Of a stretch of 64,000 nt of DNA, positions 1 to 64,000 are shown one piece after another (position 1 is the first letter of the stretch; every line of letters begins with the position of its first letter). The position numbers were made by a program, and so were the translations under genes. This DNA comes from Paramecium sonneborni. Lineage: Eukaryota; Ciliophora; Oligohymenophorea; Peniculida; Parameciidae. The stretch covers positions 262,496-326,495 of the forward strand of contig CAJJDN010000139.1 of NCBI GenBank assembly GCA_905182985.1, in the 5' to 3' direction. The notes under the pieces were generated by a model. The model was not told the DNA's origin. It saw nothing but the letters and a program-made list of their open reading frames with translations, and made no database searches.

Positions 1-1011
1 ATTAAAAGTAAGATACTTTAAAATATCATAAGATTCAAGTTGTTTATTCTATTTTGAATGATAAATGAAGACAACACTATTAGCATATAAACCATATGAT
101 GAAAGATGATTTATTTATATTAATTTAGAACAAAAAGATGAATTGTTAGAGAATTTAAAGATTTTGTTTTCAGATAGACTTTCTAATTCATCATTTATGG
201 ATTTATCTATAGGAACTTATTCAATGCTGTCAGTTTTGGATTAGTACAGTTCCATTTCTTTATTTGAGTTTAATATAAAGAAGCTAAAGTTATCACAATT
301 CAAAAGATTTTTGCTTAATTCTTTAAGTAAACTAAATATTGTATTGTAAGAGACAGTTTCATCCATAAGTAATAAATGACTCTTCATATAATTAGCGAAT
401 TGAAATTTGACCTATTTATATGCTTCACTAAGTTCAGTTTCAATTTGATAATTAATATCTAAAGGTAGTGATTAACCTCTTCCTAAAAGAACGGGAGAAT
501 TTACATTCTAAGGTGAGGTTTAACTAAAAAGATTATGAATATTATCATAGATTTCATTGACTTTAGGATCAATAGTTTATCCATCTTTTAATTTAGAATG
601 GAAATGAGTAATTAATTTTAATGCTTTTTCCATATCTGCCACTGTATCTGTATATTTAAGTTCATCATAATGAACACCTTTAATGAGATCAACATCTGTA
701 ATACTAGATCTAGTTCGTTTCATTTATCTTTGTATTTCTTACTTCTCTTTTGGTAATTCATTTAAATAGTTTAACAAACTATATTTGATTTCCTCTTCAT
801 CTTCATCATCTAAACATTTTATGTGATTGTTACTTAAATCATTCAAAATATTCATTAGTTTTTTTTCTTTTGTTGTAAAATTTACTTTAAGAATTTATTT
901 CTATTTTACATCTATTTAATTGCTATCTCCTAATTCTCTTATTATATGGAAGAATTTAACATAAGATCCCAATTATTAATTCATAAATTAAAATATATAT
1001 TTTTCTAACAT
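1..1011 (-). CDS. Partial protein with a GAF-like region (3' end outside window)
   Basis: With TAA/TAG read as glutamine this frame is open for about 337 codons from an ATG at 1011 to the window edge, with no TGA. The first third is charged and helical (acidic stretch CLDDEDEEEIKYS, then EKQEIQRQMKRTRSS). The C-terminal part seen here (KELSKNLLNCDNFSFFI, then a strand-rich stretch ending YANSVVFIYHSK) has the alternating strand and helix pattern of a GAF domain. In ciliates this would fit a cyclic-nucleotide phosphodiesterase or another sensor, but no catalytic domain is visible. A second in-frame Met lies at 984. Its start is only 9 nt from the stop of the upstream heat-shock-factor gene. 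GAF assignment is inference; the reading frame is solid. Confidence 0.6.
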
Positions 1012-1020
1012 AAATATAAT

Positions 1021-1981
1021 TCAATCAAAGTATAACTCATTCAATTGTTGATCATTCAACAATTAAATCATTCCATCATTATCAATTAAACTATTAGTTA
1101 ACATCAAAGGTTGTTATATATATAATTAATCCATCTTTTCTATTGTAATATCAGAATCATCTCTTTTTACCTTCTTTATATTAGGAACTAATAATTCTTC
1201 ATCATCTGATTATATCAATTCCTCAAAAGTATCTTTCTTTTATTTAATACATTATTTACTTCTAAACAATTATCCTATAATTATTATTAACCTACGAAGT
1301 AATCCTTTAAATTCTATAACTTCTTATTGCCATTAAATCTAGTAATCTCATCAAAACTATATTTACTTTTCTTGAACCAATTGATTTCTTAATTATTAAT
1401 TACATTATAGTATTTTGTTATTTTGTTCTATTAAAATTTTACACACCTTCTCTAACTCTTACTATTTGGACACTATTTATTGTATTTATTTCTAATTTTT
1501 ATTTTATCTATTATTATTTTACATCTGATATATTTTGATTTCTATAAGGTTTCAATTCTATTAAAGCTAAATAATCATCTCCATGTTCTCCTGATTTCCT
1601 CTTTATTTTTTTAAGTAAATTTCTAATCTAAATATTCATTATTACTTTTAATCTTTTTTAAAATGTGGATGAATAAATTCATTCTCTTTCTAATCACTTC
1701 TTGATTTATGAAATCCATACATATTCATCTAATCATCATTATTTCTAAACAATCACCTATCTAACAAATGATGCAAAATTTCGATGTTTGAAATACATAG
1801 GTAAAACTTGGTCTTAAAAACCTATTACATTCTTCACCAAAAAACCTGTACCCTCTTCATTCCAACCAACAATATCTTGTAATTAAGGATTCTTTATTTT
1901 ATTTATAGAAAATACTTCCAAAATATCATAAGTTTTCTATAAAAATGCTGGTATTGAAGATTGACTACGACTTTTTGACAT
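1021..1981 (-). CDS. Heat-shock transcription factor (HSF-type DNA-binding domain)
   Basis: The start is ATG at 1981 (MSKSRSQSSIPAFLQKTYDI). The N-terminal third is a clear HSF winged-helix domain: GWNEEGTGFLVKN, VLPMYFKHRNFASFVRQ, then MNMYGFHKSR, EFIHPHFKKDQKNLLKKIKR. These match the HSF hallmark order, with recognition helix FASFVRQ(M/L)NMYGFHK. It continues into a coiled coil (KQQELEKVCKILIEQNNK), the usual trimerisation region, and an acidic tail (QSDDEELLVPN). Small introns restore the frame, at 1729-1756 (28 nt) and 1623-1645 (23 nt), with further ones near 1510-1540 and 1235-1260. HSF trimers bind nGAAn elements in the nucleus. A conserved tail ends at TGA 1021-1023. DNA-binding residues look intact. 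Confidence 0.92.
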
Positions 1982-2189
1982 TATTAATACTGTATTTTAA
2001 TTAACAACTTCTATAACCAAGATTAACAAATTATCGAATGTTCTTCTTTTCTTTAAGATTTATCAAAAACCATTCTTACGAACATTCTCGATTAAAATTA
2101 CATCAACCCCCATTAAATTATATTTATTTAATATTAAAAAATAATCTAATTATAAATAATTTCTAATCACTCTCTAATTTTAATAAGAG

Positions 2190-2560
2190 TCATTCATTTT
2201 ACAACTTCATCCTTTCTGCTCTTTATTGTTGTATATCTATATCTTAACTATTATCAAATCTCTTCTACCTATCTTCATTTATTGATGAATTTAATTATTT
2301 TAATGGTGAATTTTTAACATCTATTTTTTCAATTAATTGGATTTTATTTTATTCTCTTCTGTTCTCATTTCTCATAATTATTTAATCATTAAAGATCTTT
2401 CAGTCAAAATTTGAGATATTGCTATCTAGATTAGACCATTAAAGCAATTTAAACATCTTTGGATAATGTAAATTTTAATCATTTTGAAATTCAAATAATA
2501 ATTTTTAGAATACTCTTAGTATATAAATTATTTATTATGGTTTATTCATAAATATCATTA
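2190..2560 (-). pseudogene. Short decayed coding relic downstream of the kinase relic
   Basis: One minus-strand frame reads LFEFQNDQNLHYPKMFKLL and later LIEKIDVKNSPLKQLNSS, ending at TGA 2190-2192. It is broken by an in-frame TGA between the two parts. The second half (starting near an ATG at about 2380) could be a small gene of about 60 codons. The amino-acid use is protein-like but no family is recognised. The stretch 2560-3205 shows no convincing frame. It may be the decayed tail of the kinase-related locus upstream. Confidence 0.3.
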
Positions 2561-3262
2561 TTTAATTCAGAATTAGTCTACAAAGAAGATTATAATTTAT
2601 TATTTTAGGCCTAATGTAGTGATTAGAACGAGTAATTATATATTATTCAAAATTATCCTTACAAAGTATATGTTGAAAAAGGTTTACGATAAATCATTTT
2701 CATTTCTATAAAATTTAGTAAGAAAAAATAAGTAATAATTTTATCACTAACTTTTAAAATTCTTTCAGTAATAATTTTTTTATTTCCTATTCATTTTTAA
2801 CCTTATCTTTTTCATAAATAATCCAAAATTTTGGATATATAATCTATTTTTTATTGCCAACCAATTTTTTATAGTGAAATCATATTAATGAGACAACTTT
2901 AGGAAAATACTATATTTTTAAAGGCATTTATGATATCTTTTTGATTAGATCTTAAAATTTACTAATGGTATATTTATTAATAGTTTTAATTAATAATTTT
3001 AACATTTTGATTAATAAATATTTTTTGTGTATCTTTTTAGATCAAGTTCTCTCGCTCTCAAATTCATCTAAACTATTGATGAATTATTCAATTAAATTTT
3101 AACTATTTTTTATATTAAATTTAAATTAAATTATAACAAATATTAATTGAAAAGAATCATTAATATTTATAATAAAAAATAGAGAATTTTTCTACATCAT
3201 CACATCATAATGAATATCTCGAAGATGATTAAGATAATGTCAATATATTGAATTCTTCAGAA

Positions 3263-4345
3263 TGGCATTGAAGACTGCTCTCAATATCTAAGCATTTTTA
3301 ATTTTTAATTGATAAAAATTTACCAAACCCATCATGATTTCTACAAATACAATTATATATATTTACATTTCTCATATAATTTCTTTGTTTTGTCTTAATT
3401 ACATAATTTAATAATAAAATTTTATAATTTGTTTTGAAAGAAATTTTAGATTTTTAAAAGATATTCTTAATCATATCCGATCTAGTTTTTACATAAAATG
3501 GTGGAATACCAACTATCATTCCATAAAATATCACACCTAATTAATAATAATCTTAAGTATAATTATATTCTACCATTTTTGGTGCCAAATGTACAATAAT
3601 TTAATGATTTTTATTATTAATTATTTTACTAAGTACAAAATCAACGAATTTGGATAGCCATCTTAAATAATCAATATATTTTCTAGCTTTATATCTATAT
3701 AAATAATGTTTTAAGAATGAAAAATATTATAATCTTTCTAAAATTTGAATAAATAACCATTTCACCTTTTTTCAATAAATCTATTTTACTTTCTCAAATA
3801 GGAATACAATTCTCCACACAAGGACAATAATTAAATACAAAGTAAAATTTAGATTTCTGGAGATAATTTAATATATATTATTGATTAGAATGCACAAAAT
3901 ATGTTTTATAATTCTTCTATGATTTAGTTTTGTTAGAATTAATCTCTCATTAAATTCTAATCTCTTTCAATTATTAATCTTTATCAATCAATCACTTTCA
4001 TTGCATAAAATGATCCATTCTCTTTATTTCTTTACTAAACATACTACAGATAACCTCCCTGTTGCTAATTATTATATTATTTTAAATCTATGTAAATTAA
4101 TTGTTTGTTTTAATTGTTAATGAATTTAAGACATTAAAAGAACTTCATCCAAATTAGTTAAATAGTAATACATACAACTCATTTGATAATCTAGATGTAT
4201 ATTATTAGTCTTTAATCCAATAATGTCAGCTGGATCATAATTTAATCTTAATTATCTTAATCTTCTTATAACTTCTGATTATAACCATCCACATGTTACA
4301 TAGGAATCTCTGAATTAAATAGCAATCCATCACAGCAATGTTTTG
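3263..4345. repeat. First copy of a 1,083-bp exact duplication ending at an N gap
   Basis: This segment starts with tggcattgaagactgctctc and ends with cagcaatgttttg directly before the single N at 4346. The next 1,083 bases repeat it as far as I can compare by eye. The edges coincide exactly with the N, which is how two overlapping contig ends look when a scaffolder joins them without merging. It should be counted once. Confidence 0.9.
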
Positions 4346-4346
4346 N

Positions 4347-5429
4347 TGGCATTGAAGACTGCTCTCAATATCTAAGCATTTTTAATTTTTAATTGATAAA
4401 AATTTACCAAACCCATCATGATTTCTACAAATACAATTATATATATTTACATTTCTCATATAATTTCTTTGTTTTGTCTTAATTACATAATTTAATAATA
4501 AAATTTTATAATTTGTTTTGAAAGAAATTTTAGATTTTTAAAAGATATTCTTAATCATATCCGATCTAGTTTTTACATAAAATGGTGGAATACCAACTAT
4601 CATTCCATAAAATATCACACCTAATTAATAATAATCTTAAGTATAATTATATTCTACCATTTTTGGTGCCAAATGTACAATAATTTAATGATTTTTATTA
4701 TTAATTATTTTACTAAGTACAAAATCAACGAATTTGGATAGCCATCTTAAATAATCAATATATTTTCTAGCTTTATATCTATATAAATAATGTTTTAAGA
4801 ATGAAAAATATTATAATCTTTCTAAAATTTGAATAAATAACCATTTCACCTTTTTTCAATAAATCTATTTTACTTTCTCAAATAGGAATACAATTCTCCA
4901 CACAAGGACAATAATTAAATACAAAGTAAAATTTAGATTTCTGGAGATAATTTAATATATATTATTGATTAGAATGCACAAAATATGTTTTATAATTCTT
5001 CTATGATTTAGTTTTGTTAGAATTAATCTCTCATTAAATTCTAATCTCTTTCAATTATTAATCTTTATCAATCAATCACTTTCATTGCATAAAATGATCC
5101 ATTCTCTTTATTTCTTTACTAAACATACTACAGATAACCTCCCTGTTGCTAATTATTATATTATTTTAAATCTATGTAAATTAATTGTTTGTTTTAATTG
5201 TTAATGAATTTAAGACATTAAAAGAACTTCATCCAAATTAGTTAAATAGTAATACATACAACTCATTTGATAATCTAGATGTATATTATTAGTCTTTAAT
5301 CCAATAATGTCAGCTGGATCATAATTTAATCTTAATTATCTTAATCTTCTTATAACTTCTGATTATAACCATCCACATGTTACATAGGAATCTCTGAATT
5401 AAATAGCAATCCATCACAGCAATGTTTTG
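4347..5429. repeat. Second copy of the 1,083-bp duplication after the N gap
   Basis: It begins immediately after the N with the same sequence as 3263 onward. It runs to 5429, where unique sequence (tattcttaaaatg) resumes. This second copy is the one that continues into the 5' end of the kinase relic. Confidence 0.9.
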
Positions 5430-5632
5430 TATTCTTAAAATGTTTAATACATTCTTAGTAATAACAATTCTTAATAGTTCAATCTAATGGAATGAATTTG
5501 TAGTAATTGGTTCACTTAATTCCTTATCAATTAATATTTTGTTAATTGATCTAAACTTTGGTTAAAATTAGTGTACTACTTCATTGATTTTTTCCTTCAT
5601 TGGTATATCTATATCAAACATTAATTAAAAAA

Positions 5633-7636
5633 ATGTAATTACAAGATGGAAATAATTTGATGCTTAACCTTTCAAATGGTCCTATCGATAATAGTAGAAG
5701 ATCCTGCACAAATGTATTTTGTGCCTTTCTTTATGCAGGCATATTATTGAGTGTCTTTGGTATTGGTTTGTACATGAATCAAACTGGCAATGTATAATTG
5801 ATAGACAGAGGATATGATCCTGATCGTAAATTTAAATAAATATCAAAAGATAGACCATGTGGAATAGGTGCTTTGTTAGATTATCCATTCATCTATTTCA
5901 CTACTCTAAATAGCGATTTCTTATGGAAGACTGTTTGCGTTCAAGAATGTCCAAGTGTTTAAGTTGCCAAACACAAACATTTATAATTCAATTCTCCAAC
6001 ATCTACAACTGTTCCTGCAACAACAACAGCACCTACTTCTACAACCCAAAATTCATAACTTAAATGCGCTGTAAATTCAGTAGTAACTTCGTGTAATAGT
6101 GCTACACTATATAACACTGTTAAATGTAATATTAATACCTTATATAAAAAGTTGATCAAAGGGTCTGCATACCAACAGATCCTTAATAATATAAAATTGT
6201 TTAAGAAGCTTTAAAGATGGGTTTCTTACATCAATTAATTTCTGATATTGAAGGAGCAAAATATACTTTATTTATTTTCATTTTGCTTGGTACTTGTTTT
6301 ACTTTAGCATTTACATACCTTTTAAAATGGTGTAGCAAGACTGTAATATGGTTTATAATTTTTATCATTGTTGTACTATCCATTTTTTTCGGTTATTACA
6401 GTTATTTATAATATAGAGCAGCGTAATTATTGAATATATATAATTAGCTCAAGCTATACAATAAGTTTATCTCCTACAGGTTACCTTTTGCAATCCATAA
6501 TATGGTGGTGTTTGGGTTTAGGTACAATAATATTGACAATTTGTTTTTATAAACGAATAAACTTAGCTATAGCAATAATAAAGTCTGCATCTGATTTTGT
6601 TAGTAAGAATGGCAGTATAGTTATAGTTCCTATTTTCTCAACGTTTGCTACTCTAATTTTAACAATAACATTTATCTATATTGCTTTGTAATACTTATAT
6701 TAAAATTAGTTTAATATGTTCAACTGGTACATCTGGAAATAAACCTTAATAGTGGCCTTTTGGATAATTGAAATACACATTTATTGAATATTTTAGTGGA
6801 TTCTATTTATTATTTACCACATTTTGGACTTATGCATTAGTTATAGGAATTAATAGTTTCATTATAGCAGGTTCTGTTTGTGTATGGTATTGGTAACAAG
6901 GAAAGAGTGGATAAGAACATGTATAACCACTCAATTCATCATGGAAAAGGTGTTTTGTTTATCATATTGGGTCAATTGTATTGGGAGCTTTATTATTAGG
7001 TCTAGTATCTATATTTAGATCATTTTTTGAATATCTTTATGTACAATATTAATAATAATTAAAATAGAGAAATGCAGAATATATGAGAAATACAGATGGT
7101 TGTTAATTTTGTTTCAAATGTTGTGCTTGTTGTATTTGGTGTTTTGAAAGATTTTTATAATATTTGAATCAGAATATCTATGTCTAAATTAATATGACTG
7201 GAGATGGCTTTTTTCATGCTGCTAAAAAAGCCTTAGATATTATGTCTAATAATCCATCTATTGTTATGTAAGTTGTCGGATTAGGAGATTTAATAAATAA
7301 CATAGCAAGAATTATGATTACACTTACTATTTCAATGTTCTTTTGTAGATCTATTTCAGAATTACCATAATTATTATTTGGAGGCATTGTTATCAATCCA
7401 TATAATCCAACATTATTGTTAGCAATCATCATTTTTGTTATTGCCACTGTCTTTACTAATATCTTTGGAGTTGCTATTGAAAGCATTCTTCATTTATATT
7501 GTATTGATTAAGAAATAGCCAGGGCTAAATAAAGTTCAGATGATGCTGAAATGTGTCCTGCGGTATTATTCATTTATTATTTTAGGCTTTAAGAGAATTT
7601 TTAAATGACAAAGTATTCACATAATAATAAAAATGA
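5633..7636 (+). CDS. Choline transporter-like protein (CTL/SLC44 family)
   Basis: ATG 5633 starts MQLQDGNNLMLNLSN. A first membrane helix (CAFLYAGILLSVFGIGLYM) is followed by the SLC44 extracellular loop signature DRPCGIGALLDYP and VCVQECPS, a Thr/Pro-rich linker, then RVCIPTDPQQYK. Many membrane helices follow. The conserved SLC44 core ends in LLFGGIVINPYNPTLLLA and a short cytosolic tail, with TGA at 7634. Family length (about 650 residues) is normal. Four introns can be placed from frame: 6126-6151 (26 nt), 6423-6447 (25 nt), one of 22 nt near 6690 and one of 23 nt near 7561. SLC44 proteins move choline or related amines across plasma or organelle membranes; here that is by homology only. 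The start lies 11 nt from the divergent start of the kinase relic. Confidence 0.9.
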
Positions 7637-7880
7637 AATATTAATAAAAAATTAATTATAATAATAATCTTTCTTTGTTCTTATTTCTTAATTCTTAATT
7701 CTTTATTAATATTAATCCTATCACTTTACATTTTATTCTTATTAATCTATACTTATTAGAATATATATTTTTATTAACATTTCCTTTTTTATCATACTAC
7801 TTCAATGATTCTATAAACAATACTCTCGAAATTTACCATTTTTAATTATAATATATAACTATATAATACACAATTTATAT

Positions 7881-8729
7881 TCATGATGCTTTTATATAAG
7901 AAGCAGCTTTTTACAAGAGTCCTCCAGACTTCTTCTTTTCCATTTATTCATCCAAATACTTTTGCATTTTTTCAACTCTTTCATTAACATCACCAAGAAC
8001 TACCCAACAAGCATTGCATTTTTCTATTAATTATAATATGTATGATAATACCTTTGACTTATCTAACAGTGTCATTAACTCTGGTATCATTTAATTCTTA
8101 TTTCAGTTAATATATTTTGTCATCGAATTAAGAAAGTAATTCTAATACTTAAACAACTTATTATACTTGATTGTATGTCATCAGAAGTATTAAATATCTA
8201 TAATGTTTATTTCATTTAAGCTCTACAAAATAATAAGATATATATTACTATGTGTCCATTAATAATGTAATCATGTTGTCATGGTTTTGTAATTTTTTTC
8301 TAACTCTATCAATTTCCTCTGTTTCTATTTGTTTTCCACTTTCAATTACTTTTTCAGATACTCCAACACTCTTCATAACTGGAGTAAACTATTGTAAACT
8401 TAATATTTACTTGATTAAAACTTTTAATTACAAGTTCTTTAATCTTAGCTAAATCAGATTCTAATAATTCAATCTATTATTTTATTGGCTCAACTAATTC
8501 ATTACAAGTAATCTTAGCAACTTCTGTAAATATATTAGCTATGCTTGTCATCAATTTCTCCTTCTCAATCAATTTATCAATTATGCATTCATTATTATAG
8601 TTCAAATATCCCTTTTATTATTATTATTGTGCTTTCTTGGTTAAGTACTAAAAAATTCAATATTTTATGTACTTTATCAACTGCTTTCTCTACTTTCTCT
8701 TCAAAATCTTTTTCAGTATACTTTTTCAT
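7881..8729 (-). CDS. Small coiled-coil protein, multi-intron, function unknown
   Basis: From ATG 8729 (MKKYTEKDFEEKVEKAVDK) the frame can be followed to TGA 7881 by removing five introns of 22-28 nt, each GT...AG. The spliced protein is about 230 residues and mostly helical with heptad-like spacing (KLIEKEKLMTSIANIF; QQIELLESDLAKIKELV; QFDDKIYQLKQELND). It carries one CNACWVVLGDVNERV segment near the C-terminus and ends KKKSGGLLQKAASYIKAS. No membrane segment or signal peptide is seen. I do not recognise the family. It starts 56 nt downstream of the stop of the cyclic-nucleotide-binding gene, on the same strand. Confidence 0.7.
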
Positions 8730-8784
8730 CTTTTGTATGTTGAATATATATTTTGAAAAACAAAGAAAATATTTAAAACTTTTT

Positions 8785-10858
8785 CAATTTATTTACGAAC
8801 ATAATTATTTTTATTGAACAAAACTCACATAATTACTTCTGGTTGAATTGAGATCATTTGTTTTACTTGATTTATATTTCAATCTTCGCTTATCTATCGA
8901 TTAATTATTACTAATATTAGTAATTTCACTTTGATGATGTGTTTTTGATTCAAATTATTTTTATACATTTCTATAAGATGCCTAAATTACTTTTTAAATC
9001 TATTTTGCTTTCTTCTCTGGATTCTCAGATTTGAATGCCTATTAATACATTAAAGACAAAACAAGATTATCCTTATGAACTCTAGGAAGTGTACTAAGAG
9101 TATCAAATACTATCTATAATGGAGGATTTTAAGTAATATGAATTGATGGCAATTATCCATAAGATTAATGTACATTCTCAGTCTTAATCACAGGTTAAGA
9201 GGATCTTGTTGTTAATGAATTAAACTCTGTGCTATTTTCATTCAAATAATCAGCTTGTGTTTTTATTGTAAATTAATTTCGTATGCAATTTTCATCCTAA
9301 GATTATTGAACTACTTATGGTTTCTTCAATAATCTTGCTTAATATTATTGTAATGTATTGCTATACACTTTTTATAATACACTTTGATTCTGAGTATTAA
9401 CTATTTTTATGCTCCTTAAATCTTCATCTGTTATATTCTATAACAATTTAACCTAGGACAATTTCTATCCTTAAGATTCAACTAATTTCTTATTAAGAAT
9501 ATGTTTAGCTTAAAAATTCGGTTTGTTTTATTAGACATCTTAAGCAGCTTTATAGATCTAATAATAAATTATATGAAGTTACTTCATCTTATTACTGGAT
9601 TGTCATTTAAGCAGCTTCACATCTATTTTACCAATGTTTAAATATAACATCTGAGTTTTTTTTCATGTTTTCAAATATTTGATAATTACCTAAATTATCA
9701 AAAAACTGTCTCTTTCTAATTCTATAGACGTGTAATTTAGGAGTAATAACTTTGGCTTTAGTAAAACGAGAAATTTTTAACATAATTTCGACTTCTCCAA
9801 ATGCTTAATATTATCCATAAGATGATAATATTATAGTTTTTTCTCCAACCTTTTTAGACAATTCAATTTCACCATCAATTATAAAATATATATGAGTGGA
9901 TTTATCTTCTTCTTTAAATAGAATGTCACCAGCATGATATGTTATTAATTTACATTCTAGAATAATACCCATAAATTCTGAAGGTTCAACCGACTAAAAT
10001 AATGAAGTTTTAGAAAAGTAATTAATTTTATTATCTAATACAGCACTCATATATGGATTAATTAATTCTAAATATGCCATTTCACTCAAATATAGTAAAT
10101 GAGTCTATTCTAACGCATAAACAGTTGATGATCTAGCAGTGTCTAACTTAATAGCAGCTTCTCCAAATGAACTTTTTATAGCTCTTTATTTACATACTCT
10201 CCTTAAAATAGTACTTTTAAAATAATGTAGTCTGGAAATACACTATTCAATCCATAGGGATCCTACTCTGTCTTCTTAACAGGTTTCGTAACTGAATTTT
10301 CATTATAATCCAATTTGTTAGATCCAACCATCTTCTCTTTTGGCTTCATCACTACAACTTTGCCTTCCAATATTATATAAAATCGTTTATTTTGATCACC
10401 TTATCTATAAACTGGACTCAATTAAGGCACTGATTAAAACCTATTCAGTAAAATCAATCCTTATACCTAAATTCTGAATATATACGACCTAACAATTCTG
10501 GAGGCACTTCCTTTCTAATCTCCTTAATCTTTTTTATTTAACTTAATTATTCAATTAAAATAGATGATGTTGGAATTATCATATTCTATAATGCACCTAT
10601 ACTCTTTCGAGAATATCTACGATAATAATTATCAGGATTCACATTCTCAATTATTGGTCTAGCTCCTAACTCATTTTTTATAGAATCTATATCAATCAGT
10701 TTCTTTTATTTTTTAATATCTCTCTATTAAACTTACTTTTATGCTCCTTTTAACATTTACTTTGATTCACTATCTGAATCAGAATCACTTGGCTATTGTA
10801 GAAAGTCAAAATTAGCTTTTGTCTAAATACTAAATGTTGATTGCATATAAGAAGTCAT
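8785..10858 (-). CDS. Protein with two cyclic-nucleotide-binding domains
   Basis: ATG 10858 gives MTSYMQSTFSIQTKANFDF, then an acidic serine stretch (SDSDSDSES). Two CNB folds follow. The first contains QGDQNKRFYIILEGKVVVM and, after a 26-nt intron, QGDSFGEAAIKLDTARSSTV, which is the phosphate-binding cassette with the Glu and Arg that contact cAMP/cGMP (FGE-A and R-S-S/T). The second contains YHAGDILFKEEDKSTHIYF and FGEVEIMLKISRFTKAKV; its cassette lacks the clear RxA/S arginine pattern, so binding there is doubtful. A Gln/Ser-rich tail of about 250 residues has no known domain. There is no kinase or channel domain and no inhibitor sequence, so it is not a normal PKA regulatory subunit. Confidence 0.88.
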
Positions 10859-11339
10859 GTATATGAAAAATAAATGATTTTATTAATTTAATCCTTCCAT
10901 TGATTTTTATTGATTATTATATACTCTTTGGTTATTTAACACATATACTAAAATCCAATCACTAAAATTGAATTAAGAAACAATATTTCTGTTACAATAA
11001 TTAAATAGTTTTCAATGTTATATATGTAGTCAATATCAACTCTAATTTTTGTTGAATTTCTCCAACATTCATTTTAATCATTTCAATATATGAATATATG
11101 AATGAAATAAAATTTATTGAATATCCTAATTTATTTGTACATATATTATAATTTTAAATTTTATTAATCAGAGTAGATATTTAAATTCTACAACATTACT
11201 TTTCATAAAGAGACCTTATATAAATATTCAAAATATTGTGTGTAATTATTCTATATCGAAAATGATTGATTAAGTTATAAAAGACGTTGTTATTGGATAT
11301 ATAAAACTAAGAAAGTATTGAATTTTAATATTATAAATA
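10859..11339. other. AT-rich intergenic stretch
   Basis: This is about 480 bases between two minus-strand genes. It holds mixed A/T runs and no open frame that looks like protein. It must contain the 5' flank of the cyclic-nucleotide-binding gene and the 3' end signals of its upstream neighbour, but no element can be named. Confidence 0.5.
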
Positions 11340-12989
11340 TCATTCCTTTTTTTTCTTCTTTTTTTTTCCTTTTTTCTCTTCAAAAGGATTATTTAACATA
11401 GATTATCCTATATCCATTAATTTGTTATGGAAGTCTTCTTGATATGTTGGTACCATAATACCGGATAAAAGTGAATTAATTTAAATAGGAATTTTATGTT
11501 TAGCGAATCTATTTTTGATATCTAAAACTTCTTATAAATTGGATTCATTCATCTTTGAAGGGCTATTTCTTTATAGTAATTGAGAGAATTTATTATGAAG
11601 AGAATTCGATCTAAGTTTGTTTGCATAAATAGATAAGGAAGAAGGTTATTCTTCTAGCTAGGTATCTGCAGCACTTAGATTCAACAAATCTTTATATGCT
11701 CTTCTAGCATTAATAACTCTTTGGGCAGATGCTTTGCTTTCTAAAAATGAAGTATCAATAACAGAATCTTGTTATCTAATCTATGATTAAATGATTGTAG
11801 GTAATGGATTAAGATTGACTACTTTTGGATCTTAATAATATGATTATCCAACTGATTAGGTTCTTCTTTTATCAATATCCGCATATCTACTTCCATAATG
11901 TTGAGAGTCAATTCTTCGATCTATTTCCTTTTCTATTCTTGCTTTATTTCTAGACCAAACATTCATAGAATTGACAATTTCTTCATCCATTTTTTTTTCT
12001 AAAGCTTCTTTTTATCTAAATTAAATCCATCTATTTTATAGATTCAATTCAATCTCTTAATTTGATGGTTAATATAACTAAAAATTTTATCTGTTTTCAA
12101 ATTATTGATTCAAATCTTTTTATTCTAAATTAACATCATCTTTTTAAAATACTTTGATCTTAGGTACCATATTAATAACAATTTTTTTCTTTTCATCATC
12201 TTCATTCTCATTCCCTAGTAAATCTCCATCTATTACAATTTCACCTTCTGTTTATTCTTAACTTTATTATAGATTATCATCCTATTCTTTTTAAGGCTAG
12301 GAAACAACTTTAGGGAATGTACTTTTTCCGTTTTGTTCAGGTATTAGATTATTTAATTAATTAAATTGTCTTCTTTTATATAATTTTAATCTAAAAAAAA
12401 GATGACTTCAAATACCTTAATTGAGGTGGATCGCAATGTTTATGCATGGTTCTTTTTTTATCTTTATAATCCAGTAGTTACTCATCTATTTATTTACTAG
12501 GTAATAGCTGAGTCTGATCTTAAATGATAAATCTTGAATCTTCACTCGAACTTGTATTACCTGTTTCTTTATCTTATGTTTTCATAATTGATCTATTATT
12601 CTATACATAAAATGTGTAAACTTTTTCTAGAAAAATCAATTAAGCATCTCTCCCTTTAGCTATGGCTGCTTCTCTTAATAAATTTACAATATTTTAGTAA
12701 AAATTGTAACGAGTAGGGAAATTTGGATGTATTCTACTTTATTTTAATGATGATTATATCTAAAATAAATTAAATGAATTATTACTTCTTTGTTGAAATA
12801 TTAAATAGACTCAATCATCATTATAAACTTTTTATTGTCTTCAAAATGAACACTTTTGAGTTCTTCAGTATCAAAGAGTTAATAATTAAATTTAGTGTGC
12901 CATAATCTTGTACTATTATAGAATTTCAGCTTATCAGCCTCACTAATACTCTGTAGTACATATGACTTTTCGAAAACTGATTTATTCAT
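11340..12989 (-). CDS. Large charged protein of unknown function, lysine-rich C-terminus
   Basis: ATG 12989 (MNKSVFEKSYVLQSISEADK) opens a frame that runs to TGA 11340 after removing two introns, GTAATAATTC...TTTTAG (26 nt) and GTATTTGAAG...TTTTAG (25 nt). The product is about 530 residues. Visible parts are an N-terminal hydrophobic-patterned region, a Gln/Glu-rich middle, a helical segment (EALEKKMDEEIVNSMNVWSR, then KARIEKEIDRRIDS), and a tail FAKHKIPIQINSLLSG followed by a lysine run. No catalytic motif, membrane helix or signal peptide is seen. The first ATG lies 45 nt from the divergent start of the next gene. The family is not recognised; a structural or ciliary role is only a guess from composition. 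Confidence 0.75.
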
Positions 12990-13034
12990 TATATTTATAT
13001 ATATTTTTTTATTTTCTTAACTGATATTTTAAAA

Positions 13035-15375
13035 ATGAACTCAAAACAATAACATATGACTGTGTGTCCTGCAATTTTAAAAGGTGATGATCTTCCTGAT
13101 GATACTCCACTTAAAATATAGAATTCTAACTTACCAAAACCTATGATTTCAAAGAAATTGATGCCTTAAGTGAATAATGAAATACTTTATGAAAGACTCA
13201 ATTAAGAAGCTGAAATATTTAAGTAGAACAATTAAATGTTGAAAGAATATTATGAATAAGAAGAATTACGTCCATGTTCATTTGCTCCTTAAACTCTTAA
13301 TGATGGTTAGGAAAAAAGATCACTATATTAATTTTTATTTGATCAATAGAATCATGTGATGAAAGTAGAATAGAAATTAGAATAAATAAAATAAAATGAA
13401 TTGGAACGGGATTTATAGCATCCATATCATCCAAAGACAAATGAATTTAATTTTTCAAAAAGAGATGAAACAATTCCTACTTATGAAAGATTGTATAATT
13501 TGAATTAAAAGAAACCATCAGAACCAATGTTTTAATAATCAGAATCTACAGTTGATTATAAACCACTAATTTAATAAAAGTCTTAAAATATAGTTCGTAA
13601 TTAAAAAGTAGAAGACATTCTCTATTAAGATGCATAAAGAAGATTATAAAAATAGAAAGAAGTATAAGAAAAGAAAAACACAACTAAAGTAGTAACTGTA
13701 AATGTTAAATATACATCAAATAACAGTGAGAAAATAGTTGCTTAAAAATTTATAAGAGAATTTGAAACAGTAATAGATTGGATATTTGATTAAACAGGGT
13801 AAGATAGACCATCAAATGTATCATTTTCAATTGATTATTTGAAATTAGGAGAAATATTATAAAGATTAGGATTTTTGAATTAATTATAGGTTAAAGATAG
13901 TAATGAAAAGGCTGTTGAATATGAGAATCTTCGTTTATCTGAAGAGCGAGCATTATTATGTGAAATCTGGACTGTTTTAAGAGGAGATGAATTAGGAGGA
14001 ATCAGTAAAAGAAATTTATGTTTATTTTTATTAACTTTAATTGGAATTACTGATTTTAAGATTAAAGAATTACCATCTGTTTAAAATGAAGAAGTTCCTA
14101 ATTATTAGAAATCTATATAACCATAATAACATAAGATTGTAACTGCTCATTAACCAAATGATAGACCAAAGTTAGGTACTATAGATAAAGATGGAAATAT
14201 TATATTTACATTTGAAGAAACAAAAAAAATATAGAAATAATTTGATATTTTATATAGGAATAGATTAGGTTCAGAAGAATTGAAAAAAACTAATTGGAAA
14301 GATGAAAACCCATATAAACCATAAATATTACCATAATCTAAATAATTGGCTAATTAGTTTAGAGAGAAAGTATTGGAGGAGACAGCTAATTTAATTGATA
14401 ATTAATTGATTAAAGTAACTATACCTGAAAATGGATAAATAACACATGCAGATTTATTAGTATTGTAAAAGAAGGCCGTGGAATACCATAAGGAATAAAA
14501 GAAATAGGAAATATTATAATAATAATTAGAAAAATGTCCATTTAAACCTTAATTGATCAATAATGGAAATAATTAAAATAATGATGAAAGAAAGAGTCAG
14601 TAAAAGAAATAAGAAAAATATTTACAATTGTATTCATTAGCTAAACCAACTACATAAAAGAGAGATAGAACAACAGAAGAAATAGAATATGAAAAATAGT
14701 AAGAAGAATGTACTTTCTAACCAGATTTAGTAAATAAGGTAAGTTAGTAATCGAAATAAGAAAATCATTTTGTGAATAAAGATGTCGATAAAACAGTATA
14801 GAGAATGAGATAAGCTAGATAAAGGAGAGAGGAAGTTTAAGGAATGTTAGAAAGAGGATATAAAAGTAATAAAGCTATACAATAATAACAAAATAGCTAA
14901 TAAACAAAAGTAAGTAGAAGCTAATCTTAGAATCAATTAAAATAGACTACATAATCATCTAGATAGAAAAGTTTACAATCTTAAGAATCATAATAAATGA
15001 ATACACATTAATCTTAAAATTTCCATATGGATGAATCTTAACCTAAAGAAGACTAGAGCGGAGTTAGATCAGGCAGTTGTAAGTTTTTAATGTTATTAGT
15101 TTGTTTAGAATAAGATGAAAGGATTCCATTATTATTTGTTGATGTTAATCTAGGACCTAATAAAACTGAGAGAATTGTTGTTTATGAAGGAGATCAATCG
15201 ACTGAATTGGCTGCTAGATTTGCATAAGAACATAGTACTTTTAATTATTTATATAATTATAGATTTGGATGAATTTATGTAAGATAAACTTAAAGAGTTG
15301 TTAGATTATCAAATTAGTGGATTACTTACTAAAATCGATGAAGAAGAAGGAGCTTTAAGTGATAATGATTAATGA
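13035..15375 (+). CDS. Large Gln-rich protein with CPF/CTF motifs and a conserved C-terminal module
   Basis: ATG 13035 (MNSKQQHMTVCPAILKGDD) runs open to near 15230. One 28-nt intron (GTACTTTTAA...AATTATAG) is then needed to reach TGA 15373. The protein is about 770 residues. It has a helical middle (SEERALLCEIWTVLRGDELG) reminiscent of an EF-hand-like helix pair, and two short motifs CPFKPQ and CTFQPDL of the kind repeated in ciliate axonemal proteins. It ends with a compact module, LLFVDVNLGPNKTERIVVYE, GDQSTELAARFAQEHNLDE, then a helix. I have seen similar endings in protist proteins but cannot name the domain. Glutamine is mostly encoded by TAA/TAG. Confidence 0.8.
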
Positions 15376-15812
15376 TATATATATATATATATACTAAAAA
15401 TATCATTATGATAATTATCGAAATGATAATTTACTTGATTCTTATGATCTTAATTCTATTTCCCTCTCTTTTTTCAATTACCAGTCAATATATCGTTTAT
15501 CTTATTTCAAATTTTGAATTCCTTATTAAGTCCATTAATTCACTAAATTATTATATATATTTGGTTAATATATTGTATGCTATTTGTCATATGTCTCTTA
15601 ATTCTCTAGTTTTTCTAAATCTCTTAAATATTTTTATCGATTACCTTAAACTAAGTAAGAAGAATATCAAAATTAATGGAAATAACAAATAGATTGAGAT
15701 AAGTATTCTTTGATCGTAAAAGTCTGAAAAATAAGAGGCAAATTTATCACCTACAGCAAACTCTGATTCCATTTATTGTTATTATTTAAATTAATAATCA
15801 TATAATTTATTG
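15376..15812. other. Intergenic region between convergent genes, with a TA microsatellite
   Basis: A short (TA)n tract lies at about 15374-15394, directly behind the upstream stop codon. The remaining 400 bases are T-rich and show no protein-like frame. They separate the 3' ends of a plus-strand and a minus-strand gene. Confidence 0.6.
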
Positions 15813-16668
15813 TCATTTTATTTTCATCAAAAATTATTAAATTGGTTAAATGATATGTGTTTAGACAGAGAACTAATTATGATTCATTCCATCCAATAAT
15901 TGTAATTATACATATCCTTAACATTCTTTCATTAATTCAATAGAATGTTTATAATTAACCAAACTATCATCTTTTCCATGTATAAATAATGTTGGACAAA
16001 CTACTTTATGCATCTTTTCTAAATTTCTAAATCTTTCCTTTACTAATTTGGATACCCAAATAAAACTATTATCTTATATTACATCACATATAGATGTAAA
16101 TGCACTTAATAAAATAAGAGATTTAATTTTTCTATATCTAATACTCATTTCTATAGCTACACTACATCCAATAGATCTACCAATTATAATTATCTTTTCT
16201 TCTTTAACCTTTAATACTTTTAGAATATGTTCCATCACTTAATAAGCATCTTTTATAATTGTATCACTACTACAATTCCCTTTATATATTCCATAACCTG
16301 GATATTCTATCGAAAGTGAAGCCATCTAATTACAAACATCAAATTAATACATCCAAATCTGTTCCTAATAGAAATGCTAAAGACTTACACATTCCAAGAT
16401 CTTCTGCATTTGCATGAAAATATACTATCAATCCTTTATTTAATTTCTATTCTTATTATAATAAAGTAACAATCCTTCTTCTCTTTATCACTTTATGATG
16501 TTTCTATTCCTCAACAATCTTCACTTTTATAGTACCATTTTATGTTTTTAGTTCATTACTCATTTTTGTTTATTAACCGCATATTTATTCATCTATATAA
16601 TATAAACCACCTAAACTCTCATTATAACTTGCTCTTGGACTAGGAAATATCAAATCGTTAAAATCCAT
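15813..16668 (-). CDS. Alpha/beta hydrolase, ABHD17-like serine hydrolase
   Basis: ATG 16668 (MDFNDLIFPSPRASYNES) leads to GLIVYFHANAEDLGM, the typical oxyanion/HxNAxDLG segment of this family. After a 25-nt intron (GTATTAATTT...AATTAG) come SIEYPGYGIYKGNCSS, the nucleophile elbow IIIIGRSIGCSVAIEM (Ser in GRSIG), PTLFIHGKDDSLVNY (acid) and DGMNHNQFS (His), so the Ser-Asp-His triad is complete. Length about 275 residues fits ABHD17/FAM108 depalmitoylase-like proteins. There is no signal peptide. The substrate is not deducible. Its start codon is 16 nt from the divergent start of the next gene, so the two share a very small promoter region. Confidence 0.92.
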
Positions 16669-16684
16669 TATAATTATTAATATA

Positions 16685-19054
16685 ATGAATCATAGATCTA
16701 TCAGACCCTCTAGTGCATAACAAAATGTTTCTCATCTCAGTGATAAAAATGTATCCTTTCATAAGAAGTACTATTTTTACATTATATTAAGTCCTTATAA
16801 GTAGCCCAATCTACACAACGTTTCACAATATCGAGTTAAAGAAAGTGAAAAACTATTTGAAGAGAGTCTCTAACTTAAACTACTTATGAATTAATTGAAA
16901 GATGAAAATATTAAACTTAGAACAAGAAACACTAATTTAGAAGTAATATTCCAATCATCATCTAGAAAGACTTATAAAAATGTTAAAAAATTATAGAAGA
17001 AGTAGAAACTACTGGAAATATGAAACGATTTTATGCTAAGCCAAGCACTGATAATCAAATGATTCTTAGTTTCAAAGGTTAAATTAAAGAATTGCGATTA
17101 AATCTTGATTAAAGAGAATAAGAAATGATAACTCTCAAAAAGTCTGCTAAATACACAAAACTTACAGAAATGGAAATAGAACGTAAAATGTTCCAAGATG
17201 AAACTATTAGATTAAAATAAGTTATTGAGGAACTAGTACAATAAAATTTATATGCACAATAAAAAGAACATGATTAATAAAAATTATAGGATATGATTTC
17301 ATAAAGAGACAATCTAATTAAATAAATGTAACAAGATATAGAATCATTTGAAACTGATAATAAAAATCTTTAAGCACAATTATAATAGCTAATTTCAGCT
17401 TATTAAGATCTTGATAGAGAATTTACTAAACTTGATTCTAATATGTAAACCAAATTAAAATAGAAAGATAAACAATTGATTGAACTAAAAACATAACTTA
17501 CAAGATTAAAAGAATAATATGAAAAAGAAAAGAAATTGCTTCAATAACCAAAATTTAGTCCTACTCTCAAAACACATAATAAAGTAGCTAAACGTGTTTA
17601 GAGTGCTAAACCAGCTGAATAAATCACTAAACCAATTGAATTAGATGAAGTAGACCATATAATATAAGAGATCAAATATAAATTAATAGCTTTGTCATTG
17701 CATTCTAATTAAATTGATACTTTACTCTTCAATTAATCTTCTTAATAAACTACAATAGGATAATTAACAGAAAAATTGATAAATGATCCATTTTTATTAA
17801 ATAAAACAGATGCTAATAATTTTGCAAGATATTTGATAGAATCTACTTAACAAAAGTATCCTTATAGTCCAAACGTTTAAATTGCATAAGATAATGGATT
17901 AATAAGAGGAATGTTTTTTAAAGCAATTGGATTTTGGGCATGTTATGATTAAGTAGAGAGACGAGTGTTAGAATAATGTTTAGCTAAATTGTTTAAAGGA
18001 TCATTAAGTTAAGTGGAAAGAGTGATGGGAAAGAATGTTTATACAAGAAAGGATTTTATAAATTAAATATAAAAGATACTTTAAAAAAAGTAAATAAGAG
18101 AATTAGAGATGAGTTATTTAATTTCGAAAGTAAATAATGATTATAAAATGATTAGATTATATTATAATCAAAGAATTTGAATACATTAAAAGGAGAAGTA
18201 TTAATAAAATACTTAAGAGAATTAGAGAAATTAGAAAATGAAGAAGATGTCAGAGCTGAAGATTTATAATAATATTACGATAATTAAGGGTAAGATATTT
18301 TAAGTATTAAATACAATTAGATAAGAGAAAGGATTCTTTTTTTATAAATAGTTGAGAAGTAAGTAAGAATAGATGATAGCATTATTGGAGACAAAAGAAG
18401 AGAAGGTGGAAGAAATTGATATAAATTAAGTTAATGATGGAATTCCATAAAAATCAGTTTAACAATATATTATAAAAGGAGGATTAGTGAGAAGTCATTC
18501 TGATCCAGATCCATTATAATTAATGATTATTTAAAAGAATGAAGAAGATGAAGATGAGGAACAAGAACAATAATAGCATAAACGAAATGAATAATATTAA
18601 TAAAAATAAGAATACAATTAATATGCATTTAATTTTGAGGAAGGCGAATAAGAAAATAATGAAGAAGAGAATAATGATGAATATTAACCTGATTTAAATG
18701 ATGCTCATATTGAAGATTAAGATTAATATTAATATTAGGAAGATGATGATGATTATAATATGAATGTAGATGGAGTCTTTGAAGAAGATAATGATGATGA
18801 AAATGATTAATGGGAGAAAGTAGAAAATAAAGGCAATTTTCCAGTCAGACAAGAGTATAATATAATTATTAAATATATAAATAGTCGATAAATACCAAAT
18901 AGTAGACCTACTTCAAGTTTGGTAAATAAAGTTAATAGAAGCAATAGTGATATTAAGGCTAGTCTAGCTTCAGAATTACATCCAACTAAAGAAATTAATG
19001 AAGAAGGTATACTATTATATTTTAATCTTAAGAATATTTAGAAGAGTAATTTGA
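16685..19054 (+). CDS. Long coiled-coil protein with acidic C-terminal region
   Basis: ATG 16685 gives MNHRSIRPSSAQQNVSHLS. Introns of about 22-26 nt (for example GTACTATTTT...TTAAG, GTAATATTCC...TCTAG, GTAAATAATG...GATTAG) keep the frame. A long coiled coil spans roughly residues 55-300 (QLKDENIKLRTRNTNLE; IERKMFQDETIRLKQVIEE; QLIELKTQLTRLKEQYEKEK). A globular middle follows (RGMFFKAIGFWACYDQVERR), then a strongly acidic Glu/Asp/Gln-rich tail that includes long runs of D and E around 18540-18800. The last intron leads to TGA 19052. The family is not recognised; it could be a centrosomal or ciliary structural protein. Confidence 0.75.
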
Positions 19055-19110
19055 AGAAGAAAATTGATATATAAATTTTATATAAATTATATATATATAT
19101 AAATTAAAAT

Positions 19111-19595
19111 ATGAAACGAACAAAGGAAACCATTTTTAGAGAACATCCTGATTGGTAGTAAAGATAAGGTATTAGTGGTCTTAAGGAATTTGATGGGGAA
19201 GATTTATGTAATTTATAATACTTAAAATAAAGAATTTGATTCTCGTAATAAATTTAATAAAGATCAATAAAAATAATGGATATTTGAATAAATAGATGAG
19301 AAGAAAAGAAGGTAGGAATAAGAAAAAGCAGAAGAAATGGCATATGCTTAATAAACATTAGAAATTAATAGATTTAGAGGAATGCTTTAAGATAACTTTG
19401 CATCAAGAAAAACTGATATGGGAGTTGCCACAAAATAAACCAATCTTTAATTAGTAATTATATAATCTATATTGTATTTAGGCTAAAGAAAAGAAAGATA
19501 AAGAAGAAAGAGAAAAATAAGAAAAATTGGCTGCTGAACGGGCTGAAAGAGATTTATTACTTTAACGGGGTCGTAAGTAACCATATTAAGGATGA
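19111..19595 (+). CDS. RIB43A-like ciliary microtubule inner protein, short form
   Basis: ATG 19111 (MKRTKETIFREHPDWQQRQG) continues ISGLKEFDGEDL, the diagnostic RIB43A segment. It then gives FNKDQQKQWIFEQIDEKKRR, EINRFRGMLQDNFASRKTDM and a helical Glu/Lys C-terminus ending ERDLLLQRGRKQPYQG. Two introns are needed, GTAATTTATA...AATAAAG (25 nt) and GTAATTATAT...ATTTAG (28 nt). RIB43A proteins sit inside axonemal doublet microtubules near the protofilament ribbon. The usual family member has over 100 more residues at the N-terminus (NxRRxxEL-type coil). Here nothing of that is seen upstream, so this is either a short paralogue or a 5'-truncated one. Confidence 0.8.
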
Positions 19596-20443
19596 TCATC
19601 ATTTAATATGTTTTATCATCATTAGTTATATTATCAAAATCAGTCAAATACAACAGATTAGTATACACTCTTGTAATCTTACAAACTAATTTTCAATTTT
19701 TTTTATTTCTATCCTTCTATTCTATTTTTATATTATCAAATTATTTAAACTATAATTTTTTATTAAAAGTCTACAGGTATCTTTAATTTAAGTAAATTAT
19801 GCTCATGATCTTTATATTATTCAAATACTTCATATAAATTAATATTTAAATATTCAAGATCAAAAGTATTATATTAATCTTATTCCAATTATTGATGATA
19901 TTTAAAATAGATTAAATATCGTATTTATATTATTCTACTTAACTTTCTATTTATTTAAATATGAATACCTTAAATTAATTTTTGTCTTCTTACATAGTTT
20001 CTAAATGCAATTTTGAAGTATTCTTACTCTTTATTTTCAAATTTAAGTATAAAGTATTCGAAGAATATTACCTTTCTTTTTGGAAGTTTCATATAGACTT
20101 GGTTTTTATGTTTGAAAATTTCATTAACTGAAATAGCATGATTCAAAAATATATCAATTTTATATTTAACAATTATGGCTTCTGAAAATTATGATTAATT
20201 AAAATTTAAGATTACTTTCTTTATTTAATTTTTATGATTTATTAGATGCTCATTATTCTTATGCTAGATGATCATGAGAACTTAAAGAATACTTACCTAC
20301 TTAGTTTATGAATCTAGAACTCAATATTATTTCATCACTGTATTTTTGTATTCTACTGCTAACTGTAAATTTATCTAATACAGTGATTAACATTGATGGC
20401 TTTTCGTTTTTTTATCCTTATCTTTTCCATGTAAAGATTTTTA
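19440..20443. repeat. First copy of a 1,004-bp exact duplication ending at an N gap
   Basis: It starts at ccaatctttaattag inside the RIB43A gene and ends with gtaaagattttta before the N at 20444. The next 1,004 bases are the same. The edges coincide with the N, so this is most simply an unmerged contig overlap. It makes a false second copy of the RIB43A 3' half and of the unknown minus gene. Confidence 0.9.
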
Positions 20444-20444
20444 N

Positions 20445-21448
20445 CCAATCTTTAATTAGTAATTATATAATCTATATTGTATTTAGGCTAAAGAAAAGAA
20501 AGATAAAGAAGAAAGAGAAAAATAAGAAAAATTGGCTGCTGAACGGGCTGAAAGAGATTTATTACTTTAACGGGGTCGTAAGTAACCATATTAAGGATGA
20601 TCATCATTTAATATGTTTTATCATCATTAGTTATATTATCAAAATCAGTCAAATACAACAGATTAGTATACACTCTTGTAATCTTACAAACTAATTTTCA
20701 ATTTTTTTTATTTCTATCCTTCTATTCTATTTTTATATTATCAAATTATTTAAACTATAATTTTTTATTAAAAGTCTACAGGTATCTTTAATTTAAGTAA
20801 ATTATGCTCATGATCTTTATATTATTCAAATACTTCATATAAATTAATATTTAAATATTCAAGATCAAAAGTATTATATTAATCTTATTCCAATTATTGA
20901 TGATATTTAAAATAGATTAAATATCGTATTTATATTATTCTACTTAACTTTCTATTTATTTAAATATGAATACCTTAAATTAATTTTTGTCTTCTTACAT
21001 AGTTTCTAAATGCAATTTTGAAGTATTCTTACTCTTTATTTTCAAATTTAAGTATAAAGTATTCGAAGAATATTACCTTTCTTTTTGGAAGTTTCATATA
21101 GACTTGGTTTTTATGTTTGAAAATTTCATTAACTGAAATAGCATGATTCAAAAATATATCAATTTTATATTTAACAATTATGGCTTCTGAAAATTATGAT
21201 TAATTAAAATTTAAGATTACTTTCTTTATTTAATTTTTATGATTTATTAGATGCTCATTATTCTTATGCTAGATGATCATGAGAACTTAAAGAATACTTA
21301 CCTACTTAGTTTATGAATCTAGAACTCAATATTATTTCATCACTGTATTTTTGTATTCTACTGCTAACTGTAAATTTATCTAATACAGTGATTAACATTG
21401 ATGGCTTTTCGTTTTTTTATCCTTATCTTTTCCATGTAAAGATTTTTA
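20445..21448. repeat. Second copy of the 1,004-bp duplication after the N gap
   Basis: It begins directly after the N and ends where gattttta passes into unique taaagacttagcc. It contains a headless copy of the RIB43A last exon (about 20500-20600). This copy is physically joined to the rest of the minus-strand gene upstream. Confidence 0.9.
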
Positions 21449-21605
21449 TAAAGACTTAGCCTCATTGAAATATATAAAGTTAAAATCCAGCAAATTTAAC
21501 TATTTCATTTAAAATATTTTAATCAAAGCTTAAACATCATTAAAAATTGTTGATAGTTTTATCAAACAAATTTCCCATATATTTTATACCATTACTGTTT
21601 GTCAT
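20741..21605 (-). CDS. Unrecognised protein gene, probably damaged or with a sequence error
   Basis: ATG 21605 reads MTNSNGIKYMGNLFDKTINN. After a T-homopolymer where one base fewer would keep the frame, it reads NDVQALIKIFQMKQLNLLDF, KSLHGKDKDKKTKSHQC and QLAVEYKNTVMKQY. An in-frame TGA then appears, which may sit in a small intron. A GTAAGTATTC...ATCTAG intron of 33 nt or an alternative leads on to SVNEIFKHKNQVYMKLPKRK and KFENKEQEYFKIAFRNYVRR, ending at TGA 20741. The sequence is protein-like throughout. No family is recognised. The artificial copy of its 3' part ends at 19736. Confidence 0.45.
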
Positions 21606-21913
21606 TAGATAATTCTCTATTATAATGGAATTTCTTATTTTTACATATGAATATGAAAACTAATATAGCTATCCCTCAAATGATCAATAATAACTAAAAT
21701 ATTAGAATATTTTTACTACATAATTTAAATTTATTATAAAAAGCAATTAATTCTATCTAAATAAAAATTTATATTCTTAAGTTCATTTTATAATTTATGT
21801 ACATCAGAAACTATAAGAATATAATTATAAGAACGAATAAATCAAAAATATAAATTAATTGACATTAGGATTATTAGTTCATTTTTATTATTTCAATAAT
21901 TTCTATTCAGAAA

Positions 21914-22816
21914 ATGAATATATTTAGATAAGTGCCGAGACAAACATATTAAGAACACTTATAGGTTTTTGGAGCATCTAGTTATGGCCGCCCATAAATT
22001 AATAATGGAAACAAGATTTTGTTACCAGCATCAGCACTTTAATAATTGATTTTTATTAAACAAAATGGTCCTATGATTTTTAAAATATCATCAACACATA
22101 CTTAAAGAGTTACATATGTTGGAGTATTAGAATTTGTTGCAGAAGAAGGTACTTGTATAATTCCAGATTGGTTATTTGAAAATATGAACTTTTTTCCTGA
22201 ATGTTATATTATTGTCAGCCTTGAAAAAAACTTACCACTTGTATAAAAATTGATTGATTTATAAAAAGGGAAAATTAATTAAGATTTAACCTCATGAAAC
22301 TGCTTTTGTTGATCTTCCTGATCCTAGAGCCATTTTAGAAAACTAATTAAGAAATTACATTTGTCTTACTTAAGGTGAAACAATCACTATAACATTTAAT
22401 AAGATTAAATATATGATTGATATAGTTGAAGTTATGCCTAAAACAGATAAACTTGCAGTCTGTATCAATGAAGCAGATGTTGAAATTGATTTTTTATAAC
22501 CATTAGTACTTATATTTTAGAAATATAGGATTATACTGAAGCACCTTCTTAAAAACTAATTAAAAACAATTCAACTTTGGGTATGGAATAAGAATAAAAA
22601 TAATAAGAATAAGCTGTTTTTATTGGAAAAGGAGTTAGATTAGATGGTAAAACTTAACTAGCTCAACCTAGAAAATAATCAGAAGATGTTAAAGTTGTTT
22701 CTGAAGCATATAATCCTAGAAAAAATAAATTAGTTAATGGAATTAGATAAAATGAAGATGTTTAAATATTTATGGGTACTTCCACTAAAGTTGGTGCATA
22801 AAAAAAATAACTTTGA
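21914..22816 (+). CDS. UFD1: Ubiquitin fusion degradation protein 1 (UFD1)
   Basis: ATG 21914 (MNIFRQVPRQTYQEHLQVFG) then SYGRPQINNGNKILLPASAL, TQRVTYVGVLEFVAEEGTCI and PDWLFENM. Next come NLPLG, a 28-nt intron, KIQPHETAFVDLPDPRAILE, NQLRNYICLTQGETITI and DVEIDFLQPLDY. These are the double-psi beta-barrel and C-terminal half of the UFD1 N-domain in canonical order. A second intron of 23 nt lies after FLQPL. The tail (residues about 200-280) is Gln/Lys-rich and less conserved, as in other UFD1 proteins. UFD1 with NPL4 recruits p97/Cdc48 to polyubiquitylated substrates, for example in ER-associated degradation. TGA is at 22814. Confidence 0.95.
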
Positions 22817-22878
22817 GCTGTTGATTTATTGTTTCATATAAATATATTCAAACAATCATTATAAATATATATATATTT

Positions 22879-23865
22879 TCATGAAAATATTTCAAACATT
22901 TTTAGTACATTTTATCTACATAAAAGACATTTTAGTTTTTATAAAACTAATTCTTTACAAGATTAACAATAAATGTAATGTCCACAAGGAATAGCAACAA
23001 ATTTTCTTTTATTTGCAAAGCATATCTAACATTTCTCTGTTTCACATAATTGATCACTTTATTAATTCTATTCTTATTTAGTTATTAAATTTTTGCTTTA
23101 TTATTAACTAATTAGTTATTCTTCCGTAATTCCTTCTTAAGTTGGAGTTTCTTACATCATTATTTTTTCATCCTATTTTACTATTTTCAATTCATCCTTT
23201 CCTTATTATTAAATTCTATTTTATTAATCCTCTTAATGAATCTTCTCTTTTGATTAATTGATTCCACTTTTTATTTCATTTTTCTTATCACATACCATAC
23301 TTAGGATTTTAGAAGCTTACATTATAAATTCTTCATCATTTGATTTTACCCTTAAAATTAGAAAATGCTCTTCAAATCTGTTCAGGTTTTTTAAGTCTTT
23401 ATGTATCTATCTTTAATTTTCATAAGATAATTCTAAAGGCTAATTCAATTACTAAAAATACTTTAATTTATTGAATTATATTTTTAAAGGAATCTAATAA
23501 TTTCTTTTTTTCCTCATCATTATAATTCCAAATCTTCTTCTCTTCTTCATAGTTAAATATTGCTACTTCCAATTATTTCATTTTTTCTTTAACACTATCC
23601 TAATCAGATGATGTAGTTATTTGTAAACTTAATTTATCTAACTATTATTTTAAATTGATAATCTTTTCATCCAATCTCAAATGATTTTCTAAGTTTTCAA
23701 TTAAATTGCGAATTTTCTTCTTTTATTATACTCCTTTTTCTTATTATTCCATTTAAATCATCTATTTTTATAATTAAAATATTATTAATTAATTTTATTT
23801 TATAGATATTTAAGATTTAATTCTTTTTACATTTTATTATAATCAAGTTTAAAATCAAAATTCAT
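22879..23865 (-). CDS. Coiled-coil protein with C-terminal RING finger (putative E3 ligase)
   Basis: ATG 23865 (MNFDFKLDYNKMQKELNLK) leads through coiled-coil segments (LEVAIFNYEEEKKIWNYNDE) with at least two introns, including GTATTTTTAG...GAATTAG (22 nt). The C-terminal 50 residues form a C3HC4 RING: CQICFANKRKFVAIPCGHYI, YCQSCKELVL, LKCLLCRQNV, with the full Cys-His spacing. It ends at TGA 22879. RING proteins of this layout pass ubiquitin from E2 to substrate. No substrate domain is recognised. Its 3' end faces the UFD1 3' end across 62 nt. Confidence 0.8.
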
Positions 23866-24195
23866 AAATATAATAAATAATAAGATATGGATATATTTAC
23901 AATTTAAATGATATTAACTTATTTTATTTCAATCCAATCAATTTCTAAGCTATATTTTTTTAATTCATATTTACTTGTTTTTTTTTCAAATTAATTATAT
24001 TTGATAAATAGCAAGATCGATTAAGAAAGTAATTAATGTTAGAATAAAATAATAGTTTTATAAACATATACTAATGTAAGAAAATAAGTAAAAGTTTGAG
24101 AAGAAAACAATCCTTAACAAATTTAAAAACAATCAGATTAACTATATATAATATTTTTATATTTATAGGTATATAATTGATAATGAATAATAATT
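23866..24195. other. AT-rich intergenic stretch
   Basis: This is about 330 bases between the start of the RING gene and the 3' end of the WD40 gene, both on the minus strand. It shows A/T runs only; no frame or motif can be supported. Confidence 0.5.
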
Positions 24196-26385
24196 TCAAC
24201 TTTATTCAACTAATTTTCTAATTTATAAATTTTTTGATTAATTATCCCAGGTCACTAAATATTGAAAATCAGGAGTAATGGATCCTATTATTTCATCAGA
24301 ATAAAAATTAATCAAACCATCAATAATAAATTATTAATCTTGTGTTATTCTAAAAATCACAATTTAGGGTCCATTTTTAAGTAATAAAAGGGACTTTGTA
24401 TTGTTAAATATCTATGGAAAAGATATAATGGATTAGCCACTTTTATTTAATTAAATATCTTTTATTTTAAAAAATTCTTTCTTTCCATTTTGTTTTGTAT
24501 ATAGTTGAAAAATTTTGGAATTGTAAGGTTGAAATGTAAATAGAGTTTCATTTATAAAATGTAAACTTAATCCCCATTAATTAGTTTTAATAATATGAGT
24601 TTTAGTCCAAAATTAAGTATCACTATTATATGTAGCTATTTGAATCATTGTTTCTTCATGTGCACATGAGATCATTTAATTTTCAGAATGATTCAATGAT
24701 AAAGATATTATTTTCTTTTTATGATACTACAAAGTTTAAAACCAATTCCATATATTTTAAACCTTTTTCCAAATAATAATTGTTGTATCTAAACTTCCAG
24801 AAATAATAAACTTTCCAGATTTTGATACTATTAAACAACTTATACATTATGAATGACCTTAAAGTTGTTATTAACATTTCCATTAGAATTAATCATCTTA
24901 TTCCCAAATCACTATTGTTTTATCACTAGATCCAGAAATAAAGGATGAAGATTCGTTTATGAATTATAAACATGTTACTTTATTTGTATGATGATTTAAT
25001 TATTAAATTTGTTATAGATTACCTTTATCAAAGTTAAATACTTTTATTAGTTTATTCTCATATCCAGCTATCATTATATTTCCATAGTAATTAAAAGTTA
25101 TAGTAAAAATATTAACTTCATCAAATGAACTTTCCAATCTTTCATTTATTGAAAATTTCTCTTAAACCTAGAATTTCAAATTATTCTTCATCTATATATT
25201 ATTATTTACTTTTGCAGTTTTCATTATCTGATCACATTTTTCCTAAAAATCTCTGTGAAATAAATCTTTAAATTTAGATCTTTATTCATTAGTCAACTCT
25301 AAGATTATTTCATAAGCCTTTTTAATAAAAGTTTTAGTTTATGACATAGACTAATATCTTTAATCATCAATTTCTTTCTATAAAACTTTTTCAGGTTATT
25401 ATTACCCAAATATGTTTGCAATTTAAATTAACTCTCCCTTTTCCAATTAATACCAATCCTTTTTTATAAGATATTTAGTATTTTTTTATATCCAATTTTA
25501 ATTTTTACTAATCTAATCTATTTTATCAAAGCAACCATCAATTAATTAAATAACTTATTCTTTATAAGATTTCATGAATTCTTTTGTTCTGCTAATTTAC
25601 TAAATAATAAACTTATCATTTTTTTCAATACAATTGTGAATTAACACCTCTTGATTTTCCCAATGTTATTTCAAAGTATCAAGAGATTCATATTTTACAA
25701 AATATTAAGGAACACATTTTCCACATGCTACTCGATTTGGAACTGTTTCTTGATAATTTAAATCTACATAATATATTTTATCTTTATGTTTCTCACATAT
25801 CCATTTACTATCCATCTCAGGTTCATTGTTCAAATTACGTTTAAAGTTAAAGTATTAACATATAGAATCATAAAACTTTGAATTATCATAATCAATCTTA
25901 TTTATTAATTTTTCTAATTACTCTTAAAATTGAGCATATCCCAATTATTTGATATATCCTAATAATTAGGTTTAAATATTATTAAATATAATTGATTCTT
26001 CACAAGTTAATTATTAAAAGGTTGAAAAATCATTATTTAGTGATAAAGTTTCTATTGATTCATCTTTCAAATTTATTATGATTTTCACTTATGTGTCAAT
26101 AAAGAATATTATTTTTCCTAAAATATTTGTAATTTAATCCATTTATTCCTAAAGCTAATTTCTAACTTATTGTAAGACTTATAAATTTTGCGATCTTTTT
26201 GATTCTATTTCCTTTGAAAATTAAGATTTTAATTAATTGAATTACTTTTCTAAATCTTCAATCAGTATTAAATTCTTATTCATATTTACAACGCATTTTT
26301 CACATAGCTTTTACTTTTTTTATTCACCAATAGTTTTTCGATAAAAAACTACTTGTTATTAGTGTTCCTAGCAAATAATACTCAT
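24196..26385 (-). CDS. WD40-repeat protein with N-terminal zinc-binding and coiled-coil region
   Basis: ATG 26385 starts MSIICQEHQQQVVFY, and CQEH with KLCEKCVVN about 20 residues later forms a B-box-like CxxH...CxxC pair. A coiled coil follows (ILIEDLEKQFNQLKSQFSKE). A second Cys/His patch (WICEKHKDKIYYVD, VACGKCVPQYF) precedes the WD40 half: VNIFTITFNYYGNIMIAGYE, SFISGSSDKTIVIWE, GHSQCISCLIVSKSGKFIIS, SLDTTIIIWKK. The protein is about 725 residues, one long frame to TGA 24196. This layout is common among Paramecium WD40 paralogues. The ligand is unknown. It lies just outside the variable 14-kb segment. Confidence 0.82.
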
Positions 26386-28461
26386 ATTATTAAATAATTA
26401 CACTGTTTGATTTTTTAAAATACTATCACTTCTTTATTAAAAATCCCCTAAATAATTATCCTTTTTAAATTATACTCAACAATTATTTTTTATTTAATCG
26501 ATAGATTAAAATTTCTTATTCTGAGAATAAGCAATTACAATCTAAAAGTATTAGGATAAAAAATATAGTATAAAAAAAATTTGAGATTCTTAATTATATA
26601 TTGAAAAATTTAAGGAATTAATTTAGGAATTTTGATGATTTAATTTTAGCTTTCTTCAAAAACTAAAATGAAAAAACATAAATAATATTATTAATAACAA
26701 TATTGATTATTTGAATTCATATATTTAAATAGCAGACTATAAATCAGTATCATCTTCATCACTATTTGAAAACTTTAAATAAATTGAAGAGAATAATTGG
26801 TGATTTAATATCTATTGATGATTATCCTATATATTTTCTCTTCAAATGTATGAAATATGTAATAAAATTATTTTGCCTAAAAAAATTGTTAGTCTTAATT
26901 GAAATTTTACTATAATCTTCTATTTTAATATTGTATATAAATATTAATTCAATTTTAATTATTATGAAATGAATTCATTTAAAAAATATAAAAATTATAA
27001 TTAGTTAAACAAAACTTAAAATTTCATTAGTTTTAGAGACTTTAAATAATTAAAATTGTAAACTTTTTCGAAGATGTGAATAAACTCTTAAAAATTATAT
27101 TGGATGTTATTCACAAACATCAACCTAAATACTGTCAACCTTTTTTAGAAATTTAATTCAATCGATTTATCATAATTGAGTTTTAATTTGCTTTATTCTT
27201 CATAATTTTAAAGTCAAAGGAAATATAATTTTATCCTGACGAGGTATAATTCTAAGTACTAAAAAAATCATCAGATTAATTAATGTTCTAGCTCATAATA
27301 AAAAATGATTTCTTTTTATCACATTTGTGATTAAAAAGGGAAAAATTATCTATGTTAATAGATGATTAATTTAAATTTAGGAACTATTATATAAAATTGA
27401 TTCTGTATATAAATGTGAAAGATTTATCTGTTTTAATTTTATTATTTTTAAAAATTTCATCATCAATTTAAAAAATTTTATATCTTGTTTTTATGTTGTA
27501 TCAGTATATTTTAATAGACTTATAGTATTGATAATTAATAAAGAATCATTCTTGATATTTTTAATATAAATAATGTTTAGAGTTATGATTATAAATTTAA
27601 TTAAAGTATAAAATGTTCTAAGAATTTTCCTGTTGGCTTTGGTCATGATTTATTTCGAAATTAGTTCCATTATTATTATTTTTGCTACCATCATCATATG
27701 ATTTTGATTATCTATCAAGATTTATATACATGTTTATTATTATCAAAATTTTATAATCGATTAGTTTGTTTTTAATTTTATTATATCATCACCTTAATTA
27801 ATTTCTTTAATATTAGTGGTTTCAAAATTTTTTGCAAGGTTATTTTTGAAATAACCATGTCTTTGATATATGTTTGTTATACTTAATACAATAAGGTAAA
27901 ATAAATTTGAAACTAAATAGACATAAACATATTGGAAAATTTTCTGAATTAAACATTTTTTTAAAGAGAGGCAGTATTTAAATGATGTTGAAAGTGAAAA
28001 ATTGCTCAAAAGTATTAGTTTACATTCTTATGCAAAAATCATTTTGCCATTTTGAAAATAAAGAGAGTGAAGTTAATAATTTTTTTGTTTAAAATAAATT
28101 GCAAAAAGATTTCTGAACGATCTTTTTTAAATACCTAATAACATTAATCGAAAACATTTAGATTATTTTAAAAGATTTCATTTTGTGTTAGGTTGAATAA
28201 AACTTGAAAATAAATATTAATAGCAATATAATCTAGGTATTTGGAAAAAAATAAGTAAAAATAGGTTTTTAGATTATTTTAACTATGTAGATTCAAATAA
28301 ATAAATATATCATTAATAAATAGCTGAAAAATCAACATAATTCTTCTTATTTTATTTGAATTAGATTGTTATTAAGGAAGTATAAATTACAATAATTTAT
28401 ATTTATAACTACAAATATTTGTTTTAATTTTTTATTAATTTTTTAAACTAAAAGATTTTTA
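26386..28461. other. Gene-free AT-rich region with the left edge of the variable segment
   Basis: About 2.1 kb without a convincing gene. The 397 bases 26551-26947 reappear exactly at 41354-41750. At 26947 (after atattaa) the two versions part. The rest is A/T-rich with TGA in every frame. The 71-codon standard-code frame at 27794-28009 on the minus strand is not supported by any motif. Confidence 0.6.
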
Positions 28462-31400
28462 ATGTACCAAAACAATGATTTAAATTTTATTCCTCTAAAA
28501 GGGAGTATTAAAACTTCAAACTATTAGCTTCGAGGTGGAGGGTGTGGATAATCCAAATAAAAGGGGAAAAATACAACAGATAATGTATTGCCAGAGAGTG
28601 AAATTCCTCATGATTTTTTGACCAATTTGAATGACAATATTGAAAAAATAATTGATAAGGCTTCAAAAATATTAGATTAAGGATAAAAGGTTGAGGTTCT
28701 AATGGCAATTTAATGGTTTTTTTATAATAGGGAACATTTGAATACTTGTTGTATTTCTAATAAATTAACAACATCTATATGTAATTTGGTACAAAACAAC
28801 TTTGAAAATTTATTAAAAATCCTTCCAGTTTATTTAAGGGCTAATTGGTATCTATGTTATCAAGTTTTATAAATTTGCAATGAATTAGCTCGTATCCTCT
28901 ATTCATTTTAACTAAAAAGTGATAATAGACATTTGAAAGTGGAAAAACAATAAGAATATTTAAATGACCTTGAAGAATTCACAACTTAATTAGAAATTGA
29001 AAAAGCAAATGTTTGGAAATGCGGAATCGAATATGAATTAAATCTAATAAAAATAATGTTAATAAATACGAACACTAATTCATAAGAGGGTCAAGAATTA
29101 TTAATTGATATAGTAAAAAATATTGGTTAATCTATTGTGTCATTGTCTGCAACTGATGATTTGATACCAAGTTTAATGAATGGAGCAAAATTTTTACTAC
29201 TGAAATGCAAAGATAAAATATTGTATCCTTTAGAAATTTATGCAACTTATTATTTATTTTAAACGATTAAATGGTCTATAATAAAACAGTTAAAATCTAA
29301 ATATTCAGTGTATAAATAAATAAAGCAATTAAAAGATACATTTTAAGAACATATATAATCATCAGATAATTGGATTTTACATTCATGTTGGATTATGATG
29401 ATTATAGATATTTTAGCTTATAGACCATTTATTTAGAAAGAACTAATAAATGCAACTCCAAATGAATCATAATATTAGAGATGGAATAAATTAATTGAAG
29501 CAAGATTAATATAATGTGTTTCTTATAATCCAAATGAAGCATAAATTGTTTTATTTGCAAAATAATAAAGAAATTTTGATTAGGAATTAGTAAATTTATT
29601 AGGAGCTCAGGGAAAAATAAAATTTGAATTGTTTTAATAATGTCTTTTAAATGGAGAATTAGCACATAAATTTAATATTTGGGATTTCTATAAGAATTTT
29701 TCATTTTAAAAAAATTAATAAATACAATATAAAGATTATGAAATTCTATTAGCGAATAATGAATTAAATACTTTAGAAAAGTCATTTGAATATTTAAAAT
29801 AATCAAAAGATGAAATATTTGTTTATTAATTATAAATTTAAGAATTATTAACTGATGAGTTTTTATAATTATAACAAACAGAACTTTCAAAGAAATTATA
29901 TTAAGATGAATTGCTAGTACTGAAAAAAAAGTTTATGAATTCATATAAAAAAGCAATTTATTACATTAGAATCATTCAGGAATTCTTTTTTTATGAATAA
30001 TATAAATTAAACTTGCTGGATCCTTACTTCAATATTATAAAAGATGAACCAAAATAATAATTAGTATAGATCTCTCACGAAATTAAAAACACATTCAAAT
30101 CATCTCTTGAAAATTTTTAAGAGTCTTTTTTTAAAGAATACTTTAATGCTATTGAATATGCTAGTTAAATTTCTATGACAAGTCTAAATTTATAATAATA
30201 AGAAAAAGAAAATCTAAAAATGATTTGTTAAAAATTTAATATCTAAACTTTACAGGATTTATTTAAAAATTTTGAAACATAATTTGATTAATTTATAAAA
30301 AATATAAGAAACTTAACAATTAAATTCATCAAATCAATTCCTGAGAAAAATTAAAATAACAATATGATTTAATTTAAAACATATGATATGTTAGATTTTT
30401 TAAAGTAGACTTGTTGTATAGATTGGCTTTAAAAATTTATTGATCAAAATAAGGAGACATTTTTATCAATACCAAAGGATGAGAAAATTGAAACAATATC
30501 AGATGTATTATAAAAGTTGATAAATTTCAAAAGAGAAAGTATGATTGCAAAGAATTTAAAATAAATATTACAAGCCTAATAATATAGATATTTGATCTTT
30601 AAAGAGAAATTTAAATTAAAAGAGACAGCATAAGAATAATAAAATGAATAATTGGATTAATATTTCAAACAAAATTTGATAAATTTGATGAAATAAGAAA
30701 AAGAAAAAATTGAGGAATTAATTAAGGAATCATAGTAAAATTTTGAAATTAAAATTAAAGAGATGCTTAAAATGTTTAAAAATGATTATATGAAAATATA
30801 GAATGACAATTAAAAACTTAATAATGAAATATCTTAGGCTGCTTTAAATTTAATATCAGAAGGATAATTTATTTTTTTAACAATTTAGAATTAAAATTAG
30901 AAAAAAGATAAACTAGTTGAATTAGATAATAAATATAAATAATTTTTTGAAACTAATAATTAAAGTAATAAGGAGCATTCAAATAAAACATTATTCTAAC
31001 AGACACTTTCCAACGAACCAAACAATATATTTTTATGTTGGTTTGATTTTTGTTAAAAAAAGATTAATTCAAATTTAGAAAATATTTAAGATCTTTATTT
31101 TAGTCTTAAATCTTATAAATAAATGATATAACTTGGTTTATTTATGATATTAAATTTACAAGAAAAAAATATAGATTATAATGGGGAAATATCAAATTTA
31201 AAAGAGAGAAGCAATTAAATGATTTTTAATTTTAATAAAAAAGAGGAAAATTATGAGAGTGATTAAAATTTTATAGATGAAAGTGATAAAGAGATTTAAT
31301 TTAATTTGGATAATGTTGTTGGACTTTCAGATATTTAATCAACGAATGAGAATTGTAATACTTAAATAGTAGATTAGATTTATTTAACTATTTTATAGGA

Positions 31401-34400
31401 TCTAGAATAATATTAAATAGAGATAAAAACATCTATATTATAAATTTTTGATTTAAAAACTCCATATAAAGTAAAAGAGTTTTTAGTATTTAATTTAATC
31501 CGACTTTAATAAAGTGTTTAAGAAGATTGTTTTACTTAATTTTCATCCAAATTTCTTTAATATTTATGGATATTTGAAAAAGATTAACGAGTGAGAAGTT
31601 TATTAAAGAATAAGGAATTAATAGAAATGTAAAAATAATTATTTTCTTCTAATTTACAATCTTCATGTGATTAAATTAAATAAGAGATGAAGTAAAGAAT
31701 AAATAATCTTGAAAGTTTGTAATAGGAAATTAGATTAGAAGGAAATTTAACATTAAGAGAATAGCTTTAAAAAAAATTAGAAATGGAATATGAGGAACTT
31801 GATTAATACATAGATAATTTATCAGAAATGTCTTAAAAAATGGAGATGAGTTTGTTGTTTCTTAAAGATATATAAAAAGATGTTAAATAAATAAAGAATT
31901 AGATCGAGAATATATAAAATAGTTTAAATTAAGTTGGGGATGATATTAGAAAGTTGAGAGGTAAGAAATATGATGAATTATTGGAAATAAGAAAATAAAA
32001 GATTCTATAATAATCCAAATTATTGGAGATAGATTCTATTTATGTTTCAGTAAAAACAATAGAATATGATCCAATAAGTGGTAATATAAAAAAAACATAA
32101 GAAGATTAAATTATATCAGAATTATTAAATGATGATAAAGATAATTTTAAAGGAGAAGTAAATGAATTCATTTGGAATTAAAATGAAAATAAAGATGTGA
32201 TGTTACTATCAGGTAATGCTGGATCTGGTAAAAGTAGAGCAGCAAGAAAAATTGAAGAATTTATTTGGAATTTACATGGAAAATAATCAAAATGGATACC
32301 AATTTATGTATCTCTTCCAAATTTAAAAAACCCAAAATATAATTTATTTGAATAAGCTTTAGAAACTGAGAATTATGGATTCGATAAACATTAAATAGTA
32401 GAGTTTAAAGAAGCAATTTAAAATAAATAAGAATATATTTTAATGATATTAGATAGTTATGATGAGATGAAATAGGATTGTATTTAATAAAATCTAATAT
32501 TGACTAATAAACTTATTTAAGATTTAAATATTGTTAAATAAGAAAGATAATTGAAAGTGATCATAACTACAAGAAAAGAGATACTTAATATTGTTGGATA
32601 TTAAACATGGTTCTATGGAGAAAGTCTAGAAAGCTTCAAAGAAGTTTAATTATAAAATTTTGATTAAGATTAAATACAAGAATATTTAAGAAAATATGTT
32701 GAATTAAGTGTAAGGAGAAAAATAAAATAAATTTATGAGTTTGTAAAGTAAGTTTAAAATAATGCTTTTGATCTGAAAGAATTTTAAGAAATTTGGGGTT
32801 TAATTGAGAAATAAGTTAAAATTGCATCAGAAGATAACAATACAGATGAATAGATCTTTAGAAATTAAGATTTAGATAGCTTATTATAGAAAGTTACATC
32901 TCATAAAACTTTAAAATGTTTAAAAGAAGAACATATTATTACTTTAAGAAAAGATTTAGAACCATTATGGAGTGTAAATAAATTTGAAAAAGCAATAAAA
33001 AATGTAGGTATTTTAGATCTTTTAACTACACCATTCATGTTAGAAATAATTGTATAGGTTCTACCAAATATGGCAAAAGAGTAAAAAGGATCAATAGAAA
33101 TTAAAAATTTATTTATTTCAAATTATTTAAAAATAATTAAGAAATAAAAATTAAGAATGATAATTAAAAAAAGAAATTAGAAGAAACTGAAAAAGAAATA
33201 CAGAAATTGAATGAAATTGTTGATTAATTAGATAAGAAAAACTTTTTTTCATCTTATTCAATAACAAGTGTTTTAATTACTTAGAATAATTCAATTTTTG
33301 TAGATAAAACTGAATTTAATTTTGATTTTGATATGGATGAAATTGATTATGTAATTTAAGCATTAAAAATGAAAAAATTAACTATTTTTGATTTTTATGA
33401 AAGTTTCATTAAATTTTATCATTATTAATAAATGTAAAAGTAAAGGGAAAAAGGTTATATACCAAACTATGAAAGTTTTGAGTAAGATATTTTCTAATTT
33501 TCATAATCTTTAGCATTAGATATGAGTATAAGAGATTTATCTTAAGTAAATTATAAATAAAAAGGAAAATTAAATTTAGAGAGTAAATATAATAGTTTTA
33601 AAAACTTTGATGATTGGCCTAATTAATATTTTAGTGATACCTTAGATGATTAGGACTATAAAAAATTAATTAGAAGTTGTATTCTTGTAAGTGCGAAAGG
33701 GAGTACTTATTCATTTAATCATAAATCAATATAAGAATTTTATGTTGCAAAGTATATATTGGAATTACTACTTTTTTTGGATTGGGGAATTTCTCTTGAA
33801 TTCTTGAAAAAAATTGAAGAAGAGAAATAAATATTATTGAAATCTTTATATAATCAAATAAAATTTAATATCTCAAAAGAAAATTATATAGGAATAATAA
33901 ATTTTGTTAAAGATAAATTGTAGAATATGGAAAACACAAATAATATATTAATTAATATAGTGAAACTCTCTACAAATGAGAAATATATATACGCTGCATC
34001 AAATAGTATTTATTTATTGAATTAATTAAATGCTTATTTTGAATCATAGGATTTTAGTAAAATTTAATTATTTGACACTAGTATTTCAGGATTAAGTTTT
34101 TTTAATAGTAATTTAAGCAAATCTAAATTTGATAAAGTTAAAATTGATTCATGTAATTTTAATTGTGCTAATCTTACTGAGGTAATTTGGTAAGACATAA
34201 TTTGTAAAGAAAAACCTTATTTAAAAGGACATGAATCAGAAGTTTAAATTGCAATATTTTCACCAAAAGGTAATTTGATTGCTTCTGGTGGTAAGAATAA
34301 AGAATTAAATCTATGGGATGTAGATAATCCTGAATAAATGGTAAAATTAATAGGTCATACAGATACAATTAATTCTGTTTAATTTACATCTGATAATAGA

Positions 34401-37400
34401 CTAATTTCTTCCAGCAATGATGGTACAATTAAGTTATGGGATATATCTAATCCATAAAATCCATAATTATAAGTAACAATTGAAGATCTCAAAGTTGAAC
34501 AAATTGCACTCTCTTACAATAATAACATGTTGGTATCTAAAAGTCAAGATGGCTTTAAGATATGGAACATGCCGAATCTTAATTTAAATAATGATAATAT
34601 TACAATTAAAGGATTAAAGGATGATCCAAAAATATTCGCATTATCTTAAGATGAATCAAAAATAGCTATTGGTAAAAAAGATTTAACTATTTTAATTATT
34701 AATATAAAGACAAAATAAGAATAAAAACTAATTGGTCATAAAGGAAACATAAGTAAATTAGCATTCAATTATCAAGGAAATAATTTAGCTTCTGCATGTA
34801 CATATTGTAATTTATATATATGGGATTTGTGTTCCTTTAAGTTACTTCAAGTGCTTTTATTTAATTAATTTCAAATTAACCATCTAGCTTTTATTGAAAA
34901 GGATAAATCGATAATTGTCAATAGCAAAACTAACTTAGCTTCAATCCAGTTAGAAAAAGTCGAAAAATCTGAAGAAATTATAATTGATTAATGTTAAATT
35001 GCTTATCTATCATAGTTTAATGACATTTGTCTATTAGGATATTTTAACTACGTTGCAATTCTTGATCTTAATACATTACAAATAATAAATATTATAGATT
35101 GTGAATTTACAGTTGAATCTATATAAATATCAAGTGATTCTTCAAAATTTTCTACAGAAGGTAATAGAAAATTAATAATTTGGAGTTTATAAACATTATA
35201 ATAATTGATTAGTTTAAAAGATTATAACAACTATTTTACTAATGATTATTGTGTATTATCTAAAAATTTTGAGTGTGGTGTTTATCATAATTCTGAAAAA
35301 GCATTTATTTTTAATTTATAAAGAATTCTTTAAGCAAGAGATTTAAAATCAAAACAGTTAGTAGCACACAAATATCTTTCATAAAATAATTGTTTTACAA
35401 TAAATTTCAATAATGAAATTTTAGCTTATCAAATCTAATATAATTAGGTAATTCTTTTTGATATTATTAATGATCAATAATTAGAAATTTTGTAATTAGA
35501 AAACTTCGACTCATTTGAAGGATTTGTTTTTTCTCCTTCAGTTAATATTTTAGCATCAGTACATGGGAGTAAAAAAATTAATTTATGGAATTTAGATAAT
35601 TAACCATATTTAAGTTAAGAATTAGTTGCTTCTTTTTCATAATCTAGTTTGATGGATTTTAAGTATTCTTATGATGGATCATTATTAATTATCTTAGATT
35701 CAAATTCATCTATATATATTTGGAATTCATTTAATGGTGATCTAGTATATACAATAAATGAAAAAAAATATAATATATGGTAAGAGATAACTATATCAAT
35801 AGACAATTAATAGATTGCTTTTATAGATAGAGAATAAAACAAAAAAATAATAGTCTGGAATTTGTAGTTAATGTAGGAAGTAATTCTTTTAAAAGAAGAT
35901 ACTCAAGCTGTAGATATAGTCAAGTACTTTCCTAATAAAATGAGATTAATTTCTTATAGTAATGATGTACAAGTAATTTTATTTTGGAATACAATTGAAA
36001 GAACTGTAGAATATAAAATTAATTGCCAAATTTCATAAGTTTGTTTTTCAAAAAATGGAAATTTAATGGCTTCTGCTTAGAAGGAAATAATTCAGTTATG
36101 GGATTGTTCAAAAGTAGAAATTAAAAAGTTAGGATGTTAAAAAGTAGATTCTTAAATTTTTAGATTGAATTTCATTGGTAAAGATAATAATTTAATTTAT
36201 TAATAAAAATCAAGTATTTTATTTCTTCCTTAATAATTATTAAATTTAGAAATGATAATTGAAATAAATTCAAAATATTAAGATTAATAATTGATTTCAT
36301 TTTCTCAAAATGATTAACTGTTAGCAATTGTTCAATTCTGTCAAATCTAAATATATTTTGTTTAAGAATGGAAATTATATAAAACTTTACCTTAAGATTC
36401 TTAAATTCATTCGATAACATTTTTTTCAGATGGGAATCAATTAATTTCTTCAAATAAACATGGAGTTTTAACCATTTGGGATGTTCATTCTAGCGAACAA
36501 ATGCACACTTTAATGACTTATACATATTAAAGCAAATTATATCTAATGAATAATGATTAAATATTATTATAAGTTGGAGAATAAATTAAAATTTGGAATT
36601 TAGAAAATAAATAAGATATTAAATTATGTGGATTATATTCAAAATAATTTAAATTATTTGAAAATTATTAAGAAGAACAATATTTTAAATAATGTGTCCA
36701 AATTAAATTTGAGGTTTCTCTAAAAAAAGATTATTTTTGCTTTAACTTTGATACATTTAAGTTTATAATTAAATAAATCAAAGAATAAAAAGATATAAAA
36801 TTTTATTAACATTAATGTGATATTAAAAAATTAGAAATATTTGAATAAAAATAATAGTGTTTTATTTGGGATTAGAATAATGATCTAATAATATTAACTT
36901 TTTAAAATGAAAATATATTTTAGAGTTAAATAAAGATCACCACCACCAACGATAATTTAAATATTAGAAATTTAAATGATTTAGCCATTTCTCATGATTA
37001 GAAACTCTTAGCAGTTAAAAACTACGATTCTATTGAAATAATAAAAATTGTAAATTAGGAGAGTAAAATAATTTGTCCTTTACAAAAATAATATTTATAA
37101 TATCATAAAAATCTATTTTTTAATAAAAATGGAGACATGTTAGTTGAAGTGATAAGTTCAGAAGATTTTAATAAGTACAATAGTTATTAATCACAAATAA
37201 TCATTTATAAAATTAATAAAAATTTTGAATAAAAAATAGATTTATTTAGAAAATTTTCTGATATAATTAAATTTGCAAAAATTAATAACAATTTTTTATC
37301 AGTATTATTTGATTCAGGTGATATTTTGATAATAAATTTGATTGAAAGACAATAAAAAACTTATATAAATTTTGATAACATTGGTTAAATTGCAATATCT

Positions 37401-40400
37401 CGAGATGATAAATATATATTTTTTACAAGTGGTAAAAGTTTGTATTAATTTGATATAAGTGAATTGTAATTCTGCGAGAATAAACAATTAGAAGAAATAG
37501 AAAAAATAAATTGTATGACTTTAATAAATAACAATTAAATTTGTGTTGCTGATGATGATTCTATTTAATTAGTTAATTTAAATTAATAATAAAAAAAATA
37601 AATAATAATTGGAAAGACTAAAAAAAGTAATAATTTAGTTTATCATCCTAAATTTAATTTATTAATTTCATGTGGAGAAGACAAAATGATATATTCATGG
37701 AATATCGAAGCAAAGCGAATCATTGGAATATTTGAAGGACACTAAGGAAAGATAAATTCACTTAGTTTTTCTTCAGATGGTTTAACATTTGCTTCTTCTA
37801 GTGAAGATAAATTAATAAAATTATGGAATATTGAAAATAATGATTAATTAGATTTAAAACAAGGACATATAAAAAGTGTAAAATAATTAGCAATATCAAA
37901 AGATAGCTTAATTTTAGCTTCTGGAGGTGGATTTAAGGATTATAATATAATACTATGGGATTTAATAGATATGAAATATCTGATAAGTTTAGAAGGACAT
38001 GAAAGTAATATTAATTGTTTGGATTTTTCGTATTGTTCAAAATGGCTTGCATCTGGAAATGAAGATGGTACAATTATATTTTGGGATGTAAAAAATCCAA
38101 TCTATGCAAAAAAGTTATATGTTATTCAAGAAACATCTTTATCAATTAACTGGATTTAATTTTCACCAAATGGTAAAACACTTGCAACTAAGTCTAAAAA
38201 AAAGCAATCATACGAATCATACCATCAAATTTAATTTTGGAACTTAAATAATATTGGAAAATAAAATATTTAAATTGATACAAATGAAAAATAATTATCT
38301 TGTTTTACTCAAAATGATTAATTCATTATTTAAGGGTTTGAAAAAGATATTTAATTCTATGAATTATCAAGTGATTAGTATTATTTATTGAATGGCCATT
38401 AAACTAATATAATATTAATTGATTGTTCAAATGATAACACTTAAATTGTTTCTATCGACAAATATTTAAATATGTTTATATGGAAATTTAATAATAATGA
38501 TTGGGATAAATAATCAATATCACTTTTTGAACCTGTTGATAAAAAAGTCGTATTTTCTCCAGAAAATAATATAATTGCATCATTCAATTATAACTCAATA
38601 ACTTTAACATAATTAGAGGAACTTAATTAATATGAATAACTTTAATAACATGATTTTGATGTTTAAATTCTAAATATAGGGGAAATTACTACATTTACTT
38701 AATCTTATGACGGCTCTAGATTATTTATATAAAGCAGGGAAGAATATAGATAATAAGAAAAATCGCAATTAATGATATATGAACATGAAAAGAAAAATTA
38801 TTTTTTCATAAAAGATTGGAAATTTGCTAATTAAATAATATTATCAAATGATGGAAAATATTTAGCAGTATGTTTATAATTAAGACAAAAAATCGAAATT
38901 AATATATATATCATATCAGATTAACAGAATTTTAAGTAATTCTCTTTCTATATTCCTGATTCAATTTCTTTATAATTCAAATAAAATGATTCAAACATAT
39001 TATACTTTACATATATAATAGATAATTAACTAATCATTAAGATTCTAAATATTACATAAAATTCTAGTAAAGAAAATTTGTTCTAACATGATTCTGCAAA
39101 CTGGAAAAAGTCCTTTATATCAAATAATGTTAATTAAATTGTAGCAATTACAAAGGATTCAAATTTGCTATTCATTAACAGACAGAATAATAAATAAAAT
39201 AATTCAGACATTTCACTACTTATAGATTTTCAAATTGAATGTCACGCATTTTCAGAGGATGATAAATATTTTATGGTTTCTACTAAAAATAATTCGATAT
39301 ATTTATGGAATATTGATGATTAAAAAATTTGTGATCAATTAGAATGTTTCACTGGTGATAAATAAATCTAATATTTAGCATTTTCTTTAGAAAATCAAAT
39401 AATTTGTTATAAACATCCTTATATATTATTAATTAAAATACAATAGGATTAAAAATTAAAAATAGTTAGGTAGTTTAAAGTTTTTGAAACGATACGATTA
39501 TGTTCTTTTTGTCCTTAAAACTTATAAATTAGTTTAATAAATGATGATTCTACTACATTATGGGTAGCTAATTTGATTGAAAGACAATAAATAATTTTAT
39601 TTGAATCTAAAATGAATGATTTTTGTTTCTCTAATGATTCTAAATACATTGCAGCTATCACTGATTAATATCTAATTTTTTGGGATGCCAATAATTATAA
39701 AGAATTAAAAAGGGATCCAGAATGGTCGGGAATTGTTGTCTAGTTTTTTAGAGACAATTATTTAATTTATTCTAAAGATGCTTATTTCTATATATTAGAT
39801 GTATCAAATCTTAATGAAATTAATCAAGTTTAATGTATTAAAGTGTTTGTTGCTGATTTTACAGTTTAAATATCAATCTCTAAGGATTTGACTTATTTAG
39901 CTTCATTAGGTACATAATATATCAAATTATGGAACATAAAAAATATTTAATAAATTAAACTTGAAAAAATTTATCCAAATAAATTTTATCATGAACAAAA
40001 AGTTTTAATCTCTTAAGATTGCAGGTTCTTGATATTTAATCTTAATAAGAATTTATAATTAATTGATATTTAGGAGGATTGTAAATAATAATAAGCCATT
40101 GATTTTCTTGAAAAAATAGAGGATGAATTTTAATATTCTTCTGATGGTAAGTATTTTGCTATTATTATAAAAGGAAAGCCAAAGTTATATAATTCAGAAA
40201 CTTGTTAATAACTAGAATGTACAATTGATGAAGAATCAGTGTAAAAATTAGCATTTTCTTTATAAAGATCTGTTTTAGCTTTGAGTTGTGAATAAAAAGT
40301 AGTTTGTTTGTAAATTGGGCATGAAAATATTTTAAAGACAAAAATATTGTAAAATTTTAAGAATACTCTATCTGCAATAGCCATATCACCCTTAGGAGAT

Positions 40401-41052
40401 AAATTGATAAGTAGGGAGTAAGATTCAACAATAAGTTTATGGGATATAGAAAATGAATAGCGGTTAAGCTTTATTTCTAATTAGAATGATTTACCAAATG
40501 TATTTGCATATATCCCTAATGGAAATGGATTTGCAAGTGGTATGGAGGATGGTTCCGTTAATTTATATCGATTTATTTTAAAAAATAAAAATTAATCACA
40601 ATAAGAAGATGAAAAATCTGTTTTCTCTTGTTGTAAATCCTTTTCAAGAAATTCTTTAATATTGGCTCATAATTGCATATTAAAAGACTCAAAAATTGAA
40701 TAATCAAAAAAACAAATATTAGGGTTATTTAGATAAAAAGGAGGAATTAATTGATATTAAAATAGCACTTAAAATTATCTTAATCAATATTTTTTTATAA
40801 TTATTCAATCCAATTATTTTTAAAATATCTTTTTATAAGCAATATTTAAGTTATAATAATTCTATTTTTCATTATATTTTTAATTTTTATATTCAAATAT
40901 ATTAGTCTTATTTAATTTTATGCATTTTAATTTAAAAATCAGAAACATTATCAATAATATATATAATATGATAGGTGTAAAAATTTTAATGTTATTTTAG
41001 TAGATTATTATTAAATCAAAATTATAGAAAATTTTCTATTCAAAAAAAGTAA
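26948..41052. other. About 14.1-kb segment absent from an alternative DNA form
   Basis: The contig starting after the N at 41353 reads 26551-26947 and then, without a break, 41053 onward (copy at 41751-42050). It therefore describes a molecule lacking everything between. The join shares TAA (…attaa|ttcaa on the left, …aagtaa|ataat on the right), so the loss is bounded by TA-containing microhomology, as in ciliate internal elimination. The segment is 14,105 bp long and holds one giant STAND gene plus AT-rich flanks. The ends do not match the TAYAG consensus of precise Paramecium IESs well, so imprecise or alternative elimination is more likely. Chimeric assembly is the main alternative. Confidence 0.65.
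28462..40754 (+). CDS. Giant NACHT-type STAND NTPase with pentapeptide-like and WD40 repeats
   Basis: ATG 28462 (MYQNNDLNFIPLKGSIKTSN) opens a frame of about 4,097 codons to TGA 40752. There are no introns; one frame change sits at a run of seven A (33166-33172), where an eighth A would restore it. Residues 1-1240 are helical and coiled (LESLQQEIRLEGNLTLREQL). The NTPase follows: Walker A MLLSGNAGSGKSRAARK at about 1248, Walker B ILMILDSYDEMKQD at about 1325, sensor-like KVIITTRKEIL at about 1365. Then comes the NACHT-associated FNHKSIQEFYVAKYILEL at about 1750. A short pentapeptide-like stretch (SNLSKSKFDKVKIDSCNFNC) precedes about 2,100 residues of WD40 repeats, e.g. GHESEVQIAIFSPKGNLIAS and GHQGKINSLSFSSDGLTFAS. 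STAND proteins are nucleotide-driven switches in immunity or signalling; the WD40 array would be the sensor. The whole gene lies in the variable segment. Confidence 0.88.
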
Positions 41053-41353
41053 ATAATAACATTAATATTATTATTAAAGAGTAAATAATAAAAATGAATA
41101 AGATATATGATGAATAAATTAATAAATTAAAATTAAAAAAAAATTGATTTTTGGATAAAAAATATTTGGAATAATTAAATAATTATATTAAATAATAGAG
41201 AATGGAAGTCTTTCTTTATCGAAAATAAACTTATACTTTATGAATGAGTATCAAATCTCTAACGAAAATTAGAAGGTAGAACAGAATGATTATGAAGATT
41301 GTTATGAGGTTAAATAGAATTTAACATCACTTTTTTGAAAGAAAACATTAAAN

Positions 41354-42050
41354 TTAGGATAAAAAATATAGTATAAAAAAAATTTGAGATTCTTAATTAT
41401 ATATTGAAAAATTTAAGGAATTAATTTAGGAATTTTGATGATTTAATTTTAGCTTTCTTCAAAAACTAAAATGAAAAAACATAAATAATATTATTAATAA
41501 CAATATTGATTATTTGAATTCATATATTTAAATAGCAGACTATAAATCAGTATCATCTTCATCACTATTTGAAAACTTTAAATAAATTGAAGAGAATAAT
41601 TGGTGATTTAATATCTATTGATGATTATCCTATATATTTTCTCTTCAAATGTATGAAATATGTAATAAAATTATTTTGCCTAAAAAAATTGTTAGTCTTA
41701 ATTGAAATTTTACTATAATCTTCTATTTTAATATTGTATATAAATATTAAATAATAACATTAATATTATTATTAAAGAGTAAATAATAAAAATGAATAAG
41801 ATATATGATGAATAAATTAATAAATTAAAATTAAAAAAAAATTGATTTTTGGATAAAAAATATTTGGAATAATTAAATAATTATATTAAATAATAGAGAA
41901 TGGAAGTCTTTCTTTATCGAAAATAAACTTATACTTTATGAATGAGTATCAAATCTCTAACGAAAATTAGAAGGTAGAACAGAATGATTATGAAGATTGT
42001 TATGAGGTTAAATAGAATTTAACATCACTTTTTTGAAAGAAAACATTAAA
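41354..42050. repeat. Junction copy: 26551-26947 fused to 41053-41352
   Basis: Bases 41354-41750 copy 26551-26947 and bases 41751-42050 copy 41053-41352. After that, unique sequence (acttttgcaag) continues. The right half is the ordinary contig overlap across the N. The left half is sequence that in the main assembly lies 14 kb upstream. This is the evidence for the alternative form without the STAND gene. Confidence 0.88.
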
Positions 42051-42539
42051 ACTTTTGCAAGATATATTAAATTAAAGATTAAATAAAAATACTCTTTAAC
42101 CAAAATTTTAGGTGATCTAATACAAAAGCTTTTTTATGAGTCTTTTTCACTTTTGATGCTAAGAGAATTAATTATTTGATTAATCCATGATTAAACTATT
42201 ATTTTTGTATATACAAGGATTAAAATCACCATAACGCTAAATCATTTTAATTAATTTTTTATATAATAATTATGAAACTTCAAAAGTAATTTATTTTAAT
42301 TTCTTTTCTTCTGAATCAATCTCAATAATCTTAGTTCTATCACATTTAGATAGCATATAATTGTTGATTAATGGAAAGATTTATAAAGAATTCATTTTCT
42401 ATTAAATCATTAATAAAAACTTTAAAAAAAAATAATTGAAATTAAGATTATTATTATTAATAAGTACATTATATACATCATATTGAAAGGCTGATTACAA
42501 TTATATGCATAGCATCTAACAAATATTAAAGAAAAATCT

Positions 42540-42840
42540 TTTGAGTGTGTTAAGATGTTCATAGGATGGATGTAATCCTTGTATTAAATAACTTATGGAA
42601 AAAATAAAAATTAGAATGAATAGAAGAATTTACTTATTTTTTATGAGATAGGTCAGTTAATAATTTAGAGATGCTTAATTCTTAATTTCAGAAAGAAATA
42701 ATCATCTGGATGGTATCTAATACAATAAAAAGTATAATGAATTTCCTTAATCAGCTTAAAATCTTTTTTTAATTAATAATTTCCTTAGAAGATTTTCCAC
42801 TTCTTAATTTTTTCTAAAGCATTAGATTTGAAATACTCTA
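42540..42840 (+). pseudogene. Open fragment with CxxC...CxxC pattern in the decayed field
   Basis: The frame reading CLRCSQDGCNPCIKQLMEK stays open for about 100 codons (KIRMNRRIYLFFMRQVSQQF, QYNKKYNEFPQSAQ) to a TGA. It has no start codon near the cysteine cluster and no matching neighbour frame. It is probably the remnant of a larger gene. Confidence 0.3.
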
Positions 42841-45800
42841 AAATATTAACTGAATCAATATGAATTTCTCATCATATTATTCAATATTTCTTTCCTTTGT
42901 TTTTACCTAATAAACTTTTCTATTTCATTTACTTTTATTAAAATATAGCCATTCAAATCAAAATATATGGAAATATTTTATATTCATTCTAACTTTTTAA
43001 TCTCACTTTAATTCTCTTAATAAGATTTCCTATTATCTTTTACTATTTCAACTATATGTAAATATCAATTTAAATATATTTTTTACTAATTCTTACTTTC
43101 ATATTTAAAATATTATTCAGAAACAACAATATCAACCTTAATATAGATAATTAATCAAGTGTTGAAAAAATTTAATCTTGATTGAATTATTTTAGTTTAA
43201 AGAATCTTTAATTCTCTCTTCTATAAATCTAACGCTAATGTTATTTTAAGAAGTATTTAACTTTATATAGAAATCTTCTGAAATTTTTGAACTAATAATT
43301 TTTTATTATTATTAATTTGATATTCCTTAGATTAGTTTTCAAGCTTGTAATTAAAAAATAATAAGAGGAATATCTTAATGATAGCTATATTTTTTATTAT
43401 ATCTTTTATTAGTTTATTTAATTTTATTTACTGATATAGATATTAAATATTATTATAATTTTTTGTTCGAAAGCTTTGATTTTAGTTATGTAATTGTTTG
43501 AATTTATCAAATTTACATAACAAAATAATATTTATCTATTTTTAACTAAAGATGATTAACATTAAGAATACTAAGAGCATCTAAAACAACATTATATTGA
43601 ATAAAAGAAAATAGTACATAAGGGGTTTCTGAAAAAGTTCTTTGTAAAGTGTTGTAAGAATGTATAAAGAGATTTTGTTCAAATAAGGAATATGACAAGA
43701 ATTTGTTATTTTTTTTTGGAAACAAAGAGAACTTGAGCTCTTTTTAAATTATACATAATTTTAAAACTTAATTTTTGTCTAACTAATCTGTAATTTTGGA
43801 TCTTTAGAATTTAATAATATTTTAATATCTTTTTAATTAGATTAAAATTCATTAAATTCTAAAAAAATTTTTGGGATTGTATGATTAAATTGATTTGAAT
43901 ATTAAGTGATATAGTATATTCTTTATAGAATAATAAGACTAAGATTATTAAGTATTATTATTGATTACTATACTTTAGAAATTGTTTAATAGATCTCATT
44001 ACAAAGGATAAATTATGACCTTTTAAATTAAGTTTTATAATAAGAGTGTATTTTAAAATGATACTAATTAAAAAGCTAAAATATTTTGCATAAAAGAAGA
44101 AACTTTTCCTTAAAAAATCAAGATTCTAAACATTTAGATGTTAAAACTAATTTATAGGAATTTAAGTATCTTTATTGCCAATTTTTATTATTTTAGGCAG
44201 ATAAAAAATTTTTTTTAAAGATATAATATCCATATTTTATCAGTTATGAAAACAATATTTAGCTGATGTAGGTTTATTTTTAAGAGTAAAAAGGAAAAAA
44301 TTGTTTACAATTAATGTTAGATTATTGTATTATTGAACAGATAATAATCTAAAAATTAACACTTAAAATTATTTCTTAGTTACTTTTAAAAAACTTTAGT
44401 CTTTATGCAAGGATTATTTATGTTAAAATGTTTAAATAAACATAAAATTTATTAAAACAGCCAAGATAAATTATAGTTTTAAAACTAATTAATTTTTTTT
44501 AAATTAAAAATAATACTAATCAAAAATATATATTCATTAAATTCTTGTTCTTATAAATATATTCTATTAATTTTTTTTAAATTGTAAATTAATTTTGAAA
44601 TAGAATAAATTATTCAATATAGAATTAATTAAAATAAGTAAAATAATATTCAAATCCATTTTATCTTAACAAAAGCATAAAGAACATACTTTTTTTTTGG
44701 ATATCTCTTTAAAAAATTCTAATTTAAATAGAATATATTCAAAAGAATTTGAATAAAATATGAAAACCATTTCAAATTAAGGTTTAATTTTAATTCATTT
44801 TTAATATATTACAATTGATATTAAAAAAACTAGTGACTGTTCTTCTATTTCAAGTTGTCTTCTTTTTTTATTTATATAATTAAAAATATACTTATACCAA
44901 AAGAATTCAATTCTTAAGTAATTTAAATGAAATAGTTTAAATTTTGGCAAGTTCAAATCTGAAGCGCATTTAATACCTGATTAAATTCAAAAAAAATAAA
45001 TAAAATTAGTTTTATAGATTCACATCAATAATAATCAATTTGAAATTTTAAATTTATTCTATACTATTTAGCTTATTAAAGATTTGAATAATTTAATAGT
45101 TAAATTTAAAATATCTTTAAAATAATTCAATCTCTCAAACAAAAACTTTCAAGAAATAGATATTATAACAGATTAATATGAAATTTTAGTTTGAATTTTA
45201 TTTTTCAATCATATAGATAATAAATAGAAATTTAGATGATATTATACTATCAAAGATAAATTTTGTAATATATGATATAAAATTAACTGAAAAAAATAAA
45301 TATAAGTGCGAATTTAGAATTCTTATTAATTTTTTATTAAATATGATATCTTTAATAATATTATCCTTGAATTAAGATAATTTAATGAATATTAAAAAGA
45401 AGTTGATGAAAAATCTCATTTCTTTTAATTTAAATTATCGAGTTTTTTTAAGTAATTCAATATTTCGCCAAGATAAAAACTTTCAATATATCAGAATTTT
45501 AGATTTATCCCTATAAAAACTTATAAGTGGAAATTAATAGACTTTAAATAAGGCCATTTTAGATTAATAAGATTTAGCGATGATGACAAATCGATTTTCT
45601 TAGATGAATAAGTTCAATAGTATTTGTTTTAGATTAGAAAAACAGCATATAAGAGCCTAAAAAAAAGAAATAAAAATAATTAATTTAATAAAACTTTTAT
45701 AATAAAAAATTGGTCAATTTATAAAGATTCATAAACTAAATTGTAAATATTCAAACCATACTTATTTTTGACAATTTAATAAAAAATTTTATCTCTTAAC

Positions 45801-46959
45801 ATGATAATACTAGAATATTATTATGATAAGTCATGCTATCAATCGTTTTCTATTTATATATTAAAAACTTAAGTTTTAATGAATGAATAAAAATGAAATC
45901 TCTTTCTCCAATTTTATTCAATATATATACTAAAATAAAATATATTCATATGAATTAAATTTTCTCGAATAATAATTTCTGTAATAAAAAGTAAAAGTCT
46001 TTAAGTTATATGTTTTATTTTATCACCGAAATTTCAAAAATTTATTAAGATAATATTAGTAAATAAAAACTAAAATTTTTCCTTATTAAAAACTTAAAAG
46101 AAAAAACAAATATAATCTTTACTTGTGCATTATCATTTGAACATATAGTTATTGTGATAAAATGGTCAAAATATTAATGATAAAAATCGATATTTTCTAA
46201 GATAATTTACCTATTAAAAAACACATTATTATCTTAAATCAATTAATCGATTAAATTTTTTTTCAATAAAATATTGGATAGTTGAAAATCTTTAATGAGA
46301 ACAAAGTGTTTTTTAAGAAAAAGTATAAGAGGATAATTAAAGAAAATGGATGAATTCTCTTTACATAATTATTTTAATTTATTATAATGAATCTTAATTT
46401 TTATAAATAATTATTTTTTTTATTTGATATCCAATTAGAACTTTGACAATAATATACATTTTGCATCAGAATTAAAAACTTTTCATTCTTAAAGAAAAAT
46501 TTCTATCGCAAGATGTGCTGAGCAATAAATAATTTTATAAAGAAAAGAAATATAAGTCAATCTTTTATTATATCCCATAATTTTAATCAGGATAATTAAA
46601 TTTATTAAAAATTTCACAAAATAAAGATTAACCTAAAATTTAATTTGATAGAACTTATTAAAAATTCAATATTTAATATTCACTAGATAAGAGTTTTATT
46701 TTTAGTTCAATTTGAATAAGTAGTATTTGAAGAGAAAATAAAATTTTTAAAGATCTTAAACAATATTATTATTCATAATAATTTATCAATAATAATAATA
46801 ATCAATTATATATATATATATAAATAATAAATAGAGAAAAAAATAAAAAGAAAAAGCCTAAATTATCAAATTATCAAAGTTAATATCTTTCAAATAATTA
46901 AAAAAAGATAATAATAATTTTGTTGATTAAAATAATAAGAAATAATAATAATTATAATT

Positions 46960-48506
46960 TCAATAATTATCATATTCTTCTTAATATTATCTGGATCCTT
47001 TCTTTGATATTATTACCCATACAGTAAAACCAATCATAAAAGCTATTCCAAAAATAACAAGAGCTCTTTTTGGATGAAATCTAAGCCAAGCTAAAGCTAT
47101 TGTAATTAAAGTTAATGGTATAGATATCATAGCACTAACAAGAGCAAATAAAAATGTAGACAATTCAGCCATAAAACGACCCAAAAATGGAAACCATGAA
47201 ATGACATAAACAATTGGCGAAAAGAAAAACATTAAGCCAAAAAACTAAAAAATTATAAAATTATAAATACCATCAATAGAAAACCTAAGAATCTAATAGC
47301 CAATGTTAATTTGCGTGATTCTTTGAGTTTATGATCAAATACTTCATGAATTGTTAAGATCTTTTCTAAAAACCAATCAATATATTTAATAGGTTCTAAC
47401 AAATGTTTAAGTTACTTTTTAATTCCATTTTCATCAGCTTTATCTTTTAATATTTAAGATAAATCTTCACCAACATATATAGAATGATCACTATCTTTAT
47501 GATCATAATCATTAAGCAATTAATTATTTTTTACATATAATGAGTATGGTTCAAAAGAATTCCCTTTTTATTGAGAAACAACTGTGGCATCTCCACACTT
47601 AATCATTTAAAAACGAATTCTTTGATCACCAACTGTAAAATTGCCATCTATCTTATTAAAATAAATGTAATCATCTTATATTTTACTAGATTTGATAATT
47701 AATATATGTATTACATATGTTCTTAAGTTCTTTATGGAAATGATTATTAACAAATACTAACAAATTCTTATTTTGGTGTAATAACTTTAAAATCTTTAGC
47801 TTATTTCAATTAAAATTTAGTAAGCTTATAAGCACCTAAATAAGCTTCTTTAGCATATTTAGTTTTTTTCTTAATAGTCCAATCTTTATCATCATTTTCA
47901 AAATTTTCATAACTTTCTTAAGGAATTGCAGACCATTCTGTTACAAAAAATACTTTGATTTTTTTATCTTTACCCACTCCTTCTGTTTCTTCTTTTCTAA
48001 TCCATTAATATGTTTCGACTCTTCGTTTTAGAACCAAACAATTATCAACCTCAATTCCAAATCGTTTATCTTTTAAAATATTTTCAGTTTTTGTTTAACC
48101 ATTTATATGAATTAATCTTTTTTCTAAATTAGGATTTACTTCTAAACAATTAGTAGATGTACATTCTTTTTCTGCTCTTTCTAAATTGATTTCATTTTCA
48201 GCAGCTCTTTATTAATTATCCATTAATACTTGTATTCATTTAACCATAATATAGGAAACGATATAAAGAATAATATTATTCCAGCTAAGAATTCAACTAA
48301 TGGACTAACTTCTGATTCTCCAGCATATACTTTATTTTTACCATTTGAAGATGATGTTGATGGTTTTGTAGATGATGCTATATTTTAAAATTCAATTTAA
48401 TACATCCACTGGTTCCACTTTTTGTTCCACTTGATTTCTTGCAATCAACAATCTAAAATAACAATAATGCTATGAACAAACTTATCAAGAATCTTTGACT
48501 TATCAT
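46960..48506 (-). CDS. TMEM43: TMEM43/LUMA family membrane protein
   Basis: ATG 48506 gives a signal-like helix (MISQRFLISLFIALLLFQIV) and, after a 26-nt intron, SEVSPLVEFLAGIILFFISF followed by PILWLNEYKAAENE, the N-terminal membrane helix and first loop of TMEM43. A long lumenal region follows (CTSTNCLEVNPN; FFVTEWSAIPQESYENF), then IKYIDWFLEKILTI near the end. Three C-terminal helices follow, with the family signature SPIVYVISWFPFLGRF and ALAWLRFHPKRALVI. Four introns of 23-29 nt are inferred. It ends at TGA 46960 (tail KKGSRQYQEEYDNY). TMEM43 resides in the ER and inner nuclear membrane and organises membrane protein complexes; here by homology. Confidence 0.92.
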
Positions 48507-48883
48507 TATCTGTTGTTTTGTTATATAAATTATTATTAAAATTTGAGCTATAATTGTAAATGTATACTCTTAGTTAATAAAAAATATTAAGCATTAATAG
48601 ATTGAAGAGATAACTTATCAATTAAATGATAGAATTTTTGATTATTAAAATGCCCATTATTAATCATAATCCTAATATTTTTCAATTTGATTGAATTCTT
48701 TAAAATCATCTTTAATGAATTTAAAATAAAGTTAACACAAATTAAAGCATAAATTGGACTTAAAATGATGATCAGTCCTAAATAAATAATTAAAAAATAA
48801 ACTTCTAGTTAAATAATATAATTGAGTCAAAAATGAAGCCTTAACTAGATAAAGATATTAATTATAGTTTATTATAATATATA
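48507..48883. other. Intergenic region between divergent genes
   Basis: This is about 375 bases between the divergent starts of TMEM43 and the secreted-protein gene. It is longer than other divergent spacers in the window (11-45 nt). No open frame or repeat is seen; both promoters presumably lie here. Confidence 0.5.
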
Positions 48884-49447
48884 ATGAAAATTTTACTACT
48901 TTTCTTATTATTAGATATATTTGGATTAGTACCAATACCAGCCTCAGATGCAAACGCAAAATTCAGCTTAAATGATTTATACATTTTAAGAGAAAAATCA
49001 ATATTAAGAGGGAATTACAAAGATGTAGCATCATAATCTAATGGAGCAATCGTATCATCAGCTAGAACTAATTTAATTGCAAGACCTACTGTTGAAAATA
49101 GTCCTCTAAGAAACCCAATTTATTTTTTGGTTACTCAATAACCTGGACATTTTTATGTTCAGCTCCATTAATAAATAATTGTAGAATTTTTATAAGCTTA
49201 TGAAATTAATAGAATTAGATTTTGGTTATTGGATCATGACACTAGAATAGCCGATATATAAGTTTTTATTATTGGAAAAGACAGATAAACTGAATTTTCA
49301 TTATATGATGGTTAACTCGATAGAGGTGTATAAACTCTTAAATTTCCTGATTAATTAGTATCAAAAGTTAGATTCTACAATAAAAATGGCAATAGTATCG
49401 ATTAATACATGTCGATAATAAAAATTTAAGCCTTTTATGCATTTTGA
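48884..49447 (+). CDS. Secreted protein with discoidin-like beta-sandwich region
   Basis: ATG 48884 gives a signal peptide (MKILLLFLLLDIFGLVPIPA) and one intronless frame of 187 residues to TGA 49445. The mature part contains QPGHFYVQLHQQIIVEFLQA followed by YEINRIRFWLLDHDTRIADI and QVFIIGKD. This matches the pattern of the F5/8 type C (discoidin-like) domains found in BTBD9-like proteins, where I-xx-IRF-LLWD-D-R precedes a Y-x-V strand. There is no membrane anchor, so it is probably secreted or lumenal. The ligand is unknown; the domain call is by pattern only. Confidence 0.65.
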
Positions 49448-50563
49448 AAATAAATATATTCATTAAATCAATTAAATTAAGTATGAATATATCATGATAT
49501 CTAATAATCTTTTTTGCCAATAATAATCATTGATTTTATTAAATATGTTATTATTAATCTTGAGATGATGCAAATATGATTATCTTATGAATATAACAAA
49601 AACTTTTACATATATTAAATTATTATTAGTTCAATCTTTTATACTACAAAACTTCTTTTGTCTTGTAAATAAATGCACATATATAAAAATTCTCTCTTTA
49701 ATCTTCTAATGAGGATATTTCATAATATCATTGATATTTAATCAAAAAGAAATTGATATTTGAGTAGAATTTGAAAGATTATAACAAACTCCTTATGTAA
49801 TTTCTTAGTAATCCAAATTCTAGAAGAACCTGAAAACCAATTTAATTTGTTGTGAATAAAAAAATAAAACTAATTAAATATAGAAGCAAAAATATAATAA
49901 ACATATGTATTCTGGTTTGAATACCAGTTTGTACGATGACATATATTATACCTTAGTATTAAGGCATATTTTAAATAAATCAAATTTTATTTAAATCTCG
50001 TTTATATTATTCCTTAAAATGATATACTTATGGGAGATAATGGTATCTATATATTAAATTAAAAATTGTACTAAATTTAACATTAATAAAGGAAATTAGA
50101 AAAACAGAATTAATAATAAGCCAGGTATATTAATAAACGACAAAATATCAACCACTTTTTAAATTTGGAGCTTTAAATATTCGAATTTCGAACTCCCAAT
50201 ACTTTTAAAAACAAAACCTAAAATATTAGATTTTAAAAAAAGAGTTTTGATTCAAAATTATTTCATGCTGTTTTATTTGAAGCTAGTTAGTAAATTATAA
50301 TTAAATTAAATATAAAGAAAGAATTGTTAATGAAAGAGCATTATATCTTTATAATTAAACCTTTGAATATTATCCTCAATTATATTAAATCTTGATAATG
50401 AGATGTGAGATTTTAAACTTATCATTAAGTGTAATATAAATGAAAGATCTAAAAATAGGCTTTAAATAATTATAATTAAACCTTAAAACTTTATGGTAAT
50501 GAATTAAATAAATATAAAAAAGTATAAAAATTTACATAAGTAAAAAAAACAATTATAATTGAT
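49448..50563. other. AT-rich gene-free stretch
   Basis: About 1.1 kb with TGA in all frames. A small perfect inverted repeat, ctggt-ttgaat-accag, lies near 49914 but is too short to call. No tRNA or other RNA is supported. Confidence 0.5.
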
Positions 50564-51368
50564 ATGGATAAATAGTTGCTAAAAGCAAAAACTAAACAAA
50601 ACAGATAATTCATCTATTATGCAATGAAGAATAAGAGAATTGTACTGTAGATGAGATAAAATAAAGATTATTTAAGAATTTGATGATTTTACATAAATTG
50701 AAATTAAACTCGCTTAAATCATTCAAAAACATATTAATAATGATAAGGTTCAAACAATTAGTTCGAAATTGTTATTTCAAAAACGAAAAAAAACTTGCGA
50801 TTGCTATTCGAGAGGCGTTGATTGTTATTTTATTGAATAATCGGATTGTTTAAATGGATGTGATTGTAAAATAAAAATGTAGATAAAAACAAAACAATTT
50901 TTTATTGCCAACTTAAATTTATCTATGAAAAATATAGGACATAAGAAATCTTATTTAAATTTACAAGACCATAAAAATGAAAGATGTATTTATCTCATTT
51001 AATATGATGGAAAATTTTATTCATTTCATCTTCATCAATCCTATTTAATTGCATGTGTTTTGAATATTATTAATGTATACCAATTATACTTGTTTTAATA
51101 AACGAATCAATGCATAATTTTAGTTTTTTAATTAAATTAATTCTAACTTAATTCTCATTTATTAAAGTGTGATGAAAAAAATGAAGAAATATTTGCTACT
51201 CCTCTAACTTTTGTTGTTATCAAAAATTAATTTATTTTATAATATATATAGAATACTTAATTTCTAAATAATTTGATTAAGATAAAATCTTAAATTCCTT
51301 TAAAAATTAATTTAATAAATAAATATGAAGAAAGGGATAGATATTGCATTTTTGAATGTTTATTATGA
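50564..51368 (+). CDS. Novel protein with a short cysteine cluster, function unknown
   Basis: ATG 50564 (MDKQLLKAKTKQNRQFIYYA) continues after a 25-nt intron (50642-50666, GTACTGTAGA...AATAAAG) without any TGA to 51366, about 260 residues. At residues 75-105 there is a dense cluster: KKTCDCYSRGVDCYFIEQSD then CLNGCDCKIK, i.e. CxC-x6-C-x7-C-x3-CxC. This loosely resembles CXC/tesmin-type metal-binding motifs but lacks a second repeat. The remainder is hydrophobic-patterned (ERCIYLIQYDGKFYSFHLHQ) without clear membrane helices. It ends 4 nt from the stop of the opposite cysteine-rich gene. The uninterrupted reading after splicing and the tail-to-tail fit support a real gene. Confidence 0.6.
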
Positions 51369-51372
51369 TTTA

Positions 51373-54300
51373 TCAAAGATTAACATATGTGATCCATAAC
51401 AGCCTTTATGGAGACTGTTCTAATAAAGCATATAATTGCAACTCATCCTCTGAAATTTTTATTAGTATTAATTCATCTCTTACCATTATTTTATTTAACC
51501 TAAAAGATAATGTAATTATATGATTAGCTGTTTCGTGACACTAATATGTAAATATATAATCTTGATTATAAATTCCTGTATCATTATTAGATCTTATAAA
51601 ATGCATATTAACGTTCTTATTCTTTGAGCATCGCAAAGTAATTTCTATGTTTATATAAGGAAAATTTTAATCGATAATTTCTATATTTTAGCTTATCTGA
51701 TTGAAAACTTTTTAAAAAAACTCAACAATTTTTAATTGAATTCTATTAGTCTAACCAGGCTGAGCTTCAAAGGTTTAAGATATGCTTAAATCTGTAAATG
51801 AAAAATTAGTAATTTCTTTTAGATCAATTTTTTCTATTAAGTTAAAGCAAGTATATTTATATAAAAAATGATCTTCTGGGCAACCTACACAAATTCTATC
51901 TATACACATAGAGCAAGGACAGCTAAAATAACATTAATGACAACCATCTCCAAATTTTAAATTGCCATCATCACATTCTTCATCCTCTGTTACAATTTTG
52001 TCTCCACAAATTGAATAACATAAATTATCAATTCTTTTGTAACCAACTTTGCAAACCAAACAACCAAGTCCAGTATTATCACATTTAATGCAAGCAGATT
52101 AACATTTAGCTTTACAATTTTAACAACCCTTATAAGGTAATATCTAACTAACTTCACATTATTCATTATATCCTACTAATGAATCTCCACATTTTGAAAG
52201 ACATATTTTAGAATCATAGAGCAAAAATCCAGTGGCACATTATTCACATCTATTATTTACACAACTCTTGCATATAGATGATGATTAACATTAAAATTTA
52301 CAATTATTATTGCATCCATCATAATTGACTTTATTTCCATCATCACATTCTTCAGAATATATCCCAAGAGGATCTGTTGCAACTAATCCATCTCCACATA
52401 TATTCTTGCAATAATACTTCTCTGGTGCAAATCCAGGTAATTCACAATTTAAACAATTGCCAGTAGTATAATCACAAGTTGAACATCCAATTCTACATAA
52501 AAATTTACAATCTTTGCATCCATCTGTATCATCTTAGTTATCATCATCGCATTATTCTTATCCAACTATTAGCCTATCTCCACAATTTTCTTTACATATC
52601 CAAGGTAGAACTGTTATATCAGTATACCACCCACCAGTATTACATTCAAAACACTCTCCTTTAATACATTTTGTACATGAAGGTTAACATTAAAACTTAC
52701 AATCAAAACATCCATCATATTAAATAGTATTCCCATCTTCACATTCTTCCATTCCAGTAATAATTTCATCTCCGCAAATATCAGGACAAGGGAAAATAGT
52801 TTACTCATTACAAGTTAAACAATGAGCTGGACATTAATATTAACAATTATAACATAGATAGTCCTAAATAGTATTATCATTTTCGCATTATTCATATCCA
52901 ATTATTTATAAATCTCCACAAATAGGTTAACATTCTCCAGATATTAAATGAAATCCAGGATCACAAGAAATACATTCATTTGTGTGCCATAATTATTCAG
53001 TATTTGTACAAAATTTATAACATGAAGTTAATAATATATCTTCTGTATTTGGGCAGTCTAAAATTTAATATTATCAGTGTACTTGTACATATGCTATTTA
53101 GTTCATAATAACCAGATACACATATGCATTTTAATTCTTTTAAAATTCTATTCAAAGAAGCATCGCAAGTTTAACAATTTTCATCTGTCCCTTGAAAACA
53201 GGTCTAACATGATGAATGACATTAGAAGCATGAATTAGTAGTTGCTTAATAAAATAATCCTGCTGGACATCTACATGTTTTTTCAAATTGTTCAATATTA
53301 GTAATATTATTGCAAGTTAAACAATCATCAGAAGTAGGCCCAGTGCAAGTTTTACAAAATAAATGACAATTTTAACATTAAGGATTTGATAAAACTGGAT
53401 AATATCCATCAATACAAATACATTATTGATTTTTTAGTTATCTGTTATTGGTAATCAAACACTCAATACAATTATTTGAACTTAAACACTATTTACATTC
53501 AATTGGGCAATCAAAACATTGATTCGAATATTCATATTGATTTTATTTACAAACACATCCTAATCTAGTTTAAGTATAAGTAGATTAACATGTTTAACAA
53601 TCTAATTTAGATGTACATGCTAAACAAGATCGTGGACAATCCAAACATCTATAAGAGTCTTTATCAAAATACTTATTAATTAAACACTCTTTTTATGAGA
53701 ATTTAACAACATTTGCATCATAATCGCTATTCCACTATAAACATGTAGTTTCATTTGAACATTATAAACAATATGGTTAGCATTTGTGAACAGCTATGTA
53801 ATAATTATAAAATCCACAATAAGCTTAAACTGGCTCATTATTTGGTCCAAAACATTCCCAACTTATTGTTAATGTATTTGTATCATGAATTATTCTTTCA
53901 TATGTTTTATCATATTTTGCTCCATTAGAATATTAAAGAGTTGTATTTTTGGTTGATTTAGAAACTGGTGGGTTATTTTCGATTGTATAAATAAACAAAC
54001 CATCTGATGGAAATGCTGGTCCATAGAGTATGTAAAATGCAATAGTAATACTATGATGAGGGTCATCCACATAATGAGTCCTTTAAAATTTAGCTTAAGC
54101 CCATATGAGAGGACCTCCGAAAATTCTTTACCCAATTGAATTCCAATTCAAATTTGAATAATATATATCTAAACCTTTTAAAAAATTTGTCCCATTTTAA
54201 GAGATTAGCATATATTATTCATATTATTCTGGATCGTGTACATAATTTATAAAGTCTATAGTTAAATATTAAGAGTCTAAATATATAGAAAGTTGATACA

Positions 54301-55720
54301 AGGTGTTTCATTATCAAAATCATAACAGTAAGAAGCTTTTAATTTTTAATATGGTTATAAACAAGCATATTAACATGTATTATTATTATGTATATAGTAA
54401 CCATTTTTACAAGTTTTACATTTAAATGATACCTCGCATAAGATACAATTAATAGGACAATATCCTGAAGTTACTGTAACTCCTTAAAATCCCCATCCTG
54501 CTGAGTTATCGCTATTGTATAATATATTAACTTTTACGAATAATTTCCTTTTGCTGAAAAAAGAAATGGATAATTTGGAAGGTCAATGTATGTAATTAAA
54601 GTATATTAATGACTTGAAGTATAATTTAAATATGACCCATAATTACTAGCTTCATAAATTTTTATTTTATCTTTTTAAATTCCTGTTTCGTTTCTGTAGA
54701 TTGAACTAAAATAAGTATTATTAATCAAAAACTATATTCCACAATTTAATGGAATATCATTATAAGTTCTAACAATAATTTAAAACCCAACTGAATAGAT
54801 TGCTTAGGAATAGGTTTCAAATGATTGAATAAATGTTGAGAATCCAGAATTAAACTTAAAAATTTATATGTAACCTGCTTCTATAAATGTTGGAGATGTG
54901 TCTAAATGTAGTGGGTCATATACATTAAACCAATAAAAATTATAAGACTCTATCTTAAACATATAAGCGTATTAGTTAATTTGTCTATCTATAATATTTC
55001 AAATAAAATACTTTAATAAGATTAACAAAACCCATTAGAGTATAATGGAGTATAAATGCTACAAATATCTTTGCATCCAACACGTTTCTCATAATACTAA
55101 TTAGATGGGCAGGGGGGACAAATATTATTTGTAGGTATTCCATAATAACAACTTGTACATTAATTAAAATTTGGTCCTTTGCATTAACTACAGGATGGGT
55201 AACAGGAAGAAAATGAAATAAATAAATTTCTAATTGAAACTTATCCATTGTTCATATTTGATAATGTAAATTAGAACTTATTTACACTTGAATTAGACAA
55301 TTGAATTTTAAAATTAACTGTTTTAACTTCATAAGCGATGTTACCACAAAATCCAGTTGTCAGCTAATCTTTTGTAGAAGTTGTGTAATTATATTAGTAT
55401 TAAAATGATCCGATTGTAATAGTAACAATTTCAGAAATCCATGTACCTTGAAAATATAAATCTACTGAAAAAAAATAAACCTTCTAGTTGCTTAAACTAG
55501 TATAATCATAAGCTAATGGATACTAACTATTGAGAGTATAATAGCTAGTTGGAGGTGTTGTGCAAGTTATAAAATTTGCCTATTTATTATTTGCCAATAA
55601 TAATCCTCCTTCATTCTCAGAAAATTTCCTATCATAATATAGGTAACCGTAATTTAATTGCCATTATGAATTCGAAAAATCGATTAAGGTAACAAGGATA
55701 AAACTTATTGGAATATTCAT
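51373..55720 (-). CDS. Large secreted cysteine-rich surface protein with Myxo-type repeats
   Basis: ATG 55720 gives a signal-like start (MNIPISFILVTLIDFSNSQW). The frame runs mostly open for about 1,400 codons to TGA 51373. The first third has beta-rich, cysteine-poor segments (TTPPTSYYTLNYQYPLAYD). From about 55200 downward cysteines come every few residues, with furin-like CxxCxxGxxxxxxxC units. The last third carries repeated CGD-x(6-10)-E-x-CDDGN units (CGDGLVATDPLGIYSEECDD; CGDKIVTEDEECDDGN), the DUF4215/Myxococcus cysteine-rich repeat. No transmembrane helix was located, so anchoring is unclear. In Paramecium such proteins are surface or secreted. Some introns or frame changes near 53050 and 54250 were not resolved. 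Confidence 0.75.
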
Positions 55721-55786
55721 TATTAAAAATATTTACATATGAATTAATATTATATATAAATGGATGAGGAAGAATTAATAAGTTAT

Positions 55787-56758
55787 TCAATTTGTAAGTG
55801 ATGTGCTGGAGTAGATAGTGAGGTTGTTCTGAGCTATCCTAATACTTGAAATATTTTTAAAGTCTTTTTTATTTAGGTCTCTAAAATATTTTAAAACATC
55901 TAATAAAATCTTTTCTAATAATTTATTGTATTCTTAATAAATATAAATTTACAATCATTTAGGCTGTATCTTATTTACCTGAACTTCCAGTTCAACCAAA
56001 TCTCTAAAGTATAATTCGAATATTTCTTGGTAAAAAGTTATTCTACTATCTAAATTTTTTGCTTCTATAATTGTTCTACTTCCAATCTCTTTACTTATAT
56101 TCTAACTATCATTAATATAAGTAAATGATAGTAAATTTTATTCACAACGAATACTATTTAATTTATAATTAAACTGCTCTCTTTCTATTAAAAATTATTA
56201 TTAAACAGCAATTATAATTTCATCTAATCATTCCTATTCGCTCAGTTATTCCAAATTATTTCTTTAAAGTACTTCTTTTATAAATATTACCCAATTTTTA
56301 CTGATTCTTAATGGAATTAATTAAAGATTATATTTAATTTTTAAGATTAATGTAATCTTTTTCCCTTCACATATTACCTTATGTACCAATCCTTTAGTTT
56401 AATAATCAAATATACGAATACTATTATTATTATCAACTATTAAATATTGCTTTTAATGGAGATGAAACTTTACATAAATAGTTTGAATATTAATTAAAAT
56501 GTTATTTTATTTTGACACTTAAATGTAATATCTTCATATAACAATTATGCAGATAATTGAAATTAGTTAAATTAGGTTTATTTTATCGATTCTAAATATA
56601 ACTATACAATTTTACAAGTAAATTCTTAATAACTTTTTCTGTTTATTTTATTCCTTGGAAGGAGATCATAAATTTATTAATCCTTTTAATTTATATTATT
56701 ATTCCCCAAAATTTCTTGTTGCTTCTAAAAAGTATGTATTCTTATAATTAGATGTCAT
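55787..56758 (-). pseudogene. Decayed WD40-like/coiled-coil gene with in-frame TGA codons
   Basis: A frame reading KQYLIVDNNNSIRIFDYQTK, then LDEIIIAVQQQFLIEREQFN, SRTIIEAKNLDSRITFYQEI and LLEKILLDVLKYFRDLNKKD runs to TGA 55787-55789. It is interrupted by in-frame TGA at 56228-56230 and 55955-55957. Neither TGA sits in a GT...AG segment of normal intron size (the shortest candidate for the second is 46 nt). Upstream, MTSNYKNTYFLEATRNFGEQ (ATG 56758) is broken by another frame change. The order, WD40-like strand then coiled coil, resembles a reversed WD40 paralogue. Sequencing error is possible; decay is more likely. Confidence 0.45.
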
Positions 56759-57550
56759 ATTTCCCAAGAAATATATCAATCAGTTGAAAAAAATCATCAA
56801 TAAATCAAAATCACAATCCCCCGAAACTTCATGTATAATTTCCTTTTTCAAATTTGTTGTATATATATACTACCTTGTAACACACCAAAATCAAAGAATT
56901 TTTACTTATTTTAAAATCGTCTTCAACTATATCTCATTAGTATTTTGTAAGCAATAGTTATAGTGTTTCATATATTAACTTAGATATCTCTTTTTCCTCT
57001 TTTTTTGTACATCTTTTTCATTTGGGTTTACTCAAGCTACATATGTTATCAATATTCAATTAGTAGTCGCATATATGATGAGTAAGAATTAAATTTGATT
57101 ATCAAAAAAAATAATGAGACTTATGAAAGGACCACATTTGACTTAAAAAATATCAAATTAGATTTTTATTACATATTCTTAATATTAATTGATTTATCTA
57201 TTTCAGCTAATGAAAGACATGTGTAAAGTCTGATTGTAAAAGATAATTATTCTTAGTTTGGTCTGCTATTTTCAAAAATAAAGCTAAGTACTAGATGATT
57301 TTAAAAAACAGTTTTTAATTTTTAAAGAGCTTTAATTATCATATCATTTTTCAATAACATATATATATTTTTTCCAAAATGATATCAACTCTAAGAATTT
57401 TATAGTATAAATTAAGTTAATAATGTTTTTGATTGCATGCATCTAAATAAATAGGTTTATTGATATTTAATTATTAAGATCGTTCTATTATTTAATAAAA
57501 TTTGTAAAAAAGATTTAATAAATATGATTTATTAATTATATTTCATGGTA
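56759..57550. other. Gene-free AT-rich stretch
   Basis: About 790 bases upstream of the WD40-like relic and behind the lectin-like gene. Short protein-like bits on the minus strand near 56850 may belong to the relic. Nothing else can be supported. Confidence 0.4.
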
Positions 57551-58504
57551 TCAATGGTGTCTATGATGACGATGATGATGATGATGATGTTTTCCTAATA
57601 CTCCATGATTTTAACGATTTTTTCTATTACGAAAGAAATTAATAATTCTAAATCCATGATTATTACCTAAAATACTTTTCTAATTATTATTATTTTGTGT
57701 TATATATCTTTTTTTCTTATGAATTTAATTTTAGTTTTCTATTTCAGATGATATATTTTAGGTAAAATAAAGGGAATTCATTAAAAACTATTGATTTTTA
57801 AAATTAGAAATATATGAATCAGATTAAAAATCGACTTGAAATTCATCTCTTTATTATAAAAAAAGATTTCTATCTTGATTTTATTATCCTTATAATTCAA
57901 TTTGAATTGAATTTTGACTGTTAAATGAAAAATCATTATTTAAATTATTTGGATACATTATTTCAAGTAAAGGAAAGAGCTAAATAATTACTAAAAATTA
58001 CATGTAACGATATAAATTATTTTGGAAGTTTAACGACCTTAAAACTAAGTGATTCTAAAAACCCTGGTTTAAATGTTCCACAACAATCAGTAAAAGTGAA
58101 GCCCATGAACATAAATTAAAATTTATAACCTTTATCAACTCCAAATATGACTTGTTTTCCTAAATAAGTAACAAAGCCCAATTAGTTGATTCCCATTTCA
58201 TAGTGTCCAAAAATAACTTAGATGTAATCATCTTAATTAAATCTAACTTAATACCTTTAGGAATTACAAATTCATATAATGTAATATCTTTACCAGTAAT
58301 ACAAGTATCGGAGAATATAATATTTCTTCCATTTGCTTTATTCTGATAAATTATTGCTATTCCACATATTTTTTCTCTTTCGACACTTACTTTTATTCCT
58401 GATATTTTAAAATCTCCATTTCTTATTTATTTTTCATCATTAAATTTTTAGAGACTTTGAGAATCTATGCCAAGGACTATTTATGAGGGAACTTAATTCT
58501 TCAT
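57551..58504 (-). CDS. Jacalin-like domain protein with histidine-rich C-terminal tail
   Basis: ATG 58504 (MKNQVPSQIVLGIDSQSLQK) leads to GDFKISGIKVSVEREKICGI, then a 23-nt intron (GTATTAAGTT...AATTAAG) and DDYIQVIFGHYEMGINQLGF, VTYLGKQVIFGVDKG, FTFTDCCGTFKPGFLESLSF. The alternation of short strands with GHY-x(5)-L-F-T-x-GK-x(3)-FG is that of jacalin-type beta-prism lectins. A second intron (GTAATTTTTA...TTATTTAG, 22 nt) joins the domain in frame to a Gln/Asn-rich tail ending GVLGKHHHHHHRHHRHH and TGA 57551. Without that intron the two halves would be separate genes only 4 nt apart. The histidine run could bind metal. No signal peptide is seen. Confidence 0.7.
57561..57589. repeat. GAT/GAC trinucleotide microsatellite coding for histidines
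   Basis: Read on the plus strand it is a run of gat with gac interruptions. On the minus strand it encodes the HHHHHHRHHRHH tail of the lectin-like protein. It is one of few non-A/T simple repeats in the window. Confidence 0.85.
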
Positions 58505-59530
58505 TTATTTTTATTATTTTCTATATTTTTAATTTTCTATATATTTAAATCAGTTAATAATGCGTAAAATTGTTATTAAAATCTAAATATTATAATTTAT
58601 ATAAAATTAATAAAAATAGAGATTATTATTAGTTTATTATTAAATTGTATTTAAATTATTTTTCAGTCATAAGTATAATACTATTGAGAATATGCTAAAT
58701 GAATATTAAAAAGGGTTAATATTTATATCATATTATTAAAAATATATAGTCTTTAAGGATTTTGGGCAATAATTAATTTAGTTGATAGTCAGTCTCGTTG
58801 AAAGTTTTTTTAATCTATGAGTTCATAACCTACTGAAATCAACAATTATTAATTATTGTCATAAAGTATGATTAATAAAAGTATTTATAACATCAATATA
58901 GAATTGCTTATTTTATTTTTTAAATTTCCCAAACAAATTTTTTAGGGACTTCTATCTTTTAGCGTTAAGATGGAGATTCTGAAATTGAAATCCCCTTCTC
59001 ATTCAAATGAAGATTTGATCAATATTCTTCTAATAAAAAGGTCTTCTTTCTGTGACGATTTAGTTTAAGTGAATGTTACTCAATTTAATATATAAAATAA
59101 ATAATCTGAAGGAGATATAATTAATTTTGAAATTATTTTATTTATTTTAATACTCAAAAATCATTTTGCTAATGAATATATTTTTATATCATCTTCTTTT
59201 ATACATATCGCTAGTTATTCATCTTACGTGATTGGATATATTTAAAAATACTCCAAGCAAAGTATTTATTTTCATGTTGAAATTTGATACAAATCCACTT
59301 AATCTGATTGATGTTTTAAACAAATCACTGTCTAATTTTTTAAAAGATAAAACTTTTTAATGGTTTAATAAGATGAAAGTGGTATTTTTCTAATAATTTT
59401 ATTTGTTACTAAATTTAAGAATATTAAAATTGTTTTCTATCTTTGGGATTTCTGATTAAATGTAATTGTATTATTTTTCTCAATATATATAATTGAATAA
59501 TTATAATAATTTTTTTTGTAATGATATTTT
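58505..59530. other. Gene-free region with one weak plus-strand open frame
   Basis: A frame from ATG about 58971 (MEILKLKSPSHSNEDLINIL) stays free of TGA for about 104 codons. In this AT-rich code that is not rare, and no motif is seen. The rest is A/T-rich. Confidence 0.4.
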
Positions 59531-60960
59531 TCATAATTTGCAAAAATAATACTTTTTACACATTTTAATGTATTTAATTGAATTATTTAAAAAAAATTCA
59601 TTTTTATTTGAAAGAGGTGAGTGAAATTTGATAAATGAGTTAATCTTCTGTACATAAAAATTGAAAAATTCATCATTTGGTAAATTTATTCTAAATATAT
59701 ATTATCTAGGATTTAAGTTTATCTCATAATATGTCTCTACGCATACATAAATGATATTCCTTGATTCTATTAAATAAGATTGAATTAGATCTTCATATAT
59801 TCTCTAAGTCCTAAGTTTCTATTAAAATATCCTCATAAATAACTTCTTTGCTTCTTAAATCATAAATCGAAATGAAAATTGTAGGATCATATCCTTCATT
59901 TATAATTTTTCTTTCTGCTTTTATATTATTAAGAGTTGATATGTATTTTGATTCAGTTTTATATGTAAATTCTTGGAAGCGTTTCCTATTTTTTATTTAA
60001 GTATCTAATCTTCAAACAACTATTTATAAAAGACTCTCTTTTTACAATAATTTTAAAAATCTGCCTCAGTAAAATTGCTGTTAAATTGAAATTCTGTTGA
60101 ATTTTTAATTAATACTTTAAAAGGCTCTGTAATATCAAGAGTGTTGATAAAAATTGAATTTAAGCTTAATTCTACTATATTATTTGATTTGAAAAATGCT
60201 TTTATCAATTAGTATTGTTATACAATTTCACTTGTCCACTAATTACCAATACTATAACATGTGTTAACTTGGATTTCATATCGATTAATAAATGTTTTTA
60301 GTGGGGAAGGTTTATGTTATTATTTTCTTGATGATATTAAGTTTAATGCCGTATTGTTTATGCAATTATGTATTAAGATATTTTAAATTGCTGTCTTCAT
60401 ATTAATTTTTTATCTCCTAATCCTGTAAAAGGATTTAATGCCTATCATTAATAACTGAAATTTGTCTTAAAAGAATTCTATTTAATATAATAGCTAAAGA
60501 AAGTATCAATTTATTGACCTGTAAGAACTTTAATGTTTTATCCATTTAATTTAAGATTATTAAAAATCTTGAGTTTATTAATCATTTCCATCAATTTATA
60601 ATATACTTAATAAACCCTCTACCATAGATTTTGGAAGTCAACCTTATCAAACAAATAGATATATATTTATAATTTAATAATGAAAATTTAAGATATTCTA
60701 TTTCTCTAATGATTTGTTTTTCATTTTTCACTAAAGCTAAATGCTTATACAAGGAAATCATTAAATAAAACACTGCATCCACATTACTTACATTATGTAT
60801 TGAATAAAAATTACATTAGAAGGATTTTATCAAGAAACTTAAGGATTTTTTCTTTGAATATTTATTTTAGTTAAGGAAAATTAAATTAATTAGAATATTA
60901 AGTTTAAACTATAAATATATATTATTACTATTAAATAATATAATCATTTATCATTTTTAA
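59531..60960 (-). pseudogene. Decayed gene of unknown family
   Basis: Protein-like minus-strand fragments follow one another in different frames: DAVFYLMISLYKHLALVKNE (about 60780), NGQNIKVLTGQQIDTFFSYY (about 60540), NRYEIQVNTCYSIGNQWTSE and NNIVELSLNSIFINTLDITE (about 60290-60150), FQEFTYKTESKYISTLNNIK and FISIYDLRSKEVIYEDILIE (about 59980-59840), and SYLIESRNIIYVCVETYYEI (about 59770), ending at TGA 59531. At least three frame changes without intron signals separate them. The beta-rich middle recalls an Ig-like trafficking domain, but no family can be named. Some breaks lie at A-runs and could be sequence errors. Confidence 0.45.
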
Positions 60961-61263
60961 TATAATACAACATTTCAAAAATAATATTTCCTCTCCACTT
61001 TCGAATAAATGTAAAGAAGTCAGAAATGATAGTTAGATAATTAAATATTATTTTAATTATATAAATCAATACAGACTTAAATAAATTAAATTCTTATGTC
61101 TGTGTTTTGATAAAAGAGGATGGATTAAACACTTTTTAGACGGTTATAATTTAGGAATCCTATTTAATTAATAGGATAAATCACTTGAATACAATAAATA
61201 TATAAAATTTTTCAGAAAGTTAAAAAAACAGTTTATTTAAAATTTATCAAATAATGTTATTTT

Positions 61264-61800
61264 TCACATACCATTTTTATAGTTCCTATGACTAAAACGC
61301 ATCTCAGAATAGCTTGTATTTGATTCTTTACTTTTGATGGGTGTTTTTTATTTTAATGTTTCTGCTCTTTTAAAAAGATTGAAATATATTTCTAATGGAG
61401 GCTCAGAAGATTGTTAAATACATTTTTTTTAAATGGAAAAATTGTAAGCCATTACTATCCTATTTATTATCCAACTATACATTATCGCATTTAAATGCAA
61501 CTTTTAATAAGTAATTTATTTTAATGGAATCTTCTAAATAAATACTTCAATTTTAGAAGGAGATAACGTCAATTATTTCGTTTCCTTCCAAAATAATGTT
61601 CGACCTACATTTTGAAGATATTAAAGAAATTAAATACTTATTTACGATTGAAACTCTTTATTAATGAGAAGTCCAAATAATCTTTTAAGTTGTTTTTAAT
61701 ATTTAATTAGCTAATAAACATAATTTAAATTTTTTGCAAAAGGTATTACAATTAAAATTAAACAAATCTATTGTGCAAATTGAAAAACAAAGAGAAGTGT
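61264..61800 (-). pseudogene. C-terminal relic of an unrecognised gene
   Basis: The fragments ISSKCRSNIILEGNEIIDVI, (TGA), IYLEDSIKINYLLKVAFKCD, NGLQFFHLKKMYLTI and, in another frame after an A8 run, SSEPPLEIYFNLFKRAETLK ... MRFSHRNYKNGM end at TGA 61264. One in-frame TGA and one frame change break it. The opposite strand is open for over 300 codons here but is low-complexity and looks like its shadow. The family is unknown. Confidence 0.35.
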
Positions 61801-62300
61801 AAATCATATGAATTCAACACAATGAAGCTGATAGTTTTGGGTAGATGCACTAACCCAATTGATTGTTTTGAAGTACTCGATACCTTTTATATGTTAGTCA
61901 TATTTAAAGTTTATCAATGTTGCCCTTTGGAAATGTTCTAATCTATTTTGACCTTTAATAGTCAAATTAAATTAAGATCATTAATTTTAGTAAAAATTGG
62001 AAAAGAATATTTATAATTTTACTTCATGATTATAAAAGATAAAATATAATTATTTTTATCATAAATATATTAAATATTGTAATATTAAATATATTAACTA
62101 TTCAAAAAAAATTTAAGAAATTTAAAAAGGAGCTTTTTTGAAAATGAAACATATTTAAGAGATGTGCAACTGTGTATTTTTGGGATTTTGAATAAAATGA
62201 TTTAGCACACCTATTCTATATATTAAAAAAAAACTATTTGATCGTGAAAATTTATTAACAAATGTTGACAATTAAGAACATCTAAAATACAAATTTTAGT
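61801..62300. other. AT-rich gene-free stretch
   Basis: About 500 bases between relic and AAA gene. The plus-strand frame crossing it (MKLIVLGRCTNPIDCFEVLD from 61822) has no known motif. I do not support a gene here. Confidence 0.35.
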
Positions 62301-63669
62301 TCATTCTTTTAACCCATATTACTTCATCCATTTTTGGAATTCCATAAGTAAATCTTGGGAAACTGATTTTTTTGATTATTTCAAGACTTTTATAAAGTCA
62401 TCATAACAAACATCAGGAATTTGAATTCTTGAAATATCAAGATCCTAAAATGTTTTTAACTCTCCTAATTCATTTATTGCAGCTGGAATCCATTTCACTT
62501 TTCCTTACACTTACACCATCTTAAATTTTTAAGCTGTTTGAATTTTCCGAATAGGCTCCAAAGCTGCATCTCTAACTAAAACATTAATATCAAAACAAGA
62601 GTATCCTTCTGTTTTAATTGCTAAATCCTAGAGATCCAATTTTGTTAAATTGTTTTGAATTTTATGTAAAAATTTAGCAATTAGATTCCCTCTGGCTTCT
62701 AAGTCAGGTAGAGATATGTATATTTTTTTTTCAAAGCTGAAAGATTATTTTAAAAATTAATACCTCTGAATAGTAGAAATATCAAGTTTCCAGGGGAGAT
62801 GAGTAGCTCCAATTACAAATACTTGAGACTAATTTCGCTGAATAGTATCCATTAGGGCTTTGATAATAGATTTGCCAAAACACTCAGAAACAATTTCAAC
62901 TTAATCAATAAACAACAGCGAGGGTTTTTTTTAATTAACTATTTCAAATAAATCTTTCATAAATTTATCTTTAAATGCTTCAGCTTAAGAAATGAGATCT
63001 GTAGCTGAGATAAAAAAGAAACTACAACTATCAATCGTTTAATTAGCGCAAGCCTATGCAATATACGTTTTACCTGCTCCAGGTGGCTAATAATAATAAT
63101 TTTAGGTTACTCCATACAAAAGTATTCCATTCCAAGTTTATCTAGCTTATCCAAATAAACTTGGAAATTTCATTGGAACAAGAATACATTCTTATAAAGT
63201 TGCCACCGCAATATCTAAACCTATGATATCTGACCAACTCACATTGGGTTTTTCCTTCATAAATACATTATTTAAAATATTTTTTTCTTAAGTATTTATT
63301 TATTATTTATATTATCTACATATTCTTTTTATGTACTTTTTAGGTTCTTGAAATTCCATTTTCTCTCCTCTTTCATAACTCTCGAGTAAATTGAAACCTT
63401 GAATTATTGAAATTCTTCTGGAATCATATACAGAATCTAATTGTAATCGAAGTCCTGGATCACGCTCTTCTATTTTGAAGTTATAAGAATGACACTATAC
63501 TTTCTCTCCAAAGTTGTAGTTTTTAAATCCCTTTTAGAATTAAATTTAATCCATTTTTTTTTTCATTTATTGTGGTTCCACAATTCCAAAGCTTATCTCC
63601 TTATTTAAAGATTTCTGTAACTTCTGTTTGAAGCGCATAATTGTCATTTGCGTATGATTATTATTTCAT
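62301..63669 (-). CDS. VPS4-like AAA protein with degenerate ATPase site
   Basis: The C-terminal 330 residues align in order with VPS4/katanin-type AAA proteins: VSWSDIIGLDIAVATLQECI, WNGILLYG, a 21-nt intron, PPGAGKTYIAQACANQ (Walker A intact), KPSLLFIDQVEIVSE (Walker B), VIGATHLPWKLD (sensor 1), a 27-nt intron, SFEKKIYISLP, EGYSCFDINVLVRDAALEPI (sensor 2 region) and a VPS4-like C-terminus to TGA 62301. Walker B has IDQ where active enzymes have IDE, sensor 1 has His for Asn, and the usual RRRFEKR arginine fingers read QSFEKK. No MIT domain is found. The start (ATG 63669, MKQQSYANDNYALQ) is uncertain: the frame is open upstream to the window edge, and an A10 run at 63554-63563 requires a one-base frame change. 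It is likely a non-hydrolysing paralogue of ESCRT ATPases, or decaying. Confidence 0.75.
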
Positions 63670-64000
63670 GTTAAAAAGAATTAATATTTTTATAAAATTA
63701 TATTCTATTTAGCCTTTATCTATAATGAACTTATGAATTAATCTACTTTTATATCTTTTAGCATCATCAACATGAATGTTAATTGGTTTGGTCCATGTAT
63801 TTTCGAGGCTAACCTTAGAATTTATTAAAAGGGTTGATTAAAACAAATTAACTAATTGATATATTTAGTGGCTAGGAAAGAAAAAGAGTGTTTTTGGGTT
63901 CAGAATTTTGTTGTAAATAAGAGGTTTGTCTCAGGTGTATTTTATAAACTTTGTAAAGAAATAAGAATATTTGAAAATCTAAATTAATAGAAATATTATT
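63670..64000 (-). other. Open upstream extension of the AAA gene
   Basis: The same frame as the proposed start continues upstream without TGA to about the window end (KVSLENTWTKPINIHVDDAK, RYKSRLIHKFIIDKGQIEYN). It may be the true 5' part of the AAA gene, which would then begin outside the window. Confidence 0.4.

Follow-up and report, generated by a model that had tools for sequence, protein, structure and literature searches.

Does a 14,105-b stretch near the end of a Paramecium sonneborni chromosome exist in two forms, one retained and one skipped, and if so, what process produced the second? The question is raised by the final 64 kb of contig C139 (326,495 b), referred to below as the window, from an assembly of 91.5 Mb in 289 contigs. 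The DNA had been predicted to be macronuclear DNA of Paramecium, and this is borne out by telomere repeats and by a protein match. Mixed CCCCAA/CCCAAA repeats were found at 5 of 20 sampled contig starts, the others beginning with N (11) or with other sequence (4). The protein encoded at 62304-63665 matches a P. sonneborni protein, with 100% identity in the first 56 residues and 95% over 389 positions for the other 372; the mismatch between them is probably an unspliced intron. The G+C content is 22%, a value that had brought Tetrahymena into consideration; this source was rejected on the telomere repeats and the protein match. GTA..TAG pairs show a small excess at 25-28 b, a weak one since lengths 34, 37 and 72 score equally high. 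Here we present a description of the locus, together with an evaluation of the processes that may have led to its two forms.

Structure of the locus

The features of the locus are as follows.

26551..26947, + strand: left flank, of which an exact copy also opens the next contig (397-b match to 41354-41750)
26945..26947, + strand: TAA, left copy of a 3-b microhomology (comparison of the matches, junction statistics)
26948..41052, + strand: segment of 14,105 b, present in one contig and skipped in the next (contig comparison)
41050..41052, + strand: TAA, right copy of the microhomology (comparison of the matches, junction statistics)
41053..41352, + strand: first copy of the right flank, with which the left contig ends (41050-41352 identical to 41748-42050)
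41353, unstranded: single N between two contigs (uninterrupted duplication of contig ends at 9 of 10 single-N joins seen)
41354..41750, + strand: left flank repeated, opening the right contig in the skipped form (exact match)
41751..42050, + strand: right flank, second copy, fused to the left flank (exact match)
24199..26385, - strand: neighbouring WD40-repeat gene, left whole by the skip (P0005, 100% over 26385-24205)

The contig to the left of the N at 41353 consists of the left flank, the segment and 300 b of the right flank, whereas in the contig to the right of it the left flank is fused straight to the right flank and the segment is skipped. Sequence comparison within the window identified 41354-41750 as an exact copy of 26551-26947 (397 b, 0 mismatches) and 41748-42050 as an exact copy of 41050-41352 (303 b, 0 mismatches). 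The copied left flank runs unbroken into 41751-42050, the second copy of 41053-41352. The TAA at 26945-26947 and 41050-41052 is common to both matches, so that the endpoints may slide by up to 3 b. The copy after the N, its continuation as 41053 onward and the TAA shared at the join are all as originally predicted, and retained and excised forms are both present at the contig level. Two forms of the locus are present in the assembly, and two forms are likely in the DNA itself.

A genome-wide search with 26500-27000 returned two places only, both at the locus, and a search with 41000-42100 returned the locus copies and three weak A+T-rich matches (74-75% over about 100 b). No third flank copy that would account for the 26947|41053 junction was found in these whole-genome searches, which pass over very common words and thus do not strictly exclude one. 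The contigs display a single boundary pair, and the assembly could hardly display more. With 22.9 kb between it and the scaffold end, the segment is internal and has genes on both sides: the WD40-repeat gene starts at a distance of about 560 b from the junction, and on the far side of the segment there are ordinary genes (TMEM43, AAA/Vps4-like).

Segment ends

The join resembles that left by a precise Paramecium IES, which also lies at a TA-containing direct repeat of which one TA is kept. Precise IESs are short with TAYAGYNR ends, and more than 90% of those of P. tetraurelia are under 150 b as reported in PMC3464196, whereas the segment measures 14,105 b. Against TAYAGYNR both of its ends score 5/8, the commonest background score of TAs in the region. 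Among 200,000 random junctions 7.4% had a TA-containing microhomology and 12.0% a microhomology of at least 3 b. Scoring against TAYAGYNR and comparison with random junctions thus left the segment ends at background level for both TA and IES-end signals, which gives no support to a precise IES. The TA-bounded loss on which the original prediction had drawn as evidence is therefore at chance level.

Gene content of the segment

One giant gene occupies most of 26948-41052.

28462..40754, + strand: giant NACHT and WD40-repeat gene, genetic code 6, frame broken near 33153-33204 (open reading frames, Pfam, C205 paralogue)
33153..33204, + strand: linker with a change of reading frame, about 110 b shorter than in the C205 paralogue (paralogue comparison)

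The open reading frames of the gene are 28360-33210 and 32988-40754, with the first ATG at 28462 and the stop at 40754; the ciliate code is needed for such long frames. Read as two frames, it gave Pfam matches above the cut-off to NACHT (2.7e-14) and then to WD40 repeats (2.9e-69). This is the order of NACHT NTPase and WD40 repeats known from STAND/NLR-like genes, from which the present gene differs by its broken frame. The gene had been described as complete, which the sequence does not support: the frame shifts at about 33153-33204, where the C205 paralogue is open and about 110 b longer. A C93 paralogue likewise changes frame nearby. We take the gene of the segment for a probable pseudogene; the same appearance could also result from an assembly indel or a missed intron. 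The skip takes the gene together with 1.5 kb ahead of its start and 0.3 kb past its stop.

Four related proteins were found, from P. primaurelia, P. sonneborni, P. pentaurelia and Halteria. No literature on this NACHT gene family in Paramecium was found among the titles and beginnings of abstracts listed. A search with 26948-36900 as query (9,953 of the 14,105 b), in which 38 of 122 candidates were scored, identified at least 29 further loci in the assembly matching this part of the segment. Eighteen of the 29 lie no more than 25 kb from a contig end. On contigs longer than 150 kb this holds for 14 of 24 loci compared to 3.2 expected, a value reached in none of 100,000 random draws. The NACHT-WD40 family is enriched near contig ends, as measured for this family alone. 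Of the 18 matches from a scan for the NACHT family, none was the window's own copy. A mobile element with TAA as target duplication was also considered and rejected: by eye there is no terminal inverted repeat, and the homology to the C205 paralogue spans 28188-40848, i.e. the gene and not the segment ends.

MAC-variable regions are expected to be richer in noncoding sequence than the chromosome body. Coding-like density in 8-kb bins, a noisy score trained partly on the segment's own gene, was 0.68 and 0.90 in the two bins mostly filled by the segment, compared to 0.25-0.45 to the right of the segment, 0.33-0.75 in the contig body and 0.31 in the first bin of the window. A search for telomerase RNA with Rfam gave no match, nor did it in any of 14 controls, and is hence uninformative.

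Single-N joins of the assembly

The two other Ns of the window, at 4346 and 20444, are also located between perfect copies, of 1083 and 1004 b. Over 264 kb of C139 there are nine gaps, seven of them single Ns. Six of these seven lie between perfect duplicates of 1004-1223 b; the seventh is the skip at 41353. Of the remaining two gaps, one measures 320 b and has a 720-b duplicate, and the other measures 1215 b and has none. One further single N, in C205 (30 kb), has a duplicate of 1090 b. Single-N joins in C34 and C282 have duplicates of 1186 and 1126 b, these contigs having been chosen since repeated match scores hinted at duplicates, so that they are not an unselected sample. One duplicated single-N join is offset by one base from its N. 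Overall, uninterrupted duplicates occur at 9 of 10 single-N joins (7 of the 8 met without selection), and a skip occurs only at 41353. Ten perfect overlaps with a total of 10,719 b contain no mismatch. Duplicate and N together come to a length of 1005-1224 in the 11 other gaps (mean 1115, sd 74), versus 698 at 41353.

At its single-N joins this assembly habitually leaves duplicated contig ends unmerged. For a negative gap SSPACE puts in a single n, and GapCloser can fill in more than a gap requires. We read these joins as gaps that were overestimated by about 1.1 kb and then filled from both sides; at 41353, leftward growth from the right contig would have passed a fork into the left flank. 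The two contigs look as if they stopped short of a fork. Contig-end duplication accounts for the N and not for the skip, and the skip is not an assembler habit, because the other nine single-N joins are uninterrupted perfect copies. Since an assembly can reveal a skip only where a contig breaks off, the nearness of the junction to the N reflects selection and carries no weight in itself. There were probably reads that crossed 26947|41053.

The present assembly is probably that of PMC8354472; the 82-83 Mb of constitutive and 10-16 Mb of variable sequence given there do not exactly match the 91.5 Mb found here. The pipeline described in PMC8354472 consists of Newbler contigs, SSPACE scaffolds and GapCloser, with 2 x 250 b reads fused at an overlap of at least 15 b and a Newbler overlap of at least 99 b. 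Overlapping contigs are described for other assemblers in PMC5368935.

Comparison with known eliminations

MAC-variable regions are described in PMC8354472 for P. octaurelia, P. pentaurelia, P. primaurelia and P. sonneborni, together with a plot of noncoding density. They are incompletely eliminated, kept in a small fraction of copies, and amount to 10 to 16 Mb in each of the four initial assemblies, that of P. sonneborni included. The segment shares with them the species, the kilobase scale and, on the explanation favoured below, partial retention in macronuclear copies. It differs in its position, the regions of PMC8354472 being called by low depth at scaffold extremities, whereas the segment is internal, flanked on both sides and has one defined rejoining.

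PiggyMac-dependent imprecise elimination of regions containing transposons or cellular genes is reported for P. tetraurelia (PMC3464196). As accounts of imprecise elimination in PMC3464196 and PMC7702705 have it, the regions are large, may contain cellular genes, and have ends that are rejoined or telomere-capped. The occurrence of eliminated beside retained forms recurs here at the level of contigs, and variable boundaries are the rule there, whereas one junction is seen here. In P. bursaria, internal structural variation regions were reported, 31 of 102 with two haplotypes, which the authors regard as possible alternative rearrangements of one locus (PMC7702705); these concern another, highly heterozygous species and were shown by redundant contigs. 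Terminal deletions at the sc1 locus of P. tetraurelia remove genes over 17 to 28.5 kb (PMC6679132). They resemble the present case in the loss of genes near a chromosome end; they are terminal and also found in the micronucleus, whereas the segment is internal.

Origin of the two forms

On balance we favour, with some reserve, the explanation that the segment is an internal, incompletely or imprecisely eliminated stretch of a P. sonneborni macronuclear chromosome, akin to MAC-variable regions. During macronuclear development the elimination machinery would remove it from some chromosome copies and spare others. Cleavage would be of the PiggyMac type followed by end joining, as known from P. 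tetraurelia, the enzymes being proposed here by analogy, and the cut ends would be joined via the TAA microhomology. Both forms would then coexist in one clone, and the loss would be a developmental event. In support of this, the two retained junctions are both crossed by the left contig and the skipped junction by the right one, and the 397 + 303 b that the contigs share match throughout. The MAC-variable regions reported for P. sonneborni and the loss of gene-bearing regions by imprecise elimination in P. tetraurelia also speak for it. Against it stand the internal position of the segment, since the MAC-variable regions published in PMC8354472 were called at scaffold extremities only, its coding-like density, which is not reduced (by a partly self-trained score), and ends without a TA or IES-end signal above background. 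The large, alternatively eliminated segment of the original prediction stands as far as the two contig-level forms are concerned, and loses the TA-bounded excision signal and the complete gene.

The same chance-level ends and microhomology would be expected if the segment were ordinary macronucleus-destined DNA and the skip an untargeted deletion, off-target or vegetative, end-joined through TAA in some copies. A coding-like density as high as that of the contig body also suits this explanation, which we hold to be unlikely but the most serious competitor; against it, one would not expect a contig end to derive from a rare form. It is rather improbable that the segment is a germline presence/absence polymorphism, with a heterozygous culture or a mixture of clones in which one haplotype lacks it. 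Heritable micronuclear deletions of chromosome ends do occur in P. tetraurelia (28.5 kb, 18 genes; PMC6679132), and loss of a gene with a broken frame may cost little. The 10,719 b of duplicated contig ends without mismatch are nevertheless more in keeping with homozygosity of the line than with a heterozygous deletion, with the reservation that both copies may have been built from the same reads. Autogamy gives entirely homozygous progeny in P. tetraurelia according to PMC6679132, which would count against a polymorphism if the sequenced P. sonneborni DNA was post-autogamy.

An artefact, by which chimeric molecules or a wrong extension of a contig end made 26947|41053, appears about as improbable as a polymorphism. 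In favour of an artefact, the N joins of this assembly are artefacts in their own right, 26947|41053 is found next to such an N at the tip of a contig, and a microhomology of 3 b or more is common enough among random pairs. The two sides are nevertheless local and in the same order and orientation, and none of the nine other single-N joins seen contains a chimera. If the PMC8354472 pipeline was applied, a fused read has at most 485 b, whereas the skipped tip requires 397 + 99 = 496 b, so that one chimeric read would be insufficient and more than one read would have crossed the skip; PCR copies of a single chimera could still give the tip. Taken literally, with the N as a real gap, the scaffold states that a 700-b fusion of left and right flank lies as a partial tandem duplicate beside the full locus. 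This is scarcely credible, given duplicated contig ends at all nine other single-N joins and the identity of the copies here.

Implications

Single-N joins duplicate about 1 kb in this assembly, and gene counts can be inflated by them. Since MAC-variable regions have been called at scaffold ends only, any that lie internally would escape notice. Skips at N joins offer a simple mark by which internal alternative eliminations can be looked for in assemblies that are already available, with no need for further sequencing. Should the incomplete elimination favoured here extend to other members of the family, giant NLR-like NACHT-WD40 genes may be subject to internal presence/absence. As a speculation to which we attach little probability, the retention or loss of entire genes of this chromosome-end family may be routine in part of the working chromosomes of P. 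sonneborni, which would give a receptor repertoire that is mosaic from clone to clone and possibly maternally inherited.

Duplicated contig ends

Two single Ns in the window, each marking the joining of two contigs, are flanked by perfect copies, of 1083 b at window 3263-5429 and of 1004 b at window 19440-21448. These copies are unmerged contig ends, and pieces of genes can be doubled there in the annotation. Such unmerged ends also make a NACHT match appear twice on contig C34 (stretch L054, C34:643001-647000) and double gene-family matches on contig C282 (stretch L055, C282:4501-8000); because of this doubling, counts of the NACHT-WD40 family are inflated in the assembly.

Genomic context of the NACHT-WD40 family

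The segment is adjoined on its right by a stretch of very low G+C content (window 42001-46000; two bins of 2 kb have values of 0.19 and 0.17), and no coding-like frames of at least 120 aa were found between window 40754 and 47603. About 10 kb before the NACHT-WD40 paralogue on contig C205 lies a 3.2-kb tandem array (stretch L031, C205:53108-56305) of approximately 24 units of about 130 b each, which are about 72-76% alike in self-comparison.

Genome-wide the family, counting at least 29 loci, is enriched close to contig ends, with 18 of the 29 situated no more than 25 kb from an end. This distribution recalls that of the subtelomeric surface-antigen genes (PMC9788069).
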